From assembly GCA_013822735.1 (NCBI GenBank), contig PNKZ01000005.1, forward strand, positions 1 through 64,000: 64,000 nt of DNA. The letters run 5' to 3'. The notes under the pieces are model-generated. The model made no database searches, had not been told where the DNA came from, and worked only from the letters and a program-made list of their open reading frames with translations. The translations under genes and the position numbers were made by a program. Below, one piece after another: positions 1 to 64,000 of this stretch; the stretch's first letter is position 1; the number at the start of each line of letters is the position of its first letter. This DNA comes from Pirellula sp. GTDB lineage: Bacteria; Planctomycetota; Planctomycetia; Pirellulales; PNKZ01.

Positions 1-738
1 AAACGTTCGTCAGCACTATTAATGCGAGCAGCGACAAGCAACCAATCGACTTATTAGGAGACATATGTCGCACCGCGGTGCCAAGGAAGAGACGCGTTTC
101 ATGATCGTTGCATCCAAAATGGAGTGCCTAACAACTGGTCTTTAGGCGTCCTGCTTAACTTATCGACAGCCCAAGGGTGGTAGGCGACCGAAAAAGAAGT
201 TTTTGAGCAACCAAATCACACTGAAGTCATTGCCGGCATTGAAAGTGGAGCAAACCGGCGCCGGTCGATACCGAAGCACTTGCGCGGCGCGCTGATTGCC
301 CAAGGCTTGGAAGTGCCTCGCGTTGGTCAGGCGGGGACCGTGGAGGCTTGACGCACTTCGAGGCGTCGGCCCTGCGCAAGAATACGCGGCGGACGAACTG
401 CGGCTCGGACAGCTGCAAGTGGCTCTCGGCCTCTATCGAGACCCGTCGCAGAACTTGATCACGTTGAAGCCGAGCTGGATGAACTAGTGTGCGATGACGC
501 GCCTTTTCGCACGACGCTCTTGTCTGACCGGATACGTGCGAATACGGGTTTGTCTGCCGCAAACCGCATCGCTCGTGGCCGCGAACGCCGCTTGCGAACG
601 CTCACGTTCAACGTCACGGTCGCCAGTCTCGACGAGGTGTTCGACAGAGCAAGGCGAAATCAATTCAGGTCGAAATCCAAGGCTAATCCATAAAATTGCG
701 AAATCGAACGTCGCAGGAAATCCGTTCGGTAAAGCAGG
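1..738. other. No supported gene
   Basis: I see no convincing gene here. A 26-codon frame at 65-145 (plus) has a good AGGAG site just before its ATG, but it ends quickly and matches nothing I know; it could be the front of a decayed gene. Codon-like runs near 380-487 (plus) also end abruptly. The stretch reads as eroded coding sequence or intergenic DNA. Confidence 0.5.
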
Positions 739-741
739 GGC

Positions 742-779
742 AAAAAAAAAGCCGAGCTCCGAATGATCCGGAGCTCGGC
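742..779 (-). terminator. Rho-independent terminator of the His-rich secreted protein gene
   Basis: On the minus strand a perfect 10-bp stem (GCCGAGCTCC pairing with GGAGCTCGGC, 9-nt loop) is followed at once by nine T residues. It lies about 30 bases past the stop codon of the minus-strand gene at 811-1479, so it most likely ends that transcript. Confidence 0.9.
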
Positions 780-810
780 ATCGCAATGCTATTAGCCGAC
801 CTGAATTCAG

Positions 811-1479
811 CTACTTCGCCGGTGCAAAAGTCAACGGCGCAGGAGCGGGGGAATTCGGTAGAGCCGGCGCAGGGTTGGAGGGGAGCCTGTTTGTCGCCGG
901 ATTCGCCATCATGACATTATTCGACTGCACAATTTGAGGGGACTCATGAAAAATCTCCCAACCGTTAACCGAAGGCGTGAACTCATAGCTACCGGGGTTG
1001 AGGGAGTATCTTGCGCTTCCAAACTCGCCACCACGATCAAATTGGATGACCCAAGCTCGGTCGTTGACGAGAGCCTGGCTCTCACCTGGCCGGATCGCGT
1101 ACTGAAAGCCGTTCAAGGAATAGTTGATGACATTGCCCGAGTTCGCCGGATTGACGATTTTAATCGGCAAACCATATCCAGGTATCATCGTCGCTTGAGC
1201 CGGATAATTGGCCGTATAAGGAAGCGCGTTTCCTGCCATGTTTCCGTCGTAGACGCCGATCGCTCCGGTATGCTGACCATAATTGTTAATATGGTGTCCT
1301 GATCCATCAACTCGATGTCCCGCGACATCGTGTCCATGCTGTGGCTGGACATATTGAGGTACATAGTAGGTTGAGTGTCCGTGACTTTGGACGTGGTGGT
1401 GGTGTTGTGCTTCAACACTACCCGTCCAACCGAACGCTACATAGACGATAACCCCAGCAAGTCTTCCAATGTGTCTCAT
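811..1479 (-). CDS. His-rich secreted protein, function unknown
   Basis: A 222-residue exported protein. The chosen ATG (1479) has AAGGGG about seven bases upstream; an earlier in-frame ATG at 1500 has no such site. The N-terminus is a signal peptide (RHIGRL basic start, hydrophobic core, cut near VEAQ) followed directly by a His-rich stretch (QHHHHVQSHGHS). The middle is rich in Gly, Asn and Tyr, and the C-terminus is Pro/Ala-rich, which suggests an extended envelope protein. The central part (NYSLNGFQYAIRPGESQ...) resembles a compact beta domain seen in other planctomycete secreted proteins, though I cannot name a family. It is a single-gene unit with its own terminator. The His cluster and the metal-efflux operon beyond suggest metal binding, but that is inference. 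Confidence 0.75.
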   Translation of the reverse strand: MRHIGRLAGVIVYVAFGWTGSVEAQHHHHVQSHGHSTYYVPQYVQPQHGHDVAGHRVDGSGHHINNYGQHTGAIGVYDGNMAGNALPYTANYPAQATMIPGYGLPIKIVNPANSGNVINYSLNGFQYAIRPGESQALVNDRAWVIQFDRGGEFGSARYSLNPGSYEFTPSVNGWEIFHESPQIVQSNNVMMANPATNRLPSNPAPALPNSPAPAPLTFAPAK

Positions 1480-2598
1480 CGCGAACCCCTTGAAATGCAT
1501 GACAGACCGTCAAATCCACCCCCTCGACGGGAGTATCTTAGCCGGCAGTGACAGCATGTCAAGATTTTAAGCTTAAGCGTATATCTCTGGCGAAATTCGC
1601 TAACACATAGCGCAGTTACATCGCGACATATGCGTCTATCAACGCAACTAGTCACCTTGACCGGGGTCTTGGGTGAAAGAAGAGGCTCTCGGGAAGTCTC
1701 GGCAAAGCGAATTAGATTCTTAGCCGCTCAAGATTCGAAACCCCCGGGTTCGCGAAATTGCATAACCTCGCAAATTATTGGGCAACGCTTCGGATGTCTG
1801 ATTTTGGTAGTGGTCCAACGTAGACACGAACAGCGGCGGCAGGAGGAGCGCCTCCGTTGAGATTTCCGCGTTTTTGGAAACCAGCGACGACGCCTGAGGG
1901 CAGAAGGCGACCGTTGTCTCTCGGTTGGTGCCGCTGCTCAAATGTAGTCCTCCACGAGCTGCGGCGCTGCGGAATGCGCGGCCCGCAGCAGGACGACACG
2001 GGCGCGATCCCTAAACTGCGCGTCGGATGGTACTCCACCACACCTCGGGACCGTCCGCTGCGGAGTCGTCTGTAGGCATCGCAAGATAAGCTTGCGTAGA
2101 TCGCCTTCAGGTGACGTGGCTCGGCACGCTTGACATATGCCGCGCCGACTGTTTTTCGACGACGCGCTACAAAAACATGGCCGTAGACGCGCCGATGCTA
2201 GTCAAGACCTTGGTGAGCGGTATCAGAGCACAGTTCACATCAGATTGCTTGACGCTCGTTTACTCTACAGGATAGAAAATCCGCAGATCGGAGGCGACCG
2301 ACTCCGGCCGCATGGCGACGACGTCGCCGACGGTTTGTGTCGTCGATCGCGGGGCCAAATCATCTTCATGATGGAAGACGATCAAACCGAACTTTCCCGC
2401 TATGGGCCGACTGGGCGAGAGCCTATTCGGCTCCCGCCCAATCGGTACGTTTTCCTGAGTCAGGCTTAAGCCCGACCGGAAAAATGCCAACGCCGCTCTC
2501 CACACCACAGCGAGAAATCGGATTTTCATACTTAGTCCTTTCGAAGACTAAGCCGTCATCGATGAAAACTTTCCGATTCGGTAATTCGTTCAGGGAAA
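1480..2598. other. Intergenic or decayed region, no supported gene
   Basis: About 1.1 kb between the His-rich secreted protein and the lipoprotein gene. Short open frames exist on both strands (for example minus 2260-2529, with a hydrophobic start) but none has both a good ribosome site and a recognisable product. The promoter of the minus-strand gene at 811-1479 should lie near 1500-1620. I see no tRNA or repeat. Confidence 0.5.
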
Positions 2599-3141
2599 CT
2601 ATTTGTGGTCTGCATGTCCCTCTTTACCGTCTTCGTGCTCGAGCTTGCCGCGAAATTGTTTGCCGCCGATCGTTAAGACCAACTCGGCGTCGGCGCCTTC
2701 CGCGTCGAGGTCTCCGGCAAGCTCTTTATCGGCCGAGAAGAAACGCGACGACTTCCCCGTCGATTCTCCGGCATCGGGCTTGGCCGCGATTTTGAACTGC
2801 TCGGCTTTGCCGTCGTGTTTGAGATTTACGACGACTTCCGCGGCTTCGATCGGGACGGCTATCTTCGCGGTACCGTCGAGTACGTAGAACGTGACTTCGC
2901 CGGCCTTATCGTCGTGGACTAATTCGACATGATATTCTTCTTTGCCGAGTTCGATCAAATGGCCGCCGTGCGGACCTTCGCTGGCGTGCTCGCCTCCGGC
3001 GTGAGGCGCCGCTTTGCCGGCTTCCGGCTTGGGGGCCGTTGCGGGACCACAACCAGCGAGCAGAAGGGCGCCGGCGGTGGCGACGACGGCACAGCTAATA
3101 CGAGCGGAACCGAGTGTAAGAATAGAAAGTACGGCGTGCAT
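2599..3141 (-). CDS. Metal-efflux-associated lipoprotein, His-rich
   Basis: A 180-residue lipoprotein at the end of the RND efflux operon. The start at 3141 is chosen because GGAG lies six bases upstream; the frame is open further upstream but lacks a site. Residues 1-33 form a lipoprotein signal with lipobox LLAGC. His-containing patches follow (HAGGEHASEGPHGGH) and the C-terminus is GKEGHADHK. The middle is predicted to be beta-rich, with two similar acidic halves (EYHVELVHDDKAGEVTFYVLDG and a second one). Such small lipoproteins recur beside CusA/CzcA pumps in planctomycetes, so a periplasmic metal-binding or delivery role is likely. The gene starts 44 bases after the pump gene and is surely co-transcribed. 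Confidence 0.8.
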   Translation of the reverse strand: MHAVLSILTLGSARISCAVVATAGALLLAGCGPATAPKPEAGKAAPHAGGEHASEGPHGGHLIELGKEEYHVELVHDDKAGEVTFYVLDGTAKIAVPIEAAEVVVNLKHDGKAEQFKIAAKPDAGESTGKSSRFFSADKELAGDLDAEGADAELVLTIGGKQFRGKLEHEDGKEGHADHK

Positions 3142-3185
3142 GAGAATCTCCGGGGGAACAAAAAAGAAACGATCAGGACTAAGAG

Positions 3186-6100
3186 TCAATTAGAGTCGGC
3201 GCCGTGGACGTGAAGCGACGGCGCGACCTGCGAATGGTCTGCGGAATGGTCCAAATGTCTGGGCGGCGCCGGCGTATGAATGGCTTCGTCCAACTCATCG
3301 GTATCGCCCGCTTCGACTTGCTCCTCCGCATCGCGACGGCCGAACAACCAAAACAGCGCCGGATGGACGAAGAAATCGAGGAGCGTCGAGCTGATCAAGC
3401 CGCCGAGGATTACCGTGGCGACAGGGTAGAGGATTTCCTTGCCCGGTTCTCCGGCGGCCAACACCAGCGGAATGAGGGCAATGCCCGCGGTGAGCGCCGT
3501 CATGAGCATCGGCGCCAACCGTTCCTTGCCGGCACGTTCGATCATCTGCGGCGTGAACTGTTCGCCTTCGTAACGCACCAAGTGCAGATAGTGGGCAATG
3601 AGCAGGATGCCGTTGCGCGAGGCGATGCCGGATAAAGAAATGAATCCGACCATGCTGGCGACGGTGAGCGACTGGCCGGTGACGACGAGGGCGGCCACGG
3701 CGCCGATTGCCGCCATCGGTAGCGCGGAAAGCACTTGGAGCGCCATGTTCACGGAGCGGAACAGCGTATAGAGCGCCAGGAACATGGCCGCGAGCGAGAT
3801 CAAGCTGAGCAGCCCGATCATACGCGTGGCGTTCTTTTGACTCTCGAATTGTCCGCCGTATTCTACGAAGTAGCCGTGCGGCAAAGTTGCCTGAATCGGC
3901 GCCAAGCGCTTTTGAATGTCCGTGACGACGGAATTAAGATCGCGCCCCGCCGTATTGCATTGCAAGATGATCCGACGGCGAACGTTTTCACGATTGATCG
4001 TGTTCGGGCCGCTGCTTTGATGCACCTCCGCGACCGCCGAGAGCGGTACGCGTCCGCCGCTCGGCAAGTTCAATGCCAGGCGCTGGAACTTCGCGGGATC
4101 TTGGCGAAACTCATCGTCCAGGCGTACGACGAGATCGAACTTTCGTTGTCCGAGCACAATCTCGGAGACGACCCGGCCGTTCATCGCCGTTTCGATGAAT
4201 TCGTTGACGTAGTCCGAAGTCATGCCGTTGACGGCCAATTGATCGCGATCGAGCTTGATCTGAAGCTGCGGGATCTCGACCTGTTGTTCTACCATCAAAT
4301 CCTTGACGCCGTTGACATCGGCGATCGCCGCTCGCATTTCTTCCGCTTTATTGCGGAGCACGGTGAGGTCGTCGCCGTAGAGCTTGATGCCGACTTGCGC
4401 CTTCACGCCGGAGAGCATGTGACTGATCAGATGCGCCAGCGGTTGCTCGACGGCGATCACTACGCCGGGGACTTGCGACAGCTCTTCCCGCATTTCTGCG
4501 AGCACTTCTTCGCGTGATTGGCCCGATTTTGCGTTGAGACTCACGATGATCTCGGAAACGTTCACCCCTTCGGCATGTTCGTCGAGTTCGGCGCGTCCGG
4601 TGCGGCGCCCGAAGGCGAGCACCTTGCCGTCTTGCTGCATCTTTTTGAGGCGATTGTCGACCATGCCCGCGATGTGGTTCGATGTAGCGAGAGACGTGCC
4701 CGGCGGTAAAAGGACGTTGACTTGAACGCTTCCTTCGTTGAACGGCGGTAAGAAGTCGCGGCCCAGTTGTGTAACGGTGATCAAGCTCAAGACTACGGCA
4801 GCGGCGACCGCTCCCAGTATCGGCCACGGGTGACGTACGCTCAGCCGAATGGCGAATCCGGCGATGCTCTTGAGGATTCGAACCAGCCAGCCGTCTTTCT
4901 CATGCTCCATAACCTTGGCCTGCGGCAGCAGCCAATAGCTCAAGACCGGCGTCACGGTAAGCGAGACGATGAGCGAAGCCAAGATCGAGACGATGTACGC
5001 CACGCCGAGTGGTGTGAAGAGTCGCCCTTCCATGCCGCCGAGCGCAAACAACGGTACGAAGACCAGCACCACGAGGATCGTGCTGAACACGATTGAGTTC
5101 CGCACTTCGCTGCTGGCTTCGTAAACGACGCGCAACGCCGATTTAGGTTGCGCCGCGTGAGCATTCTCGCGGAGCCGGCGAAAGATGTTCTCCACATCGA
5201 CGATGGCGTCGTCGACCAATTCGCCGATCGCCACGGCCAGGCCGCCGAGGGTCATCGTGTTGATCGACATGTCGAACCACTTGAAGACTAGGCCCGTCAC
5301 GACGATCGAAAGCGGAATGGCCGTGAGGGTGATGAAGGTCGTGCGGAAGTTCAGCAAGAAGAGAAAGAGAATGATCACGACGAGAATACCGCCGTCGCGG
5401 AGTGCTTCGATCACGTTCTGAATACTGAGATCGATGAACACCTTTTGCTGATAGACTTCGGTATTTACTCGAAAGTCGGCAGGCAGCGAAGGCTTGAGCT
5501 CCTCGATCGCCTTCACCACGTCGTCCGTGAGCTTGCGCGTGTCGGCGCCGGGCTGTTTGGAGATTGTCAGAATGACGGCCGGTGACCCGTCGACTGCCGC
5601 GTCGCCGCGCTTGACCTGCGCCGCTTCCGCAACTCGCGCTACCTCGGACAACAACACGGGCCGTTCACCTGATCCTTTTACGACGACGCGTTCGAGTTCG
5701 CTGACATCCTGGATTCGGCCCAGCGAACGTACGAGCAGTTCGTTGCCGCCTTGATCGAGATACCCGCCGGTGGCGTTGGAATTGCTGGCGGCGACGGCCT
5801 TCTCAACATCTTCGAGCGTGAGGTCGTACTTCAAAAGCTGGTCGGGATTCACCAAAACTTGAAACTGCTTCCGGCCCCCTCCCATCGTCACCACTTGGGC
5901 CACGCCGGGGATCGTCAGCAATCGCTGCCGGACCAGCCAGTCGGCCGTCGTGCGCACTTCGATCGGGTCGGTTTTCCCTCCCTCGCTCCACATGCCAATC
6001 TGCAGGATCTGCCCCATGATCGACGAGATCGGGGCCAATTGCGGTCGCACGCCTTTCGGCATCCGATCGCCGGCAAGGGCAATCTTCTCGGCGACGATTT

Positions 6101-6422
6101 GCCGATCGACGTAAATGTCGGTCCCCCAGGCAAACTCGACATAGATCACCGAGAGGCCGACCCCCGACGAACTACGAACCGCTTGCACGCCGGTCGCTCC
6201 GTTGAGCACCGACTCCAGCGGAAACGTGATGAGCGTCTCCACTTCTTCCGGCGCGAGGCCCGGCGCTTCAGTCATGATGGTGACGCGCGGGCGATTCAAG
6301 TCGGGAAAGACGTCGATCGGTAGATGCGCCAGCTCGTATCCGCCGTAGCAGATTGCGACGAGCGCGAGCGAAATCGTGAGGAGGCGGTAGCGGAGCGAAA
6401 AACGAATAACGGCGTTGAGCAT
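3186..6422 (-). CDS. CusA/CzcA-family heavy-metal RND efflux pump
   Basis: The inner-membrane proton-driven pump of a tripartite metal exporter, 1078 residues, the usual length for this family. It has the classic start (one membrane helix, then LPIDVFPDLNRPRV), a periplasmic porter region, the central membrane block with the charged GELVDDAIVDVENIFRRLREN motif typical of the metal-type RND branch, a second porter region and a last membrane block containing ASRNGILLIAHYLHL. The C-terminal tail is His-rich (HLDHSADHSQ and HVHGADSN), suggesting metal sensing or binding. The adaptor gene ends 50 bases upstream and the lipoprotein follows. Substrate (Cu/Ag, Zn/Cd/Co) cannot be read with certainty; the His-rich partners argue for divalent cations. 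Confidence 0.95.
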   Translation of the reverse strand: MLNAVIRFSLRYRLLTISLALVAICYGGYELAHLPIDVFPDLNRPRVTIMTEAPGLAPEEVETLITFPLESVLNGATGVQAVRSSSGVGLSVIYVEFAWGTDIYVDRQIVAEKIALAGDRMPKGVRPQLAPISSIMGQILQIGMWSEGGKTDPIEVRTTADWLVRQRLLTIPGVAQVVTMGGGRKQFQVLVNPDQLLKYDLTLEDVEKAVAASNSNATGGYLDQGGNELLVRSLGRIQDVSELERVVVKGSGERPVLLSEVARVAEAAQVKRGDAAVDGSPAVILTISKQPGADTRKLTDDVVKAIEELKPSLPADFRVNTEVYQQKVFIDLSIQNVIEALRDGGILVVIILFLFLLNFRTTFITLTAIPLSIVVTGLVFKWFDMSINTMTLGGLAVAIGELVDDAIVDVENIFRRLRENAHAAQPKSALRVVYEASSEVRNSIVFSTILVVLVFVPLFALGGMEGRLFTPLGVAYIVSILASLIVSLTVTPVLSYWLLPQAKVMEHEKDGWLVRILKSIAGFAIRLSVRHPWPILGAVAAAVVLSLITVTQLGRDFLPPFNEGSVQVNVLLPPGTSLATSNHIAGMVDNRLKKMQQDGKVLAFGRRTGRAELDEHAEGVNVSEIIVSLNAKSGQSREEVLAEMREELSQVPGVVIAVEQPLAHLISHMLSGVKAQVGIKLYGDDLTVLRNKAEEMRAAIADVNGVKDLMVEQQVEIPQLQIKLDRDQLAVNGMTSDYVNEFIETAMNGRVVSEIVLGQRKFDLVVRLDDEFRQDPAKFQRLALNLPSGGRVPLSAVAEVHQSSGPNTINRENVRRRIILQCNTAGRDLNSVVTDIQKRLAPIQATLPHGYFVEYGGQFESQKNATRMIGLLSLISLAAMFLALYTLFRSVNMALQVLSALPMAAIGAVAALVVTGQSLTVASMVGFISLSGIASRNGILLIAHYLHLVRYEGEQFTPQMIERAGKERLAPMLMTALTAGIALIPLVLAAGEPGKEILYPVATVILGGLISSTLLDFFVHPALFWLFGRRDAEEQVEAGDTDELDEAIHTPAPPRHLDHSADHSQVAPSLHVHGADSN

Positions 6423-6472
6423 GGCGGACGATCCTGGCGGCTATCTGGGTGCGACGGAGCGGACGGCGCGAA

Positions 6473-7876
6473 TTAGTGGTTGTGTCCTGCGTGCGGATCG
6501 ATTGCGCCCCCCGACTTGTTCTTCAGCGCCAATTGCATCTGCTGCGCGCCGGCGAGTACCACGGCATCTCCCGGAAAAACGGCGCCGTCGTTGGCAATGA
6601 TCACCCAGAAGCGATCCCGATATTCGACGTGGATTGGACGCCGATCGAAATGGTCGCCATTGGGTAAAAATACGTAAGTCTCTACGCCGTCTTGCGCCAG
6701 GGCATCGACCGGCAGCACGATTCGCTCTTTCCATTGCTCGACGGGAACGGTCACTTGTACGCGCTGGCCCGGCTTGTAGCGCCAACTGATGAAGCGATGC
6801 CCGTCGGCCCCCTTGAGGTCTCGGAGTAAGGTGTTGGGAAGCGTGGCGTAGAAATGGAAGGTGCGAGTTTCGGGATCGACGTTGCCCGCGACGTAAAGAA
6901 TCTTAAGCCCCGAGATGACCTGAGGTTGGGATTCTTCCGACTCGATCGTCGCTTGAACCGTCCAGTTGTTTTCAACGGCTCGGTTCACGGAAGCGACGTC
7001 CTTATCAAAGGCACTCCCTTCAATGAACAGCATGGCATGATCGGTGAGCACCGCCAAGGCTTCACCGGCGTTGACGTTTTGGCCGCGGGCAATTTTAAGT
7101 TGTTGGATTTCGTAGCTGGTATCAGCGGGCTCTTTGTCCGACGTGCTCGTCGCACGATCATCAGGAACGACGACGGTAAGGGTTCGCAGCAAGGTTCGCT
7201 TCGCCAATATTTCGTTTACCTGCGATTCATTGAGTCCGTGCAAGAGCAGAGCCTGATGCTGAGCACGAAGAACGGCCTGTTTGTTCTGTTGTTCGTACTG
7301 CCGTTCCAATACTTGTCTACCTGAAATCCCTCCATCGACGGCGATCTTTTCCAATCGCTTGATCTCTCGTTCGACTACGTCCAATTCTTCCGCGACGCGG
7401 AGGAAATCTCCTTGAGCTTGCACGAGCTCTTCATGCGTTAGGCGCATCTCGAAAAGCTTTTGGCCGGGGAGCACCGCTTCGCCCTCGATCGGGTAGATCT
7501 GCGTTACGATACCCGTCAGCGGCGCAGTGATTTCGACCGTCGAGCGGCCCGGACGCTCGCGCACCATGCCGGGAATGGTGATCGTACGATCGAAGGTCGT
7601 CAGCTCGACCTTGCCGAGCTTTAAGCCAATGTTGGCTTGAGCTTGCTTGCTGAGCTCGATCGAATTCGCTGAATTGTGTCCGGCATGGTCGTGTCCGGCA
7701 TGAGCGTCCGGCTCTTCTGGATGATTCTCGCCCCCTTGCTCAGTCGCCTGATTTTTACTGACGGCGTTCAGTAGACGTTCCCGAAAGGAAGGAGTTGCCC
7801 CAACGACGACGGCGGCGGCAATGATTAACCACGGCAATCCGATGAAGAGACGGCGCATAAAAGTTCGCATAATCAT
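6473..7876 (-). CDS. RND efflux periplasmic adaptor (CusB/CzcB type)
   Basis: The membrane-fusion protein linking the pump to an outer-membrane channel, 467 residues from ATG 7876 (AAGG lies eight bases upstream; a second ATG at 7870 is possible). One N-terminal membrane anchor (LFIGLPWLIIAAAVVV) is followed by a His-rich stretch (DAHAGHDHAGHNS). Then come a lipoyl-like half (VEITAPLTGIVTQIYPIEG), a helical hairpin about residues 160-240, the second half and beta-barrel domains. The C-terminus ends DPHAGHNH. The His-rich ends are typical of metal-dedicated adaptors and may pass metal to the pump. No outer-membrane channel gene is seen nearby; the channel must be supplied from elsewhere. Confidence 0.93.
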   Translation of the reverse strand: MIMRTFMRRLFIGLPWLIIAAAVVVGATPSFRERLLNAVSKNQATEQGGENHPEEPDAHAGHDHAGHNSANSIELSKQAQANIGLKLGKVELTTFDRTITIPGMVRERPGRSTVEITAPLTGIVTQIYPIEGEAVLPGQKLFEMRLTHEELVQAQGDFLRVAEELDVVEREIKRLEKIAVDGGISGRQVLERQYEQQNKQAVLRAQHQALLLHGLNESQVNEILAKRTLLRTLTVVVPDDRATSTSDKEPADTSYEIQQLKIARGQNVNAGEALAVLTDHAMLFIEGSAFDKDVASVNRAVENNWTVQATIESEESQPQVISGLKILYVAGNVDPETRTFHFYATLPNTLLRDLKGADGHRFISWRYKPGQRVQVTVPVEQWKERIVLPVDALAQDGVETYVFLPNGDHFDRRPIHVEYRDRFWVIIANDGAVFPGDAVVLAGAQQMQLALKNKSGGAIDPHAGHNH

Positions 7877-8095
7877 GCTCGAATCCTTACTACAAACGGG
7901 CGTTTCGTCGCACGGGCGACGTCTAAATTCAGGGCGCATCGGGATTTTGGGCCCGAATGTATTTCGGCGGAACGCGTTGCGATTGGCGCGGAACATCCTC
8001 CCTCGCGCAATCGAAATTGGTCACGGATCGTGACTCAGGACGAAAGAAAGTCGAGTTCGGCCTTAGGCCGACGGCTCGACAAAGTCCTAACGGCT

Positions 8096-8557
8096 CTAAA
8101 TTAAGAGCAGTTGATGTAAAAGATGGAGGCGTAGCGGTGGTACGACATCCAACGCGCTTCGGATCTCCCACCGACGACAAACAAATTCGCCGGCGAGTTG
8201 CGCAGCAACGTCCGGCGCCAAAAATCCAATGGCGAACGCGTCACGAAGCGAATCGATCTGGATGCGATCGGTCGAAACGAAAGTGCACCGATCGTCGCAC
8301 GAGTCCTGATGGGGTACGGAAGATTCGTGTTCCCGGTCGTCGGCTGAGTCCGCCGCCTCCGTAACCGGTTCGGGCTGATCAAGCTGTCGACGGCAACATT
8401 GTCCGACGATTGCCGAGGTCATCGCCCCCGACTCTTGAACTTCCGCCGGATGGTCGGCGGCATGGGCGATCGCATCGTGCGCATGATGCCAGCAACAACC
8501 CAGCAATGTATGCAGGGCCAAAACTGTTGCGATTAGGTAAGTTACAATCGAGCGCAC
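8096..8557 (-). CDS. Small exported Cys/His-rich protein, first gene of the metal-efflux operon
   Basis: A 153-residue protein starting at a GTG (8557) with GGA eight bases upstream. It has a hydrophobic N-terminus ending LLGCCWHHAHD, then a Cys/His/acid-rich middle (VGQCCRRQ, HQDSCDDRC) and a conserved-looking end (PPLRLHLLHQLLLI). It is paralogous in plan to the protein at 20464-20886, which has the same signal end (ALGCCRMRD), Cys pairs and terminal RLHVSYQIFLI. Position directly before the adaptor gene, 220 bases away, suggests a metal-binding or metal-sensing role in the periplasm. No named family is known to me. Confidence 0.65.
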   Translation of the reverse strand: MRSIVTYLIATVLALHTLLGCCWHHAHDAIAHAADHPAEVQESGAMTSAIVGQCCRRQLDQPEPVTEAADSADDREHESSVPHQDSCDDRCTFVSTDRIQIDSLRDAFAIGFLAPDVAAQLAGEFVCRRWEIRSALDVVPPLRLHLLHQLLLI

Positions 8558-9253
8558 AAAGAATTCCGGTCCAATGACTATGGCAACATCGTCATTATCG
8601 ACTATTCAGTCAAGGCGGTTTGCAGAATTCGGCCATTGTCTTTTACGAGGTTATTCGGCGAGATGTTCAAACCCGAGTTCGCACCTGCGTGAATCGCGTG
8701 TTTGGTCGAACAACGGCGCAAACCCAATGTTACCAGAGTATTGCGACCACACTCAGTGAAGCATTCAGGGCATTCCCGGCACTTGAAGACCCCCCCACCC
8801 CGCCCTTCGCCGACTCCGCGGTTGTCCGATGGCCGTCGATTTACAGTCCGCGATCGCATCGTTGCGGTTCAACTCCTCGCTGTAAAAGTCGGAACGCCCC
8901 GTGCTGAATCCTGCGAGATAAATTTCCAAGAGAGGTCGTCACGGACTCGATTCCATGCGCTCGCCCGACCGGAGTGCTTCACGGTTCGCAACGACAACAA
9001 CGATTCTTCCGGCCGGCAAGAGCTCACGTTCAGAGCGCGTAGATCTAGGAAATGCTAAGCGCGGAATTCTCGAACGTAAGCTCGGTCTCAAAAATCGCAA
9101 TCGCTCTCGGTAGGCAAAGCTGCTAACGTTCCGCTGCGCCCGAGGACGCCCGCCTATCCCCTGTCGGCAAATCCCACTTGTGAGCAACGTTCTTCGGGAC
9201 GCTCCTCACGTTGCCCTTGTTCGGCCTATATCCGCACCATGCTAGGTGTTCCC
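8558..9253. other. Intergenic region, no supported gene
   Basis: About 700 bases between the divergent metal-efflux operon (minus) and a small plus-strand gene. Several short frames are open but none has a good start or familiar product. The efflux operon promoter should lie just beyond 8560. I see no clear inverted repeat operator. Confidence 0.45.
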
Positions 9254-9598
9254 ATGCTTAATTTGCGACTGAATCGGTACGTCACAGCGGTCGCCTTGCT
9301 GATGGCCGCAAGCATCTTCAACAATTCCGCGGGAACACTGCAGGCACAAGAGCTCGTTAAATATCGTCACGTTAAACAAAGGACCGTGCACATCGTTGAC
9401 GGAGCCCTTGCGCAAGAACACGCAAAGAACCTCAAGTCGCTGGGATGCGACGTCACACTCTCGAAGCGTCTCCTTTATTATGATCTGACGTATCAGTGCG
9501 AAGAGTGGCACGAAGTGAATTTTGAAACGCACGAGCAAACGCACAAGTGGATATCGCTACTATCATCACTAGGATTCGAGGTCGGCCATTTTCACTAA
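9254..9598 (+). CDS. Small secreted protein, function unknown
   Basis: A 114-residue protein with a clear signal peptide (VTAVALLMAASIFNNSAGTLQAQ) and a short mature domain of about 80 residues. The mature part reads as a compact alternation of strands and helices with two Cys (LGCDV and YQCEEW) that could pair. The phrase VDGALAQEHAKNLKSLGCDV and a later YDLTYQCEEWHEVNFET suggest a small alpha-beta fold. It stands alone on the plus strand. An upstream ATG at 9239 is possible. I do not recognise the family. Confidence 0.65.
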   Translation: MLNLRLNRYVTAVALLMAASIFNNSAGTLQAQELVKYRHVKQRTVHIVDGALAQEHAKNLKSLGCDVTLSKRLLYYDLTYQCEEWHEVNFETHEQTHKWISLLSSLGFEVGHFH

Positions 9599-9848
9599 AC
9601 TCACGAATTATGTCGTCCGTTGGAAAGCAGTGACAGGACGTGCCGTCGTGCGGATCTTTTGAGCCGTTTGCCGCTTCAACGCCGACTCAACGTGACGACG
9701 TACATGACGTGCATGGCGGTTCCGACCGACAACGGGGTTTCGGCGAGCTTTCCGGCAAGCCGTACTCGGAGGTCGTCAGAAAGTAATTTAACACGTCGGC
9801 GCGGCGCGCGATCGTCGAGTCACCAACGGCTGGCGGAAGTGATCCGAT

Positions 9849-9958
9849 CTTCAAATGTGGCCGCAGCCGAAGCTGCGGAGAGGTCGACCGTAGCCGACAG
9901 CAAGATTGATCCGCCGGACGAGCTTCAATGGGGCCGCAGCCGAAAATGCTGCGGATAG
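9849..9958. CRISPR. Relic CRISPR array: two diverged repeats around one spacer
   Basis: Two related repeat units, 9849-9882 (34 nt) and 9923-9958 (36 nt), flank a 40-nt spacer (9883-9922). Both begin CTTCAA and share CCGCAGCCGAA and GCTGCGG, so each can form a 7-bp hairpin (CCGCAGC/GCTGCGG) with a CGAA or CGAAAAT loop. The repeat-to-repeat distance of 73-74 nt fits a 36-nt repeat type. The array sits about 130 bases past csb2 at the end of the effector operon. The two units differ at several positions, including small indels, so the array looks decayed or is the degenerate end of a lost longer array. I found no further copies on either side. Confidence 0.65.
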
Positions 9959-10092
9959 TTCAAACGGTGGTGATGGCAAGGAAACGGAGAGGAAAGACGG
10001 CGTATCATCTCGGCATCGAGACGAACTTACCCCGCTTGTCGCACGCGATCAAGTTCAACGCTCCTGCGACGCGGCAAACTACGATCTCCTGA

Positions 10093-11721
10093 TTAGTACT
10101 CCGCGGCAAATAGTCCCAGTCCGACGAAACGTCCCGCTCCGAGACAAATCGGACCGGGAACCTCAATCGAGCGGCCGGCTGCGTCCTGCCATCCAATTCG
10201 CACGTGAAGACGTCGAAACCGCTGAAGGACCTTCGGAAATGCATACTTGGTTGCTGCTACGGTCCCGGGTCGGAAGCCCGCATTTTGCCATTCGATCCGG
10301 GCATTTTCGGCCAATTCTTCGGAGAAACCTGCCTGGCGAATGGATTTTCGGATGAGATTTTCGACTCGCTTGTCGAGCTTGGCCGTCAGTTCTTGTCGCT
10401 GATGCGCATCGATCCTTGCCGCGTTTTCATCGCGAGCGTCGCGCAGACGGCTGCGATATTGCCGAGGATCGTCGTAGCCGGGGAGAATCACCGGCGTTAC
10501 CGTCGACCATTTTGCCGACGCCTCGGTGTAGCGTCGAACCGTCGGGTCGGCAGCCGGTAAGAACGATAGAAGCGCAATCTCTTTGCCGTTGTCGTGCTCG
10601 TCTTCAAGCGCCGCAGAAGAAAGAAGCCGAGCGATCTGTCGCAGCCGAGCCTCCGACTCGCCTCCGACGACGGTGATTAAAGCGCGGCGAATGCCTCTGA
10701 TAAGGTGTGCGGATTCCGGACCGCGTGATCCGATGCTCGGCAGCGGTAGGTACGCGAGCCGCGGTCCCGTTACTACGGCGTGCGGCTCTCCGCGCGATTC
10801 TCCATGACCGTGAATGAAACCGGGCGCAGTCTCAGGCGTGCAGCCAAGCGCGCGCGCGATTCGTTCGTTTCCGGCCGCATGTCGCAGCATGCCTGCGACG
10901 ATCATTGTTTTGCGAATCGGATCGAACCGCATATAGTCCGAACCGTTCGGTTTCAGGATGCTAAATGCTTGGAACGCAGGGGCGGCCACGTCCGTCGCAC
11001 GACGGTAGTGAACGACACGAAACGCCGTCAGCGAAGGAACCGGCTTAAAAATCGTTCTTCCGCTTGCATCGCGACTTAGGCGACCTAAATAGGCTCGATA
11101 CCTGTCGACCAATCCTTGCAGTGTTCCCGCAACAGGCACTCGCAGCGCGCGCCCGATGATCTCCGTGGCGGGTTCCCAGCGCTCCCCGGACAGTTCTGAG
11201 GCTTGGGAATCCGTGATGATGCGCGCGTCGCCCCCCGCCATGTCGACGCCCCAACCCAAATGAGTTATGGAACGAACTGCCTTCGTGAGCACGTCGAAGT
11301 ACGGGCAAACGCCGCCGGTCAGCGTATAGAGAAAATGCACGGCATCGCCGTCGGTAAGAAGGAGAGGGCGAACATCCTTCTCAACTCGAACACTGGCCAT
11401 GCTCGCGTCCAAGTCTCCCCGAGCCCAGGCGTTCGTCATCAAATCCCCGGAGTTACTCGGAACGTACATGCGGTATCCGACACTCGCCACCGATGCATGC
11501 GGGGCTAAAACTACCGGTGAAATTGTTTCGAGCCATTTCAAAGCGGGTTCGGGATATTTGCAGAATTCGTCCTCGAGCCATTGCCGGGTGGACGCTGCGA
11601 CCAAGGCCTGAAAAAAACGAAGGGGTGAAGGCGGCCATTCGGGACCGGCATCATCCCCGCGTCCGTGAAATCGGGGCAAGGCATCAAGGAAACGAACGGT
11701 AAAGCACAATACCGAGTTCAT
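10093..11721 (-). CDS. csb2: Type I-G CRISPR-associated protein Csb2 (GSU0054 family)
   Basis: A Cascade subunit of type I-G (old name I-U) systems, 542 residues, thought to combine Cas5- and Cas6-like roles: crRNA processing and capping the 5' end. The N-terminal signature is plain (VRFLDALPRFHGRGDDAGPE then WPPSPLRFFQALVAAS), as is the C-terminal Gly-rich GLGLFA end typical of RAMP proteins. A central GHGESRGEPHAVVTGPRLAYL segment is also family-like. The ATG at 11721 has AGGAG nine bases upstream, and csb1 ends 11 bases before it. It is the last gene of the cas operon; the repeat relic follows. Confidence 0.93.
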   Translation of the reverse strand: MNSVLCFTVRFLDALPRFHGRGDDAGPEWPPSPLRFFQALVAASTRQWLEDEFCKYPEPALKWLETISPVVLAPHASVASVGYRMYVPSNSGDLMTNAWARGDLDASMASVRVEKDVRPLLLTDGDAVHFLYTLTGGVCPYFDVLTKAVRSITHLGWGVDMAGGDARIITDSQASELSGERWEPATEIIGRALRVPVAGTLQGLVDRYRAYLGRLSRDASGRTIFKPVPSLTAFRVVHYRRATDVAAPAFQAFSILKPNGSDYMRFDPIRKTMIVAGMLRHAAGNERIARALGCTPETAPGFIHGHGESRGEPHAVVTGPRLAYLPLPSIGSRGPESAHLIRGIRRALITVVGGESEARLRQIARLLSSAALEDEHDNGKEIALLSFLPAADPTVRRYTEASAKWSTVTPVILPGYDDPRQYRSRLRDARDENAARIDAHQRQELTAKLDKRVENLIRKSIRQAGFSEELAENARIEWQNAGFRPGTVAATKYAFPKVLQRFRRLHVRIGWQDAAGRSIEVPGPICLGAGRFVGLGLFAAEY

Positions 11722-11732
11722 TCGGTCGGCTC

Positions 11733-12821
11733 CTAAGATTCGGCGGGCGACTTTTTGGCCGCCGCTTTGCGAATTTTTTTGACGTCCCCTTCGCCCCTAA
11801 TATCCTGAAAGGCCAGGTCCGGATCAAAAACGGCCTCCCGCCCTGCGGCGATACCGAACGCTCGGGCGGCTTCCGTCGCGTACCTCGAAGCCTCCTTCAA
11901 CGACAATTTCCGTGACTCGCGCTTGCCGTCGGAATGCACGAGATTGGACACTTGCGGCTTTTCGTTCGGTACGAGGTTGCACCCCTGGCGAAGATAGGTT
12001 GAGGTTCTTGTCGTCAGAGCGACGAGCGCCAGTCCGAGAATATATCGACGCAGCACGAGGGTTTTCTGCGCATCGCCGCCGGCGGTCAGCAAGCGCAGCG
12101 CAGCGAGGCTGAGCGTCGCATCACGACGGATTTCGCCGCCGACGATGACGCCGCCGTTTGCGCCGATCGCGGGAATTTGAACGAAACCGCGCGCCGCATA
12201 GGCATCTTTCAGCGTTCGGTCCGTAGCCGGTTTGAGGAGATTTGTCCCGATATAGTCGATCGAAGGATTGTACTGAGCGGCACGAGTCAGGCGTTTGACG
12301 TCGAACGCCCGAATCGTCGATGCAACAAGACGTGGAAGTTTTAGCTGGGTATCCCGTGAATCCCAGACGCCGAATACGAGCGATGTCGGTGCGATTTTGG
12401 CGAGCGGAACGACATCCCCGTTTTGTGCGGCCTTAAACGCACTTCGCAGTTCGCTCTGCAAGGCCGTGCAACGGACGAGTGCGTCGCCCGCTCGATGCCC
12501 CGCTTCAAGAATGCTGATCGATCTTTCCCCGGCCCGGACCGTGATTTTCGGGACGAGATGGGCGAATTCCGGTGTTGCGAAAATCGGTTCGATGCGATTC
12601 GCCTGGGAGCCGACGCTGTCGATGAGACAAACATTACGCTCTCCTTCGGGCGGATCGATATTGTATCCGCCGGGAAATACTTTTCTGTCTTCCGCCGGAG
12701 CGTAAGTGGGAGGAAATAGAACTCCGTCCGGTCCTTCCACCGGTTCCAGAAATTCGCGGATTACCAACGCGGCAAAGACGTCGGTTGTCAGCCAAGAATC
12801 AAATTGTTCCACACCGCTCAT
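11733..12821 (-). CDS. csb1: Type I-G CRISPR-associated RAMP protein Csb1 (Cas7, GSU0053 family)
   Basis: The Cas7-type backbone subunit that would line the crRNA in the type I-G Cascade, 362 residues. The start at 12821 overlaps the stop of csb3 (ATGA), so the two are translationally coupled. Family-like features include VCLIDSVGSQANRIEPIF near residue 65, a stretch FGVWDSRDTQLKLPRLVAS around 150, and GLALVALTTRTSTYLRQGC near 275. The C-terminus is Lys-rich (KKIRKAAAKKSPAES), fitting RNA contact. No break or missing segment is seen, so the backbone subunit looks intact. Confidence 0.93.
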   Translation of the reverse strand: MSGVEQFDSWLTTDVFAALVIREFLEPVEGPDGVLFPPTYAPAEDRKVFPGGYNIDPPEGERNVCLIDSVGSQANRIEPIFATPEFAHLVPKITVRAGERSISILEAGHRAGDALVRCTALQSELRSAFKAAQNGDVVPLAKIAPTSLVFGVWDSRDTQLKLPRLVASTIRAFDVKRLTRAAQYNPSIDYIGTNLLKPATDRTLKDAYAARGFVQIPAIGANGGVIVGGEIRRDATLSLAALRLLTAGGDAQKTLVLRRYILGLALVALTTRTSTYLRQGCNLVPNEKPQVSNLVHSDGKRESRKLSLKEASRYATEAARAFGIAAGREAVFDPDLAFQDIRGEGDVKKIRKAAAKKSPAES

Positions 12822-13693
12822 CCGAAATCTCCGTGTTGGCGAATCGCAGGCAAGAAGCTCTTGTGATATTGGGTACGACGCAGCATACGAAATTTGAATC
12901 GATTCATACCGGCCTGGACTGGCGCTCCGCAAGCCGCGGGTGCTGCAACGGGGACGGGGAGCGGCCTGCCCCATGCGGCATACAAAAAACTATTTTGACC
13001 CCCGATTTCTCTGGGACGAAATCGCTGCAATCCGATAAACGCCGACAGTTCCAGAACGGGGCAAGCCGTCGTTTCGATGCGCGTCAGACGGCTTGCCGCC
13101 AATGAATCAATACTAAAACCGATATCAACGGCTTTGCCTTGGCCGCCTAAGTCGGAATCGAAGTTGAACGGAAGTCCGCAATTCGTAACGGCGTAACTCA
13201 AACAGTCTTCGTTAAGCTTCGCGGCCGATTTCCAGGCGTCATGCATCGCAGCGGAAATACTCAGCGCCGATTGCTTGCCCGCCCACGTCTTAAAGCGACT
13301 TCCTCCGGCAAAATCGTCGAGATACCAATCAATCGTGATGTCAAACGGATCTTTCAAAACGACGGCGGCATCGCGGGACGACGTACCCGGGGTCTTATAC
13401 TCGGCTTCCGTACCGGGCGCGAACTTGCCGCGAGCTCCGCTCCGCTTCGGCATTTCGTCTAATCGCGCTCGCCGATTCGGACTCATGGTGCTTGTTAGAT
13501 CGCAGTCCGCTACGGCGTCAAGGAGTTTGACGAGCGTTCCATCACACGCGACGTAAAATGTTCCCGAATCGAACCAGCCTTCGGCCCCGGGCCATAACCG
13601 ATCGGCGAGTTCCAGTAGGCCGCAACATGCGAAGTATTGACCCGGATTGGTCAAATCAACGAGCATCCGAATAGGCGACCTGGACTTGCTCAT
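12818..13693 (-). CDS. csb3: Type I-G CRISPR-associated protein Csb3/Cas8 (GSU0052 family)
   Basis: The candidate large (Cas8-like) subunit, 291 residues, smaller than typical Cas8. The N-terminus VDLTNPGQYFACCGLLELAD is the signature of this family, and the central IDWYLDDFAGGSRFKTWAGKQ and C-terminal ELSAFIGLQRFRP also fit. It overlaps cas3 upstream and csb1 downstream by 4-bp ATGA junctions, so three genes are coupled. In other systems this subunit recognises the PAM and the R-loop; that role is transferred by family. An alternative name is Csx17/Cas8g, but the short length and N-terminal motif favour Csb3/GSU0052. Confidence 0.85.
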   Translation of the reverse strand: MSKSRSPIRMLVDLTNPGQYFACCGLLELADRLWPGAEGWFDSGTFYVACDGTLVKLLDAVADCDLTSTMSPNRRARLDEMPKRSGARGKFAPGTEAEYKTPGTSSRDAAVVLKDPFDITIDWYLDDFAGGSRFKTWAGKQSALSISAAMHDAWKSAAKLNEDCLSYAVTNCGLPFNFDSDLGGQGKAVDIGFSIDSLAASRLTRIETTACPVLELSAFIGLQRFRPREIGGQNSFLYAAWGRPLPVPVAAPAACGAPVQAGMNRFKFRMLRRTQYHKSFLPAIRQHGDFG

Positions 13694-16293
13694 ACGCGAC
13701 TGTCCGCCATTTCGTCGGTCGAAGCCGCTCTTGCGCCGGCGGTATAATCGGCGGCGCGCAGCAGCGACTCTAAATACGCCAAACCCCAGCGCCCGTAACG
13801 GCGTTGCAAGCGAGCAAACCGTCGAGGGACGGCATCCGCCAACGCTTGTGCATCTCCGAACGGAAGGTCCGGGTCGAATGCTTCGTCGGGAGAAAAATGA
13901 GGTCGTCCTCGACCGTGATGCGCGGCGATTACGTGAAGAACGAGTTGTTGAAGATCTGCCTTCAGACGCGCGAAATCCGGCTGATGCGAGACGTCTGCCA
14001 AAGAACCAAACTCGTGTCGATAGATCTCGCGCGAACCAAAAGCATTCGTTCGTCGTCCCGCTTTGGCGAGGAGCACGGAGCTCTCCCGGTTCCCCAATAT
14101 GTTCTGAAATATTCGGCGTTGCTTTCCAAGATCGTGATGGCGCGCCGCCACCATAACGGCGTCACGGAGTCCGGCGGAAATAGGGAGCCGCTGAACAATA
14201 TTTTCCATCGATCGCACGACGTCTGCCGAATGCTTTTCCCAAAGTACCGCCTGAGGAGCGGTCTTGGAGCCGTCGTTATCGGCCGCGTCGGGCGACTCAT
14301 ACCAATTCCAGAGTCGTCGAACGGAAGCAAGTTTGGCCGAGCCGACGCTCTCCTCGACCTCCGGCCGGAGATCGATCGTACGAATGAGTCGCATACCGTC
14401 GTCGCCGCCCTGCTCATCCCAAAGTCGTTGTCGGCGACGACGTTCGTTCTCCGTTCGCCACTCGGATGAAACGTCGTTCGCGAAGGCCGCCGCGCCGTCG
14501 AGAAAGCCGTCGCGAAGGCCGCCCACGGCAGGAGAAAGGAGTACTACTCGATCATGAATCCGCTCCTTCTTAAGGTCGTGGGTAAGTTTACGCAGCGTGA
14601 CTACTTCAATGGAACCGTCCTCGTCGATGATCCAAACGTTTCCACCGGGATGCCGTTTCGCCAGTTGTCGCAGACTTTTAAATACCCGTTCGCTCCGATC
14701 GCGAAGCAGCTCAAAAGACTTAAGCGGGTAATCCTCGATCAAGCAGGCGGGATCGTTCGCGACGGTCAAGTCGCCTGTGATAAGCGTCACTTCATCTCGC
14801 CACCCGACTTGGGTTGTCGGAGACTCCCATTCGCTGACGCCGCGCAAAAAGGGCGTCACAGGAGGGCGTCCCGGCAAATTTCTCGATAAGGAAGTGAGCG
14901 CCCAGGAGTCCAACAGAATGTCCGACGTTTTCGGTATCTTCGGCAGCGGACCAAAGGCGCGAAGCACCGCCTCGGACTTGCTCTTCGCCAATTTGGCCAG
15001 AGCCTTCGGACTCCCGTCTCCGTCAAGAGATTTTAGCAACGCAAGCGTGCGCGCGCGCCGGGTTTCCATTCTTTCGTCGCCGTCAAACTTCTGCGGGTGA
15101 ACGATCTCGATTCGCGTACCGGTGCGATCGCCAAAGCGGTTTGCCCTCCCTAATCGTCGCACCATGATTTCATACGTCGCTAAATCGCAAACAAGATCGT
15201 CGCCCGAAAGGTTCGCGCCGACTTCGCCCGCTCGAGTACAAACGAGATAGACCGTTCCTGCGGCGGGAGTTACTTCCGGGTCACGACTCAGTACAGGCAA
15301 GAAGCGTTGAAATATCTGCGATCTCAAGGACTGGTCGCGTTCCCTGCCGCGCATCGCTTCCGTCAGAATCTGCACACGGCCCTGGGGAAGTTTTGCGGCA
15401 ATTCGCTCGACATCTTCCAGGCGGCGCATAATGACGATCACGGCCCGATCGACGCCCTCGCGCAATTCGGCCAGTTCGACTGCCCTCTCCGCGAGCTGTC
15501 TTTCTTCCTCGATCTCATGAAAGGCGATCGTTTTCTTTGCGCCGATCCGCTTCTTGACGATCGGATTCCTCTCGTCGGCCGCAGTCAGCGAAAATGATGG
15601 GCCATCACCAGACGAGACGGAATTAAGCTCCATAAAGCGTAAGGGATATAAGTCCTTCGTCCGTGCCCGAACTGGGACGTATTCGTCCGCCCCCGTGGAT
15701 CGGCCGCCCCGTTGTGCGCGTGCGACGGCGTGCAATAACTTTCCGAATGCAGGCTCTAGTTGGGCGTCATCATGTACAACCAGTACGTCTTGGCCGAGAA
15801 ACGCCGCGTGGAGAGGTTTCGACTTGAACGTGAGACCGTGTCCGCTGAAGAGCAGCCGGCTGCCGATCATATCGGTCGTACCACAAATCACGGCAGGCTG
15901 CGACGGATCGGCCGACCAAGCGGGATCTTCGGCGAACGTCCCGCGCAAGGTGCTAATCGCAAGCGAGCGAAACTTATTTAGGACGCCGCGCAGTTGAGGT
16001 TTTTCTAACCAATTGGTGCGAATCTTTTCCGCCTCTTCGGTGATTTGATCGACGATCGTGTGACGGTTGACCGCATAAGCCAGACGTCGCGGCACGTTCT
16101 TGTTGCCGTTCGCCAGGGCAATCAACCAAATTGCCACGACGGCAGTCTTGCCTAAGCCTGTGGGCAAAGTGCACGAAGGTGGAAACTTCCCCCGTACAAA
16201 CCAATCTCGATACAGCGCAAGTTGCCAAGGCAACGGCTTAAAGCCGGTCAATTCGTAAAACGTTGTTTCAAATCCTCGATCTCTCGCGGACAT
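13690..16293 (-). CDS. cas3: Type I-G Cas3 helicase-nuclease (GSU0051 family), C-terminal HD domain
   Basis: The target-degrading helicase-nuclease, 867 residues from ATG 16293 (GAAAGG upstream). The order is helicase first (Walker A LPTGLGKTAV near residue 44, later RRLGRANRFGDRTG motif VI) and HD nuclease last (ARHHDLGKQRRIF near 730, then VIAAHHGRGRPHF), the arrangement of the GSU0051 branch. One oddity: the DEAH-type box reads VVHDDAQLEPAF, so both the usual Glu and His are changed (DEAH to DDAQ), which might weaken ATP hydrolysis. The HD residues look intact. It leads the cas operon and overlaps csb3 by ATGA. Confidence 0.92.
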   Translation of the reverse strand: MSARDRGFETTFYELTGFKPLPWQLALYRDWFVRGKFPPSCTLPTGLGKTAVVAIWLIALANGNKNVPRRLAYAVNRHTIVDQITEEAEKIRTNWLEKPQLRGVLNKFRSLAISTLRGTFAEDPAWSADPSQPAVICGTTDMIGSRLLFSGHGLTFKSKPLHAAFLGQDVLVVHDDAQLEPAFGKLLHAVARAQRGGRSTGADEYVPVRARTKDLYPLRFMELNSVSSGDGPSFSLTAADERNPIVKKRIGAKKTIAFHEIEEERQLAERAVELAELREGVDRAVIVIMRRLEDVERIAAKLPQGRVQILTEAMRGRERDQSLRSQIFQRFLPVLSRDPEVTPAAGTVYLVCTRAGEVGANLSGDDLVCDLATYEIMVRRLGRANRFGDRTGTRIEIVHPQKFDGDERMETRRARTLALLKSLDGDGSPKALAKLAKSKSEAVLRAFGPLPKIPKTSDILLDSWALTSLSRNLPGRPPVTPFLRGVSEWESPTTQVGWRDEVTLITGDLTVANDPACLIEDYPLKSFELLRDRSERVFKSLRQLAKRHPGGNVWIIDEDGSIEVVTLRKLTHDLKKERIHDRVVLLSPAVGGLRDGFLDGAAAFANDVSSEWRTENERRRRQRLWDEQGGDDGMRLIRTIDLRPEVEESVGSAKLASVRRLWNWYESPDAADNDGSKTAPQAVLWEKHSADVVRSMENIVQRLPISAGLRDAVMVAARHHDLGKQRRIFQNILGNRESSVLLAKAGRRTNAFGSREIYRHEFGSLADVSHQPDFARLKADLQQLVLHVIAAHHGRGRPHFSPDEAFDPDLPFGDAQALADAVPRRFARLQRRYGRWGLAYLESLLRAADYTAGARAASTDEMADSRV

Positions 16294-17036
16294 AGCCGAC
16301 CTTTCGTGACACCCGGCAATAAATGTGACGAGCTCAAACTGCCGTAATGACCGCGCACCTTTCAAAGTTCTTTGATCGGCACCGTTGCCTCTTTGAGGCG
16401 GACGTCGGAAAAATCGTCGACGTCCGCCAGCATCTGCCGGTACGGCTCGTCGCCAACCGGGCGGCCGATTATAAGGTCAGTCTATGGAATCGCGAACCGT
16501 CCTTAGATCTCCATACAATTGAAGCGAAGCCGAAAGGAATCGTTTTGATGGTAAACGTCTTCGCTTCGTCGTCGCCGACGTTTAGACGTGATATGCACGG
16601 CTTCCGCACATTCTCTTCAGATCGCCGCTTCCTCGCCCCGACCTTCGATTTCCTAGAGGGCGCTCGATCTCCAAACGACCATCGGACTTGCTTGGAATGC
16701 CTCGTCATCCGCGACGTCGCGGAAGCCGCGAGACAATCGGAGAATAGGACTCCGTCCTAGTATCGCCGGGTCGTAGGTAGCGTACGTTCAGACAATTTAC
16801 TTCTTGTTTCGCCCGTTGCGACTTTCGGAATAAGCATCGGACTTCTCTGAAACGGTTTCGCGTGTCATCGCGATCGCGAATGGCGATCTCGCGGCCAATC
16901 ATGTCCCGGGAATCACGCGATTCGTAGTCGTTAATTTGCTTCCTCTTGCACCGGGATGGTAGTGTGACTCCGGAACACGGACGCAAACAAGCGTCTTATT
17001 TTGAGCCCTGCACCATGACGCCACGTGACGAGAGCC
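16294..17036. other. Region upstream of cas3, no supported gene
   Basis: About 740 bases between the divergent cas operon and the metalloprotease gene. No cas1, cas2 or cas4 coding sequence is seen on either strand, and no array. A minus frame at 16469-16708 (79 codons) has no ribosome site or known motif. The cas operon promoter should lie within 16300-16450. Confidence 0.5.
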
Positions 17037-17582
17037 ATGCCTACCTATCCGGAGCGAATCGTACTACGCCCTAAGGTTCTCGCCGAATCGACGTTAATGC
17101 CGATCGGCACGATGGTACGAGCGATGAAATCGGTGTATCGTCAATATGGTATCGACGTATTTGTGCAACCTCGCGAATATCTCACTCTGTCGACGCTGAG
17201 AGACCCAAATGTCGGAACATGTTCAAGAGCAGCGTTGACGAGCGATCAGTTGGCATTATTCGCGCATCGAAACGACGTCGAGCCAAATGAAATCGCGGTT
17301 TATTTCGTACGCTTGGCTATTTATCCCGGAGTGAGCGGTCCCATTGCGGGATGTGCGGCCCATCCGCCGGGAAAGCCTTCCGCGATAATCAGTACGATTG
17401 CCACGGAATGGACGTTGGCTCACGAGATCGGGCACGTACTCGGTCTGCAGCACGTCAACGACAATACTCGCCTCATGACGGGGAACGGGACGCTCTCTAT
17501 TCCCCATCCTCCGCCTCCGCCGCGACTCACAATAAATGAACTCGCGACAATACGCGCCAGCGGGTTGTTGGTTCCTACTTAG
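17037..17582 (+). CDS. Small metzincin-like zinc metalloprotease
   Basis: A 181-residue protein with the extended zinc motif HEIGHVLGLQH (His129, Glu130, His133, His139), preceded by TIATEWTLA and followed about 14 residues later by RLMTGNG, which could supply the Met-turn. This is the pattern of metzincin (matrixin-like) peptidases, though the protein is short. No signal peptide is visible, so it may act in the cytoplasm or be exported another way. A GTG at 17025 is an alternative start. The C-terminus is Pro-rich (IPHPPPPPRL). It is followed 50 bases later by a HEAT-repeat gene on the same strand. Confidence 0.72.
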   Translation: MPTYPERIVLRPKVLAESTLMPIGTMVRAMKSVYRQYGIDVFVQPREYLTLSTLRDPNVGTCSRAALTSDQLALFAHRNDVEPNEIAVYFVRLAIYPGVSGPIAGCAAHPPGKPSAIISTIATEWTLAHEIGHVLGLQHVNDNTRLMTGNGTLSIPHPPPPPRLTINELATIRASGLLVPT

Positions 17583-17631
17583 AGTACGCACGCCGAGAAA
17601 ACTCTTCCATCTTCCAAAGCCGCAGGAACTC

Positions 17632-18072
17632 ATGACGAAGAAATCCAGGACGAAGAGTAGGGCAAGTTCGAAGAAACATCCGCGAATCACCGCCGCGCAA
17701 GTCATCGCAAGTCTTACGAGCCCTCGGGCACCTCCGATCACCAAGCTTGGTACGGCGGCGCTACCATACCTCAAAAAGCTCGTTGAAGGTGACAACATGC
17801 TGTTGGCGACGAAGGCGCTTTATGCGGCCGGGGTGGTGGGCGGCGACGACGCCGCGGAAATCATCCGATATGGCGCCAAGAGCCGGAAACCTTTATTGCG
17901 CGTCGTAAGTGCCGCGGCGGCGGAGTCGCTGTCACCGGAAATGGCCGAATCGGTGTTGAAACCACTATTGAAATCCCGCGACGCGGGCATCAAGAAGTGG
18001 GCTAAACATACGACCAAAAGTCAGAATGCGCTGCGATCGCGTTCCGCTAAGGCGCCCCGCGCCGCTCCATGA
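17632..18072 (+). CDS. HEAT-repeat-like small protein
   Basis: A 146-residue basic protein. ATG 17632 has AGGA five bases upstream. After a Lys/Arg/Ser-rich start (TKKSRTKSRASSKKHPR) come helical pairs typical of HEAT/PBS repeats (GTAALPYLKKLVEGDNMLLATKALYAAGVVGG, then VVSAAAAESLSPEMAESVLKPLLKSRD). It is probably a small scaffold or binding module; the partner is unknown, though the adjacent metalloprotease is a candidate by position. The tail is basic again. Confidence 0.65.
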   Translation: MTKKSRTKSRASSKKHPRITAAQVIASLTSPRAPPITKLGTAALPYLKKLVEGDNMLLATKALYAAGVVGGDDAAEIIRYGAKSRKPLLRVVSAAAAESLSPEMAESVLKPLLKSRDAGIKKWAKHTTKSQNALRSRSAKAPRAAP

Positions 18073-18256
18073 CCCGTCACGTGCTTAGGTCAGATCCCAT
18101 TACGACGGACTTCACCGTTGAAATGCCGGCCGACGCGTTTGCTTTTACCTTTGCGCTAAGGGCGGTCCGGACGAAATGAAGGCATAATCGCTACAATCTC
18201 TACAGCCGGACCAAATATCCGCCGAAAGAGGTAGGAGAAACGTTTTACGCTAATCC

Positions 18257-19921
18257 ATGACTGTACCTTGCAACGTGGCGCTCCCCATGCGATACGGATT
18301 TGCGTTATGCCTTGCCTGCGTGCTGACAGCGAATTTAACGTCGCCGCGAATATTCGCACAAACCGGTCCGACGGCTGCCCCCGAGGCGCCTCTCGCGGCC
18401 GCGCCCGTCCTTCGCCAAGCTTCGGAAAGCGCTCCTTCCATACCCGCTATCGCTGATCAAACCGGCGTTACACCGTTGCCTGCCACGGAGTTTGTTGCGG
18501 AACTGCCTGCCTCCGACGGTGACAATTCCGAAGCTCCCACGGCGCTCGAACTGGAGCAGCGGCTTAATGAGGTTGTCGGGGAATTGGCTCGAGCTCGCTC
18601 GCTGCAGGTGGGCGGCGGTTACGTTCCGTCCAGCTCGTTTATGCCTCCGCCGGCAGACCCGACGAACTTGTTCTTCAATGAAGCGAATCAAGCAGACATC
18701 AACCTTGGCGCCGGTTCGCGGGTTCCTGGAACCGCCTTGATTTTTCGCACGGCGTTAAGCGGCAATGTTCAAGGCTGGTACGACACCGGGAACGTCGCAT
18801 CGGGAGGTCAGTTCGATCCCGAGCAAATCGCCATCGGCGGTGATTCTGCACAGGGCGCCGGCGTATTCGACATGGTCGACGCCAACGGCCAGCTCAAGAT
18901 CGACCTTAATGCTCCGGTTTCCGTGGACGAACAAGTACAAGCATTCTTGGATACGCGCGTGGTGGGCGGCGAACTGGTAGTTCGTCATGCCTTCGGCCGC
19001 GCCAATTTTCAATACGTCAATATCCTGGCCGGAAAATATTGGACCGCGTGGGGCGACGAAGGAACGATCCCGAAGTCGATTAATAGCGCCGACAGTTACA
19101 CGGCCGGAACTTGTATTGCGGCGGACGTCCCTCAACTTCGTTTCGTCGTACCCATAGGGTCCGGATGGGCTTCGACGTTGGCGATTCAAGATCCGCTGTC
19201 GAATAACATCGCTCCGCTCGCAGCGACGGACGTAACAATTAATCGCTATCCCGACTTGGCGGGACGAATTCGCTATTTCGACGGAGACTTCTTCAGCGTA
19301 TCCGTCGGAACGCTCACGCACGTCATGGGACGTGAAGACGTCGTAGGCCAGGAATCTTTTGACGTCGGCTGGGGAGTTAACTTTGCGACGCGGTTTCGAA
19401 CGACGGCGCGCGGCGCGATCATGCTCGGCGCCGTGAAGGGGCAAGGTATCGCGGGCTCCATCTTCGGCTTGTCGAGCGCCTTCATGGGCGTAACGGCCGC
19501 CGACGGGCGCTTGTCGACGCTTGGAGCCAACGGGTTTTACATCGGTCATCAACGACAATGGTCGCCGCGGTTGCTCAGTTCGACGGCCTACGGATTTGCC
19601 GAAGCGGACGATGTGACGAACATTGATCCCGCATCGACGACGAGTTCCGTCCACAATCTTTGGACCAATCTGATTTACCAAGCGACCGATTACTTCGCCT
19701 GCGGCCTACAATACGATTACGGCAATCACCGTAATGTGGCCGGTGACACCGGTGACGATCATCGCTTTACGTTTGTCGTCTCGATCACCACGGGACAGAA
19801 CGACAAAACGAGTCGACAAGAGGCCGCAGAAGGTATGCGAGGCGCCTCACAGGCGGACGTCCTAGACGCTACCCGAAACGTTCCGGCGGACTCCGGTGCT
19901 TCGCGTTTTTCACGGCTCTAG
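18257..19921 (+). CDS. Outer-membrane porin (DcaP-like)
   Basis: A 554-residue beta-barrel protein with a signal peptide (FALCLACVLTANLTSPRIFAQ). A Pro/Ala linker and a short coiled coil (LEQRLNEVVGELARARS, near residue 100) come before the barrel, as in DcaP/BBP2-like trimeric porins. The barrel has many alternating strands (GYDTGN-like loops, FFSVSVGTLTHVMGRED, FACGLQYDYGNHR). It would sit in the outer membrane and pass small solutes; the substrate is unknown. The start could also be ATG 18290. An AGGAGA lies about 20 bases before the first ATG. No operon partners are evident. Confidence 0.82.
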   Translation: MTVPCNVALPMRYGFALCLACVLTANLTSPRIFAQTGPTAAPEAPLAAAPVLRQASESAPSIPAIADQTGVTPLPATEFVAELPASDGDNSEAPTALELEQRLNEVVGELARARSLQVGGGYVPSSSFMPPPADPTNLFFNEANQADINLGAGSRVPGTALIFRTALSGNVQGWYDTGNVASGGQFDPEQIAIGGDSAQGAGVFDMVDANGQLKIDLNAPVSVDEQVQAFLDTRVVGGELVVRHAFGRANFQYVNILAGKYWTAWGDEGTIPKSINSADSYTAGTCIAADVPQLRFVVPIGSGWASTLAIQDPLSNNIAPLAATDVTINRYPDLAGRIRYFDGDFFSVSVGTLTHVMGREDVVGQESFDVGWGVNFATRFRTTARGAIMLGAVKGQGIAGSIFGLSSAFMGVTAADGRLSTLGANGFYIGHQRQWSPRLLSSTAYGFAEADDVTNIDPASTTSSVHNLWTNLIYQATDYFACGLQYDYGNHRNVAGDTGDDHRFTFVVSITTGQNDKTSRQEAAEGMRGASQADVLDATRNVPADSGASRFSRL

Positions 19922-20463
19922 TCTATGGCGCAAAACTGCGCGATGAAGTCAACGCGTTCGCCGCCGCCGATCGTTTAGTCGAAGAACGACGAACAGGACG
20001 ACTGACGGCCGTGTAAGAACATCCCCGATCGCTCGCCGATCGACTGTTAGTGCGGCATAGGCCGGAACACGACGTGACGCATCCTCGCTATTGTTCGAGA
20101 CGAAAGACGTCGACCGAACCAGCGATCGACGATCCTTTCGTACGGCACGAAGCTCCCAGGCGGCATATACTTATCGTTAGTCGTCGTCTTGAAGATAAAG
20201 AACACGTACTGCGCGATATGGATAAACGTCGTGTTGGATGTGATTCACGTCCGCGCCGGACGAGACGCGGCGAGAACTCTCGGGTGAACGTAAGATGCCC
20301 GCCGTATGGGACTTGTAGATCTATGTTCGCAGCGTGGAGAGCAACCCAACCAAGTTTCATCGACATCTCCGGAGGATTGCGTTTAGGATCGGCTCGTCAC
20401 TTGACCTTGGCTTGGTTTTCGACAATGATTCGAAGCAACTAAGCGCCTCGTGAACGGTGTTTG
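19922..20463. other. Intergenic region, no supported gene
   Basis: About 540 bases with only short frames, none with a convincing start or product. It should hold the promoter for the next small gene. I see no clear hairpin terminator after the porin. Confidence 0.45.
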
Positions 20464-20886
20464 ATGCGAATTCTTATCGGAATCTTGCTGCTGTTTGCAA
20501 TGCTCGCGCACGCGGCCTTGGGCTGCTGCCGTATGCGTGATAGCGAAGCTTGCGACAGGCATTCGCACGAGCAGTCGACTCGATCGCACTGCCGGCATCA
20601 ATGCAACGAGTCGAATTCATCTTCATCTCGCCCCGCTGAAGAAGTTTCGTGGCCGGCGCCTGCGCACGACCACGCCTGCTGTTGCCGAGGCGACTGCCAG
20701 TCGTTGCCGATGCATCGAGTGAAGGTGGTTAATCCGCCAACCGATGTGCGCATCATCCTAGCCCCGCCGAATGCGCTGCCGCGATTTGCGATTCTCGCAA
20801 AGGCCGACTGTGACCGATATTTTGATTCGCATAGGGCGGCGCCGGCAGTCCGTCTACACGTCTCTTATCAGATATTTTTGATCTGA
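20464..20886 (+). CDS. Small exported Cys/His-rich protein, paralogue of the one at 8096-8557
   Basis: A 140-residue protein starting at ATG 20464 (a TTG directly precedes it). The signal region ends AHAALGCCRMRD, followed by a Cys/His/Ser-rich middle (CDRHSHEQ, HCRHQCNES, HDHACCCRGDCQ) and the terminal RLHVSYQIFLI. The same plan occurs in the first gene of the metal RND operon (8096-8557). Many Cys and His in an exported protein suggest metal binding. It is on the same strand as the SulP, phosphatase and metal-ATPase genes beyond, which fits a metal-stress setting. Family not recognised. Confidence 0.65.
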   Translation: MRILIGILLLFAMLAHAALGCCRMRDSEACDRHSHEQSTRSHCRHQCNESNSSSSRPAEEVSWPAPAHDHACCCRGDCQSLPMHRVKVVNPPTDVRIILAPPNALPRFAILAKADCDRYFDSHRAAPAVRLHVSYQIFLI

Positions 20887-21234
20887 TTCTTCCCGTCGAA
20901 CGGTGTTCGTGAACGAACGTGTCGCATCGACGGCTAGCTCCGTTCGGCTCGGCCTCAAGTCCCTCGTTCGACATTGATGGGCAAGCGTTGTCCGCGCCGG
21001 CCGTTCTTCATCGGCTGTTGATCCCATCACTGCAACGGACGCCGGGAACAAGGCGACTGCTTCTTCAATCCCGACGGTCATCGGCCGCCGCGTGACGCAC
21101 CACGCAAACTATTAGTCGTCGTGGTATCGACCGTCGATGGGCGACGCGACTTCTGCAAGCAGATTCATAACGCCTGGTCTTGGCCGTTACACCCTCGTCA
21201 CGGCTCGAAGAAACGAAGGATAACGGACCATCTC

Positions 21235-23496
21235 ATGATGCCAGCAAACTATTTGTCGGGGACGGTTCCACGCGACCTCACGGCAGGCCTGGTCGTATTT
21301 CTCGTGGCGCTGCCGTTATGTTTGGGTGTGGCGCTGGCTTCGGGAGCCCCGTTGCTCTCGGGAGTACTTTCGGGGATCGTCGGTGGAATCGTGGTTGGAG
21401 CGATAAGTCGCTCTCAGACGAGCGTTAGCGGGCCGGCGGCGGGCCTAGCTGCAATCGTGATGGCGCAAATCGCCGAGCTGAACTCGTTTCCCGCCTTTTT
21501 GATGTCCGTGGTGATCGCCGGCGTTATCCAGATCGTGCTGGGCGCGGTAAGGGCCGGATTTATCGCCGACTTCGTCCCCTCCAGCGTGATCAAGGGACTG
21601 CTCGCCGCAATCGGCGTCATCTTGATCTTGAAACAGATTCCTCACCTGTTGGGGCATGACGCCGATCCGCAAGGCGACATGGCCTTCCAGCAACCGGATA
21701 ACGCCAACACCTTTACCGAACTCGCGCGAATGTTTGGACATGTTCACTTCGGCGCCGCGGTCATCGGTTTGCTTTCCGTTGCGCTGTTGGTGTTCTGGGC
21801 CCGTTACAAGCCGGTGAAAAATTCCGTGGTCCCGGCGCCTTTGGTCGTCGTCTTGTTCGGACTGGGGCTCAGCGCGCTGTTTCAACGAATCGGCGGCGCT
21901 TGGGCGATTGAGCCGAGTAATTTCGTGCAAGTGCCGGTAGCCGACAGCCTGACAGGTTTCCTGGCATTGTTGCAACGACCCGACTTTTCGCAATGGTCCA
22001 ATCCGGCCATCTACACCGCCGGCCTCACCATCGCCGCCGTGGCCTCCTTAGAAACACTGCTGAATTTGGAGGCGGTCGACAAGATCGACCCTCAGCAACG
22101 CACCTCGCCTCCCAGCCGAGAGCTGCTGGCTCAGGGCGTCGGAAACGTCGTCGTCGGATTAATCGGCGGCATTCCGATCACTTCGGTGATTGTCCGCAGC
22201 TCGGTCAACATCAACTCAGGTGCCCGTACGAAGCTCGCGACGATAGTGCATGGATTGTTGCTGCTGATCAGCGTCGTGTTCCTACCGCTTTGGTTGAACA
22301 AGATTCCGTTGTCGAGTTTGGCGGCGATTCTGCTGGTCACCGGGTTCAAGCTCGTCAGCCCGAAGCTAATCGTGCAGATGTGGCGGGAAGGGCGCTACCA
22401 GTTCGTACCTTTCGCACTGACGGTAATCGCCATCGTTTTTACCGACTTGCTCATTGGCGTCTTGATCGGACTAACGGTGAGCGTCAGCTTTATTCTCAAC
22501 AGTAATCTGCGCCGTCCGATCCGTCGCTTCGTCGAGAAACATCTCGGCGGCAACGTGCTGCATATTGAACTGGCTAATCAGGTCAGCTTTCTAAATCGCG
22601 CCGCACTGCTCCGAGTGTTGGAAACGATTCCGCGCGGCGGTCACGTGTTGTTCGACGCACAAGACACGGACTATATCGATCCGGACGTCTTGAGTCTAAT
22701 CCGCGACTTTCAGGAGCAGACGGCGCCGGCGCGCGGCTTGACGGTCAGTCTCCTTGGATTTCGCAGCAAGTATCAGCTTCACGATCAAACGCAGTATGTG
22801 GACTACTCCACGCGCGAACTTCAAAATCGACTTACGCCTCAGCAAGTACTGCAAATCCTAACCGACGGCCATAATCGGTTCCGCACCGGTCAACGCCTGA
22901 CCCGCGATCTAGGCCGGCAAGTTCGCTCCACTTCCGACGGACAGCATCCCCTGGCCGTGATCCTTAGTTGCATCGATTCGCGCGCACCGGCCGAATTAAT
23001 TTTCGATCTGGGGTTGGGCGATATCTTCGGCATCCGTGTCGCGGGCAATATTCTCAGTCGTGAAGTGCTCGGGAGCATGGAGTATGCGTGCGCCATAGCC
23101 GGAGCCAAGCTGATTCTCGTCATGGGGCACACGCGATGCGGCGCCGTGAGCGCGGCAGTCGATTTGGCTCGCTCGACGGAGAACGCCGGCGACGCGACCG
23201 GCTGCGAGCACTTGGAGTCGATCGTCACGGTCATTCAACAATCGGTCGATCCGCTCGCTTGTCGCAATCTCGGAGAAGTTCCGGAAGCCGAAAAGCGAAA
23301 CTTTGTCGATGCGGTCGTGCGGGCCAACGTCGCACGCGTCACGGAACTAGTCCTCCGGCAAAGTCGAATGCTGAACGACCTGCACCGGGAGGGAAAGGTG
23401 GCGATCATCGGCGCCGTTTACGACGTCGCCGACGGCGGCATCGAGTTCCTGCCCCATGCGGACAAGTGCGTTGAAACTCCCGAATCCCGCAACTGA
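21235..23496 (+). CDS. SulP-family anion transporter fused to beta-carbonic anhydrase
   Basis: A 753-residue fusion. The N-terminal two-thirds are a SulP/SLC26 transporter (many helices from DLTAGLVVFLVALPLCLGVA, the GLIGGIPITSVIVRSSVN segment, then a STAS-like part with HVLFDAQDTDYIDPDVLSLI). The C-terminal third is a beta-class carbonic anhydrase with zinc residues in SCIDSR (Cys579, Asp581, Arg583) and GHTRCGA (His632, Cys635). The fusion suggests bicarbonate uptake or export with direct CO2/HCO3- conversion at the membrane. Upstream in-frame codons back to 21121 are open, but AAGGA about 14 bases before the ATG-ATG pair favours 21235. The gene runs nearly into the phosphatase gene (29-base gap). 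Confidence 0.92.
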   Translation: MMPANYLSGTVPRDLTAGLVVFLVALPLCLGVALASGAPLLSGVLSGIVGGIVVGAISRSQTSVSGPAAGLAAIVMAQIAELNSFPAFLMSVVIAGVIQIVLGAVRAGFIADFVPSSVIKGLLAAIGVILILKQIPHLLGHDADPQGDMAFQQPDNANTFTELARMFGHVHFGAAVIGLLSVALLVFWARYKPVKNSVVPAPLVVVLFGLGLSALFQRIGGAWAIEPSNFVQVPVADSLTGFLALLQRPDFSQWSNPAIYTAGLTIAAVASLETLLNLEAVDKIDPQQRTSPPSRELLAQGVGNVVVGLIGGIPITSVIVRSSVNINSGARTKLATIVHGLLLLISVVFLPLWLNKIPLSSLAAILLVTGFKLVSPKLIVQMWREGRYQFVPFALTVIAIVFTDLLIGVLIGLTVSVSFILNSNLRRPIRRFVEKHLGGNVLHIELANQVSFLNRAALLRVLETIPRGGHVLFDAQDTDYIDPDVLSLIRDFQEQTAPARGLTVSLLGFRSKYQLHDQTQYVDYSTRELQNRLTPQQVLQILTDGHNRFRTGQRLTRDLGRQVRSTSDGQHPLAVILSCIDSRAPAELIFDLGLGDIFGIRVAGNILSREVLGSMEYACAIAGAKLILVMGHTRCGAVSAAVDLARSTENAGDATGCEHLESIVTVIQQSVDPLACRNLGEVPEAEKRNFVDAVVRANVARVTELVLRQSRMLNDLHREGKVAIIGAVYDVADGGIEFLPHADKCVETPESRN

Positions 23497-23524
23497 CTTC
23501 CCATCCACGCGCTGCGGCGGAAAG

Positions 23525-25027
23525 ATGAATTCCGGCTTAGAAAACTTGCCCGTTCCCGAAACGAAGAAACCGCCGCGCGCCTTGTGGCGACGTTGGTCGA
23601 TCAGCACTCAATTGCTGTTGGCCGTCAACGTACCGCTCGCGCTGGCGCTCGGGCTGTTGCTCGCGCTCGACTACCGTCGTGAGATGCGAGACGCAATCGC
23701 TGAAAAACATGCCGGGCTGAACGAAGAAGCGATGATGATCTATCGCGGACTCTATTATCTCGGGCAACGTGAAACTCCCGAAGCCATCCAACGCTACATC
23801 GACTCGGTTTGCAGTCATATGCAAGAGTCGCAGTCGCCCGGCCATCGCATCGCCGTTCGTTGGCGCGGCGGACTGCTACAGGCGCAGCCCGGCCAAGGCA
23901 GTACTCCGGATATTCTGGAGACGATGCAAAGAGCCGCCCAGTCGCCCGACTATTTAGCCTCCTTGGGTGACGAAACGTTAGTCGTCGGGCAGTTTTCCGG
24001 GCGCGGAGTTCACGTGTACGTCTCCGAGTACACGACAAGCATTCGACGATCAATTCGCCAGAACATTCTTTACCATTTGGGGTCACTCGTCGTCCTAGCG
24101 CTTGTGGCGGCTTCGATCGTCAATCCCGTGCTTTGGCGAATTGTGACGCGTCCGATGCGAAGGCTTTCGCGAGGGGTCGCTCGCGTCGCTGCAGGAGAGT
24201 ACGGCGTTCCCGTGGGCGACTTCCATAGCCGGGAGTCGAAGGAGCTGTCCGAGGCGATTGAAACGATGAGCGCCGCCCTGTCGGCCAACGAACTGCAACA
24301 TCGCGCTCAGATGGCTCAGGCGAAAAAGATTCAAACACACCTTCTGCCTCAAGTCATCCGGATTGACGGACTGGATCTCGCTAGAGTGTTTGCGCCGGCT
24401 GATGCGGTCGCCGGCGATTACTACGATTTAATTCGACTGCCGGACGACACGTGGCTTATCTGCGTGGCGGACGTGACCGGTCACGGCATACCTGCCGCCT
24501 TCGGTTCCGTAATTCTCAAAACGGTATTGTTGAGCGCCGCCGAACATCAATTCGAACCGGGCCGAATCTTGCAATACGTCAATCAGCGCTTAACAGTGCT
24601 GTTGCCGGATCAATTCGCTTCGATGTTTCTCGGTCGGTGGGTGCCCGCGTCGCTTCGTTTCAACTATGCCAGCGCCGGCCACGAGCCGGGCTTACTGATC
24701 TCTCCGGAAGGAAAAATCCGTTTGCTGAAGGCGACCGGTCCTCTATTGGGGATTGACGATGCGATGTCCTGGGACACGGAGGCCGTCGATTTACTACCAG
24801 GTGAGAGAGTGCTTCTGACGACCGACGGAGTCGCGGAAGCCGGCACTCCCGACGCTCAATTGTTCGGCAGAGAGCGGCTGGCGAAGGTCGTCGAGGATTG
24901 CATCGACCTTACGCCGCAGGAGACCGTGCAAGCGATTCACGGGGCGATCCTCGAACATCAAGCGGGCGAACGGCCGACGGATGATTTGACGATTCTGTTG
25001 ATGGAATCCAAGCGTCTCGTCATCTGA
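23525..25027 (+). CDS. Membrane-bound HAMP-SpoIIE (PP2C-type) phosphatase
   Basis: A 500-residue signalling phosphatase of the RsbU/SpoIIE type. It has an N-terminal membrane helix (LLLAVNVPLALALGLLLALD), a periplasmic sensor region of about 140 residues, a second helix (LGSLVVLALVAASIVNPVLW), a HAMP linker and the phosphatase domain from about residue 280. The metal-binding start VAGDYYDLI and the CVADVTGHGIPAAF motif are intact, and the end TDDLTILLM is typical. Such enzymes release partner-switching anti-sigma systems in response to stress. The ATG at 23525 lies 29 bases past the SulP stop, so the two are probably co-transcribed and might sense carbon or pH; this is inference. GGAAAG sits just upstream. 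Confidence 0.9.
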   Translation: MNSGLENLPVPETKKPPRALWRRWSISTQLLLAVNVPLALALGLLLALDYRREMRDAIAEKHAGLNEEAMMIYRGLYYLGQRETPEAIQRYIDSVCSHMQESQSPGHRIAVRWRGGLLQAQPGQGSTPDILETMQRAAQSPDYLASLGDETLVVGQFSGRGVHVYVSEYTTSIRRSIRQNILYHLGSLVVLALVAASIVNPVLWRIVTRPMRRLSRGVARVAAGEYGVPVGDFHSRESKELSEAIETMSAALSANELQHRAQMAQAKKIQTHLLPQVIRIDGLDLARVFAPADAVAGDYYDLIRLPDDTWLICVADVTGHGIPAAFGSVILKTVLLSAAEHQFEPGRILQYVNQRLTVLLPDQFASMFLGRWVPASLRFNYASAGHEPGLLISPEGKIRLLKATGPLLGIDDAMSWDTEAVDLLPGERVLLTTDGVAEAGTPDAQLFGRERLAKVVEDCIDLTPQETVQAIHGAILEHQAGERPTDDLTILLMESKRLVI

Positions 25028-25076
25028 GTGAAAACACGAAATCTCTTTTAGCACAACAAAACAAGGCGGCGAGAAC

Positions 25077-27533
25077 ATGTCCGACAAAACACGAATTGAA
25101 GTTTCATTACTACTGCCGACCGTTTCCGACGCGCGCGACCGGTGCCTTCAACGCTTGGGCGAGTTGCTGAAAGTAAAAGCGGGAATCGAGTCGACGCACG
25201 TGCCGGAAATCAAAGACGGGCAAGTCACCGAGATCTGCATCCACTATGATCCCGAGCAGCTGTCGATCGGCGACGTGCGCGAACTGGCCAAGCGCGCGGG
25301 CGCGGAACTGAACAGCCGCTTCGGTCATCTCTTCGTACAAACGGAGTCGATGCACGCCCGCAAAGCTCACTCCGTCGAAGCGCAGATCGAAAAGCTATCC
25401 GGTGTTTTGGACGCCGACGTTTCCGCGACCGGAGCGCTGCGGATCGAATTTGATCGGAAGGTTACCGATGAAAGCGCCGTGCGAGCGGCCTTGCGCAAAA
25501 TCAATCTCAAAGTCACTGAAGACCGTCGAACGACGCCGCCCCCGACAGAAACGGCGAAGGCCTCGAACGAACGCGATGAACAACACGATCATGAGCACGG
25601 CGGGCCGTTCGGTGAGCAATCGGAACTGATCTTCGCGCTCGTTTGCGGCGGCTTGCTGCTCGTCGGATGGCTGTTGTCGATCTCGACGACCGTAACGACC
25701 TGGGCGCCGTGGGGGCTGTATGTGGCGGCCTACTTCTTCGGAGGCTTCTTCACCGTTCGTGAGGCCGTCGAGAATATCCGGGCCGGTCGATTTGAAATTG
25801 ATTTCTTGATGCTGGTAGCGGCGGTCGGAGCCGCCACGCTCGGTGAGTGGGCGGAAGGCGCACTGCTGTTGTTTCTCTTCAGTCTCGGGCACGCCCTGGA
25901 ACACTACGCGATGGGGCGCGCCAAGCGGGCGATTGAAGCGCTCGCCGAGCTCGCACCCCCGACGGCGCTTGTCCGGCGAAACGGGAAAGAAGAGAACGTT
26001 CCGGTCGAGCAACTCCGGGCAGGCGAGATCGTCATCGTCAAACCGAACGAGCGCATTCCCGCGGACGGCTTCGTGGTCAAAGGCGAGAGCAGCGTTAATC
26101 AAGCTCCGATCACCGGCGAAAGCGTGCCAGTGGACAAGCGTCCCGTCACCGATCCGCAGCAGGCGGCGGCCAATCCGGATCGTCTCGACGCGCAGTATCG
26201 CGTCTTCGCCGGAACCATCAACGACAGCGGCGCATTGGAGGTTCAAGTCACGAAGCCGGCCACCGAATCGACGCTGGCCCGTGTCGTTCAAATGGTGCGC
26301 GAGGCGGAAACTCAAAAATCTCCTACCCAGCGCTTCACCGACAGATTCGAACGCTACTTCGTCCCGTTTGTTCTGGGATTCGTCGTGTTGCTCCTGTTTG
26401 CCGGCTTCGTAGTCGACGAACCGTTCAGCGCCTCATTTTATCGCGCCATGGCGGTCTTGGTCGCGGCCAGCCCTTGTGCGTTGGCTATTTCCACTCCTAG
26501 CGCCGTTCTGAGCGGCGTGGCGCGCGCCGCGCGAGGCGGCGTGTTAATCAAAGGAGGCGGACCGCTGGAAAGCCTGGGCACGCTGAGCGCAATCGCCTTC
26601 GATAAAACGGGTACGCTGACGGAAGGAAAGCCGCGACTTACCGACGTCGTGGCCGCGACGGGCGCCTCGGAGGAGGAACTACTGCGCGTCGCCGTCGCCG
26701 TCGAACGTCTAAGCGACCATCCGCTCGCGGCAGCCGTGCTCCAAGGGAGCAAAGAACGACTAAAGAGCGCCCCCGCAGGAGAGGCCCATGACGTCGAAAG
26801 TATCACTGGTCGCGGCGTCAAAGCCACGGTGGACGGTCAGCCGGTTTATATCGGCAAAGAGAAGCTGTTCGCGGAGGTAGGCGGCGCCCCCATACCGGAA
26901 GCGCTGCGCGCCGACGTTGAAAAACTGAAGGCGAGCGGACGTACGACGATGATTGTCCGCCGCGGCGACGCCTATCTGGGCGTGCTGGGCCTGATGGACA
27001 CGCCGCGCGAAGCCGCCAAGGACGTGATCACGCGGCTTAAGGGATTGGGCGTGCGAAGAATGATTATGCTCTCCGGCGACAATCAACAAGTCGCCGTTGC
27101 CGTCGCCGGTGCCGTCGGAATTCAAGAAGCCTGGGGGGACTTGATGCCGGACGACAAAGTCCAATCAATTAAGAAACTCCGCGCCGAAGGAGGTGTCGCC
27201 ATGGTCGGCGACGGCGTCAATGACGCGCCCGCGATGGCGAACGCTACGGTCGGAATCGCCATGGGGGCGGCGGGTTCCGACGTCGCGTTGGAAACGGCGG
27301 ACATCGCGCTCATGGCGGATGACCTAAATCATCTCCCTTTCGCCGTCGGTTTGAGCCGACAAAGCAGTCGAATCATTCGCCAAAATCTTTGGTTCAGCCT
27401 CGGAATGGTCGCATTTCTCGTGCCTGCGACAGTTTTCGGACTGGGAATCGGTACCGCGGTACTGCTCCATGAAGGATCGACGTTGCTCGTCGTATTTAAC
27501 GCACTACGTCTTTTGGCCTATCAAACCCGATGA
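25077..27533 (+). CDS. P1B-4-type heavy-metal-transporting ATPase
   Basis: An inner-membrane metal export ATPase, 818 residues. It has the transmembrane SPC motif (Ser465-Pro-Cys467) and a late HEGST, features of the P1B-4 group (Co, Zn or Fe), not the CPC motif of Cu or Zn/Cd pumps. Phosphorylation site DKTGTLT is at Asp509, with GDGVNDAP downstream and SDHPLAAAV in the nucleotide domain. The N-terminus carries two HMA-like domains that lack the CxxC motif (residues 5-75 and about 95-150), then a His-rich linker (DEQHDHEHGG). It starts 50 bases after the phosphatase gene and is probably in the same transcript. Substrate is inferred from motif only. Confidence 0.9.
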   Translation: MSDKTRIEVSLLLPTVSDARDRCLQRLGELLKVKAGIESTHVPEIKDGQVTEICIHYDPEQLSIGDVRELAKRAGAELNSRFGHLFVQTESMHARKAHSVEAQIEKLSGVLDADVSATGALRIEFDRKVTDESAVRAALRKINLKVTEDRRTTPPPTETAKASNERDEQHDHEHGGPFGEQSELIFALVCGGLLLVGWLLSISTTVTTWAPWGLYVAAYFFGGFFTVREAVENIRAGRFEIDFLMLVAAVGAATLGEWAEGALLLFLFSLGHALEHYAMGRAKRAIEALAELAPPTALVRRNGKEENVPVEQLRAGEIVIVKPNERIPADGFVVKGESSVNQAPITGESVPVDKRPVTDPQQAAANPDRLDAQYRVFAGTINDSGALEVQVTKPATESTLARVVQMVREAETQKSPTQRFTDRFERYFVPFVLGFVVLLLFAGFVVDEPFSASFYRAMAVLVAASPCALAISTPSAVLSGVARAARGGVLIKGGGPLESLGTLSAIAFDKTGTLTEGKPRLTDVVAATGASEEELLRVAVAVERLSDHPLAAAVLQGSKERLKSAPAGEAHDVESITGRGVKATVDGQPVYIGKEKLFAEVGGAPIPEALRADVEKLKASGRTTMIVRRGDAYLGVLGLMDTPREAAKDVITRLKGLGVRRMIMLSGDNQQVAVAVAGAVGIQEAWGDLMPDDKVQSIKKLRAEGGVAMVGDGVNDAPAMANATVGIAMGAAGSDVALETADIALMADDLNHLPFAVGLSRQSSRIIRQNLWFSLGMVAFLVPATVFGLGIGTAVLLHEGSTLLVVFNALRLLAYQTR

Positions 27534-28128
27534 ACCGGAGCTGGAATCGCCGACATCGTCGTGGTACGTCGGCGCATGCGAGTCGGCCGAACTGCGAACT
27601 ATCCGGACGATCGAGTTGTTCTTGCGACGGAGTTGCCGGACATGAAGCGCCTCGAGCGGAATATGCAAACCATCTGCGGAGACTCGGGTACGGCGCTGCT
27701 CGCGAGTCCATTCTTACTTCCACCGTTCGCGGCGGCATAAACAACTTGGGACAATGTCACCGCGGCGGATAACGTTGCCGCATCACCTCGCACAATGCGG
27801 GCTCGGCAATCTCGTGCTTATGACCGGCCGGGCGGGAGTCGCCGTGTTTGCGCGGGCGTTCTCCGGATAAGCTGCGCGAAACACCGGTGCGATCCCCTTC
27901 CCCAATACGCCGACTTCGTTGAAGGCGTTCGTCATCGCGTCGACGTCGGCTTCGAGCAGTTGCCGTGCGTATATCGAATCATTAGAAATACCATTCCGGT
28001 CGAGACGCCACGCGGATTTCGAGACCCGCTTGGTGAACTAATGTCGCACCGACGACTCGTCTTCCGCGCCATTGCGGACGATGCCGAGCAAACGAAGTGC
28101 TTCAATCATTGAAACTTAGGAGCGCACT
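27534..28128. other. Intergenic region, no supported gene
   Basis: About 600 bases after the metal ATPase. A plus frame at 27795-28112 is open for 105 codons but has no recognisable product and uses codons unlike its neighbours. Nothing else is convincing. Confidence 0.45.
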
Positions 28129-29715
28129 ATGAGGCCTCAGGAAGTTATTTCTCGACGAGCCGTGTTGCAAGCAGGCACTGTCGCGCTAACCGCCGCTTGC
28201 CTGCCAAGCTCCGCCGTTGCGGCAGTTGATGCAACGGACGAAGCCGGGCTGCGCACTATTCCGGGAACTGAATGGTCCTACCACTTAATCCCCTTCGATG
28301 AACACGGACGGGAGCGCCCTTGGCACGGCCGACTTGTCAGCGAGCAAGTTCAAGACCGCTTGAAAAGCCGTCCGTTCACGGATGTTTTTATCTTCAGCCA
28401 CGGGTGGCGCGGTGACGTTTCGGACGCCGTCGATCAGTACGACGCCTGGGTTGGCGCCATGGCGGGCTGTACGGCCGATCTTGCCGCCGTGAAACGAGAG
28501 CGACCGGACTTTTCTCCGCTCTTAATCGGCGTGCACTGGCCGAGCCTTCCGTTCGGCGACGAGGAGTTACGAGCTTATCAAGCGGCGGCAATCGGGCCGG
28601 CAAGGCGGCGAAACGACGACGAACGGGTAGATTTTTTCGCCCGGCGCATCTCCGACTCTCGTCGCGCCCAAGGCGCCCTGCGCACGATTCTCTCCGCCGC
28701 CGATCAACCGCCGACGGAAGTACTTTCACGAGACGTCGCGCGAGCATTTTTTGACCTCCAAACGGAAGCGGGCCTGCGTGCGAACCGAACGTCCGCACCG
28801 GGAGCCGATTGCGAACCGTTTGATCCTACGCAGCTTTACGCGCAGATCCGTTCCGATCGGCGCGGCGGCGGCGACGGCGGATTTCAGGGCGCCGACGACC
28901 TGAACGGATTTCTGCAAATGCTGGGGTACTTATCCTTTTGGAAGATGAAAGATCGGGCTCGAATGTTCGGCGAAACCGGCGCCCATCAACTTCTTCAGTC
29001 ATTGCAGCGGCTAGACGCCGGTCGCGACGTGCGCTTTCACTTGATGGGACATAGTTTCGGATGCATCGTCGTCTCGGCTTGCGTCGCGGGCCCGCCGGGA
29101 GCGCGAACGAAGCCGCTTCCCGTCGCTTCCTTAAGTTTGGTACAAGGCGCCTTGTCGTTGTGGGCCTATTGCTCCAATGTCGAACAAGGAATCGCCGCTT
29201 AGACCGAACCCACACGGGTCGGTACGCCGGGTTATTTTCGTCCGCTCATCGAACGACGGCTCGTGAACGGGCCGATCCTGACGACGCAATCGACGTTCGA
29301 TGCCGCCGTCGGCGAGCTCTATCCCTGGGCGGCTTGGTGGCGAGGCCAAGTGGTCATGGCGTCCGCCGATCAAGTACCGAAACCAAAATACGGCGCGATC
29401 GGCGCCTACGGAATTTGCGGACCGGGTTGCGAAACCACGGAGGTCGAGATTCAAAGCACTCGGCATGACTACGGCTTTCAATCCGGCAAGATCTACAATT
29501 TGGATTGCAGTCGAATCATCTGCAACGGCTCGGGGGCTTCCGGAGCGCACAGCGATATTTGTCATCCGGAAGTCGCTCATCTCGTCTGGCAAGCGGCGAG
29601 CGTCAGGCTCGATCGGAGGCCCGCTCCGGTAGTTCCGCCGACGCCGAAACCGATCGATCCGCCGACTCGACCATTACGAAGAGCTATTCAGCGATTTCTC
29701 CAGGGCAAGTCCTGA
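28129..29715 (+). pseudogene. Alpha/beta-hydrolase-like exported protein interrupted by an in-frame TAG
   Basis: One continuous reading frame broken only by a TAG at 29200-29202. The first part (357 codons) has a Tat-type signal (SRRAVLQAGTVALTAACLPS, possibly a lipoprotein), FIFSHGWRGD and the nucleophile motif GHSFG (Ser309). After the stop the same frame continues with PGYFRPLIERRLVNGPILTT and a C-terminal domain ending RAIQRFLQGKS. This downstream half clearly belongs to the same protein, since its sequence fits the hydrolase family and the codon use is unchanged. So it is either a recent nonsense mutation or a sequencing error. If real, the truncated product would keep the nucleophile but lose the rest of the fold. 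Confidence 0.8.
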
Positions 29716-30059
29716 TCACGTCTAGCCGCCCGAGCAGTGAGTCGGAGTGCGTTAAACGACGGCCCACGGAGTCGCTACGTCTCCGGTCAAATCACATGGC
29801 CGCACCAACGATTTGCGGTCGTTATGCGTCGCCCAGGGGCGAGGTCTTGTTCAGGCTGCGCCCAAATCGAAGGTTGTTGTCCGAGCAGTTTTCCAAATCG
29901 ATACTTCAGATTCGGCGAAAAGGGAAGTCCGGCATCGGTTCCGACGCCGTTCATAAGCGAAGCAAGGCTGGGCGACTTCGTCTATTAAAGCGCGACAGGA
30001 GGAGGCGCTACCGTCGACCCGACTCCGACGGCCTCGGCCTCCGATCCCCGAGTTCGTTT
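29716..30059. other. Intergenic, no supported gene
   Basis: About 340 bases between the broken hydrolase gene and the convergent TPR gene. I see no gene or clear terminator hairpin. Confidence 0.45.
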
Positions 30060-31313
30060 CTATGCGGCATGTTCTAGTTGCTCTCGAAGTTCGGCCATTG
30101 CCTCAAGCGGATCTCCCGAGGGCACTCGCCACGTCACGGGAAGATGATTGTCTTGAAGATACGCATTTAAGTTCGTGCGGTTTGCGTGGCTCTCTTCGGC
30201 CAAGGGATCAAGTTCTAATGAAGCATCAAATGCCCTTCGAACCGCCTCCGTAGAATCTTTGAGTTCAAACAGCGCGACGCCGAGTAGCTGGAACAGCTGA
30301 GCGGCAACTTGGTCGCTACTCGCCCGTTGCAAACCTTGCCGGGATAGCTCGGCAACTTCTTTGAAATTCTTTCGGATCGACTCGATTCGCGCAAGTTCCA
30401 GGTACGGCCACACTAAACCTGTTCCCCTATCGATCGCGGCTTTGAAGTCTTCGTCGGCGCCGTCCCGATGAAGTTGCTGCTTCAACAGTCCCCTTTGCGT
30501 AAGCAAAGCCGCATCGTCGGGACGCTGCGAGACTGCTTCATCAATCGTCGACAGGGCTTCCTCATGCCGCTGGAGGTGCTCTAACGACAGGGTCTTCGTT
30601 AAAAACGCCCCGGCGACTACCGACGACAGCGATTCCGCCGCACTTCCTTGTTTGAGCAATGAAAAACCGCGGTCGACTACCTCGATCGCGGTTTCAAAGT
30701 ATGCGGGTCGCCGGCTGAATAGCGCCCACAAATGAAAGATATCGCCCGCGCGAAATAGCAAGCGTGGCGCAACGTGTTCTGATGTCCGATATTTTTCCGC
30801 CCGTACCAGCGCTTCATTCCAATTGGGAATTGACTTCAAGCATTCCAAGGCCAACGAAGGATACGCCAGACTTTCCGGGTCCAACCGAGCCGCATTGTCG
30901 AAGAACAATAATGCCACGCTCGGTTCGCCCAGTTCCATCCAGGCCCGTCCCCTAAGATAGTCCACCATCGCCTGCGGCTGGAACCGCGGCGGAGTTCGCA
31001 ACAGCGTCAATAAGCGATCCCAATCCCGCCGTCGGAAAGCGAGTTCCGTCTGTGTCGCTAGTTGTTGCTTTGTGCGTTGCTGTCCATCAAGGACGAGCTT
31101 TTCCTGGTCACGAAGTGAATGAAGATCGGCCGACAACCCGCACACGCGCTGACGAATCGTCTCTTCTAAATCCATCCAATGATCATGAAGCCACTCGTCT
31201 TCGGCTTCCGATGCATACTCGTCGGGACGGTCCCACGATCTCTCCACATGAGATTTCACAATTCTGTTGAGCCAAAGCTTGTAAAGCACGGCCCGGTCAA
31301 CAATCAGTTTCAT
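30060..31313 (-). CDS. TPR-repeat protein
   Basis: A 417-residue cytosolic protein. After about 90 residues with Trp and charged stretches (ERSWDRPDEYASEAEDEWL) it is built of TPR-like helical pairs (AWMELGEPSVALLFFDNAARLDP, EEALSTIDEAVSQRPDDAALL, GVALFELKDSTEAVRRAFDASLELDP). TPR proteins bind partner proteins. The ATG at 31313 overlaps the stop of the preceding Tse2-like gene (ATGA), so the two are coupled and may form a pair, for example effector and adaptor or immunity. I do not know a named family for it. Confidence 0.78.
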   Translation of the reverse strand: MKLIVDRAVLYKLWLNRIVKSHVERSWDRPDEYASEAEDEWLHDHWMDLEETIRQRVCGLSADLHSLRDQEKLVLDGQQRTKQQLATQTELAFRRRDWDRLLTLLRTPPRFQPQAMVDYLRGRAWMELGEPSVALLFFDNAARLDPESLAYPSLALECLKSIPNWNEALVRAEKYRTSEHVAPRLLFRAGDIFHLWALFSRRPAYFETAIEVVDRGFSLLKQGSAAESLSSVVAGAFLTKTLSLEHLQRHEEALSTIDEAVSQRPDDAALLTQRGLLKQQLHRDGADEDFKAAIDRGTGLVWPYLELARIESIRKNFKEVAELSRQGLQRASSDQVAAQLFQLLGVALFELKDSTEAVRRAFDASLELDPLAEESHANRTNLNAYLQDNHLPVTWRVPSGDPLEAMAELREQLEHAA

Positions 31314-31777
31314 AAGTCCGCTTCTCCTGGCTCCCAATCATCTTGCGTGTCGGAGATCGCTTGGCGGTAATCGGCGTAAGCCATGACGCCGGCAGGTTGA
31401 ACGGTGCCGTGGTGATTGTGATCCGGTACCAAACGCAGTTCTTCGCACAACAATGCGTCTTCAAACACTCCCTCGCCGATTCGGAAGACGCACAAAGAGT
31501 TCACTCCGATAGCGCCGGGAACTTGACCAGAATCGTTGAGCCGTTGCGGAACGAGGCTAGGAGGAAACATGCCGTTGGCGACGCGAAAAGCCAACCCTGC
31601 AATCGAAGATACGACCGACAACCCGCCGTTGCCGGGCACCGCATTCCCGGCGTCGGGCGCCAAGTCGGGCTTACGGCCGTCGAGTCCGTCGCGCACGCCT
31701 AGTTTGGCAGCTGCATCTCCTAGCACGGGACGTAACGGATCGCCCTCGGATTTCATAACACGATAAGCTCTTGGCAT
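31310..31777 (-). CDS. Tse2-like putative ADP-ribosyltransferase-fold protein
   Basis: A 155-residue protein from ATG 31777 (an earlier open region exists without a good start). The pattern KLGVRDGLD, then VPGNGGLSV, a middle with VFRIGEG, and an end HHGTVQPAGVMAYADYRQAI recalls bacterial Tse2-family ADP-ribosyltransferase toxins, which share LGVR...PGTGG and a C-terminal HG-IxPA motif. I recognise this by pattern only, so the call is tentative. The coupled TPR gene could be its partner or antidote. It lies about 385 bases downstream of the broken protease gene on the same strand. Confidence 0.4.
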   Translation of the reverse strand: MPRAYRVMKSEGDPLRPVLGDAAAKLGVRDGLDGRKPDLAPDAGNAVPGNGGLSVVSSIAGLAFRVANGMFPPSLVPQRLNDSGQVPGAIGVNSLCVFRIGEGVFEDALLCEELRLVPDHNHHGTVQPAGVMAYADYRQAISDTQDDWEPGEADL

Positions 31778-32161
31778 GATTGTATTGTACCTTGAGGAAC
31801 GCCTAGCGGCCCGGTTGTCAATTGCGGTACCTTTCGCCGTCAAAAAGGCCGTCTCCGCCAACAACTCCGTCCTTCCTGGAGCTGAAGACACCGACGAAGT
31901 GGCTCATGGGCCACCGATCCCATCAACGGAGTCGACCGGTCATCGCCGCTCGCGCGCCCTTATTGAACTCGCGCAATTCTTCAGCTTCGTCTGCTTGCAG
32001 CTTCCGTCTCGATTCGTATTGGATTTGAAAATAAGTCGTCCACGGCCGGCCGACTATCCCCGGGTCTCTCATCTCGTCGCCGTATTATACGGCAGTACTT
32101 TGAATGACTCGCCGCTGAAGCGGTCTCTCGACCGTCTCATCTGCGGTCTACTTCGGTCGCA

Positions 32162-33432
32162 CTATAGCAACCCTAACTTTTCCAGGATCGTTGTAGCATC
32201 CGGGCGGCCGGCTAATTGCCGTTTGATTTCACAGAGAATGTATTCGATCCTAAAGCCCATCGTATACTTTCCCCCTTCCGGATCATCCCCGAAGTGAACG
32301 GCGACAATACGCCAATCGAAGTCAAACACCGGCGCGCCCGATGACCCGTGATCCGTATCAGAAACATAGTCGTAGGCATTCTCGTGAGCGGGATCAAGAA
32401 ATGACCCGGTCATACTCATTTGCTGCCCCATATTGTTGGATAGTGAATCACCTGCACGTCTAAGGCGGCGAAAGTGGGAATGGGGATTTCCTGAATAGAA
32501 CGAAATAATCCGTTTTCTCCTTTGATCGTCGGCAAGGGTAAGGTAGGCCGCCAGTCAATTCCAGGTTCTTTCGCCAACTGCAAAACGGCAATGTCCGGGT
32601 GCAACAGGATCGGCGTAGAGGACAGCTTGTAATGATCAAAACGCGGACCGCCTTGAATTGGAAATCGCACCTCATAGCCGGTATTGATACCGTACGTATC
32701 AAAAATGTGTTTTGCCGACAGGGCGATTCCCGGCCCGGCCATAAAACATGTTCCAACACCCGTTCCGTCCTGTGTGACTATTTGACCGACCGACGGTCGG
32801 TATTTGATGCCCTCTTCAAGCCATCGCGTTGGAACAATCGTCTTTGCGCCCGGATTCTTTTGTTGCGCAAAAAAGCTCTCGCCCTTAGGCAGTTCCTTAA
32901 AGATTGTAAATGACCTTCCAAGATCAAACTTGAGCGTCGGCCGACGCGCAGCAACGGGATTGGACGAAGCTACGTCGACGGGAATTATCGGTGGGGCTTC
33001 CACAAGCCGCGCGGGAACTTGGGCAGCGACTCCCGCATCGGCCTGAAAAATCATGCCATCCCAGCTGCCGACAAACTCGGGGTATTGGTACCCCCAGTAA
33101 CCGTCGATGATGCCGTTTACGTCCGGTTCTCGAAAAACGAAATACCCCGTCCGTCCGTTCAGCGACCAAGTGCCGACAAGCGCCCTTGTCGGCAAGGGAT
33201 TATTCGTATTCGGATGAGGCAGTGCCGCACTGTATTGCAAGTCCTTCAAAGTCCCCACTTGACCGTTCGACAATGTATATGTGCCGGTACCTTGTCTCAA
33301 CTCAACGACGGCTTTAACTAATTCTCCGCGATTAATCTCATAGATGGAATTAATGCGCGCGTTATTCACCCAGCTTGGAATTTCAACTTGGCCGATGAGA
33401 CAAACAGCGACAACCTGCAGAATACCCGACAT
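32162..33432 (-). pseudogene. Trypsin-like serine protease, frameshifted before the catalytic serine
   Basis: The protein begins at ATG 33432 (GGGAGG upstream) with a signal-like stretch (MSGILQVVAVCLIGQVEIP). It then carries a beta domain and a trypsin-like fold with His in LSAKHIFD and Asp in HPDIAVLQL. The frame stops at 32416, but the Ser segment (DTDHGSSGAPVFDFDWRI) continues in the next frame from about 32431. Shifting by one base near 32432-32440, at HYP/NNMGQQM, restores the whole chain, including a C-terminal tail to 32162. So a single-base indel separates the His/Asp half from the Ser half. It may be a real break or a sequencing error. The gene overlaps the previous one (TGATG). Confidence 0.78.
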
Positions 33433-34013
33433 CACTTCCCTCCCGTCGCAACTGCAATCTTCACATTCGGTATGCTTCGATCTGCGGCGTCGGAATGAAT
33501 CGTCAAGTCGCCGACAAACTGAATTCCTGACCATCGTCCACGATCAACGGCAATGGAAATGTCTTGTACTCCGTTGTGCGGGATGTGAAGAGCAAGCGAC
33601 GCAACGAAGTTGTAGCCTCCCCTGACCCACGCTCCGTGGACAAAGTTCCCGCTGTCAATTGGATTTGCAACTTCTCCGGTCGTAGCCGCTCCCTTCGGGG
33701 ATATCGGCTTCGGGTGTCTGGTCTCGATCTGCTTGAGTACTTCCGGGTCGGTGATGAAGTAGGTCATCTTCGTGATCGCCGTCGGCTGTTCCGTCGAATC
33801 GTTTTTCAAGGTGATTACGATCGGGTTGGCACCATCGTTTTTCGAGACGTATTGCAACTGCGGTAGCTTCGCGGCCTCATCCGAATAACGTTGATATTGA
33901 TTGATTGCGAATGCGGTCAATCCGCCGATCACGCCAAGTACGAGAACTATGTTCTGGAGACTCCAGCCGATCTTCTTAGATGCCGGCTTTTTTCTAAAAC
34001 CGAGGAATTCCAT
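33432..34013 (-). CDS. Small membrane-anchored protein upstream of the trypsin-like protease
   Basis: A 193-residue protein from ATG 34013. A short basic cytoplasmic start (GFRKKPASKKIGW) leads into one membrane helix (SLQNIVLVLGVIGGLTAFAI), then a beta-rich domain facing outward (VITLKNDSTEQPTAITKMTYFI, HNGVQDISIAVDRG). It overlaps the protease gene by TGATG. It may present or control the protease, but no family is recognised. An open region upstream of 34013 lacks a good ribosome site, so the shorter start is chosen. Confidence 0.65.
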   Translation of the reverse strand: MEFLGFRKKPASKKIGWSLQNIVLVLGVIGGLTAFAINQYQRYSDEAAKLPQLQYVSKNDGANPIVITLKNDSTEQPTAITKMTYFITDPEVLKQIETRHPKPISPKGAATTGEVANPIDSGNFVHGAWVRGGYNFVASLALHIPHNGVQDISIAVDRGRWSGIQFVGDLTIHSDAADRSIPNVKIAVATGGK

Positions 34014-35422
34014 TTCAGTTATCCATCGTGGTTTGACGGCGGAAGCGGATAGTCGCCCGTTGATCCTGCAACGTCTGCGGGACGGGAATCTGCGCAGACG
34101 GCCCTGTAACGTTTGCAATATTGATCCCGGTAAACTATCGATCGCGCGGGAACAATGAAGACCGATGATCACCCCCATCGCCCGGGTAGGCAGGCTGCCC
34201 CCGACGGCAAATTCGACGGTAAATCGACGTTGACCTCCCGTGCAATTGGAGGCTGTTGACCGTTGATCAGATGTGAGGCGCACTGATGGGAGAGCAGTAT
34301 CTTAGTCTGCGAATGACAGTTAGTCGAGAATCGTAATCTTTGCGACATGATGCAAATGCCCCTCGCGGTTCTGGCAGATACCGTTTCGCAGGAGGTGCAC
34401 AGATGCGTTCTTCGCGCAATGCCCGCTGGCGATTCGTTCCCAGATTACCGCCTTAAGTGCGACAATTGGATGATGCTTTCGAGTCATCGTCGGTAACGCT
34501 CTGCGCGGACGCAAGCCTGGACACGGCCGATTGGGGAAACGTCGACGCGTTGTTCCGCGTCAACGATCGGACTATTTTTCCTCCCTCGCACGAAAACGTT
34601 GACGGCCCAAGGTTCGAAGATTCGCGATGGAACGCCTCGGCGCACGTCGATTTGCCCTAGGTAAGGACCGCAATACTTCGTATCGAAGAGGTGGCCGGGC
34701 GCAGGATAATATGTCTGAACGATCACCTCGATAAATCGATGGAATCGGTCATTCCACAATTCAAATCGAACGCGATTATCGTAATGAGGTGAGGCGCGTC
34801 TTACCGCGATTTGCCGCCCAAGGACCGCGTGTTCCGAGGTCCATCCCCGAACAATTCACGAATCAGGCCGATTGGCTCGTTCGATCAAGCGCGCGAACCG
34901 GAATCAAGGTCCGGGATTTTTCGATTCTCCGGCGCGCGTAGCGGGATACAATACAACATCGCCGACATTTATCGTAAGGAGATTGTCTTGTCTCGCTCTT
35001 ATCGTTGCTTTTGCATTCTGTGTTATCTCACCGCGGCCGTCGTCGCCGCAACGATGGCGCTCGTCGCCGACCGTCCCGACACGGCCGATGCGTCCGTAAA
35101 GCAACCGCCGAGTATCGTCCGTCTCATCACCAACGGTTGAGGTCGCGGCGACGACGCTACCGGGGCCCTGCGCGATGGAGACCAGATTGCGGCGGCGGCG
35201 ATCGCAAACACGTTGCGTACGGCTGAAATGGTCCTCATGCGGTTCTTGTTGCAGACCGACCAGCCGGATAAGTTCGTCGACCGACTTCGGCGCGGATCAG
35301 GAGCCCTCGCGCACGACAGACCGAGACGGCACTCGCGCGGTTGCTGGTTCACGCTCCCCATTCGATCTGAAACGGTCGCGGATTCAACGGACTGTCGGCT
35401 TTGAGCTTCGGCGACGCAATGC
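34014..35422. other. Decayed region with one possible broken small gene
   Basis: About 1.4 kb with no intact gene I can support. At 34988 (plus) a TTG with AAGGAG upstream opens a frame with a signal-like start (SYRCFCILCYLTAAVVAATM). It reaches a TGA at 35138-35140, then continues in the same frame to 35404 with a helical-looking stretch (QIAAAAIANTLRTAEMVLMR). This could be another gene broken by a stop. The rest shows no motif. Confidence 0.35.
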
Positions 35423-35911
<489 letters not shown>

Positions 35912-35931
35912 CTACGTTCTAGGAAAGCCAG

Positions 35932-38298
35932 TTGACTAATCCAAATCGCCTACGAGCAAACGCGCTTCCCGTTTATGCTCTCTTTTTTCTGTCGGGCGTC
36001 GCCGCACTAATTTACGAGATGTCATGGTCGCGACTGATCGGCTTAATAATCGGACAGACGGCGCAAGCAGCGGCACTCGTGCTTGCGGCATATTTTACCG
36101 GCCTCTCAATCGGACAGTTCGTGGGGGGGCGGCTCGCATCGCGAGTACCGACATTGTTCGCATACGGTTTGCTCGAACTGATCGCAGCGGCTTGGACTTG
36201 TGTGGTTCCGACGCTCTTGAAATGGGTTGAAACGCCGGGCGGACGCGAAGCCGGGGAAGTGTTTTCTGATTCTTCCATCGGCCCGGCCGTGTGGTGTTTC
36301 CTCGTGTTGCTTCCCGCTACCGTACCGCTGGGCGCGACATTACCGCTGATCGTTGAGAATCTTGCCACGCGGACGGACTTCCGGCGCCGAGGAACGATCG
36401 CTTACGGCCTGAATACCGCCGGCGGATTGATTGGCATCTTACTTACTTCGACGAGCCTCATGGTCGTGGTGGGAGTCCGGAATAGCGGCTTTGTTGCGGC
36501 CGGCCTTTCCGCGGTCACCGGTCTCATCGCTTGTATCACGTCAATCCGCCGACAAGATTCCTCGCCGCTCGAGACGTCGCCTATGGTCGGCACGTACGAC
36601 GTCCAAGGGTCGGGAACCGGCATCGCGTTGGCGGCCGTTTCGGGGTTCGGCATCTTATCGCTCGAGGTGCTTTACACGCGGATGTTCGCCTTGATCTTTC
36701 ACAACAGTAGCTACACGTTCGGCGCAATCCTTGCCGTGTTTCTCTTTGCTCTATGCCTCGGAACCTTTGTCGCGAGTTGGCTGGGAAAGATTTTAAAAAC
36801 GCGCATGATCGTCATCGCTTCGCTATCGCTAGGCGGCTTAGTATTAGCCGGCACGATCGCCGTCTTTCCCCGGCTGACGGGGTTGCGCTACCTTTCTTTC
36901 GGAACGAGTTTTGGAGCATACCTCGTCGGGGTCTACGGCTTAGCGGCCGCCTTCGTGTTGCCTCCGATCGCGCTGCTGGGAATGACGCTGCCCGCAATGA
37001 TGCAAACGGCTCCCAGCGGTAAGTCCGTCGGAGTTCTTATGGCGGTGAATACGATCTCCGGAGCCGCAGGAGCGATTGCCGCCGGGTTCGTCTTTCCGCA
37101 GTTCATCGGCCTTTGGTCGGCGTTCGAAATACTCGTGATTCTCTACCTTGCTACCGGCGTCGCATTACTCATTGAAGGCGGCAGAAAAAAGATCGCCGTC
37201 ATAGTTACTCTGATGCTCGCGGTATTGATGACCGCAAGCCTCTATCGATTTCATCAGCCGGAACAGTTGGAAAGTCACGGCGGACGAGTAGTGCGGCGTT
37301 GGGAAAGTGCATACGGGTGGATCGACGTCGTACGCGCAACCGATGGTTCCCTCGCGGTCCGCCAAAACATACATTATCGACACGGTTCGACTGCGGATGC
37401 GGCGCGCGAGTATCGGCAGGGAAGACTGCCGCTGTTACTCCACCCGCGGCCTCGCGAAGTCGCTTTCCTCGGACTTGGAACCGGTTTGACGTCGGCGCCG
37501 ATAGTCGTCGACCAGACCGTCGAGAGCGCCGTCATAGTCGAGTTGATTCCCAACGTCGTTGAGGCCGCGAGGCTGCTGACTTCCGAGAACTTGGGCGTGG
37601 TGGATCATCCTAAGGTTGAAGTCCGCGTAACCGACGCCCGACACTATTTGCAACATACGGATCGGAGGTTCGATGCAATTGTCGCCGATTTATTCGTTCC
37701 CTGGGAGAGCCGCGCAGGCTATCTATTCACCGTCGAGTTCTATGAGACCGCACAACGGAGGTTGAAACCGGACGGATTGTTCTGTCAGTGGATAGCGCTC
37801 TATCAATTAGGCCCCGAACAGTTTGAACTGATCGCCGACAGCTTCGCCTCCGTCTTTCCGCACACAAATATTTGGTGGGGCCGACTCGATGGGAAGAATG
37901 CCATCGTCGCGTTAATCGGTAGCGATGGGCCTCTGTTGATCAATACCCTCCGGCTAGAGAATAGAATGGATCGCTGGAACGACGGTTCGAGCCGTCTGGA
38001 CCCCGACATGCGACGCGCTTCGGACCTAGCAACCCTCTACCTTGGAACTTGGCCACGGAACGCTGCGCCGAAACTGAATACCGATGAACATCCTTGGTTG
38101 GAGTTTACGGCTCCGATTAGTCACGTAGCGGGCCTTACGCTAAGCGGACCTTCGCTGCAGATATATTTTGACGACGTGTTGTCACAACTTTCGTCTAAGG
38201 GCGTGCAGTTCGATGCTGCGCTCGACGCTCGTATTTCGGACGATCGAAGGCGCCTCTCGATTCAACGGCTGATCATGTTCGGCGATCGCGGCTCGTAA
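35932..38298 (+). CDS. Fused MFS-like membrane / spermidine-synthase-like protein
   Basis: A 788-residue protein. The N-terminal half has about 12 to 14 membrane helices (from ALFFLSGVAALIYEMSW to IGLWSAFEILVILYL). The C-terminal soluble domain resembles spermidine synthase/SAM-binding folds (FLGLGTGLTSAPIV glycine loop, VIVELIPNVVEAARLL, VTDARHYLQHTDRRFDAIVADLF). Such fusions are common in planctomycetes; the substrate is unknown and true polyamine synthesis is not assured. The start is a TTG (35932) with AGGA seven bases upstream. It stands alone and is flanked by a pump fragment and small genes. Confidence 0.9.
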   Translation: MTNPNRLRANALPVYALFFLSGVAALIYEMSWSRLIGLIIGQTAQAAALVLAAYFTGLSIGQFVGGRLASRVPTLFAYGLLELIAAAWTCVVPTLLKWVETPGGREAGEVFSDSSIGPAVWCFLVLLPATVPLGATLPLIVENLATRTDFRRRGTIAYGLNTAGGLIGILLTSTSLMVVVGVRNSGFVAAGLSAVTGLIACITSIRRQDSSPLETSPMVGTYDVQGSGTGIALAAVSGFGILSLEVLYTRMFALIFHNSSYTFGAILAVFLFALCLGTFVASWLGKILKTRMIVIASLSLGGLVLAGTIAVFPRLTGLRYLSFGTSFGAYLVGVYGLAAAFVLPPIALLGMTLPAMMQTAPSGKSVGVLMAVNTISGAAGAIAAGFVFPQFIGLWSAFEILVILYLATGVALLIEGGRKKIAVIVTLMLAVLMTASLYRFHQPEQLESHGGRVVRRWESAYGWIDVVRATDGSLAVRQNIHYRHGSTADAAREYRQGRLPLLLHPRPREVAFLGLGTGLTSAPIVVDQTVESAVIVELIPNVVEAARLLTSENLGVVDHPKVEVRVTDARHYLQHTDRRFDAIVADLFVPWESRAGYLFTVEFYETAQRRLKPDGLFCQWIALYQLGPEQFELIADSFASVFPHTNIWWGRLDGKNAIVALIGSDGPLLINTLRLENRMDRWNDGSSRLDPDMRRASDLATLYLGTWPRNAAPKLNTDEHPWLEFTAPISHVAGLTLSGPSLQIYFDDVLSQLSSKGVQFDAALDARISDDRRRLSIQRLIMFGDRGS

Positions 38299-38625
38299 TC
38301 ACATTGCCGCGCAAACTCGGCGCATCGCCGAGACCGAAGACAATAAATCACCACTCGGCAAGGCGTCACGTGTCGAGTTCTGAAGGCCTGCCGGGGGCTA
38401 GTATCATCGCTCTAACGGAGGAGTCGACGTCGCAACAAACATCGACCCGAACCGCATGCGCCGCACTTCCGTTCGCGCAATTCATTGCGCCGTCCCGCGG
38501 AGACTCTCAACACCTAAAGATCACTCCGCCGTGAAAACGATCGCCTTCTCAGCGCCACAGCCTTGGCACGGTTGGTATTTAAAATGCCGCTCTTCCATAT
38601 CGTACCGGAGTGTCGCCTCTGTCGC

Positions 38626-38841
38626 TCACACTTGTGTTCCAGCAGGTCGCCGCCGCCAACCAAAGCAACCGAGAGGGAGTACGAAACACACGCAAACTGT
38701 AGTTGCCGCAATGTTCAGTGATGGCGTCGTTGCGATGCCGAATGCAGCAAACGTGGTACCCGATAGCCAGAGATAAGCGTGAAAAATCGCATGGAACGTT
38801 TCGAAGCCGCAGAAAAATTTTGCGATCTCTTTCCAGTTCAT
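38626..38841 (-). CDS. Small integral membrane protein, function unknown
   Basis: A 71-residue protein with two hydrophobic segments (FETFHAIFHAYLWLSGTTFAAFG and LNIAATTVCVCFVLPLGCFGW) and a basic C-terminal tail (RRRPAGTQ). Hydrophobic pattern and positive-inside ending suggest a real two-helix membrane protein, not a chance frame, but the ribosome site is weak. It sits alone between the fused membrane protein and the next plus-strand gene. No known family. Confidence 0.5.
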   Translation of the reverse strand: MNWKEIAKFFCGFETFHAIFHAYLWLSGTTFAAFGIATTPSLNIAATTVCVCFVLPLGCFGWRRRPAGTQV

Positions 38842-39169
38842 AAGATTTCAACATGTAGGTGTTGATCGTCAAGAAAACGCGAACAATACCGAACGATTTT
38901 CGCCCCTCGCACCGTGAAGGCGCCTTACCGCATTTTTGCGATCCCGCACGGCACAGTCGAAGCAGATGTCTTACTCAAAACAAAAAATTCGCAAGATGTA
39001 GAAGGCGCTAAACGCCTCAAGAAGAGCAGCGACAAGCAATTGCCGCCGCCATAAAATAAAGCGTCGTCGAAGTGGCGTACGGCGGCGTTTGAGTGAGCGG
39101 TGAGGTCCATGCAAAGCTTGTTTACCGGCATGGAGCGCCGTTCGGTTTTTTTCAAGTCGGAGTCAAACC
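38842..39169. other. Intergenic, no supported gene
   Basis: About 330 bases between divergent small genes. Presumably holds both promoters. Nothing else is seen. Confidence 0.4.
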
Positions 39170-39523
39170 ATGGCGCTATTCCCCCTCTATGCGGTAACGG
39201 AATCGACGCGACAAGCTAATCCTTACGAGCAGCGCATAGCATCGGTTTGGAATACGGCCGTATTCGAGGACGGTTCACAAGCAATGCTCGTTTGGTATTC
39301 TCGCGAATCAGCCGTTGAGAGTTGCGGGCTGGAAAATATTAGCGTCGTCATGATAGAAAGCGCGTATAAGTTCGCCGCCGCTCTCAAAAACTTCGTAGGC
39401 GAAGGACAACCGACGAAAGTTTGCTGGAATCTGAGACGCGACGGATCATTTGACCAAGTCGCGACAATCGCCGACACGATGGAGTTTCTTGCTAATCTGC
39501 CGCCCGAAGCCAAGGGTAGCTAG
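39170..39523 (+). CDS. Small cytosolic protein, function unknown
   Basis: A 117-residue soluble protein with a GGAG site before its ATG. It reads as a small alpha-beta domain (FEDGSQAMLVWYSRESAVESCG, ISVVMIESAYKFAAALKNFV, VCWNLRRDGSFDQVATIADTMEFL). I do not recognise it. It stands alone. Confidence 0.6.
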   Translation: MALFPLYAVTESTRQANPYEQRIASVWNTAVFEDGSQAMLVWYSRESAVESCGLENISVVMIESAYKFAAALKNFVGEGQPTKVCWNLRRDGSFDQVATIADTMEFLANLPPEAKGS

Positions 39524-39693
39524 CCACGGACTTCTTTCGCGTAGGATCGAACGCGGGTTTTCCGGATAGATCACTTCCATCAGGCCCGGCCGGAATGCGA
39601 TTCGACGTCCCGTTTCCCGAAGTTCGGAGTTGCGTAAGGTGCTAAGAGTACCTGGACAATGTCGAACGATGGAAAAGCGCGCGCCCGACGCTT

Positions 39694-40452
39694 CTACAAT
39701 CGCTTGCCGGCGGGCGGTGCAAGAAGCTCCGCAGGCGGCGGGGCCTCTTCTTCCAGTGCGGCGGTGTGCTGCTGCGCGACGCCCACATCGTACAACAGAT
39801 GATGCAAGATCGACTCTACGAGCGCCGTTTTGCCGTTGACGTCATCAGAACCGACGGGACGCCGTTCGTCCCGAGTCCACGTTTTGATCTTTTCTTGGAC
39901 CTGATGAAAGAGGGGTTCTACAGCGGCCATTTGCTTGCTGATTGTCTCGCGGTCTCCGCGGTGATCGGCGGTGCGGACGTACTTTGCCGCCTGTACTACG
40001 AGATATGCATCACGGTAGGTCGCGTCGAAATCTATGTTGTGACCGTAGTTGTAATGGAGGTCCAGGCACCAACGATTGGCCTCAACCGCCAAGCGGGCCG
40101 AAAGATCTTCGAACTGCTGAAAGCCGCCGAATTCCAACTTAACGGATTGCGGGGCGATTGGATCCGACGGCGGTGCGATTGTGGTCGGTTGATGGTTAAT
40201 CTGCGGGCGCATCACCTGGACGCGCATCGGCGAGGCAACCGGCGTATAATAGTTTGCTCCGCCGTAAGAGTAGTACAGGCCTGCGTAATGGTGCTGGCTC
40301 GGCACCACATGTCCCCAACCACCGTAGTAGCCGCCGTGATGAGAATATCCGTGGTGGCCGCCGTGATGCTGGGCCGCCGCACGCTGCAAACCGCTAAAAC
40401 CGAGTGCGAGACAAACGACGGCTGCAAAACAGCGGCGGAGAAGGCCCGACAT
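39694..40452 (-). CDS. His/Tyr/Gly-rich secreted protein
   Basis: A 252-residue exported protein. The ATG at 40452 has GAGGAA seven bases upstream. The signal peptide (RRCFAAVVCLALGFSGLQRAAAQ) is followed by a striking His/Gly/Tyr run (HHGGHHGYSHHGGYYGGWGH), then a helical domain of about 150 residues (FGGFQQFEDLSARLAVEANRWCLDLHYNY, TISKQMAAVEPLFHQVQEKI) and a Pro-rich tail. The front resembles the His-rich secreted protein at 811-1479, while the rear domain differs. Metal binding by the His run is plausible. The gene lies outside the transposon, about 590 bases left of its proposed left end. Confidence 0.78.
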   Translation of the reverse strand: MSGLLRRCFAAVVCLALGFSGLQRAAAQHHGGHHGYSHHGGYYGGWGHVVPSQHHYAGLYYSYGGANYYTPVASPMRVQVMRPQINHQPTTIAPPSDPIAPQSVKLEFGGFQQFEDLSARLAVEANRWCLDLHYNYGHNIDFDATYRDAYLVVQAAKYVRTADHRGDRETISKQMAAVEPLFHQVQEKIKTWTRDERRPVGSDDVNGKTALVESILHHLLYDVGVAQQHTAALEEEAPPPAELLAPPAGKRL

Positions 40453-41037
40453 GGTCGTTTCCTCAAGCTTGAGTGCCGCGCTCGTCGCCATCGCTACAAA
40501 GCGGTAGATGTCGCAGACATCCGCCAATCGAATTGCCGTGACGCTTATCATCGTTATCGAACGCCCGAAGCGTTGCCGTTATGTGACGCTGTTGCACCCA
40601 TAAAATCGGTACAACTGCGTCCGCGTGAAGCCGTAGGGAGGATGTCACAGAGCGCATTATCAAGAATCTAAATAATCCGCGTTCCATCGCGCGAGGCTTC
40701 TTCCTCTTCGGGGCGAAGCGGCTAATTGAGAGAATGTTTACGCCATCGGCGCCCGCGAGGCGGTCACTTCGCACCTGAACGAGCTCGCCAAAAGTCAGCA
40801 GTCGTCAGGTGCCGGTTACCGTAGAACAGACGTGACAACGTTCATCTCACTAGGATTCATAATGCATTTTGCGAGGACTTGGCGCTCGCCGCCGAAGTAA
40901 CCGATGCCTCGAAGACTAGGGGCTCGGGCAACAGTCGCAGTTGCCACTCAAACCCTGCGACGCCGACAAATGCGACTCGGTGGGACGGCAGCCCACGGCT
41001 TCAGGCCTCGCAAAGCGTAGTCGAAAGAAGCCGCCAT
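40453..41037. other. Intergenic flank left of the transposon, no supported gene
   Basis: About 590 bases between the His-rich gene and the candidate transposon left end. I see no gene. The promoter of the minus-strand His-rich gene should lie just past 40452. Confidence 0.45.
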
Positions 41038-41150
41038 TGGTGGGCGAGACTGTAAGGTACCATTTCGATTTCTAACGGATCGCTCTCGTAGCCTTTCAGA
41101 TAACTCGAGTACCTAAATCGTCGCGACAATCGAGTCACAATACGAGGACT
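41038..41150. repeat. Candidate transposon left end with degenerate TnsB-like sites
   Basis: TGGTGGGCGAGAC at 41038-41050 matches the inward-read right terminus TGGTGGCGGACAC if two single-base gaps are allowed. Three similar sites lie on the plus strand at 41046 (GAGACTGTAAGGTACC), 41107 (GAGTACCTAAATCGTCGCGA) and 41132 (GAGTCACAATACGAGG). They are compared with GAGACACAAATCGTGGCCA at the right end; the second agrees at 15 of 19 positions with one gap. The orientation is opposite to the right-end sites, as expected for two transposon ends. Confidence 0.42.
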
Positions 41151-41199
41151 CCGCCTATCTATTAGCGCCGCTAGACTCCGATCTTCCGCTCCACTTGTC

Positions 41200-41454
41200 T
41201 TGCGTTCAGACTTCTCGATCAAGATCATCGCTTCCAAAGAAAGGAGACCATTCATCACCGCTCTCCATCCTCGCCAAACGGCCACGATTCTGGCCGCGTT
41301 GCTCTATTGGCGCGAAGAAATGATTCCGCACGGTCGACAAATAATGCGACCGTATCTACGGCACGTCGGCGCCTCAGGCCTGACGCCTCTGAATCGACGT
41401 GAACTCGAACGTCTCTGCGACCGCCTCAAAGCAGAACTCTCGTCGCAACGATAG
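41200..41454 (+). CDS. Small conserved-looking protein at the transposon left end
   Basis: An open frame of 84 codons from a TTG; the likely core is HPRQTATILAALLYWREEMI to the end. An AAGGAG at 41241-41246 lies inside this frame, seven bases before an in-frame ATC (41254), so translation may truly start there at a non-standard codon. The core is helical and amphipathic, with a LTPLNRRELERLCDRLK ending. It lies 105 bases before ku on the same strand. Function unknown. Confidence 0.5.
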   Translation: MRSDFSIKIIASKERRPFITALHPRQTATILAALLYWREEMIPHGRQIMRPYLRHVGASGLTPLNRRELERLCDRLKAELSSQR

Positions 41455-41559
41455 GCGATCCTGACGCGCCTCGCCTCGTCCTCCTTCGTTCCCGACCGGC
41501 CGCCAACGCGTTGCGGCTTTCGGATTTCATTCCCATTCGCTTAACTGAGAGGAGTATCT

Positions 41560-42390
41560 ATGCCTCACTTCCCGCCGTCTGCGCCGAATAGCGGCAGTCC
41601 GACATTATCCCCGGTAGGAAGCCGCGCCAGTTGGAGCGGCCAACTCACGCTGGGCCCGCTGACATTCCCGCTCAAAGCCTATCCCGCGCTCGTGGTTCCC
41701 AGCCAAGGCCCGCTCCATCAGATTCACATGGGCTGCGGCGTACGGATTTCTCAGCGGAAGTTCTGTCCTCAACACGGTGAATTGACCGCGGCGGAAATCG
41801 GCAAAGCGTTTGAATTCGGACCCAATGACCAACTTCCCATTTCCGAGTCCGAACTCGACTCGCTCGCTCCGACGGACGACAAAACGATCCGCGTCGAACA
41901 TCTCGTGCGATCGGACAAGTTCGAGACTTCGCTGTTGTCCGGACGCTCTCTGTTTCTCGCGCCGTCGCACGTCATGGCGGAGTCGGGCTACGCGCAAGCG
42001 GTCGTGCTGCTCAGTCATGCCGGCGCTTGGGGAATCGGCCGAATGGTACTTGCCGATCAACGCCGCGCGATCGCCGTCCGGGCCGAAGGTTTTCGACTCC
42101 TGCTGTACGTACTCCATTGGCCCGAGCATCGTCGGGCCTGTCCCGGCGCGGACATTGATACCAGTTCCGTAACTCCCAGTGAGATGCGCGCTTTGGAGAA
42201 GGCTTTGCTGCCGCTCCACAAATCCTTTGCTTGGGAAGAGTATCGGGACGAAGGCGCCGAACGATTGAATCGGCTGATCGCCGCCAAGCTCGCCTCCCGA
42301 CAGGGTCCGTCAGCTATTCGCCGCGGCACGACGTCCAAACGCTCGAAGGGCGCGGCCCGTGCCGTAAGCCGCGCGCGACAAGCGGCCTAG
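41560..42390 (+). CDS. ku: Ku-like DNA-end-binding protein
   Basis: A 276-residue homologue of bacterial Ku, the end-binding factor of non-homologous end joining. The Ku core is visible: SWSGQLTLGPLTFPLKAYPA, LHQIHMGCGVRISQRKFCP, then GKAFEFGPNDQLPISESELD with SLAPTDDKTIRVEHLV, and later GAWGIGRMVLADQRRAIAV with LYVLHWPEHR. The C-terminal tail is basic (RRGTTSKRSKGAARAVSRAR), as in many bacterial Ku proteins. The ATG has GAGGAG five bases upstream. The gene is first in the operon ku-tnsA-tnsB-tnsC-tniQ, 35 bases before tnsA. No LigD gene is present in the window. A role in protecting or joining transposon or donor ends is inference. Confidence 0.85.
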   Translation: MPHFPPSAPNSGSPTLSPVGSRASWSGQLTLGPLTFPLKAYPALVVPSQGPLHQIHMGCGVRISQRKFCPQHGELTAAEIGKAFEFGPNDQLPISESELDSLAPTDDKTIRVEHLVRSDKFETSLLSGRSLFLAPSHVMAESGYAQAVVLLSHAGAWGIGRMVLADQRRAIAVRAEGFRLLLYVLHWPEHRRACPGADIDTSSVTPSEMRALEKALLPLHKSFAWEEYRDEGAERLNRLIAAKLASRQGPSAIRRGTTSKRSKGAARAVSRARQAA

Positions 42391-42424
42391 GACCTCGACT
42401 CTCACTTCGAAAGGATGGGCCCAC

Positions 42425-43246
42425 ATGGACGGCTCGTCGCCGGCACATCGACCATCAACATTTCAATTACGACGGCGTACGCCGGGAACATTTCTGCTTG
42501 TTCCGTTTTTAAAGCAAAGCCGATCCATTCGTTGCCAAGGACAATTAGAAGCAGCGACGGCGCAAATCCTGGCTGCCTGCCCCCGCGTGCAGAACATCGA
42601 AGAGCAGCCGCTCTCGATCTGGTACGCCTGGCGCGACGACTCGGATGAGATCACGCTCTTAAACGCCCCGCCGACCAAGGCCTGCCGAAAACTCCTCCGC
42701 TGTTCCTACATCGTGCCCGATTTTCTCGTGACGATGCAATGTGGTCGGCGGCGATTGATCGAAGTTAAACCTGCCGACAAACTCCTTCGCCCGTTGGTAA
42801 AGCGCAAGCTGACGGTAGCAACTCGGTTTGCGGAGCAGCACGGTTGGACCTTCCATACCGTGACGGAACGACAATTGTTTTCCGGGTCGCTCTTGGCCAA
42901 CATCCGGCTGCTGGGCCGGTACCGCCGCATGGAAGTCGAGACGACACTGTCCGCCCAGATCGAAGCGATCATCCGTGGACAACCGGTGGCGCTCGGCAAC
43001 TTGTTGCCCCTCGGCCACACCGATGCACTATTGTGGAAAGCGGCCGCGCTACATCTGATCGCCGTGGGGCGCTTGGCCGTTGATTTACTGGTGGCGCCGA
43101 TTTCCGCCTACACGTTACTATTCCCCGGAGGTACTCAAACATGGGATCCGTTCGACTCGGTGTGGGGACCGAGTGGCTCTGCGACGAACGGATCTTTCGC
43201 GTTCAGCGCCAACTCGGTCCCCGGGTATTCGTTGCCGAAGACCTGA
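42425..43246 (+). CDS. tnsA: TnsA-like endonuclease
   Basis: The subunit that cuts the 5' strands at transposon ends in Tn7-like elements, 273 residues. The restriction-enzyme-like catalytic residues are visible: Glu42 in RCQGQLEAATAQIL, Asp99 in SYIVPDFLV and Glu113-Val-Lys115 in RRLIEVKPADK. A C-terminal winged-helix-like region follows. AAAGGA lies nine bases before the ATG. The last 106 bases overlap tnsB in another frame, so the C-terminus (about 35 residues, GGTQTWDPFDSVWGPSG and on) may be free to vary. Presence of tnsA indicates cut-and-paste movement, not replicative cointegration. Confidence 0.88.
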   Translation: MDGSSPAHRPSTFQLRRRTPGTFLLVPFLKQSRSIRCQGQLEAATAQILAACPRVQNIEEQPLSIWYAWRDDSDEITLLNAPPTKACRKLLRCSYIVPDFLVTMQCGRRRLIEVKPADKLLRPLVKRKLTVATRFAEQHGWTFHTVTERQLFSGSLLANIRLLGRYRRMEVETTLSAQIEAIIRGQPVALGNLLPLGHTDALLWKAAALHLIAVGRLAVDLLVAPISAYTLLFPGGTQTWDPFDSVWGPSGSATNGSFAFSANSVPGYSLPKT

Positions 43247-45153
43247 GGTTTCGACAAGAACGAACGTTCACGGAAACTGAGATTCTCAGTCTCTACGCCG
43301 CAGGTCGGCTACGATTTGCGGCGGTGACGCCGAACAGCCCGCTACCCCTATCGGGCGAACCCCCGAGAGTGCTCGAAGCGACGGCCCTGGAGAGTGCGAC
43401 AAGTAGGTGGAGCGCGATTGAACCGCTCACCCGCTTGGCCGCGACGCCGACAGCGCATGATTTCTCGACTCGCTCGGCGGAACTGGCCGCTGAAGGACGA
43501 CGTGTTTCGACGCGAACGCTGAGGCGTTGGCTCCAGTGCTGGCGGCAACATGGCCAGCAACGGTTGGCGTTATCGTCCCGGCAAGCGCTCCGCGGTGCGC
43601 GCGGAAAATCGCGGCGAAACGGATGGCTCAAACGGTTTCCACAACTGGCCCAGATGATCGAGCGAGCGCTCACGGAGGTCTATCTCACGACCGCCCGACG
43701 ACCGATCTCCGCCGTCGTCCGCCGAGTGCTCGAAGATCTCCAGCGTTACAACTCACGGACGACTGCCGCGCAAGCCTTACCCGTGCCGAAGCCGGGAACG
43801 CTGGCCCGTGCCATCGCCCGGCAAGTCGCCCGACTCGATCCGTATGAAATCGATCGTGCTCGCTGGGGACGACGGATTGCCGATCAACGGCATCGGTCCA
43901 CATCGCGCCGGCAACTGGCGACACGGATTCTGGAGCGGGTGGAGATCGATCACTCGCCGCTCAAGATCGTCGTTGGGACCCAAGCCGGCCCGCTCGGGCA
44001 GCCGTGGCTGACGGTTTTGATCGATTACTACAGTCGTTTGATCGTCGGCTTCTGCATCGGCTTCGAGCCCCCGTCCTACGCCGTGATCATGGAGGCGTTG
44101 CGGCAAGCGATTCTTCCCAAGTCGAACATCAGCGCTCGCTATCCCCAGATCAAGAACGTCTGGCCGTGCTTCGGCGTCCCCGAAAAACTCGTTTGCGATC
44201 GCGGGTCCGATCTGACGAGCAAGGACCTAGAGCAGGCGGCATTTCAGCTCGGCATGGAGCTCGATTTCATGCCGCCGCGTACGCCCCACTTGAAGGGAAC
44301 GGTGGAATCCTTCTTCGATACGCTCAACGATCAACTGCTCTCGGCTTTGCCCGGCCGGACGTTTCGCAGTTGGGAAAAACGAGCCGACTATAACGCCGAC
44401 GAGGGGCCGCTGTTGCCCTATGAAGCCTTGGTCGAAATCATCCATTGCCATTTGATCGACGTTTACGCTCAGGAGAAACACCCAACCGCCCCCCGGACGC
44501 GCATGGAAGTTTGGCAAGAAAGTGCGGCTGAGTTTCCCCCGGCCCTGCCGATTTCTCCCGACGAACTCGTGGTTCTCTTATCGAAGACGACCGAGCGGTC
44601 ACTGTCCGTCCGCGGCATCGAACTGGCCGGGATGTTCTATCTGAGCGATGAGCTGGCCGCATTACGGGCTGAACTGGCGGCCAACAACTTGTCCGCCGAT
44701 CGGCTGACGGTCCGCTACAACCCCTGGAACTTAGGAACGATCTGGGTTCAGAATCCCGTCTCGCGAACTTATCTCCAAGCGATGGCCGTCGACCCCTCGG
44801 TCCACGGTTTAACCGCCTATCAATGGCGGGTTCTACGCCGGGCGGTCCGCAAGCGGTTCGACTCTCCTGATCACGTGCTGTCCTTGGCCTCCGCGCGTAA
44901 TGCGATTCGCGATGTCGTGGAAGTTGCGGTTCAGAAACCATCTCGCCGCCGACGGGTGCGGGCGGCGCGTTACAGCGGCGAGTTTCAAGGAATTCCTGAA
45001 GGAACGTCTACGTCATCCGAGGAGACGGAAGCTGCTCTAGCTGTGCCGAACGATTTAGATCCCCCTGCACCGCCGCTGCCCGTCCCCGATTCGCCCGCAC
45101 CGGCCGTCGATCCGGCAGCGATCGACGTCGACGATTGGGACGTAGCTTGCTGA
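43141..45153 (+). CDS. tnsB: TnsB-like DDE transposase
   Basis: The transposase that binds the ends and joins them to target DNA, 670 residues. The DDE triad is clear: Asp270 (ERVEIDHSPLKIVV), Asp353 (KLVCDRGSDLTSK) and Glu389 (PHLKGTVESFFDTLN). Helix-turn-helix DNA-binding regions precede it (RVSTRTLRRWLQCWRQHG). A Mu-type C-terminal barrel follows, and the last 60 residues are Pro/acid-rich, suitable for contact with the ATPase. The start is set at 43141 because CGGAGG lies eight bases upstream, although this is inside tnsA. The stop lies 33 bases before tnsC. Confidence 0.92.
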   Translation: MGSVRLGVGTEWLCDERIFRVQRQLGPRVFVAEDLRFRQERTFTETEILSLYAAGRLRFAAVTPNSPLPLSGEPPRVLEATALESATSRWSAIEPLTRLAATPTAHDFSTRSAELAAEGRRVSTRTLRRWLQCWRQHGQQRLALSSRQALRGARGKSRRNGWLKRFPQLAQMIERALTEVYLTTARRPISAVVRRVLEDLQRYNSRTTAAQALPVPKPGTLARAIARQVARLDPYEIDRARWGRRIADQRHRSTSRRQLATRILERVEIDHSPLKIVVGTQAGPLGQPWLTVLIDYYSRLIVGFCIGFEPPSYAVIMEALRQAILPKSNISARYPQIKNVWPCFGVPEKLVCDRGSDLTSKDLEQAAFQLGMELDFMPPRTPHLKGTVESFFDTLNDQLLSALPGRTFRSWEKRADYNADEGPLLPYEALVEIIHCHLIDVYAQEKHPTAPRTRMEVWQESAAEFPPALPISPDELVVLLSKTTERSLSVRGIELAGMFYLSDELAALRAELAANNLSADRLTVRYNPWNLGTIWVQNPVSRTYLQAMAVDPSVHGLTAYQWRVLRRAVRKRFDSPDHVLSLASARNAIRDVVEVAVQKPSRRRRVRAARYSGEFQGIPEGTSTSSEETEAALAVPNDLDPPAPPLPVPDSPAPAVDPAAIDVDDWDVAC

Positions 45154-45186
45154 TTCCAACTTCCACCTATCTACGAGGAGACCAAC

Positions 45187-46245
45187 ATGACTTCTTCGAC
45201 CGGACCACCGGTAGCCGACGATCGAACAAAGTGGCGTTCGGTCCCGGTCAGCGAGCGGATCGCTCTGGCTCATAAGCTGATCGTCCTTCATCCTCGTTTC
45301 CGGGACGCAGTCGGGCTACTGCAGCGGTGTCATCAATCATTCGCTCAGCCGGGTGAACCGGCCTGCGGGGCCCTGTTGGGTACGTCGGGAGTCGGCAAAA
45401 CGAGCGTCGTCGAGCACTACTTCAAGCTCCATCCGCCCTACGAGACCGAAACCGAAACGCGTCGACCGATCTTGAAGGTGACGCTCCAACCGGATGCCCG
45501 ACCGAAAGGGATCGCCGCCGATATCTTGTTGGCGCTCGGTGATCCGGCCTGGTCGAGCGGCACCGTGCAGACACTGACCAATCGGGCGACCAAACTGCTC
45601 GCCCGCTGCGGCGTCGAGTTGATCGTCTTTGACGAGTTCCATCATCTGTTCGATATGGAGCGGGCCCGCGTCATGACCAAGGCCGCCCAGTGGCTCAAAG
45701 TCTTGATCGTCAATACGCGGATTCCAGTCGTGGTCTGCGGGATGTCGGAAGCGGAACATGTACTGCGCGCCGAGCATACCGAACGTCGGTTTAAGGAACG
45801 CCTGACGCTCCGCTGCTTCACCTGGCGAACCCCTGCCGGGCGCCAAGAATTCTGTGGGATGCTCAAACGACTGGACGCGACGCTGCCGTTGGCCGAAACC
45901 TCGGGACTCGCGGAACCGGAGACGGCCGGCAGATTCTACTTGGCCTGTCGCGGCATTCCCGATTATCTGATGACGCTCGTGCGGGGCGGACTGGCGGAAT
46001 CGCTCGCGCGAGGCGGCGAGCGGATCGAGACGGCCGATCTTGCGCGGGTCTTTGAACGACGTTTGGCCCATCAACGCATCCTCGGCGAACAAACCAATCC
46101 GTTCATCGGAGCCTGGGACGGGGCGCTGTTGGATCGAATCCAAGCGGCGGATGAGGTGCGCAGCACAGGAATCGGACTGACGCCGCGCGCGGCCCGCCGC
46201 CGCCCGACTCCCGTTTCCGCTGCGCAACTTTTGGGAGGAGCCTAA
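45187..46245 (+). CDS. tnsC: TnsC/TniB-like AAA+ ATPase
   Basis: The regulator that links target selection to the transposase, 352 residues. Walker A is GTSGVGKTS (65-73) and Walker B LIVFDEFHH (Asp149, Glu150); an arginine-rich sensor region follows (TERRFKERLTLRCF). GAGGAG precedes the ATG. Its C-terminus is Arg/Pro-rich (RAARRRPTPVSAAQLLGGA). The length is that of compact TniB-like proteins, not the longer Tn7 TnsC, so the machinery may be simpler in regulation. tniQ starts two bases after its stop. Confidence 0.9.
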   Translation: MTSSTGPPVADDRTKWRSVPVSERIALAHKLIVLHPRFRDAVGLLQRCHQSFAQPGEPACGALLGTSGVGKTSVVEHYFKLHPPYETETETRRPILKVTLQPDARPKGIAADILLALGDPAWSSGTVQTLTNRATKLLARCGVELIVFDEFHHLFDMERARVMTKAAQWLKVLIVNTRIPVVVCGMSEAEHVLRAEHTERRFKERLTLRCFTWRTPAGRQEFCGMLKRLDATLPLAETSGLAEPETAGRFYLACRGIPDYLMTLVRGGLAESLARGGERIETADLARVFERRLAHQRILGEQTNPFIGAWDGALLDRIQAADEVRSTGIGLTPRAARRRPTPVSAAQLLGGA

Positions 46246-46247
46246 TC

Positions 46248-48164
46248 ATGGTGACTCCCTATCTCCCGGTCCGCGAATTGCCGTTGAGCGGTGAATCGTT
46301 GACCGGTTATGTACGACGCCATGTCGAGGCGATAGGCTACGACGGCTTGGGGCGACTGTTGTCGCTTGTCGACAACGTGCGGTTTCCGCCGCATCTCGAT
46401 CAGCTGCGGCAAAGTAAGGCGCTCGACGAACTCGGCCATTTACTCCGCCGCAGCTCGGATACTCTGCGCAATCTGACCGTTCATGCTTGGTCTGACCGGT
46501 TGATGTTACGTCGGCGGCAGGCTCCGTCGCCGCCGGAATGCGACTCCAAGACGATCTTGCGTTACTTCGATGCCGCTCAGCCACGTGTTTGCCGGCAATG
46601 TTTGACGGGGTCGCCGATGCACGAACGGCTCATCTGGTCGTTTCGACCGTTGCCGATTTGTATCGAGCATGCGGCAGTGCTCTTCGCTCGTTGTCCTAGT
46701 TGCCGGAGAAACTTCGCGTCTCGCCGACTCGATCTCGTTCACTGCCGCTGCGGCTATGCGCTCACCAACGCACCCTCGATCTCCGTAAGCGACGAACTGC
46801 TCAAGGCGGCAAATAGCGTGAGGACGGCGCTCGATGACGACGAAGAGACGGAGCATGATTGGCCTCCCTACGCCTGCTTCTGGTGGATCGATCGGCTGCG
46901 ATCGGCCGTGGCTCGAACTCGCACCTGCCTGCAGCGGACAAGAACGGATTGGCAAGTTCCCGCGGAAATCGGCGACAACTCCCTGGCATGGCTGATCGCG
47001 GCGGCGCTGGTCGGTGCACCGGACCGTTTGGCGACGTTTTGGGATGAATATCAAACCGTCGACAAGCATTGCTCGACTTCCACCGGCGTCGGTCGCTCGT
47101 TCGGCCTTCTCCTGCGCGATGCCGACTATTTGGAACGGCTGGGGTTTCCCGGGCCGGCGGAAATGCTGCGTCCGTACTTACTGCAGCGCTATATGCGGGG
47201 CCATCTCACGAGCAAAGTCATTCTGTTTCGTTCCTCCCACCATCGAAGATTACTGGATGCTCGGCCTTGGCTCAGCCAAACGGCGGCGGCCCGACGGCTC
47301 CGTGTTACTCCGACGACGATCGCAGATCTCGTCCGTCGCCAAACCCTTACCGGTAAGATTCATCCTGCTGGGCACCGCGGCCGGACCGTCGGGCTCGTCT
47401 CCAAAGCCTCGCTGGAAGTTTTTCGCAGCCGCATGGCAACTTCGGTCTCGACGCGCGCAGCGGGCAATCAGCTGGGAATCGAGCGGCATCGAGTAGCGGA
47501 ATTGATCGAGGCCGGCGTTCTCCCAGAGGCCTGGCGCACCGCCTGTGGTTGGCGTCTCTCGCAAGCAACCGTCGACGAGTTGCTGCGGGCGATCCGCCAA
47601 CAGGCGCCGCACCGCGACAATTGCGAGCCGGGGATCCAGTTGCACGAAGCGACCCGGCGGTTCGGAGCCGGCGGTCTCAATCTGGTCCGGATCGTTGCCG
47701 AAATCCTTGCCGGTCGATTGATCGCCCATCGCTCCGTCGAACATCCGACGCTCCGAGAGGTGTACGTCGACCTCGCCGACCTCCGCCGGATTGCTCAGAC
47801 GCTACGAACCGAGGCGGATACGGCCGCGGGTTATCCCCTCAATCGCCTCGCCGCAGTGCTTATTCCCGGACAACCGCTCAAAGACGTCGTCCTCCGCAAG
47901 TGGATCCGCGCCGGCTTGTTAGCGGCAACGCGACGACGGAAGGCTTGGCACGTCGAGACGGAGGAGGTTGCTCGCTTCCGCACGACGTATTGCCTGGCGC
48001 TGGAAGCTTGTTCGCTTCTGAACATCTCCCGTTCGACGCTCGGGCGCTGGGAACGAGAGCAGAAGATTACTCCCGTCTACTGTCGCCGGACCCACTCGGG
48101 CGCCGGTGCCTCCGTCTTTTGTCGCGCCGACGTCGAACAATGTCGCAGCCGGAACTCCGCCTGA
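46248..48164 (+). CDS. tniQ: TniQ/TnsD-like target-selection protein with multiple HTH modules
   Basis: The probable site-selection protein, 638 residues. The N-terminal TniQ zinc-finger domain is plain: LPLSGESLTGYVRRH, then VCRQC (Cys115, 118), PICIEH (Cys138, His141), CPSC (149, 152) and HCRCG (166, 168). After about residue 340 come up to five helix-turn-helix modules (TAAARRLRVTPTTIADLVRR, GNQLGIERHRVAELIEAG, the VRIVAEILAGRLIAH region, KDVVLRKWIRAGLLAATRR and SLLNISRSTLGRWEREQK). Such an array suggests binding to a long specific site. The nearest chromosomal gene at the far end is gyrB, a candidate target. GGAGGA lies before the ATG. Confidence 0.9.
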   Translation: MVTPYLPVRELPLSGESLTGYVRRHVEAIGYDGLGRLLSLVDNVRFPPHLDQLRQSKALDELGHLLRRSSDTLRNLTVHAWSDRLMLRRRQAPSPPECDSKTILRYFDAAQPRVCRQCLTGSPMHERLIWSFRPLPICIEHAAVLFARCPSCRRNFASRRLDLVHCRCGYALTNAPSISVSDELLKAANSVRTALDDDEETEHDWPPYACFWWIDRLRSAVARTRTCLQRTRTDWQVPAEIGDNSLAWLIAAALVGAPDRLATFWDEYQTVDKHCSTSTGVGRSFGLLLRDADYLERLGFPGPAEMLRPYLLQRYMRGHLTSKVILFRSSHHRRLLDARPWLSQTAAARRLRVTPTTIADLVRRQTLTGKIHPAGHRGRTVGLVSKASLEVFRSRMATSVSTRAAGNQLGIERHRVAELIEAGVLPEAWRTACGWRLSQATVDELLRAIRQQAPHRDNCEPGIQLHEATRRFGAGGLNLVRIVAEILAGRLIAHRSVEHPTLREVYVDLADLRRIAQTLRTEADTAAGYPLNRLAAVLIPGQPLKDVVLRKWIRAGLLAATRRRKAWHVETEEVARFRTTYCLALEACSLLNISRSTLGRWEREQKITPVYCRRTHSGAGASVFCRADVEQCRSRNSA

Positions 48165-48200
48165 GCGGTGTTTACTTCCTTCCTTTACCAAGGAGCTCTG

Positions 48201-48392
48201 ATGGAGCATTCGCTTGTGATTGCGCTCTTGATCGCGGCGCTGGTCGTCACGCTTTTGGCGCTCGTGCGTCAGGTCCGCTTACAGCGGGCCTTGCGTCGTC
48301 TGCTGGTCCGCATCCTTCACCTCTGGAAAAATCGCCATGCCCCATCTGCGTCTGATTCTGTTTCTGCCGTTGATAATCTGCCTCGGCTGTGA
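48201..48392 (+). CDS. Small single-helix membrane protein
   Basis: A 63-residue protein with AAGGAG five bases before ATG 48201. One membrane helix (LVIALLIAALVVTLLALV) is followed by a basic stretch (RQVRLQRALRRLLVRILHLWK). Its last 56 bases overlap the next gene. First gene of the cargo cluster. Function unknown; a membrane adaptor is possible. Confidence 0.6.
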   Translation: MEHSLVIALLIAALVVTLLALVRQVRLQRALRRLLVRILHLWKNRHAPSASDSVSAVDNLPRL

Positions 48393-48873
48393 CGAACGCG
48401 AAACCGAGCTTCGCCAGTGGCAACGCCGCGAAGTCGAGAAGTTACAACAACAATCGCGTGACAACTCGGCCGCCTCCCGAGCGCTAGTCGAAGCCGATGC
48501 CGAAAGCCGTCGTCAATTCGTCGCCTTGGAGCAAGGGGTCCAAGCCGAGCGCAAGAGTTTGACCGATCAGTACACGGCGCTCGACGCCGACCGCAAGGAC
48601 GTAGCCGCCGCTCGGGAGCGGGTTCCGCTGTTGGCGACGGCCTTGGAAGGAACCGCGGCGGTCACGCTCGGCGTCCTCGCGCTGCTGATTTGTTGGCGCT
48701 TGCTCGGCCGACTCTCGACCGACGACGGCTCGCCCGAACTAGAAGAGGCGTTGATTCTCTCCGTCGCCGGCGAAGCGGACCTGTTGGCCGATGCCAAGCC
48801 GCGTCTCCAACCCCCTCCCGACGTGCCGGTCCTGGCTCACTCCACCAGCGACCCGATGGTCGCCGACGCCTGA
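48337..48873 (+). CDS. Lipoprotein-like membrane protein with coiled coil
   Basis: A 178-residue protein. The start LRLILFLPLIICLGCDER looks like a lipoprotein signal (LGC). Next comes a helical, Gln/Glu/Arg-rich coiled-coil region (ETELRQWQRREVEKLQQQ to ALDADRKDVAAARERV, about residues 22-105), then a membrane helix (GTAAVTLGVLALLICWRLLG) and an acidic, Pro-rich tail. The layout, with a spacer and helix after an acylated N-terminus, suggests an envelope-spanning or membrane-tethered component of the cargo system. No family recognised. Confidence 0.6.
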   Translation: MPHLRLILFLPLIICLGCDERETELRQWQRREVEKLQQQSRDNSAASRALVEADAESRRQFVALEQGVQAERKSLTDQYTALDADRKDVAAARERVPLLATALEGTAAVTLGVLALLICWRLLGRLSTDDGSPELEEALILSVAGEADLLADAKPRLQPPPDVPVLAHSTSDPMVADA

Positions 48874-48901
48874 CCATTCCCTATCACCCTCGGAGACAAA
48901 C

Positions 48902-49270
48902 GTGTCGCACATCGTCACGATTCAAACGGAGATCCGCGATGCAACGGCCGTGCATGCCGCCTGTCATCGCTTGCAACTCCCGCCGCCGGTTCAAGGCAAG
49001 GCTCGGTTGTTCACGACCGAAGCGACCGGATTGTGCGTACAACTCCCGCGTTGGCGTTATCCGGTCGTTTGCCAAACCGAAACCGGACAACTTGCCTACG
49101 ACAACTATCGCGGCACGTGGGGCGAACAAGTCCATCTCGATCGGTTTCTACAAGCCTACGCCGTCGAGAAGACGCGTCTCGAAGCCCGTAAGCAAGGGCA
49201 CGACGTCGTCGAACAGGCACTGGCCGACGGCTCAATCAAGCTCACCCTCCAGGTCGGAGGTGCGGCATGA
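48902..49270 (+). CDS. DUF1257 (Ycf35-like) protein
   Basis: A 122-residue protein of the DUF1257/Ycf35 family: SHIVTIQTEIRDATAVHAAC, then YPVVCQTETGQLAYDNYRG and VEKTRLEARKQGH. The start is GTG 48902 with GGAG six bases upstream; further upstream open codons belong to another frame. Members in other genomes are found beside DUF2997 and AAA ATPase genes, as here. The biochemical role is unknown. Its stop overlaps the next start (ATGA). Confidence 0.88.
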   Translation: MSHIVTIQTEIRDATAVHAACHRLQLPPPVQGKARLFTTEATGLCVQLPRWRYPVVCQTETGQLAYDNYRGTWGEQVHLDRFLQAYAVEKTRLEARKQGHDVVEQALADGSIKLTLQVGGAA

Positions 49271-49461
49271 AGACGATTGAAATCGTCGTTGCTCCAGACG
49301 GCTCTACGCGGGTCGAGACGCGCGGCTTCACAGGCGCAACGTGCCGGGAAGCTAGTCGCTTCTTGGAGCAGGCCCTGGGGCGGACGTCCGCGGAACACAC
49401 GACCGCCGAATTCCATCAAGTGCTCGCATCGCAAGCGGTCGACCAACACTATACGACGTAA
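49267..49461 (+). CDS. DUF2997 small protein
   Basis: A 64-residue protein matching the DUF2997 pattern: KTIEIVVAPDGSTRVETRGF, then GATCREASRFLEQALGRTS. It overlaps the DUF1257 gene by four bases, so the pair is translationally coupled. Length is typical. Function unknown; the fixed pairing with DUF1257 suggests a shared complex. Confidence 0.85.
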   Translation: MKTIEIVVAPDGSTRVETRGFTGATCREASRFLEQALGRTSAEHTTAEFHQVLASQAVDQHYTT

Positions 49462-49467
49462 TCCGAC

Positions 49468-49692
49468 ATCAGGACACAAAATCATCCCTCCCCTGCTCTC
49501 GTACTCAACGTCCACGGCGGACTCGTGCCAGGAGTGTTCGCCTCGTCACCCGACATCCAAGTCACGCTCGTCGACTGGGACGTCGATCCGGCCGCTAACG
49601 ATCATCCGGAAGTCGTGACAATCACTGACGCGCTCGGACGGGTTCGGCAAACCCACGTCGTTCGACTAGCCGTACAAGGCTCGACGACCTAA
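49468..49692 (+). CDS. Small conserved-looking protein with unclear start
   Basis: A frame of up to 74 codons ending at TAA 49690. Its protein (NHPSPALVLNVHGGLVPGVF, then VTLVDWDVDPAANDHPEVV) looks genuine, with a strand-rich start and Trp-Asp motif also common in small planctomycete proteins beside DUF2997. No ATG, GTG or TTG starts the full conserved part; the first standard codon is GTG 49525, which would drop 19 residues. It may use ATC 49468 or have lost its start. It lies in the cargo cluster between DUF2997 and the AAA ATPase. Confidence 0.5.
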   Translation: MRTQNHPSPALVLNVHGGLVPGVFASSPDIQVTLVDWDVDPAANDHPEVVTITDALGRVRQTHVVRLAVQGSTT

Positions 49693-49778
49693 CCGGGACG
49701 GCGGTCGAGACGGCGGACTTCGTCACGAGCTGATCGTTGGCACTGCAACATTTTCAGTTACTCAAGGAGTTTCACCCC

Positions 49779-51275
49779 ATGACGCTCGCCGAGCGATTAC
49801 ATGAATTGATTGCCGCCTGCTTTACGGGACTCTGGATCCAGTCGCACGAACATGAGGATGCGCTGACCGAAATTGCCCGGCTCTGTCATGAACAGAATTG
49901 GCGATTCGCCACGTGGGATGTCGCCCGAGGACTGTCGGTCGTCGGCGCCGGCGAGACCGCCACGTCCGCCGTCGGTTCCGATCCCTTAGCGGCGCTTAAG
50001 GCGTTGCCTGCGCTCGCGGAGACCGACGGTACCGCCGTGCTGGTCCTAACAAACTTCCACCGGTTCCTGCAGAGTGCCGAGATCGTTCAGACGCTCGTGC
50101 GACAACTCACGGCCGGCAAGCAATCCCGCACGTTCGTGGTCGTGCTCTCGCCGATCATCCAAATCCCGCTCGAACTCGAAAAGCTGTTCCTGGTCGTCGA
50201 GCACGAGCTGCCTACTCGCGAACAGTTGCTGGAGTTGGCGCACGGCATCGCTACCGACACGGAAGAACTGCCCGCCGGCGCACAGCTGGAAGCGGTTCTC
50301 GACGCGGCCGCAGGCTTAACGCGCTACGAAGCGGAAGCGGCCTACAGCCTGTCGCTCGTCCGCCGCGGCCGATTGACGCCGGAAACCCTCTGGGAAATCA
50401 AAGCGGGACTCCTCAAGAAAAGCGGACTGCTGCAATTGCACCGCGGGACGGAAACCTTCGACCGACTCGGCGGCTTGGACGGTGTGAAAGCTTTCTGTCG
50501 CCGCGCGCTCCGTGCCGGCATGCGGCGAGCCGACGTCCGGCCGCGCGGCATTCTCCTCTTGGGCGTTCCCGGCACGGGGAAGAGCGCGCTGGCCAAAGCA
50601 CTCGGCAACGAAACCGGTCGACCGACGCTCACACTCGACGTCGGCAGTTTGATGGGGGGCATCGTCGGCGACACGGAGCGCAATATACGCCAGGCCCTGC
50701 GCATCGCCGATGCGATGGCCCCATCGATCTTATTTCTCGATGAAGTCGAGAAAGGACTATCAGGCGTCGCGAGTTCCGGTCAAACCGACGGCGGCGTCTC
50801 GGCCCGGCTCTTCGGAACGTTCTTGACGTGGCTCAACGATCACTCGTCCGACGTCTTCGTCATCGCCACCTGCAACGACATCACAAAGCTGCCGCCCGAG
50901 TTCGCGCGGGCCGAGCGGTTCGACGGTTGCTTCTTTCTGGATCTCCCCGACGAAACCGAACGCCGTGCGATCTGGAATCTCTATCAGGCTCACTTCGAGC
51001 TCGATGTTTCCCAGCGATTGCCAGGCGATGCCGGCTGGACCGGCGCCGAGATAAGGGCCTGTTGCCGCCTCGCGGCGCTTTTGGATCTGCCGCTGATGGC
51101 GGCGGCCGAGAACATCGTCCCCGTCGCGCGCACAGCCGCCGAATCAGTCGAGCGCTTACGCACTTGGGCGAGCGGCCGTTGTCTGGATGCCTCCCGCGCT
51201 GGGATCTATCGCGGCCCCGCAATCGCACCGGTGAAGTCGGCCCGCCGGGTTCGCCGCGATCCTTCTCAAAACTAA
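49779..51275 (+). CDS. AAA+ ATPase (Ycf46-like)
   Basis: A 498-residue protein from ATG 49779 with AAGGAG ten bases upstream. The first 230 residues are an AAA-lid/receiver-like region (VLVLTNFHRFLQSAEIVQTL, TFVVVLSPIIQIPLELEKLF), then the ATPase domain: Walker A LLGVPGTGKSALAKALG (262-269), Walker B ILFLDEVEKGLSG (318-325), and the sensor IATCNDITKLPPEFARAERF with arginine fingers. This is the Ycf46-type architecture. In the cargo it probably remodels or unfolds a protein, perhaps one marked by the ubiquitin-like modifier; that is inference. Confidence 0.88.
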   Translation: MTLAERLHELIAACFTGLWIQSHEHEDALTEIARLCHEQNWRFATWDVARGLSVVGAGETATSAVGSDPLAALKALPALAETDGTAVLVLTNFHRFLQSAEIVQTLVRQLTAGKQSRTFVVVLSPIIQIPLELEKLFLVVEHELPTREQLLELAHGIATDTEELPAGAQLEAVLDAAAGLTRYEAEAAYSLSLVRRGRLTPETLWEIKAGLLKKSGLLQLHRGTETFDRLGGLDGVKAFCRRALRAGMRRADVRPRGILLLGVPGTGKSALAKALGNETGRPTLTLDVGSLMGGIVGDTERNIRQALRIADAMAPSILFLDEVEKGLSGVASSGQTDGGVSARLFGTFLTWLNDHSSDVFVIATCNDITKLPPEFARAERFDGCFFLDLPDETERRAIWNLYQAHFELDVSQRLPGDAGWTGAEIRACCRLAALLDLPLMAAAENIVPVARTAAESVERLRTWASGRCLDASRAGIYRGPAIAPVKSARRVRRDPSQN

Positions 51276-51290
51276 GGAGAGACGCGTTCG

Positions 51291-51509
51291 ATGCGAACCG
51301 TAAGCGATCTATCTCACGCCGAACTGGCGTGCATCGTCGCCGCCGTGCAGCAAGCCCTCTACCTCGATTTCGACTCCACGCAGACCAAGGTTTGGAACCC
51401 GCTCAAGGAATGGGACGGGGCGGAGGTCTGCGACCAACTAGCCGCCGAATTGGACCGGTTCGACCTCGTTCCCCAGTCCGCGATTCTCGTCTCATCCGTT
51501 GCGCCCTAG
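51291..51509 (+). CDS. Small conserved-looking protein
   Basis: A 72-residue protein with TAAGGAG upstream. Mostly helical (SDLSHAELACIVAAVQQALY, DGAEVCDQLAAELDRFDLVP). It lies 15 bases after the AAA ATPase gene on the same transcript. Function unknown. Confidence 0.65.
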   Translation: MRTVSDLSHAELACIVAAVQQALYLDFDSTQTKVWNPLKEWDGAEVCDQLAAELDRFDLVPQSAILVSSVAP

Positions 51510-51537
51510 TAATACTGTCTCCCGGAGATGATTTCTT

Positions 51538-52500
51538 ATGACTTTGACCCTCGAAAGACCTCCCCCGAGAAGGAGGGCTGATCCTGTCGATCGGCTCCGG
51601 ACAACCATGGCCGCCGTCCGCGTCAGTTTCGTGTGGCTTGGCTGCCGCAAGTCGCTCTCCGCCGAACAGAAAGCGGAAGCGGCCGACGCCTTTGAGGCGA
51701 GCGGCCGGTTTCTGACCGCGGGCAAAAAGCTCCTCGATACCAAGCATCCGGCATTTCGCGCCGTGACCAACGTCCGTGGCCGGATCTTGAACCTATGGCG
51801 CGGGATGACGCTCCCCTTTCCCGAGCCGGGGATCCGCTTGATCCGCCAAGATCAGATCGACGTCTTTCAGGTTGAGATGACCGAGCGTCGTCGCGAACTC
51901 GCAACGACCGTCGCCCTGCTCGATGAAAACTTTGAAGAGTTGAAGAACGCGGCTCGCGAGCGGCTCGGGCGACTCTTCAATTCAAATGACTATCCGGCAT
52001 CGCTCCATGGTCTGTTTGCCGTGGAGTGGGATTTTCCGTCGGTCGAACCGCCGAGCTACTTAGCGGAACTCAATCCCGCGCTCTACGAAGAAGAATGTCG
52101 CCGCGTGGCCGCGCGCTTCGACGAGGCTTTGGCGCTAGCCGAAGAAGCGTTTTCGATGGAGCTCGCCGGACTCGTCACCCATCTGACCGATCGCCTGAGC
52201 GGTACGGCCGACGGGAAGCCCAAGGTCTTTCGCGATTCGATCGTGACGAATCTGGTCGAGTTCTTCGATCGCTTCCGGCGGCTGAACGTTCGTTCCAACG
52301 ACGGACTCGACGCGCTTGTCAGCCAAGCCCGGCAGATCGTCCAAGGGCTCGAACCGCAGTCACTCCGCGAAAACCGGATCCTCCGCGACACCGTCGCCTC
52401 GGAATTGGGGGACCTTCGGCAGTCGCTCGATCAATTCCTGGTAGAGCGCCCGCGGCGCAATATTCTGCGCCGGCCGCAACCGGCCGAGGTAAGCCCCTGA
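51538..52500 (+). CDS. DUF3150-like protein
   Basis: A 320-residue helical protein. The core (RLIRQDQIDVFQVEMTERRR, then LGRLFNSNDYPASLHGLFAV and CRRVAARFDEALALAEEAF) has the layout of DUF3150 proteins, which occur in phage- or plasmid-like clusters. I assign it by pattern, so it is tentative. The stop overlaps the next gene (TGATG). Role unknown. Confidence 0.55.
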   Translation: MTLTLERPPPRRRADPVDRLRTTMAAVRVSFVWLGCRKSLSAEQKAEAADAFEASGRFLTAGKKLLDTKHPAFRAVTNVRGRILNLWRGMTLPFPEPGIRLIRQDQIDVFQVEMTERRRELATTVALLDENFEELKNAARERLGRLFNSNDYPASLHGLFAVEWDFPSVEPPSYLAELNPALYEEECRRVAARFDEALALAEEAFSMELAGLVTHLTDRLSGTADGKPKVFRDSIVTNLVEFFDRFRRLNVRSNDGLDALVSQARQIVQGLEPQSLRENRILRDTVASELGDLRQSLDQFLVERPRRNILRRPQPAEVSP

Positions 52501-52751
52501 TGGAACTTGTCGTCACGCCCGGCGGCCATATCCGCTGTCTTTATGACGAGTCGCTTCCGCTCCAAGCCCTGGGCCGCCTGGATATTCGCCGCGGGTCCTA
52601 TGTCGAGCCCGATGCATCTGGCCTGTGGACGGCCGATCTGGCACCGGTCGGCGGGCCCATTTTAGGGCCGTTTGAACATCGATGTTCGGCTCTGGCGGCC
52701 GAAATCGCTTGGCTGCGCGCGCATTGGCTGGTCCCCCCGGCGGCCGACTGA
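52500..52751 (+). CDS. Small conserved-looking protein
   Basis: An 83-residue protein starting at ATG 52500, overlapping the previous stop. Its pattern (LGRLDIRRGSYVEPDASGLW, TADLAPVGGPILGPFEHR, then LAAEIAWLRAHWL) recurs in small planctomycete proteins and looks like a compact beta-beta-alpha fold. Function unknown. A terminator hairpin follows within 40 bases. Confidence 0.7.
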   Translation: MELVVTPGGHIRCLYDESLPLQALGRLDIRRGSYVEPDASGLWTADLAPVGGPILGPFEHRCSALAAEIAWLRAHWLVPPAAD

Positions 52752-52787
52752 CGCTCTGCCCCCCAGTTTCTTCGTTGGTTTACCCGG

Positions 52788-52816
52788 CCCTCGGATCGTT
52801 TCCGAGGGCTTTTTTA
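52788..52816 (+). terminator. Rho-independent terminator within the cargo cluster
   Basis: A 7-bp stem CCCTCGG/CCGAGGG with a 7-nt loop (ATCGTTT) is followed by CTTTTTTATT. It separates the AAA/DUF part of the cargo from the ubiquitin-like part, so the two may be separate transcripts or the second may depend on read-through and a promoter near 52820. Confidence 0.85.
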
Positions 52817-52847
52817 TTGCTTGTTTTTCTCACAGAAAGGTCCGGCT

Positions 52848-53063
52848 ATGACCCAGTCCGAGCTCGATCGCGCCGTGGCTCGCGCCACCGGCGACTCCGT
52901 CGCCACCGTCCGGCATCTCGGCTTTCAGTTGGAAGACGTGTTTCCCGACGACTTCGACGATCTCGACATCGACGAAGAAGCCCTTGAAGAAGGACCTCTG
53001 GTCTTCGATTGGGACGACTACGCGGCCGTTCCTCTGGAACAGTACCTCGCCGCCGCGGCGTAA
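52848..53063 (+). CDS. Small acidic protein
   Basis: A 71-residue protein with GAAAGG before ATG 52848. Strongly acidic (FPDDFDDLDIDEEALEEG), with an N-terminal helix of ATGDSVATVRHLGF type. It leads the ubiquitin-like half of the cargo. Possibly a substrate or an inhibitor; function unknown. A basic frame follows at about 53070-53202 with no firm start. Confidence 0.65.
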   Translation: MTQSELDRAVARATGDSVATVRHLGFQLEDVFPDDFDDLDIDEEALEEGPLVFDWDDYAAVPLEQYLAAAA

Positions 53064-53214
53064 CTCTCCGTTGCCTCAATCCTCCCGGCGACCGCTGGTG
53101 CGGCGCATCCGGTTCCATCGCCGCGGCCGCAGACGACGCCGCCTGCGCGCCGCGGCACGGAATCACTCAGTGCTCGATCGTACTTCTTTCTCATCAACCT
53201 AAGGAATCTCGTTC

Positions 53215-53439
53215 ATGCGCGTTTTGCTGATCAACAATGACGGCGGCGGATTTTGCGATCACGTCGAAGTCGATGCCGGTATGACCGTGACCCAACTCTT
53301 CGAGCGGCATATCAAGAGCGGCAAGCCGACTGACTATTTGATCCGGGTCAACCGATTGCCGGTCCCGTCGGAACAAGTCCTGCAAGAAGGAGACAGAGTC
53401 TCGATCACTCCCACGAAAATCGAAGGGGCGCGCTCCTAA
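53215..53439 (+). CDS. Ubiquitin-like modifier (ThiS/MoaD-type beta-grasp)
   Basis: A 74-residue beta-grasp protein, the modifier of the pathway. The order ([50 protein letters not shown]) matches ThiS/MoaD/ubiquitin-like folds: strand-hairpin-helix-strand. The C-terminus is TKIEGARS, not the diglycine of ThiS, MoaD or ubiquitin. A Gly-Ala pair lies three to four residues from the end, so the tail must be trimmed or activated differently, or the protein is not conjugated. The neighbours E2, JAMM and E1 make a modifier role likely. AAGGAA lies nine bases before the ATG. Confidence 0.82.
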
Positions 53440-53533
53440 ACGAAACTCGGCCCGTTGCGCTCGAGACGATCGGCTGGCGCCGAAAGAGTCTCGGGCGCAG
53501 CGCCGTATTCATTGAGCACGGAAAGCAACGATC

Positions 53534-54601
53534 ATGATTCATCCCCCTGCATCCGCTATCGACCGAAGACGCCGGTTCATTCGAACGGCCGCTTCGATCT
53601 TGAAGACGCTCGCAAGCGAACGTCGTGTCTCAACCGTCGTTCAACTTCCGTTGGAGTCTTGGACGCTCTGCACGGACCTAACAAGAATGTTGAACGACGT
53701 GCAAGTCCGTGGTTGGAACTCGGCCGCCGCTCATGTTCGGCAACATCTGACACGAACTCTTGAAACATTCATGAACGCGCTGCGGGCTACGGTAAGAGAT
53801 CATCATCGATCGAACATCGACGAGGCACCGCCGTCCTTGCGCTTTGTAATGGACGATCTCACGGCGCTCGAAACGGAGTTCAACGAGGTGGAGGTCGATC
53901 TCCGGAAGAAGCAACTCTCGGTCACCACCGACTCCATCGAGCTGGAAGGCGTGTCGCTCGGACAATTTGTAATCCGCCTCAATTGGTCCCATCTAGGAGA
54001 GAATCGACCCTACGAAGTGGAGGCCGTCGAGCCGAACCCGGCCGCCGGCGATTCGAGCGTCACGCATCCGCACGTTCACGGCAACGCACTTTGCGAAGGG
54101 GACGGGAAGTTCGCGATTCGCTCGGCGCTCGAAGCGGGCCGTCTGCTGGATTTCTTCCTCCTCGTCCGGCAAATCTTGGAGACTTACAACCCGTCAAGCG
54201 CCTACGTCCGGATCAAAGACTGGGAAGGGGTCAGTTGCGTCGATTGCGGCTGCACGACCGATCGGGACGAATCGAGCTCTTGCGAGCGATGTGAATCCGA
54301 TCTTTGCAGCGACTGTGTTTCGAATTGCTCGGACTGCGGACGGAGTAGTTGCAGCGAATGCCGGAGCGTCTGTCACGGCTGCGACGCTGATTACTGTCGG
54401 CGGTGCCTCAACGACTGCGATGCGTGCGGCGATGCTTTCTGTGGCGAATGTCTAACCGACGGCCAGTGCGACAACTGCCGTGAAACCCTGGAGGAACCCG
54501 ATGAGACCTTGGAACCGGAGGTTGCTAAGGCGGCGGCGCCTGTCACGACCGACGCTGAAGTTCACGCCGACGGCGTGGGGGAAGTTGGTCTACCTGCGTG
54601 A
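53534..54601 (+). CDS. E2-like conjugating domain fused to Cys-rich treble-clef/RING-like tail
   Basis: A 355-residue fusion. Residues about 100-232 have the E2/RWD-type plan: strand pairs ([20 protein letters not shown]), then [16 protein letters not shown] with candidate catalytic Cys187, and helices ([18 protein letters not shown]) leading to VRIKDWEG. Residues 235-315 hold 21 Cys in CxxC-like steps ([27 protein letters not shown]), typical of tandem binuclear zinc treble clefs as in RING fingers. An E2 joined to an E3-like zinc domain on one chain would be a compact ligase. The N-terminal 90 residues are helical. The gene's end overlaps the JAB gene by 101 bases. The E2 assignment is by pattern. 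Confidence 0.75.
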
Positions 54602-55181
54602 TCGGGGCCCGACTGAGATCGGTGGTTTCGGGATTTCGGATCTGGAAGAGCCGCTCCTGATCACCGATGTCGTGCTCATTCCGCAGCAATGCACGTCCGT
54701 CACCGTGAAGTTCGACGATGCCGGCGTCGCCGACTATTTCGACGCCCAAGTCGATCTCGGTCGGCGTCCCGAGGAGTTCGCGCGGCTCTGGATACATACG
54801 CATCCGGGAACCTCACCCGAGCCGAGCGGCACCGATGAAACGACGTTCGCGCGCGTCTTCGGCAGTTCGGACTGGGCCGTGATGTTCATTCTGGCTCGCG
54901 GTGGGGCGACTTATGCGCAACTCCGGTTTCGGGCCGGGCCCGGTGGGCAGGTACGCATTCCCGTCGAGGTTGATTTCGGCCATGAGTTTGCGGCCTCGGA
55001 CCAAGCAACCTGGAACCACGAGTATCAAGAGAACGTTCGGATGCCGCTGCCGGAGTTACCGTTCGGAACCACGGACCCGCTAGTCGAATCACGGTTCGAT
55101 CGGCGGCTGTGGGACGAGTTCAACGAGCGAGAGATGATGGAACTGGATGATCCGTTTTTACTTCGGGAGGAAATCAGATGA
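54501..55181 (+). CDS. JAMM/JAB metalloprotease (deubiquitinase-like)
   Basis: A 226-residue JAB-domain protein, likely the modifier-trimming or isopeptidase enzyme. The zinc motif is intact: Glu in TEIGGFGI and [18 protein letters not shown] (His-x-His-Pro, Ser, Asp). ATG 54501 has GGAGG six bases upstream. The N-terminus is basic ([12 protein letters not shown]). The C-terminal region ([20 protein letters not shown]) may bind partners. It overlaps the E2 gene's end, and its stop overlaps the E1 start (ATGA), so the three are tightly coupled. Confidence 0.88.
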
Positions 55182-55831
55182 TGGCGACGGATCGGTTTTC
55201 GCGACAAGCAGAACTCGTGCCGCAAGAGCGATTGCAAACGATCGGCGTGACCATCCTCGGCGCCGGCGCGATCGGGCGACAGGTCGCCTTACAGGCGGCG
55301 GCTCTCGGAGTACGCCGCTTACAAATCGTAGATTTTGATACGGTTGAACTGACGAACGTCACGACCCAAGGCTACCGCCATGCAGAAATCGGTCTGACGA
55401 AGGTCGAGGCCACACGGCGGGCCGCGTTGGAGATTGATAAGACGATTCAGGTCGATGCGGTGATCGATCGGTTTCGGCCGAAGATGCGCGTCGGCGAGGC
55501 CGTTTTCACGTGCGTCGATTCGATCGGTGCCCGCGAAGCGATCTGGCGGGCCGTCGGAGGCCTCAGTCGCTTCTGGTGCGACGGACGGATGCTCGGGGAA
55601 TCGCTACGGATATTGAGTGCGGCCGATGCATCAAGCCGGGCTCACTACGCAACGACGTTGTTCCCCCAAGCGGAAGCGCAGGCAGGTCGCTGTACCGCAC
55701 ATGGGACGATCTACGCTTCGGCCGTCGCCGCCGGATTGATGCTCCATCAGTTCTGTCGTTGGCTGCGCGGGCAGGCGGTTGATGCCGATTTATCGCTTAG
55801 TCTCACGGCTTCCGAGTTGACCGTCGCTTAG
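55178..55831 (+). CDS. E1-like (ThiF-family) activating enzyme
   Basis: A 217-residue ThiF/MoeB/E1-type adenylating protein. The nucleotide loop is [11 protein letters not shown], with the acidic strand [16 protein letters not shown] and the [12 protein letters not shown] segment. Two Cys near the usual thioester zone (FWCDGRM and AGRCTAHG) are candidate catalytic residues. It lacks the long extra domains of eukaryotic E1. GGGAGG precedes ATG 55178. It would activate the modifier at 53215. The operon order modifier-E2-JAMM-E1 is that of predicted bacterial ubiquitin-like systems. Confidence 0.88.
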
Positions 55832-55864
55832 GTGGTCGTTGAGTGTGGAAAAGAAGGAGGGCGT

Positions 55865-55990
55865 TTGGGAGAGATTCTTAGCTGGATCATCGTGATCGGA
55901 GCGGCGTGGTGGTTTTTCAAAATCGGCAAACGGACCGGAAGCCGCCAAGGCTTCGGTGCGGGCCGACGTCGTTCTCGACGATTTCGCTAA
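55865..55990 (+). CDS. Very small membrane protein closing the cargo operon
   Basis: A 41-residue protein from a TTG (55865) with AAGGAGG four bases upstream. One membrane helix (ILSWIIVIGAAWWFFKIG) and a strongly basic tail (RRRSRRFR). It is 33 bases after the E1 stop and before a strong terminator, so it belongs to the same transcript. Could tether the complex to the membrane; function unknown. Confidence 0.55.
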   Translation: MGEILSWIIVIGAAWWFFKIGKRTGSRQGFGAGRRRSRRFR

Positions 55991-56023
55991 ACAGCACATG
56001 CATCGAGCATCATCCGCTACATG

Positions 56024-56064
56024 CTGAGGGCCGCCCGGGAGGGCGGCCCTCAGTCGCTTTTTCT
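56024..56064 (+). terminator. Strong Rho-independent terminator ending the cargo operon
   Basis: A perfect 13-bp stem (CTGAGGGCCGCCC/GGGCGGCCCTCAG) with a GGGA loop, then a T-rich run (TCGCTTTTTCTTA). It ends the ubiquitin-like cluster. The STAND gene converges from the other side. Confidence 0.92.
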
Positions 56065-56247
56065 TAGCCGTTACCCACCGCCAAGCGGCGGCAGATTGCC
56101 CCGCTTCGACGACCGAAAGTGGTGACACCCTCAATGAGTGCCCGATGATCCAGAGTTGGTGACGACGTCCATGCATGACTGCTTCGAACACCGAAACGGA
56201 CATGCGCCGGGGTTGCGGAAGAGAGATATGTATCCGTGGAGCTTTGC

Positions 56248-59200
56248 TCAGGAGGCTCGGCGACGGCGACGCCTAATTGTTCTTTTGGGTACGCCCCGCA
56301 TTCGGTGATCAAGTTCTTCAAGAAGCGAATACGCGTCAGCAACGCCAAACTCAAGAAGCTGCTCGAAAAGCTCAAGGCCTTTGTTGCGGTAAGTATCACC
56401 AGTCCGCTGCAATGTGATCGCGATATTTGTTAGATGTGGAGCGGACATTGCAATTGAGTCGTTTCGGCGTTCTGCCGTACTTCCGACTTCCGTAAGAAGC
56501 GCTTTGCAGACGCCGTAAACCAGCTCTCGTTCGACAGTGATCAAGTCCTCTAGCTTTTCAATCAAGTACGACGTAGACGATGCGAGCAAGAGACTGGGAT
56601 TTTCTATGATCGCCGAAAGAACGTTGCGAGTATTCCTATCAGCAATCAAAGTATCGCTTCTGAGAAAAGCCGACATGATCGCTTCGCCAATCTCTTCAGT
56701 GGCTTTCGGCGCCAAGGTCGTCAGTATCTGAGTCGCAACGGCACGAGAATTTGTGTCATACCACAGATTTGCGGCCGCATATGCAAGCCCCATTGCAGCG
56801 TCGTGATTCGAACTATCATCAAACGAACTGGACGCGACGGAAGCAACGATGTCGTCAGTCCAAGAGTGCTTGTCTTCAAATAGATTCAGAAAGCCAATGA
56901 TTTCGCCGTAAGCTTGTGGGCCTTCGCGCCACGACGAATCGCGAATCGACTCTATCAACTGCTTCAGCAACGTTGGCTCAATCGAGATGCGTATTCGCGC
57001 CAATAAAAGTAAGCCAAATTGGCTCGCGATGACGTCAGGAAATCGTTCAGCTAGGCGATTTACGAAGGTGGATACACGAGTCTGATCGCAATGCACCAGG
57101 AATCGCAATTCTTCAGTCATTGCCTTCCACACGCGCGAATTCTCGGGGCGCTCTACGTGAGACTCCAGAGTCGTCAGCCATTCATCGTATTTAGGCACAT
57201 CGTGGCGCAAAAATCCGTAAGTCAAGGCACGAAGCATCCAATAAGTGCCGTGAGGCAGCGTGTAACCGCCACCTCCATCCCAAAGCAAGCTGCGCGGCCT
57301 TTCTGACTCTTGCTTAGTTCCGTACGACTCGCTGTCGTCCGCATGAAACGATGCCTCTGCAAGCCATTTATTCAACAGGGCGCAAATGTCGTCAGGTAGT
57401 CCGTTGTCCTTTTCAGCTCGAATATGGAGGGCTTGGGCGACGTCGTCGCGATAGAGGTCACTTCCGAAGCCGCGTTCATCCAATTCAAGAATCAATTCGA
57501 AAAGTTGAGTAGATGACATGTCTGTGCTGGAAAGTGCTCGAATAATTGTTCCCGTAGGTCTTTCCTGTTCACTCGGTCGAAATGCTCTGATCAGAGTCAA
57601 GCCACGCTCAGGGTCCTTCTTCACTAGCTTTTCAAGTTCGCGCGAAGCTTGAATACTTCCACCAAATTCGTGGCGACGATCTGGATGATCCCACCCGGTG
57701 TCGTCCGTTAGGACATCAAAAAGTTGGATGATGGCGGCGTCTTGCGCAGCTTCCATTTGTTCCGCCGACATAGGGCTGTCAATGGAATACATTCCTCGGC
57801 GACGAATGGCTGGGCGGTCGTGCCCACCTGATTCCGCTCCTTCTGATGCGACTAATGCCTGAGATTCAGCGCTTAGACGATCAATAGGAAATCGCGACAG
57901 AAGGCGAATTCGACTTTCGCGGTCCCATTCCGCCCGTTGGCTTCGTGTTGATGCGTCCTCGTCAAAGCCTTCGTGATACCCACTCCAGCTTAGAATTGCC
58001 GCCTCCAGTGCCCTTGTCTGTTCCGTCGCCAGTAGCGGCACAAGCTTCTGTATCAGTGCCAAGCTGTCTTGCATTCGATCTTCATGTCCACCCAAGCTCA
58101 GTCGTCGCGTGTCTTTAAGAACAAAGTCCAAGGCGTGTGCTGACAGGAATTCGATTCCGGCGGATAGTCCGCGGCAAATCAGCCGCTGCACAACTTGCAC
58201 GTCTTCGTCCATCCACTTTTTGCTGAAATCGACGAACGCCGTCGGCGACGTTGTCGCGACGGCTATCACGGATTGTTGGATGGAGGTAATGAACGGATAG
58301 TGCGTCGCGTAGTCACTGTCTAAATCCGCGAATGCGGACGTTTCTCTAAATGAGCGAAGTATGTGGTGAGACTCGTGCAGCGTATGTCGCACAATCTTCA
58401 CAAAACAGGGCCACACATGATCTAAGTATTCCTTTGGGGCGGCTTCTGCGATTTCGACCAAGCTGTGCAACCGCTGTGTGCTGTTGAGTAATTCAACAAA
58501 CCGTTTTTTTGGATCAAAAGTCGCTTGCTGAACTATCTTGTCCACGATGTTTGCGTCTGCTGGCAGTTCAGGTGGCGATGGGTCAATCTGCGATTCGAGT
58601 TTGTGCAGCGATCCTGACAAATAGCTTGCCACCAATCGAGGTGCTAACTCTGCGCGGTGTTCGGAAACTATGGTTGCAAGATGCATTGGCAAAAATCCTT
58701 CCAATTTCCCGTTGGCAAGGACGTGCCCAACAACGCTAACGGCGCGTTCGTCCCAGTCTTCAAGCCCTATAAAGGTTTGTGCTATTACCTCATCCTTCGA
58801 ATCGTCATTCGCCCAATTATCCTCCATCAATCGCAGTACATCGCTTCGATCAAACCGCCATGCATCGTGCAACATTCGCGACGCCAGCCAGACGACGTCG
58901 GGGTCTCGCATCAGGGCGGGAAGAACGCTTGTCTTAAGAATTTGGAACCATCCGGCATTACCTCGTATCGCTGCGAGCGCCTTCGCTCGCGTATCTCGCC
59001 CGGCGATCCACGCATTCATCCATGTGGTTTCTTGGGCGCTTGGATCGGCAAGCTGGCCAAGAAAATCGATTGCCAAATATTGAAGATGTCGCCGTAGTCC
59101 TGCATCGAAAAGTTTCCCAAACTGTTTCGCGTAGCTGCTAGGAGTCACCGCTCGCAGATAGCTCAACGTGCTCCACAATGTAGGACGCACAAAGAGGCTG

Positions 59201-61083
59201 TCTTGCCGTGCGAGCACGTAGTCGGCCAACTCCGATCCTGTTTTTGTGAATGCTCTCGCTCGGGCATGCTCAAACAGGGTTTGGTGTTGAAAGCCAAATC
59301 GATTTCCCTCGAGGCGCAAAATACCGGCGGCAACGACCCGATCAAGAATGACCCTGCGGTCGGAAAATCGCGAGATCGGGAGCCATAGTGACTCCTCAAA
59401 CGCCATGGCCGCAGCGGCATCTTCCAAGAATTCGATTTCTTCAGGTCGAAACTGCGCGGTCTGCCAAAGCGCATCCTGCATCTGCTGGTATGACTCAAGA
59501 ACATGCTGCTCTGCAGTGCTTTTGAAATGCTGCAGAAAAAACTTGAGGTGTTGTGGATTGCGCAACGAATCGCGGAAGTCATCGGGCCAATCATCACTTG
59601 TCACGCCCTGCTCTGCCAATATCTCTGCAACGTGTCGCCACTGTGGAAGCTCTAAGGTGAGTTCCTCGGCTTCAATTGCCGTTAGTCGTACATCATGGTG
59701 ATATTCAAAGCTGCGACTGGACAAAACTATGTGTACATTTGGCGTTCCAGAAACGTCGCGAATCAAATTCAGGACGACATTCAGCCGCTGAGAATTCAAG
59801 TCCAGTAGATTTGCGAGTGCGTCAAGCTGATCGACCAGCAACACAACTTTGGATTCAGTCGCAAGCTGTCGGATTGCCAGCTCTGTCTTGTCCGGTAGCC
59901 CCAAAAAACGGGAAAGATCTTCCGGTGACTTTACCGAAGGGTCGATCAAATCTGCCTTAATGGCGAAAACCCTGAAGTCCGATTGTTGGAGGTCTTCGCC
60001 AAGTTTGGCGAGAAGAGCCGACTTTCCAGCACCCGCTGCTCCTAATAGGACCGTCGTTGACGATTCCTCGTTTTTCAATACTTCCAGCAATTGACGGAGT
60101 TCTGGTCGATCGATCCACCGGCCGGACGGCAGTAACTTGTCCCAATTGAGAAGAGTCGATGAAAGCGACTCCACGACCTTTGCAACGACTTGCGGCGATG
60201 GACTTGCAGAATCGGTAACCACTACGCCAATACTGAGACGGCTCGCTTCTTGTGGGATCGTTGCAAGGCCTGCCGCTGCCACTGAAAGAGTCGCATTGCG
60301 GCGTTGCGGAATTGTGTAATTGGCGAGCATCTCAAATACGAAGGCGGCTGCATGGTCTGCTGCTACGGGTTGCCAACCAGCCGCATCGCAATCCGCCTTG
60401 TTCACGACATTGTCGGACATCGCTCGAACGACGATGGCGGGCACGCCAAGATTCTCGGCGCATAGATGCGTGCCGTAGCCTTCCATTTCAACCGCGAGCG
60501 CGTCACTACAATAGTCTTTTAGGATTTCGTAGGTAGTGGACTTGGCGCTTGCCACTACTTCCTCCCCTGTAGCAATCGCACCAACGACAGCTTTAGGAGG
60601 CAAATTTACAATCGCGAGGCTACCCCGAATTCGAAGACGCCATCGATCATTTCGCGCTGTTGCTCGTGCCCGTTGTACCAAGGAGTGTTCTGAGTTCGAT
60701 ACTTGGAATCGCGGCTTGAATTTTTCTTCCGCCTTACCGCTTTGATACAAGATCACTTTCGAAGAAGCCACGACGTCGCCGAGAGCCACATCAGTCTTAA
60801 GAGAACCAGCAACGCCCACGAAAAAAACGACGTCTGGAGCGAAGTGATCAATCCCAGCATGAACCATCATTAAGGCTGCGTGATTACCTTGGCCACATTC
60901 GGCAACTACAACGGTCCAATTGCTTCCCTCGCTAGAGAAATGCCCATGCTCAAATACATTGCCCTTATCGTCGATAAGTTCTTTCAAATCCGTGAGATGC
61001 GCTACTATGGAGCGGAACTCAAGTTGGAGTGCAGTGACGATGAGTGCTACGAGGACGCGTGGTGACGATGCAGCGTCGGACAT
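56248..61083 (-). CDS. Large STAND NTPase with N-terminal nucleoside-phosphorylase-like domain
   Basis: A 1611-residue protein, likely a defence sensor. Residues 10-255 resemble phosphorylase/MTA-SAH nucleosidase folds (FFVGVAGSLKTDVALGDVV, GAIATGEEVVAS, VEMEGYGTH and RAMSDN with candidate catalytic Asp224). A NACHT/AAA-type ATPase follows: Walker A GAAGAGKSALL (348-355) and VVLLVDQLDAL near 420. The remaining 1100 residues are helical repeat-like (sensor) sequence. Such PNP-STAND fusions are seen among bacterial antiviral and fungal NLR-like proteins. The gene is richer in A and T than its neighbours, indicating separate acquisition, and lies on the opposite strand to the transposon operon. 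No close RBS. Confidence 0.85.
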   Translation of the reverse strand: MSDAASSPRVLVALIVTALQLEFRSIVAHLTDLKELIDDKGNVFEHGHFSSEGSNWTVVVAECGQGNHAALMMVHAGIDHFAPDVVFFVGVAGSLKTDVALGDVVASSKVILYQSGKAEEKFKPRFQVSNSEHSLVQRARATARNDRWRLRIRGSLAIVNLPPKAVVGAIATGEEVVASAKSTTYEILKDYCSDALAVEMEGYGTHLCAENLGVPAIVVRAMSDNVVNKADCDAAGWQPVAADHAAAFVFEMLANYTIPQRRNATLSVAAAGLATIPQEASRLSIGVVVTDSASPSPQVVAKVVESLSSTLLNWDKLLPSGRWIDRPELRQLLEVLKNEESSTTVLLGAAGAGKSALLAKLGEDLQQSDFRVFAIKADLIDPSVKSPEDLSRFLGLPDKTELAIRQLATESKVVLLVDQLDALANLLDLNSQRLNVVLNLIRDVSGTPNVHIVLSSRSFEYHHDVRLTAIEAEELTLELPQWRHVAEILAEQGVTSDDWPDDFRDSLRNPQHLKFFLQHFKSTAEQHVLESYQQMQDALWQTAQFRPEEIEFLEDAAAAMAFEESLWLPISRFSDRRVILDRVVAAGILRLEGNRFGFQHQTLFEHARARAFTKTGSELADYVLARQDSLFVRPTLWSTLSYLRAVTPSSYAKQFGKLFDAGLRRHLQYLAIDFLGQLADPSAQETTWMNAWIAGRDTRAKALAAIRGNAGWFQILKTSVLPALMRDPDVVWLASRMLHDAWRFDRSDVLRLMEDNWANDDSKDEVIAQTFIGLEDWDERAVSVVGHVLANGKLEGFLPMHLATIVSEHRAELAPRLVASYLSGSLHKLESQIDPSPPELPADANIVDKIVQQATFDPKKRFVELLNSTQRLHSLVEIAEAAPKEYLDHVWPCFVKIVRHTLHESHHILRSFRETSAFADLDSDYATHYPFITSIQQSVIAVATTSPTAFVDFSKKWMDEDVQVVQRLICRGLSAGIEFLSAHALDFVLKDTRRLSLGGHEDRMQDSLALIQKLVPLLATEQTRALEAAILSWSGYHEGFDEDASTRSQRAEWDRESRIRLLSRFPIDRLSAESQALVASEGAESGGHDRPAIRRRGMYSIDSPMSAEQMEAAQDAAIIQLFDVLTDDTGWDHPDRRHEFGGSIQASRELEKLVKKDPERGLTLIRAFRPSEQERPTGTIIRALSSTDMSSTQLFELILELDERGFGSDLYRDDVAQALHIRAEKDNGLPDDICALLNKWLAEASFHADDSESYGTKQESERPRSLLWDGGGGYTLPHGTYWMLRALTYGFLRHDVPKYDEWLTTLESHVERPENSRVWKAMTEELRFLVHCDQTRVSTFVNRLAERFPDVIASQFGLLLLARIRISIEPTLLKQLIESIRDSSWREGPQAYGEIIGFLNLFEDKHSWTDDIVASVASSSFDDSSNHDAAMGLAYAAANLWYDTNSRAVATQILTTLAPKATEEIGEAIMSAFLRSDTLIADRNTRNVLSAIIENPSLLLASSTSYLIEKLEDLITVERELVYGVCKALLTEVGSTAERRNDSIAMSAPHLTNIAITLQRTGDTYRNKGLELFEQLLEFGVADAYSLLEELDHRMRGVPKRTIRRRRRRAS

Positions 61084-61469
61084 CTAAAGACATGCCTCAC
61101 ATCTAAGCCGCGTTCGATGCGACGAGGAACGTGTCGAATCGATGACCGTCACTTGACCATCCCACGCACAAGGTCGACCTCGCGATACTCGCAACCGCGT
61201 GGATCGCAGAAGCCGTGCTCGAGCAACAGGGCGGTCGTGCGGCGCCACTCGTCGGAAAGTTTCGTTTGCGGCGGCGTCCACTGTTCGCCGGCTTGCGGTG
61301 GCGGAGCAAATTTCTAATAGAGTTCACGATTTCGCCGGTTTTCACGGTGAATTACGGCGGCCGAATCGTGAACGTCATCTAAGGCATATGGCATTTTAGG
61401 AGCAATTTTGACGCTTACCTAAACCGCCAAGTCAAAATCATCTGGCGAAGAAGATAGCAGCTTAAATCG
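61084..61469. other. Cargo tail before the right end, no supported gene
   Basis: About 385 bases. Frames on both strands are short and unfamiliar. A stretch at 61297-61312 (CGGTGGCGGAGCAAAT) resembles the terminal sequence read in the opposite sense and may be a chance or internal copy of an end. The STAND promoter should lie here. Confidence 0.4.
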
Positions 61470-61537
61470 TGGCCAACATTTATGTCTCACATGGCCACGA
61501 TTTGTGTCTCAAATGACAGGATTTGTGTCCGCCACCA
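61470..61537 (-). repeat. Transposon right end: terminus and three 22-bp-spaced repeats
   Basis: On the minus strand the end reads TGGTGGCGGACACAAAT. Three related sites start (plus coordinates) at 61470, 61492 and 61514, exactly 22 bases apart: TGGCCAACATTTATGTCTC, TGGCCACGATTTGTGTCTC and TGACAGGATTTGTGTCCGCC. Read on the minus strand their shared core is GAGACAYAAATSKTGGCCA. Two helical turns of spacing suits side-by-side transposase binding. The terminal bases resemble those of Tn7. Ends of IS21-family elements can look similar, since IstA is related to TnsB, so an IS21 relic is the alternative. Confidence 0.75.
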
Positions 61538-61547
61538 CTAAAGCATA

Positions 61548-64000
<2,453 letters not shown>

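Follow-up and report, generated by a model that had tools for sequence, protein, structure and literature searches.

P0001 and P0002, two short Cys/His-rich proteins encoded in the window (the whole stretch of DNA analysed here, 64,000 nucleotides of a Pirellula sp. contig), belong to one family, and the balance of the evidence favours reading them as leaders of metal-transport operons that would act as nascent exported metal sensors, not as a metal store, and would resemble CutF and CruR in their working. The family, its anatomy, its constant internal spacing, its stop-anchored C-terminal motif, its first place in operons and the composition of the gap that follows it were all computed directly; the case for a leader gene is built on the stop-anchored motif, a linker of constant length without conserved sequence, the first operon place and a long, purine-poor gap. 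The features of the window that bear on this reading are collected in Table 1.

Table 1. Features of the two window loci, with positions in the window, strand and the basis of each assignment.
Feature	Position	Strand	Basis
P0001, putative leader-type exported Cys/His-rich protein, 140 aa	20464..20886	+	translation; leave-one-out profile E 3e-15
P0001 Gly-Cys-Cys, residues 20-22, predicted end of export signal	20521..20529	+	sequence
P0001 Cys pair C73-x4-C78; second Cys to C-terminus 62 residues	20680..20697	+	sequence and family spacing
P0001 C-terminal motif RLHVSYQIFLI, abutting the stop codon	20851..20883	+	sequence, C-terminal matrix
Untranslated gap from P0001 to inferred SulP start (start codon inferred from sequence); Y 0.537, first 234 nt 0.560	20887..21234	+	
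SulP-type anion permease fused to carbonic anhydrase, first gene after P0001	21235..23496	+	PF00916 E 4.5e-61, PF00484 E 1.1e-34
HAMP-SpoIIE phosphatase	23456..25027	+	PF07228
Heavy-metal P-type ATPase with SPC and HEGST motifs	25077..27533	+	TIGR01525 596.6 bits vs cut-off 346.25
P0002, putative leader-type exported Cys/His-rich protein, 153 aa, GTG start	8096..8557	-	translation; profile without P0002 E 1.7e-23
P0002 residues 16-28, HTLLGCCWHHAHD, predicted end of export signal and His/Cys cluster	8474..8512	-	sequence, family alignment
P0002 Cys pair C87-x3-C91; second Cys to C-terminus 62 residues	8285..8299	-	sequence and family spacing
P0002 C-terminal motif RLHLLHQLLLI, abutting the stop codon	8099..8131	-	sequence, C-terminal matrix
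Terminator-like hairpin (outer stem, inner hairpin, then UUUCUUU), starting 15 nt after P0002 stop	8035..8090	-	z -2.12
Untranslated gap from P0002 to inferred CusB start, 219 nt	7877..8095	-	
CusB-type periplasmic adaptor of RND metal pump	6473..7876	-	PF16576 E 9.2e-16; TIGR01730 below cut-off
CusA/CzcA-type heavy-metal RND pump	3186..6422	-	TIGR00914 790.8 bits vs cut-off 701.45
His-rich lipoprotein-like protein, fourth operon gene; no family match	2599..3189	-	

A family of short Cys/His-rich proteins and its anatomy

The preliminary description had paired the two proteins on a common LGCC, Cys pairs and a terminal RLH...LI, and had proposed that they form an unnamed family of metal-binding exported proteins close to metal pumps. 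LGCC occupies residues 19-22 in P0001 and in P0002, the latter being encoded on the minus strand, a point that description leaves unsaid. A pairwise BLASTP comparison of the two finds no similarity (E = 15), so that the pair by itself proves nothing, and this blank is what speaks for two unrelated short secreted proteins that are both rich in Cys and His and are alike by composition only. Such a coincidence has next to no probability and is ruled out by leave-out profiles, searched against the 582 ORFs of the window and 4000 shuffled sequences: a profile built without P0001 recovers it at E 3e-15 (best shuffled sequence 0.19), and one built without P0001, P0002 and a paralog recovers P0002 at E 1.7e-23 and P0001 at E 1.8e-14, values of 2e-14 or better to be set against a best of 0.055 to 0.19 for same-composition shuffles over three leave-out runs. 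The C-terminal motif is an additional match, as a matrix built from it without P0001 and P0002 ranks the two first and second among the 582 ORFs (23.3 and 13.6 bits; the third scores 0.5). P0001 and P0002 are thus related beyond chance, and the resemblances from which the pairing began are confirmed by the sequences together with the leave-out profiles.

Used as single queries at E up to 0.01, P0002 and P0001 give matches in 32 and 29, respectively, of 248 genomes of the window's class, many of the P0001 matches being noise with internal stops; a 29-row profile extends the matches to 139 of 397 genomes of that class (E up to 0.001). A phylum draw of 294 genomes yields 18 with a match at E up to 1e-6, and all 18 come from the window's own class. 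At least 118 stretches in 84,980 species genomes fit a DNA pattern for G-C-C-W-H-H-x-H; 80 titled stretches among the pattern matches listed include 26 with a strong member (E below 1e-9), of which 25 are titled planctomycetes. Besides P0001 and P0002, the window's own genome has a third member, a paralog of P0002 that lies on contig 1. The same genome also contains a weak match (G000:C2:532893-533090, locus L401) that is similar in build to the leaders, a Cys-rich, exported-looking frame with the end ILYGVWRN and a Cys triplet about 69 residues from that end.

Neither P0001 nor P0002 matches a Pfam or NCBIfam family; the Pfam family DUF2946 gives no match to either at E up to 10 and none in 29 members at E up to 1. 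A known Pfam family as the identity of the group was rejected on a scan of the 29 members, which produced scattered weak hits, none common to the members, with a best E of 0.059. Literature searches on this family and on planctomycete leaders, made in the main text of papers, brought up the CutF and CruR papers, work on arrest peptides and general papers on planctomycete genomes, and found no description of it. The family is thus unnamed, as had been proposed, and the profile search that the preliminary description had called for returns many homologues.

The members follow one layout, in which a predicted export signal ending H-x3-G-C-C leads into a Cys/His-rich body, a Cys pair, a linker and a C-terminal motif anchored at the stop codon. 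No aligned member lacks G20, C21 or either Cys of the later pair (62 of 62), while H16 is kept in 60, H24 in 58 and H27 in 56; a hydrophobic N-terminus with G-C at its end is likewise found in 62 of 62 and points to putative export by the Sec route. The family spacing of the Cys pair is x3-4, and CXXC occurs in six of the 62. The C-terminal motif takes up the last 11 residues, with no extra residue before the stop, and has the consensus R-x-[HR]-[LA]-x-x-Q-V-[WL]-[LR]-[IL]; the final residue is I, L or V in 61 of 62 aligned members and in 88 of 93 of a larger set, position -3 is W, L or F in 61 of 62, position -4 is mostly V and position -5 mostly Q. Since all three kinds of stop codon are used (24, 20 and 18 times), the anchor is not a stop-codon word. 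A RAPP-like proline motif is absent from the last 20 residues of all 62 members. Without one, the C-terminal motif is, to our knowledge, like no known arrest peptide, which counts against the leader reading. Among 29 overlapping close pairs, dN/dS is 0.10 for the last 12 residues, 0.15 for the N-terminal part and 0.25 between them; the middle of the protein is therefore under purifying selection as well, and this too was counted against a leader.

The linker keeps a nearly constant length with no fixed sequence. From the second Cys to the C-terminus there are 63.2 +/- 3.1 residues (n=92, median 64), with 84 of 92 members within 60-67, whereas the stretch between G-C-C and that Cys is variable (sd 8.4). 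Across 44 disjoint nearest-neighbour pairs, linker length is unchanged in 24 and the length of the Cys-rich part in 10 (p 2e-4), the average difference within pairs being 1.75 residues for the former and 5.45 for the latter. Linker columns carry under 0.9 bit, that is, almost no sequence information, and a folded C-terminal domain was rejected on this ground; for P0002, a single-sequence model reaches a mean pLDDT of just 48, too low to decide anything. The spacing was also followed in 17 diverged leaders, which stand upstream of pumps in genomes or at loci that the first profile search passed over or gave a weak score. If the last 55 residues are set aside, the nearest preceding Cys lies 60-71 residues from the end in 13 of these leaders and not in the other four. 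L391-L393 in this set are near relatives, and the set was picked partly by a profile that includes the C-terminus, which leaves its motif scores in part dependent on that choice. When a transmembrane segment reaches SecYEG, its start is reported to be 40-50 residues away from the peptidyl-transferase centre (PMC7886326); a site some 64 residues from the end would on that scale sit just beyond SecYEG. A fixed length free of sequence is what would be expected of a tether measured out by ribosome and translocon together.

Operon position and the gap before the transporter genes

In 81 of 106 distinct members a same-strand CusB-type gene comes within 700 nt downstream, with an RND pump after it, a count that is not a random-sample rate, as the 100 regions were hand-picked from lists of profile matches (some as multi-copy genomes), and that takes in weak matches up to E 1e-3 and one cut copy (L187) of the L189 gene; when only full-length strong matches are kept, 80 of 93 stand upstream of CusB-CusA-type genes. 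A further 10 of the 106 have an RND pump within 8 kb without an adjoining CusB match, one of them (L130) with an adaptor that is HlyD_D23 by Pfam, and 15 have neither. Pfam identifies, among these 15, FtsX/MacB with an ABC ATPase (L116), an ABC ATPase (L186), P-type ATPases (L194, L209) and SpoIIE (L150). Beyond CusB-CusA, members thus also head operons of a second RND type, of FtsX/ABC transporters and of P-type ATPases. At L116, L147, L184, L189 and L196 members head a run of frames of about 260-330, 410 and 230 residues, the last two of which at L116 are the FtsX/MacB permease and the ABC ATPase; the ligand of this type of transporter may be a metal, since the run is headed by a member of the family.

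The association was also taken from the side of the pumps. Upstream of 43 RND pumps of at least 1328 bits in 118 genomes, for which coordinates were compared by eye, there is a clear member in 36 cases, a weaker one in two (E < 1e-6), a faint match and/or a fitting C-terminus in four and none in one. Among 11 more distant pumps, eight are preceded by a Cys/His-rich frame with an end that outranks 98.5% of 6155 background frames on the C-terminal matrix; two have a Cys-rich frame with a poor end fit and one has no frame. The window's genome has a further, more distant pump of the CzcA type on contig 8 (L398), and no leader is seen upstream of it. Nearly all the related pump operons surveyed are headed by such a gene, in some cases past the reach of the profile.

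Both window loci place the family next to metal transport, which bears out the nearness to metal pumps that had been noticed earlier: P0002 heads a CusB-CusA-type operon, a metal ATPase is the third gene after P0001, and in other genomes, too, metal efflux genes adjoin family members. A gene of the type found fourth in the P0002 operon is retained in most related CusBA-type operons. The first gene after P0001 is not a metal pump, which was counted against the leader reading. SPC and HEGST are marks of the cobalt/iron-type P1B-4 group of ATPases, and because the ATPase after P0001 carries both, P0001 may sense a metal other than that of P0002. Elsewhere in the window, the minus-strand frames 811-1500 and 39694-40551 encode two proteins that look exported and are rich in His, with runs such as QHHHH and HHGGHHGYSHHGG; neither is among the top window hits of the family profile. 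The minus strand also carries Type I-G CRISPR genes (10093-16365), of which Csb2 (TIGR02165) and Cas3g (TIGR02621) score over their cut-offs, with two frames between them, and the plus strand a run of frames (41560-48164) resembling a Tn7-like transposition set, in which the 43141-45153 product has weak IS481/IS3 transposase matches and is followed by frames that, by the look of their sequence, we take to be ATPase-like and TniQ-like.

With CusB start codons set by rule, the gap between leader and CusB measures 113-324 nt (median 169), as against a median of 33.5 between CusB and CusA. The gap is more than half pyrimidine in 80 of 81 cases, a share that falls to 43% for 63 control gaps taken from those loci (p 1.6e-16); it contains less A (0.168 vs 0.238), has more C than G in 88% of cases (controls 51%) and is more densely set with YC steps (p about 1e-6). 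Rho is encoded and the gaps are C-rich, a composition that fits a putative Rho loading region. Fold strength is no greater in these gaps than in control gaps (z -1.54 vs -1.72, p 0.79), on which account a conserved gap RNA structure was rejected as the main signal. The region around the CusB start is a little less closed than it is with shuffled gaps (9.15 vs 9.62 kcal/mol, p 0.008), so that a CutF-like hairpin over the ribosome-binding site is not supported. Terminator-like hairpins are mildly enriched (37 of 81 at -8 kcal/mol or lower vs 35% of shuffled gaps, p 0.04). Control-like folding, a slightly open CusB start and this mild enrichment together disfavour a single RNA mechanism and were also counted against the leader reading. 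The hairpin that follows P0002 has an equivalent arrangement after its paralog, with a different stem sequence (z -1.69), and the gap after P0001 folds no better than shuffled sequence (z -0.10), a further count against the leader reading. Among ten relatives the gap sequence diverges and the last codons retain protein meaning, the second ground on which a conserved gap RNA structure was rejected as the main signal.

A candidate nascent-chain sensor and its rivals

As proposed here, the hydrophobic N-terminus would send the growing chain to the Sec translocon. With the ribosome at the last codons, the C-terminal motif would occupy the tunnel up to the peptidyl-transferase centre, while the Cys pair, some 64 residues back along the chain, would just have emerged beyond the translocon. 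Metal on the H-x3-G-C-C-x-H-H-x-H cluster and the Cys pair could then alter the pull on the chain or its export, and the ribosome would accordingly pause or move on at the C-terminal motif. Whether it pauses would in turn decide between an end of transcription in the pyrimidine-rich gap, through Rho or through a hairpin such as that of P0002, and read-through into the pump genes. P0002 would govern its own RND pump operon, and P0001 that of the SulP-carbonic anhydrase, SpoIIE and P-type ATPase genes. From the sequences we infer export, metal binding, pausing and termination, and likewise the direction of the response and the metal.

The main rival, which we consider rather unlikely, is that these proteins are metal-binding lipoproteins, or periplasmic sponges or chaperones of the pump operon in a SilE/CusF-like role, whose C-terminus docks on the pump, inserts in the membrane or marks the protein for proteolysis. 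Proteins of the SilE/CusF type are His-rich or metal-binding exported periplasmic proteins found in RND metal-pump operons, and what sets the family apart from them is that Pfam and NCBIfam give no match. The invariant G-C (62 of 62) after hydrophobic residues looks like a putative lipobox, L-x-[GA]-C; the Cys/His content, the operon held in common with a pump and purifying selection along the whole protein agree with this rival, as does a predicted short C-terminal helix of modest confidence (pLDDT 61-75) in the single-sequence model. However, a sequence-free linker of fixed length has no obvious chaperone role, and a plain signal peptide would not be expected to carry a conserved His amid its hydrophobic residues, as 60 of 62 members do. 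Nor would a lipoprotein account for the first operon place and a gap of 113-324 nt where the following genes stand close together, or for unrelated transporters being headed by one family. The leader and lipoprotein readings could each be partly true. As for the metal-binding exported proteins of the preliminary description, the export-type N-terminus, the Cys/His richness and the tie to metal pumps speak for that idea; the anatomy, however, favours a leader gene over a metal binder that acts after export.

A regulator acting as a finished protein after export, for example a metal-loaded periplasmic protein working on a sensor kinase or a sigma/anti-sigma pair, would suit the tie to several kinds of metal transport operons; it explains neither why the distance to the C-terminus is so strict nor why the motif is anchored at the stop, and we regard it as very improbable.

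Should the leader reading hold, planctomycetes would widely control metal pumps by ribosome-bound proteins that sense metal outside the membrane, and the constant spacing would offer a natural gauge of how far the chain runs from the ribosome before it is outside the membrane. On this reading, the family points to a role for hundreds of short genes that lack annotation, and to transport operons that should respond to metals.

Comparison with CutF, CruR and arrest peptides

CutF and CruR have been shown experimentally to be nascent exported metal sensors in which translation, paused or released at a conserved end, controls the next genes (PMC9973294, PMC9426467), and arrest in vitro has been reported for CruR (PMC12992588). 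The family probably works in a like manner yet is a member of neither group, because there is no DUF2946 match, none of the 62 aligned members has a RAPP-like end and a proline pair is present in only 10 of the 62.

CutF of Rhodobacter capsulatus is, like the family, a short exported protein with metal motifs that heads a metal-homeostasis operon, including operons of the CusB/CusA type, and has a conserved C-terminal end (PMC9973294). It acts during its own export (PMC9973294), which for the family is predicted only. By the features used to recognise CutF-like proteins (PMC9973294), a proline pair in the last 15 residues is found in 10 of 62 family members (P0002 has one, P0001 none) and a length under 150 aa in 29 of 62; a place upstream of a metal-homeostasis gene, on the same strand and within 1000 nt, is the rule, with 81 of 106 standing before CusB-CusA-type genes. 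CutF needs a hairpin over the ribosome-binding site of the next gene (PMC9973294), whereas in the family this start region is not closed. The main text of the CutF paper does not name Planctomycetes (PMC9973294).

CruR, a DUF2946 protein of Bordetella pertussis, shares with the family the first place in a metal operon before a long gap. In both, a Cys motif and the C-terminal motif stand a nearly fixed number of residues apart, 45 in CruR (PMC9426467) and about 64 in the family. The Cys motif of CruR is CXXC where the family pair is spaced x3-4, RAPP lies close to the CruR C-terminus and is found in 0 of 62 family members, and the CruR operon encodes an uptake receptor where that of the family encodes a pump (PMC9426467). 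Copper-dependent Rho termination in the gap is described for CruR (PMC9426467); for the family, an encoded Rho and C-rich gaps are what the sequence offers. Control by CruR is reported to be independent of its signal peptide, and a few DUF2946 homologs are reported from Planctomycetes (PMC9426467); these are, as judged by the Pfam test, a different family from P0001 and P0002.

Arrest peptides of the SecM/ApdA type resemble the family in their conserved C-terminus, diverged N-terminal part and upstream-ORF position, but, unlike it, they need RAPP/RAGP-like proline motifs, and many control sec or yidC genes (PMC10987492, PMC12992588). It is possible, though somewhat less likely than not, that the family represents a new, proline-free class of arrest peptide, in which an 11-residue stop-anchored motif would pause termination and metal on the nascent chain about 64 residues away, just beyond the Sec translocon, would set hold or release, as a general, fast-evolving metal-pump switch across a whole planctomycete class. 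Sensing of this kind has so far been described for a few copper proteins of other phyla; here it would operate with a different end motif.
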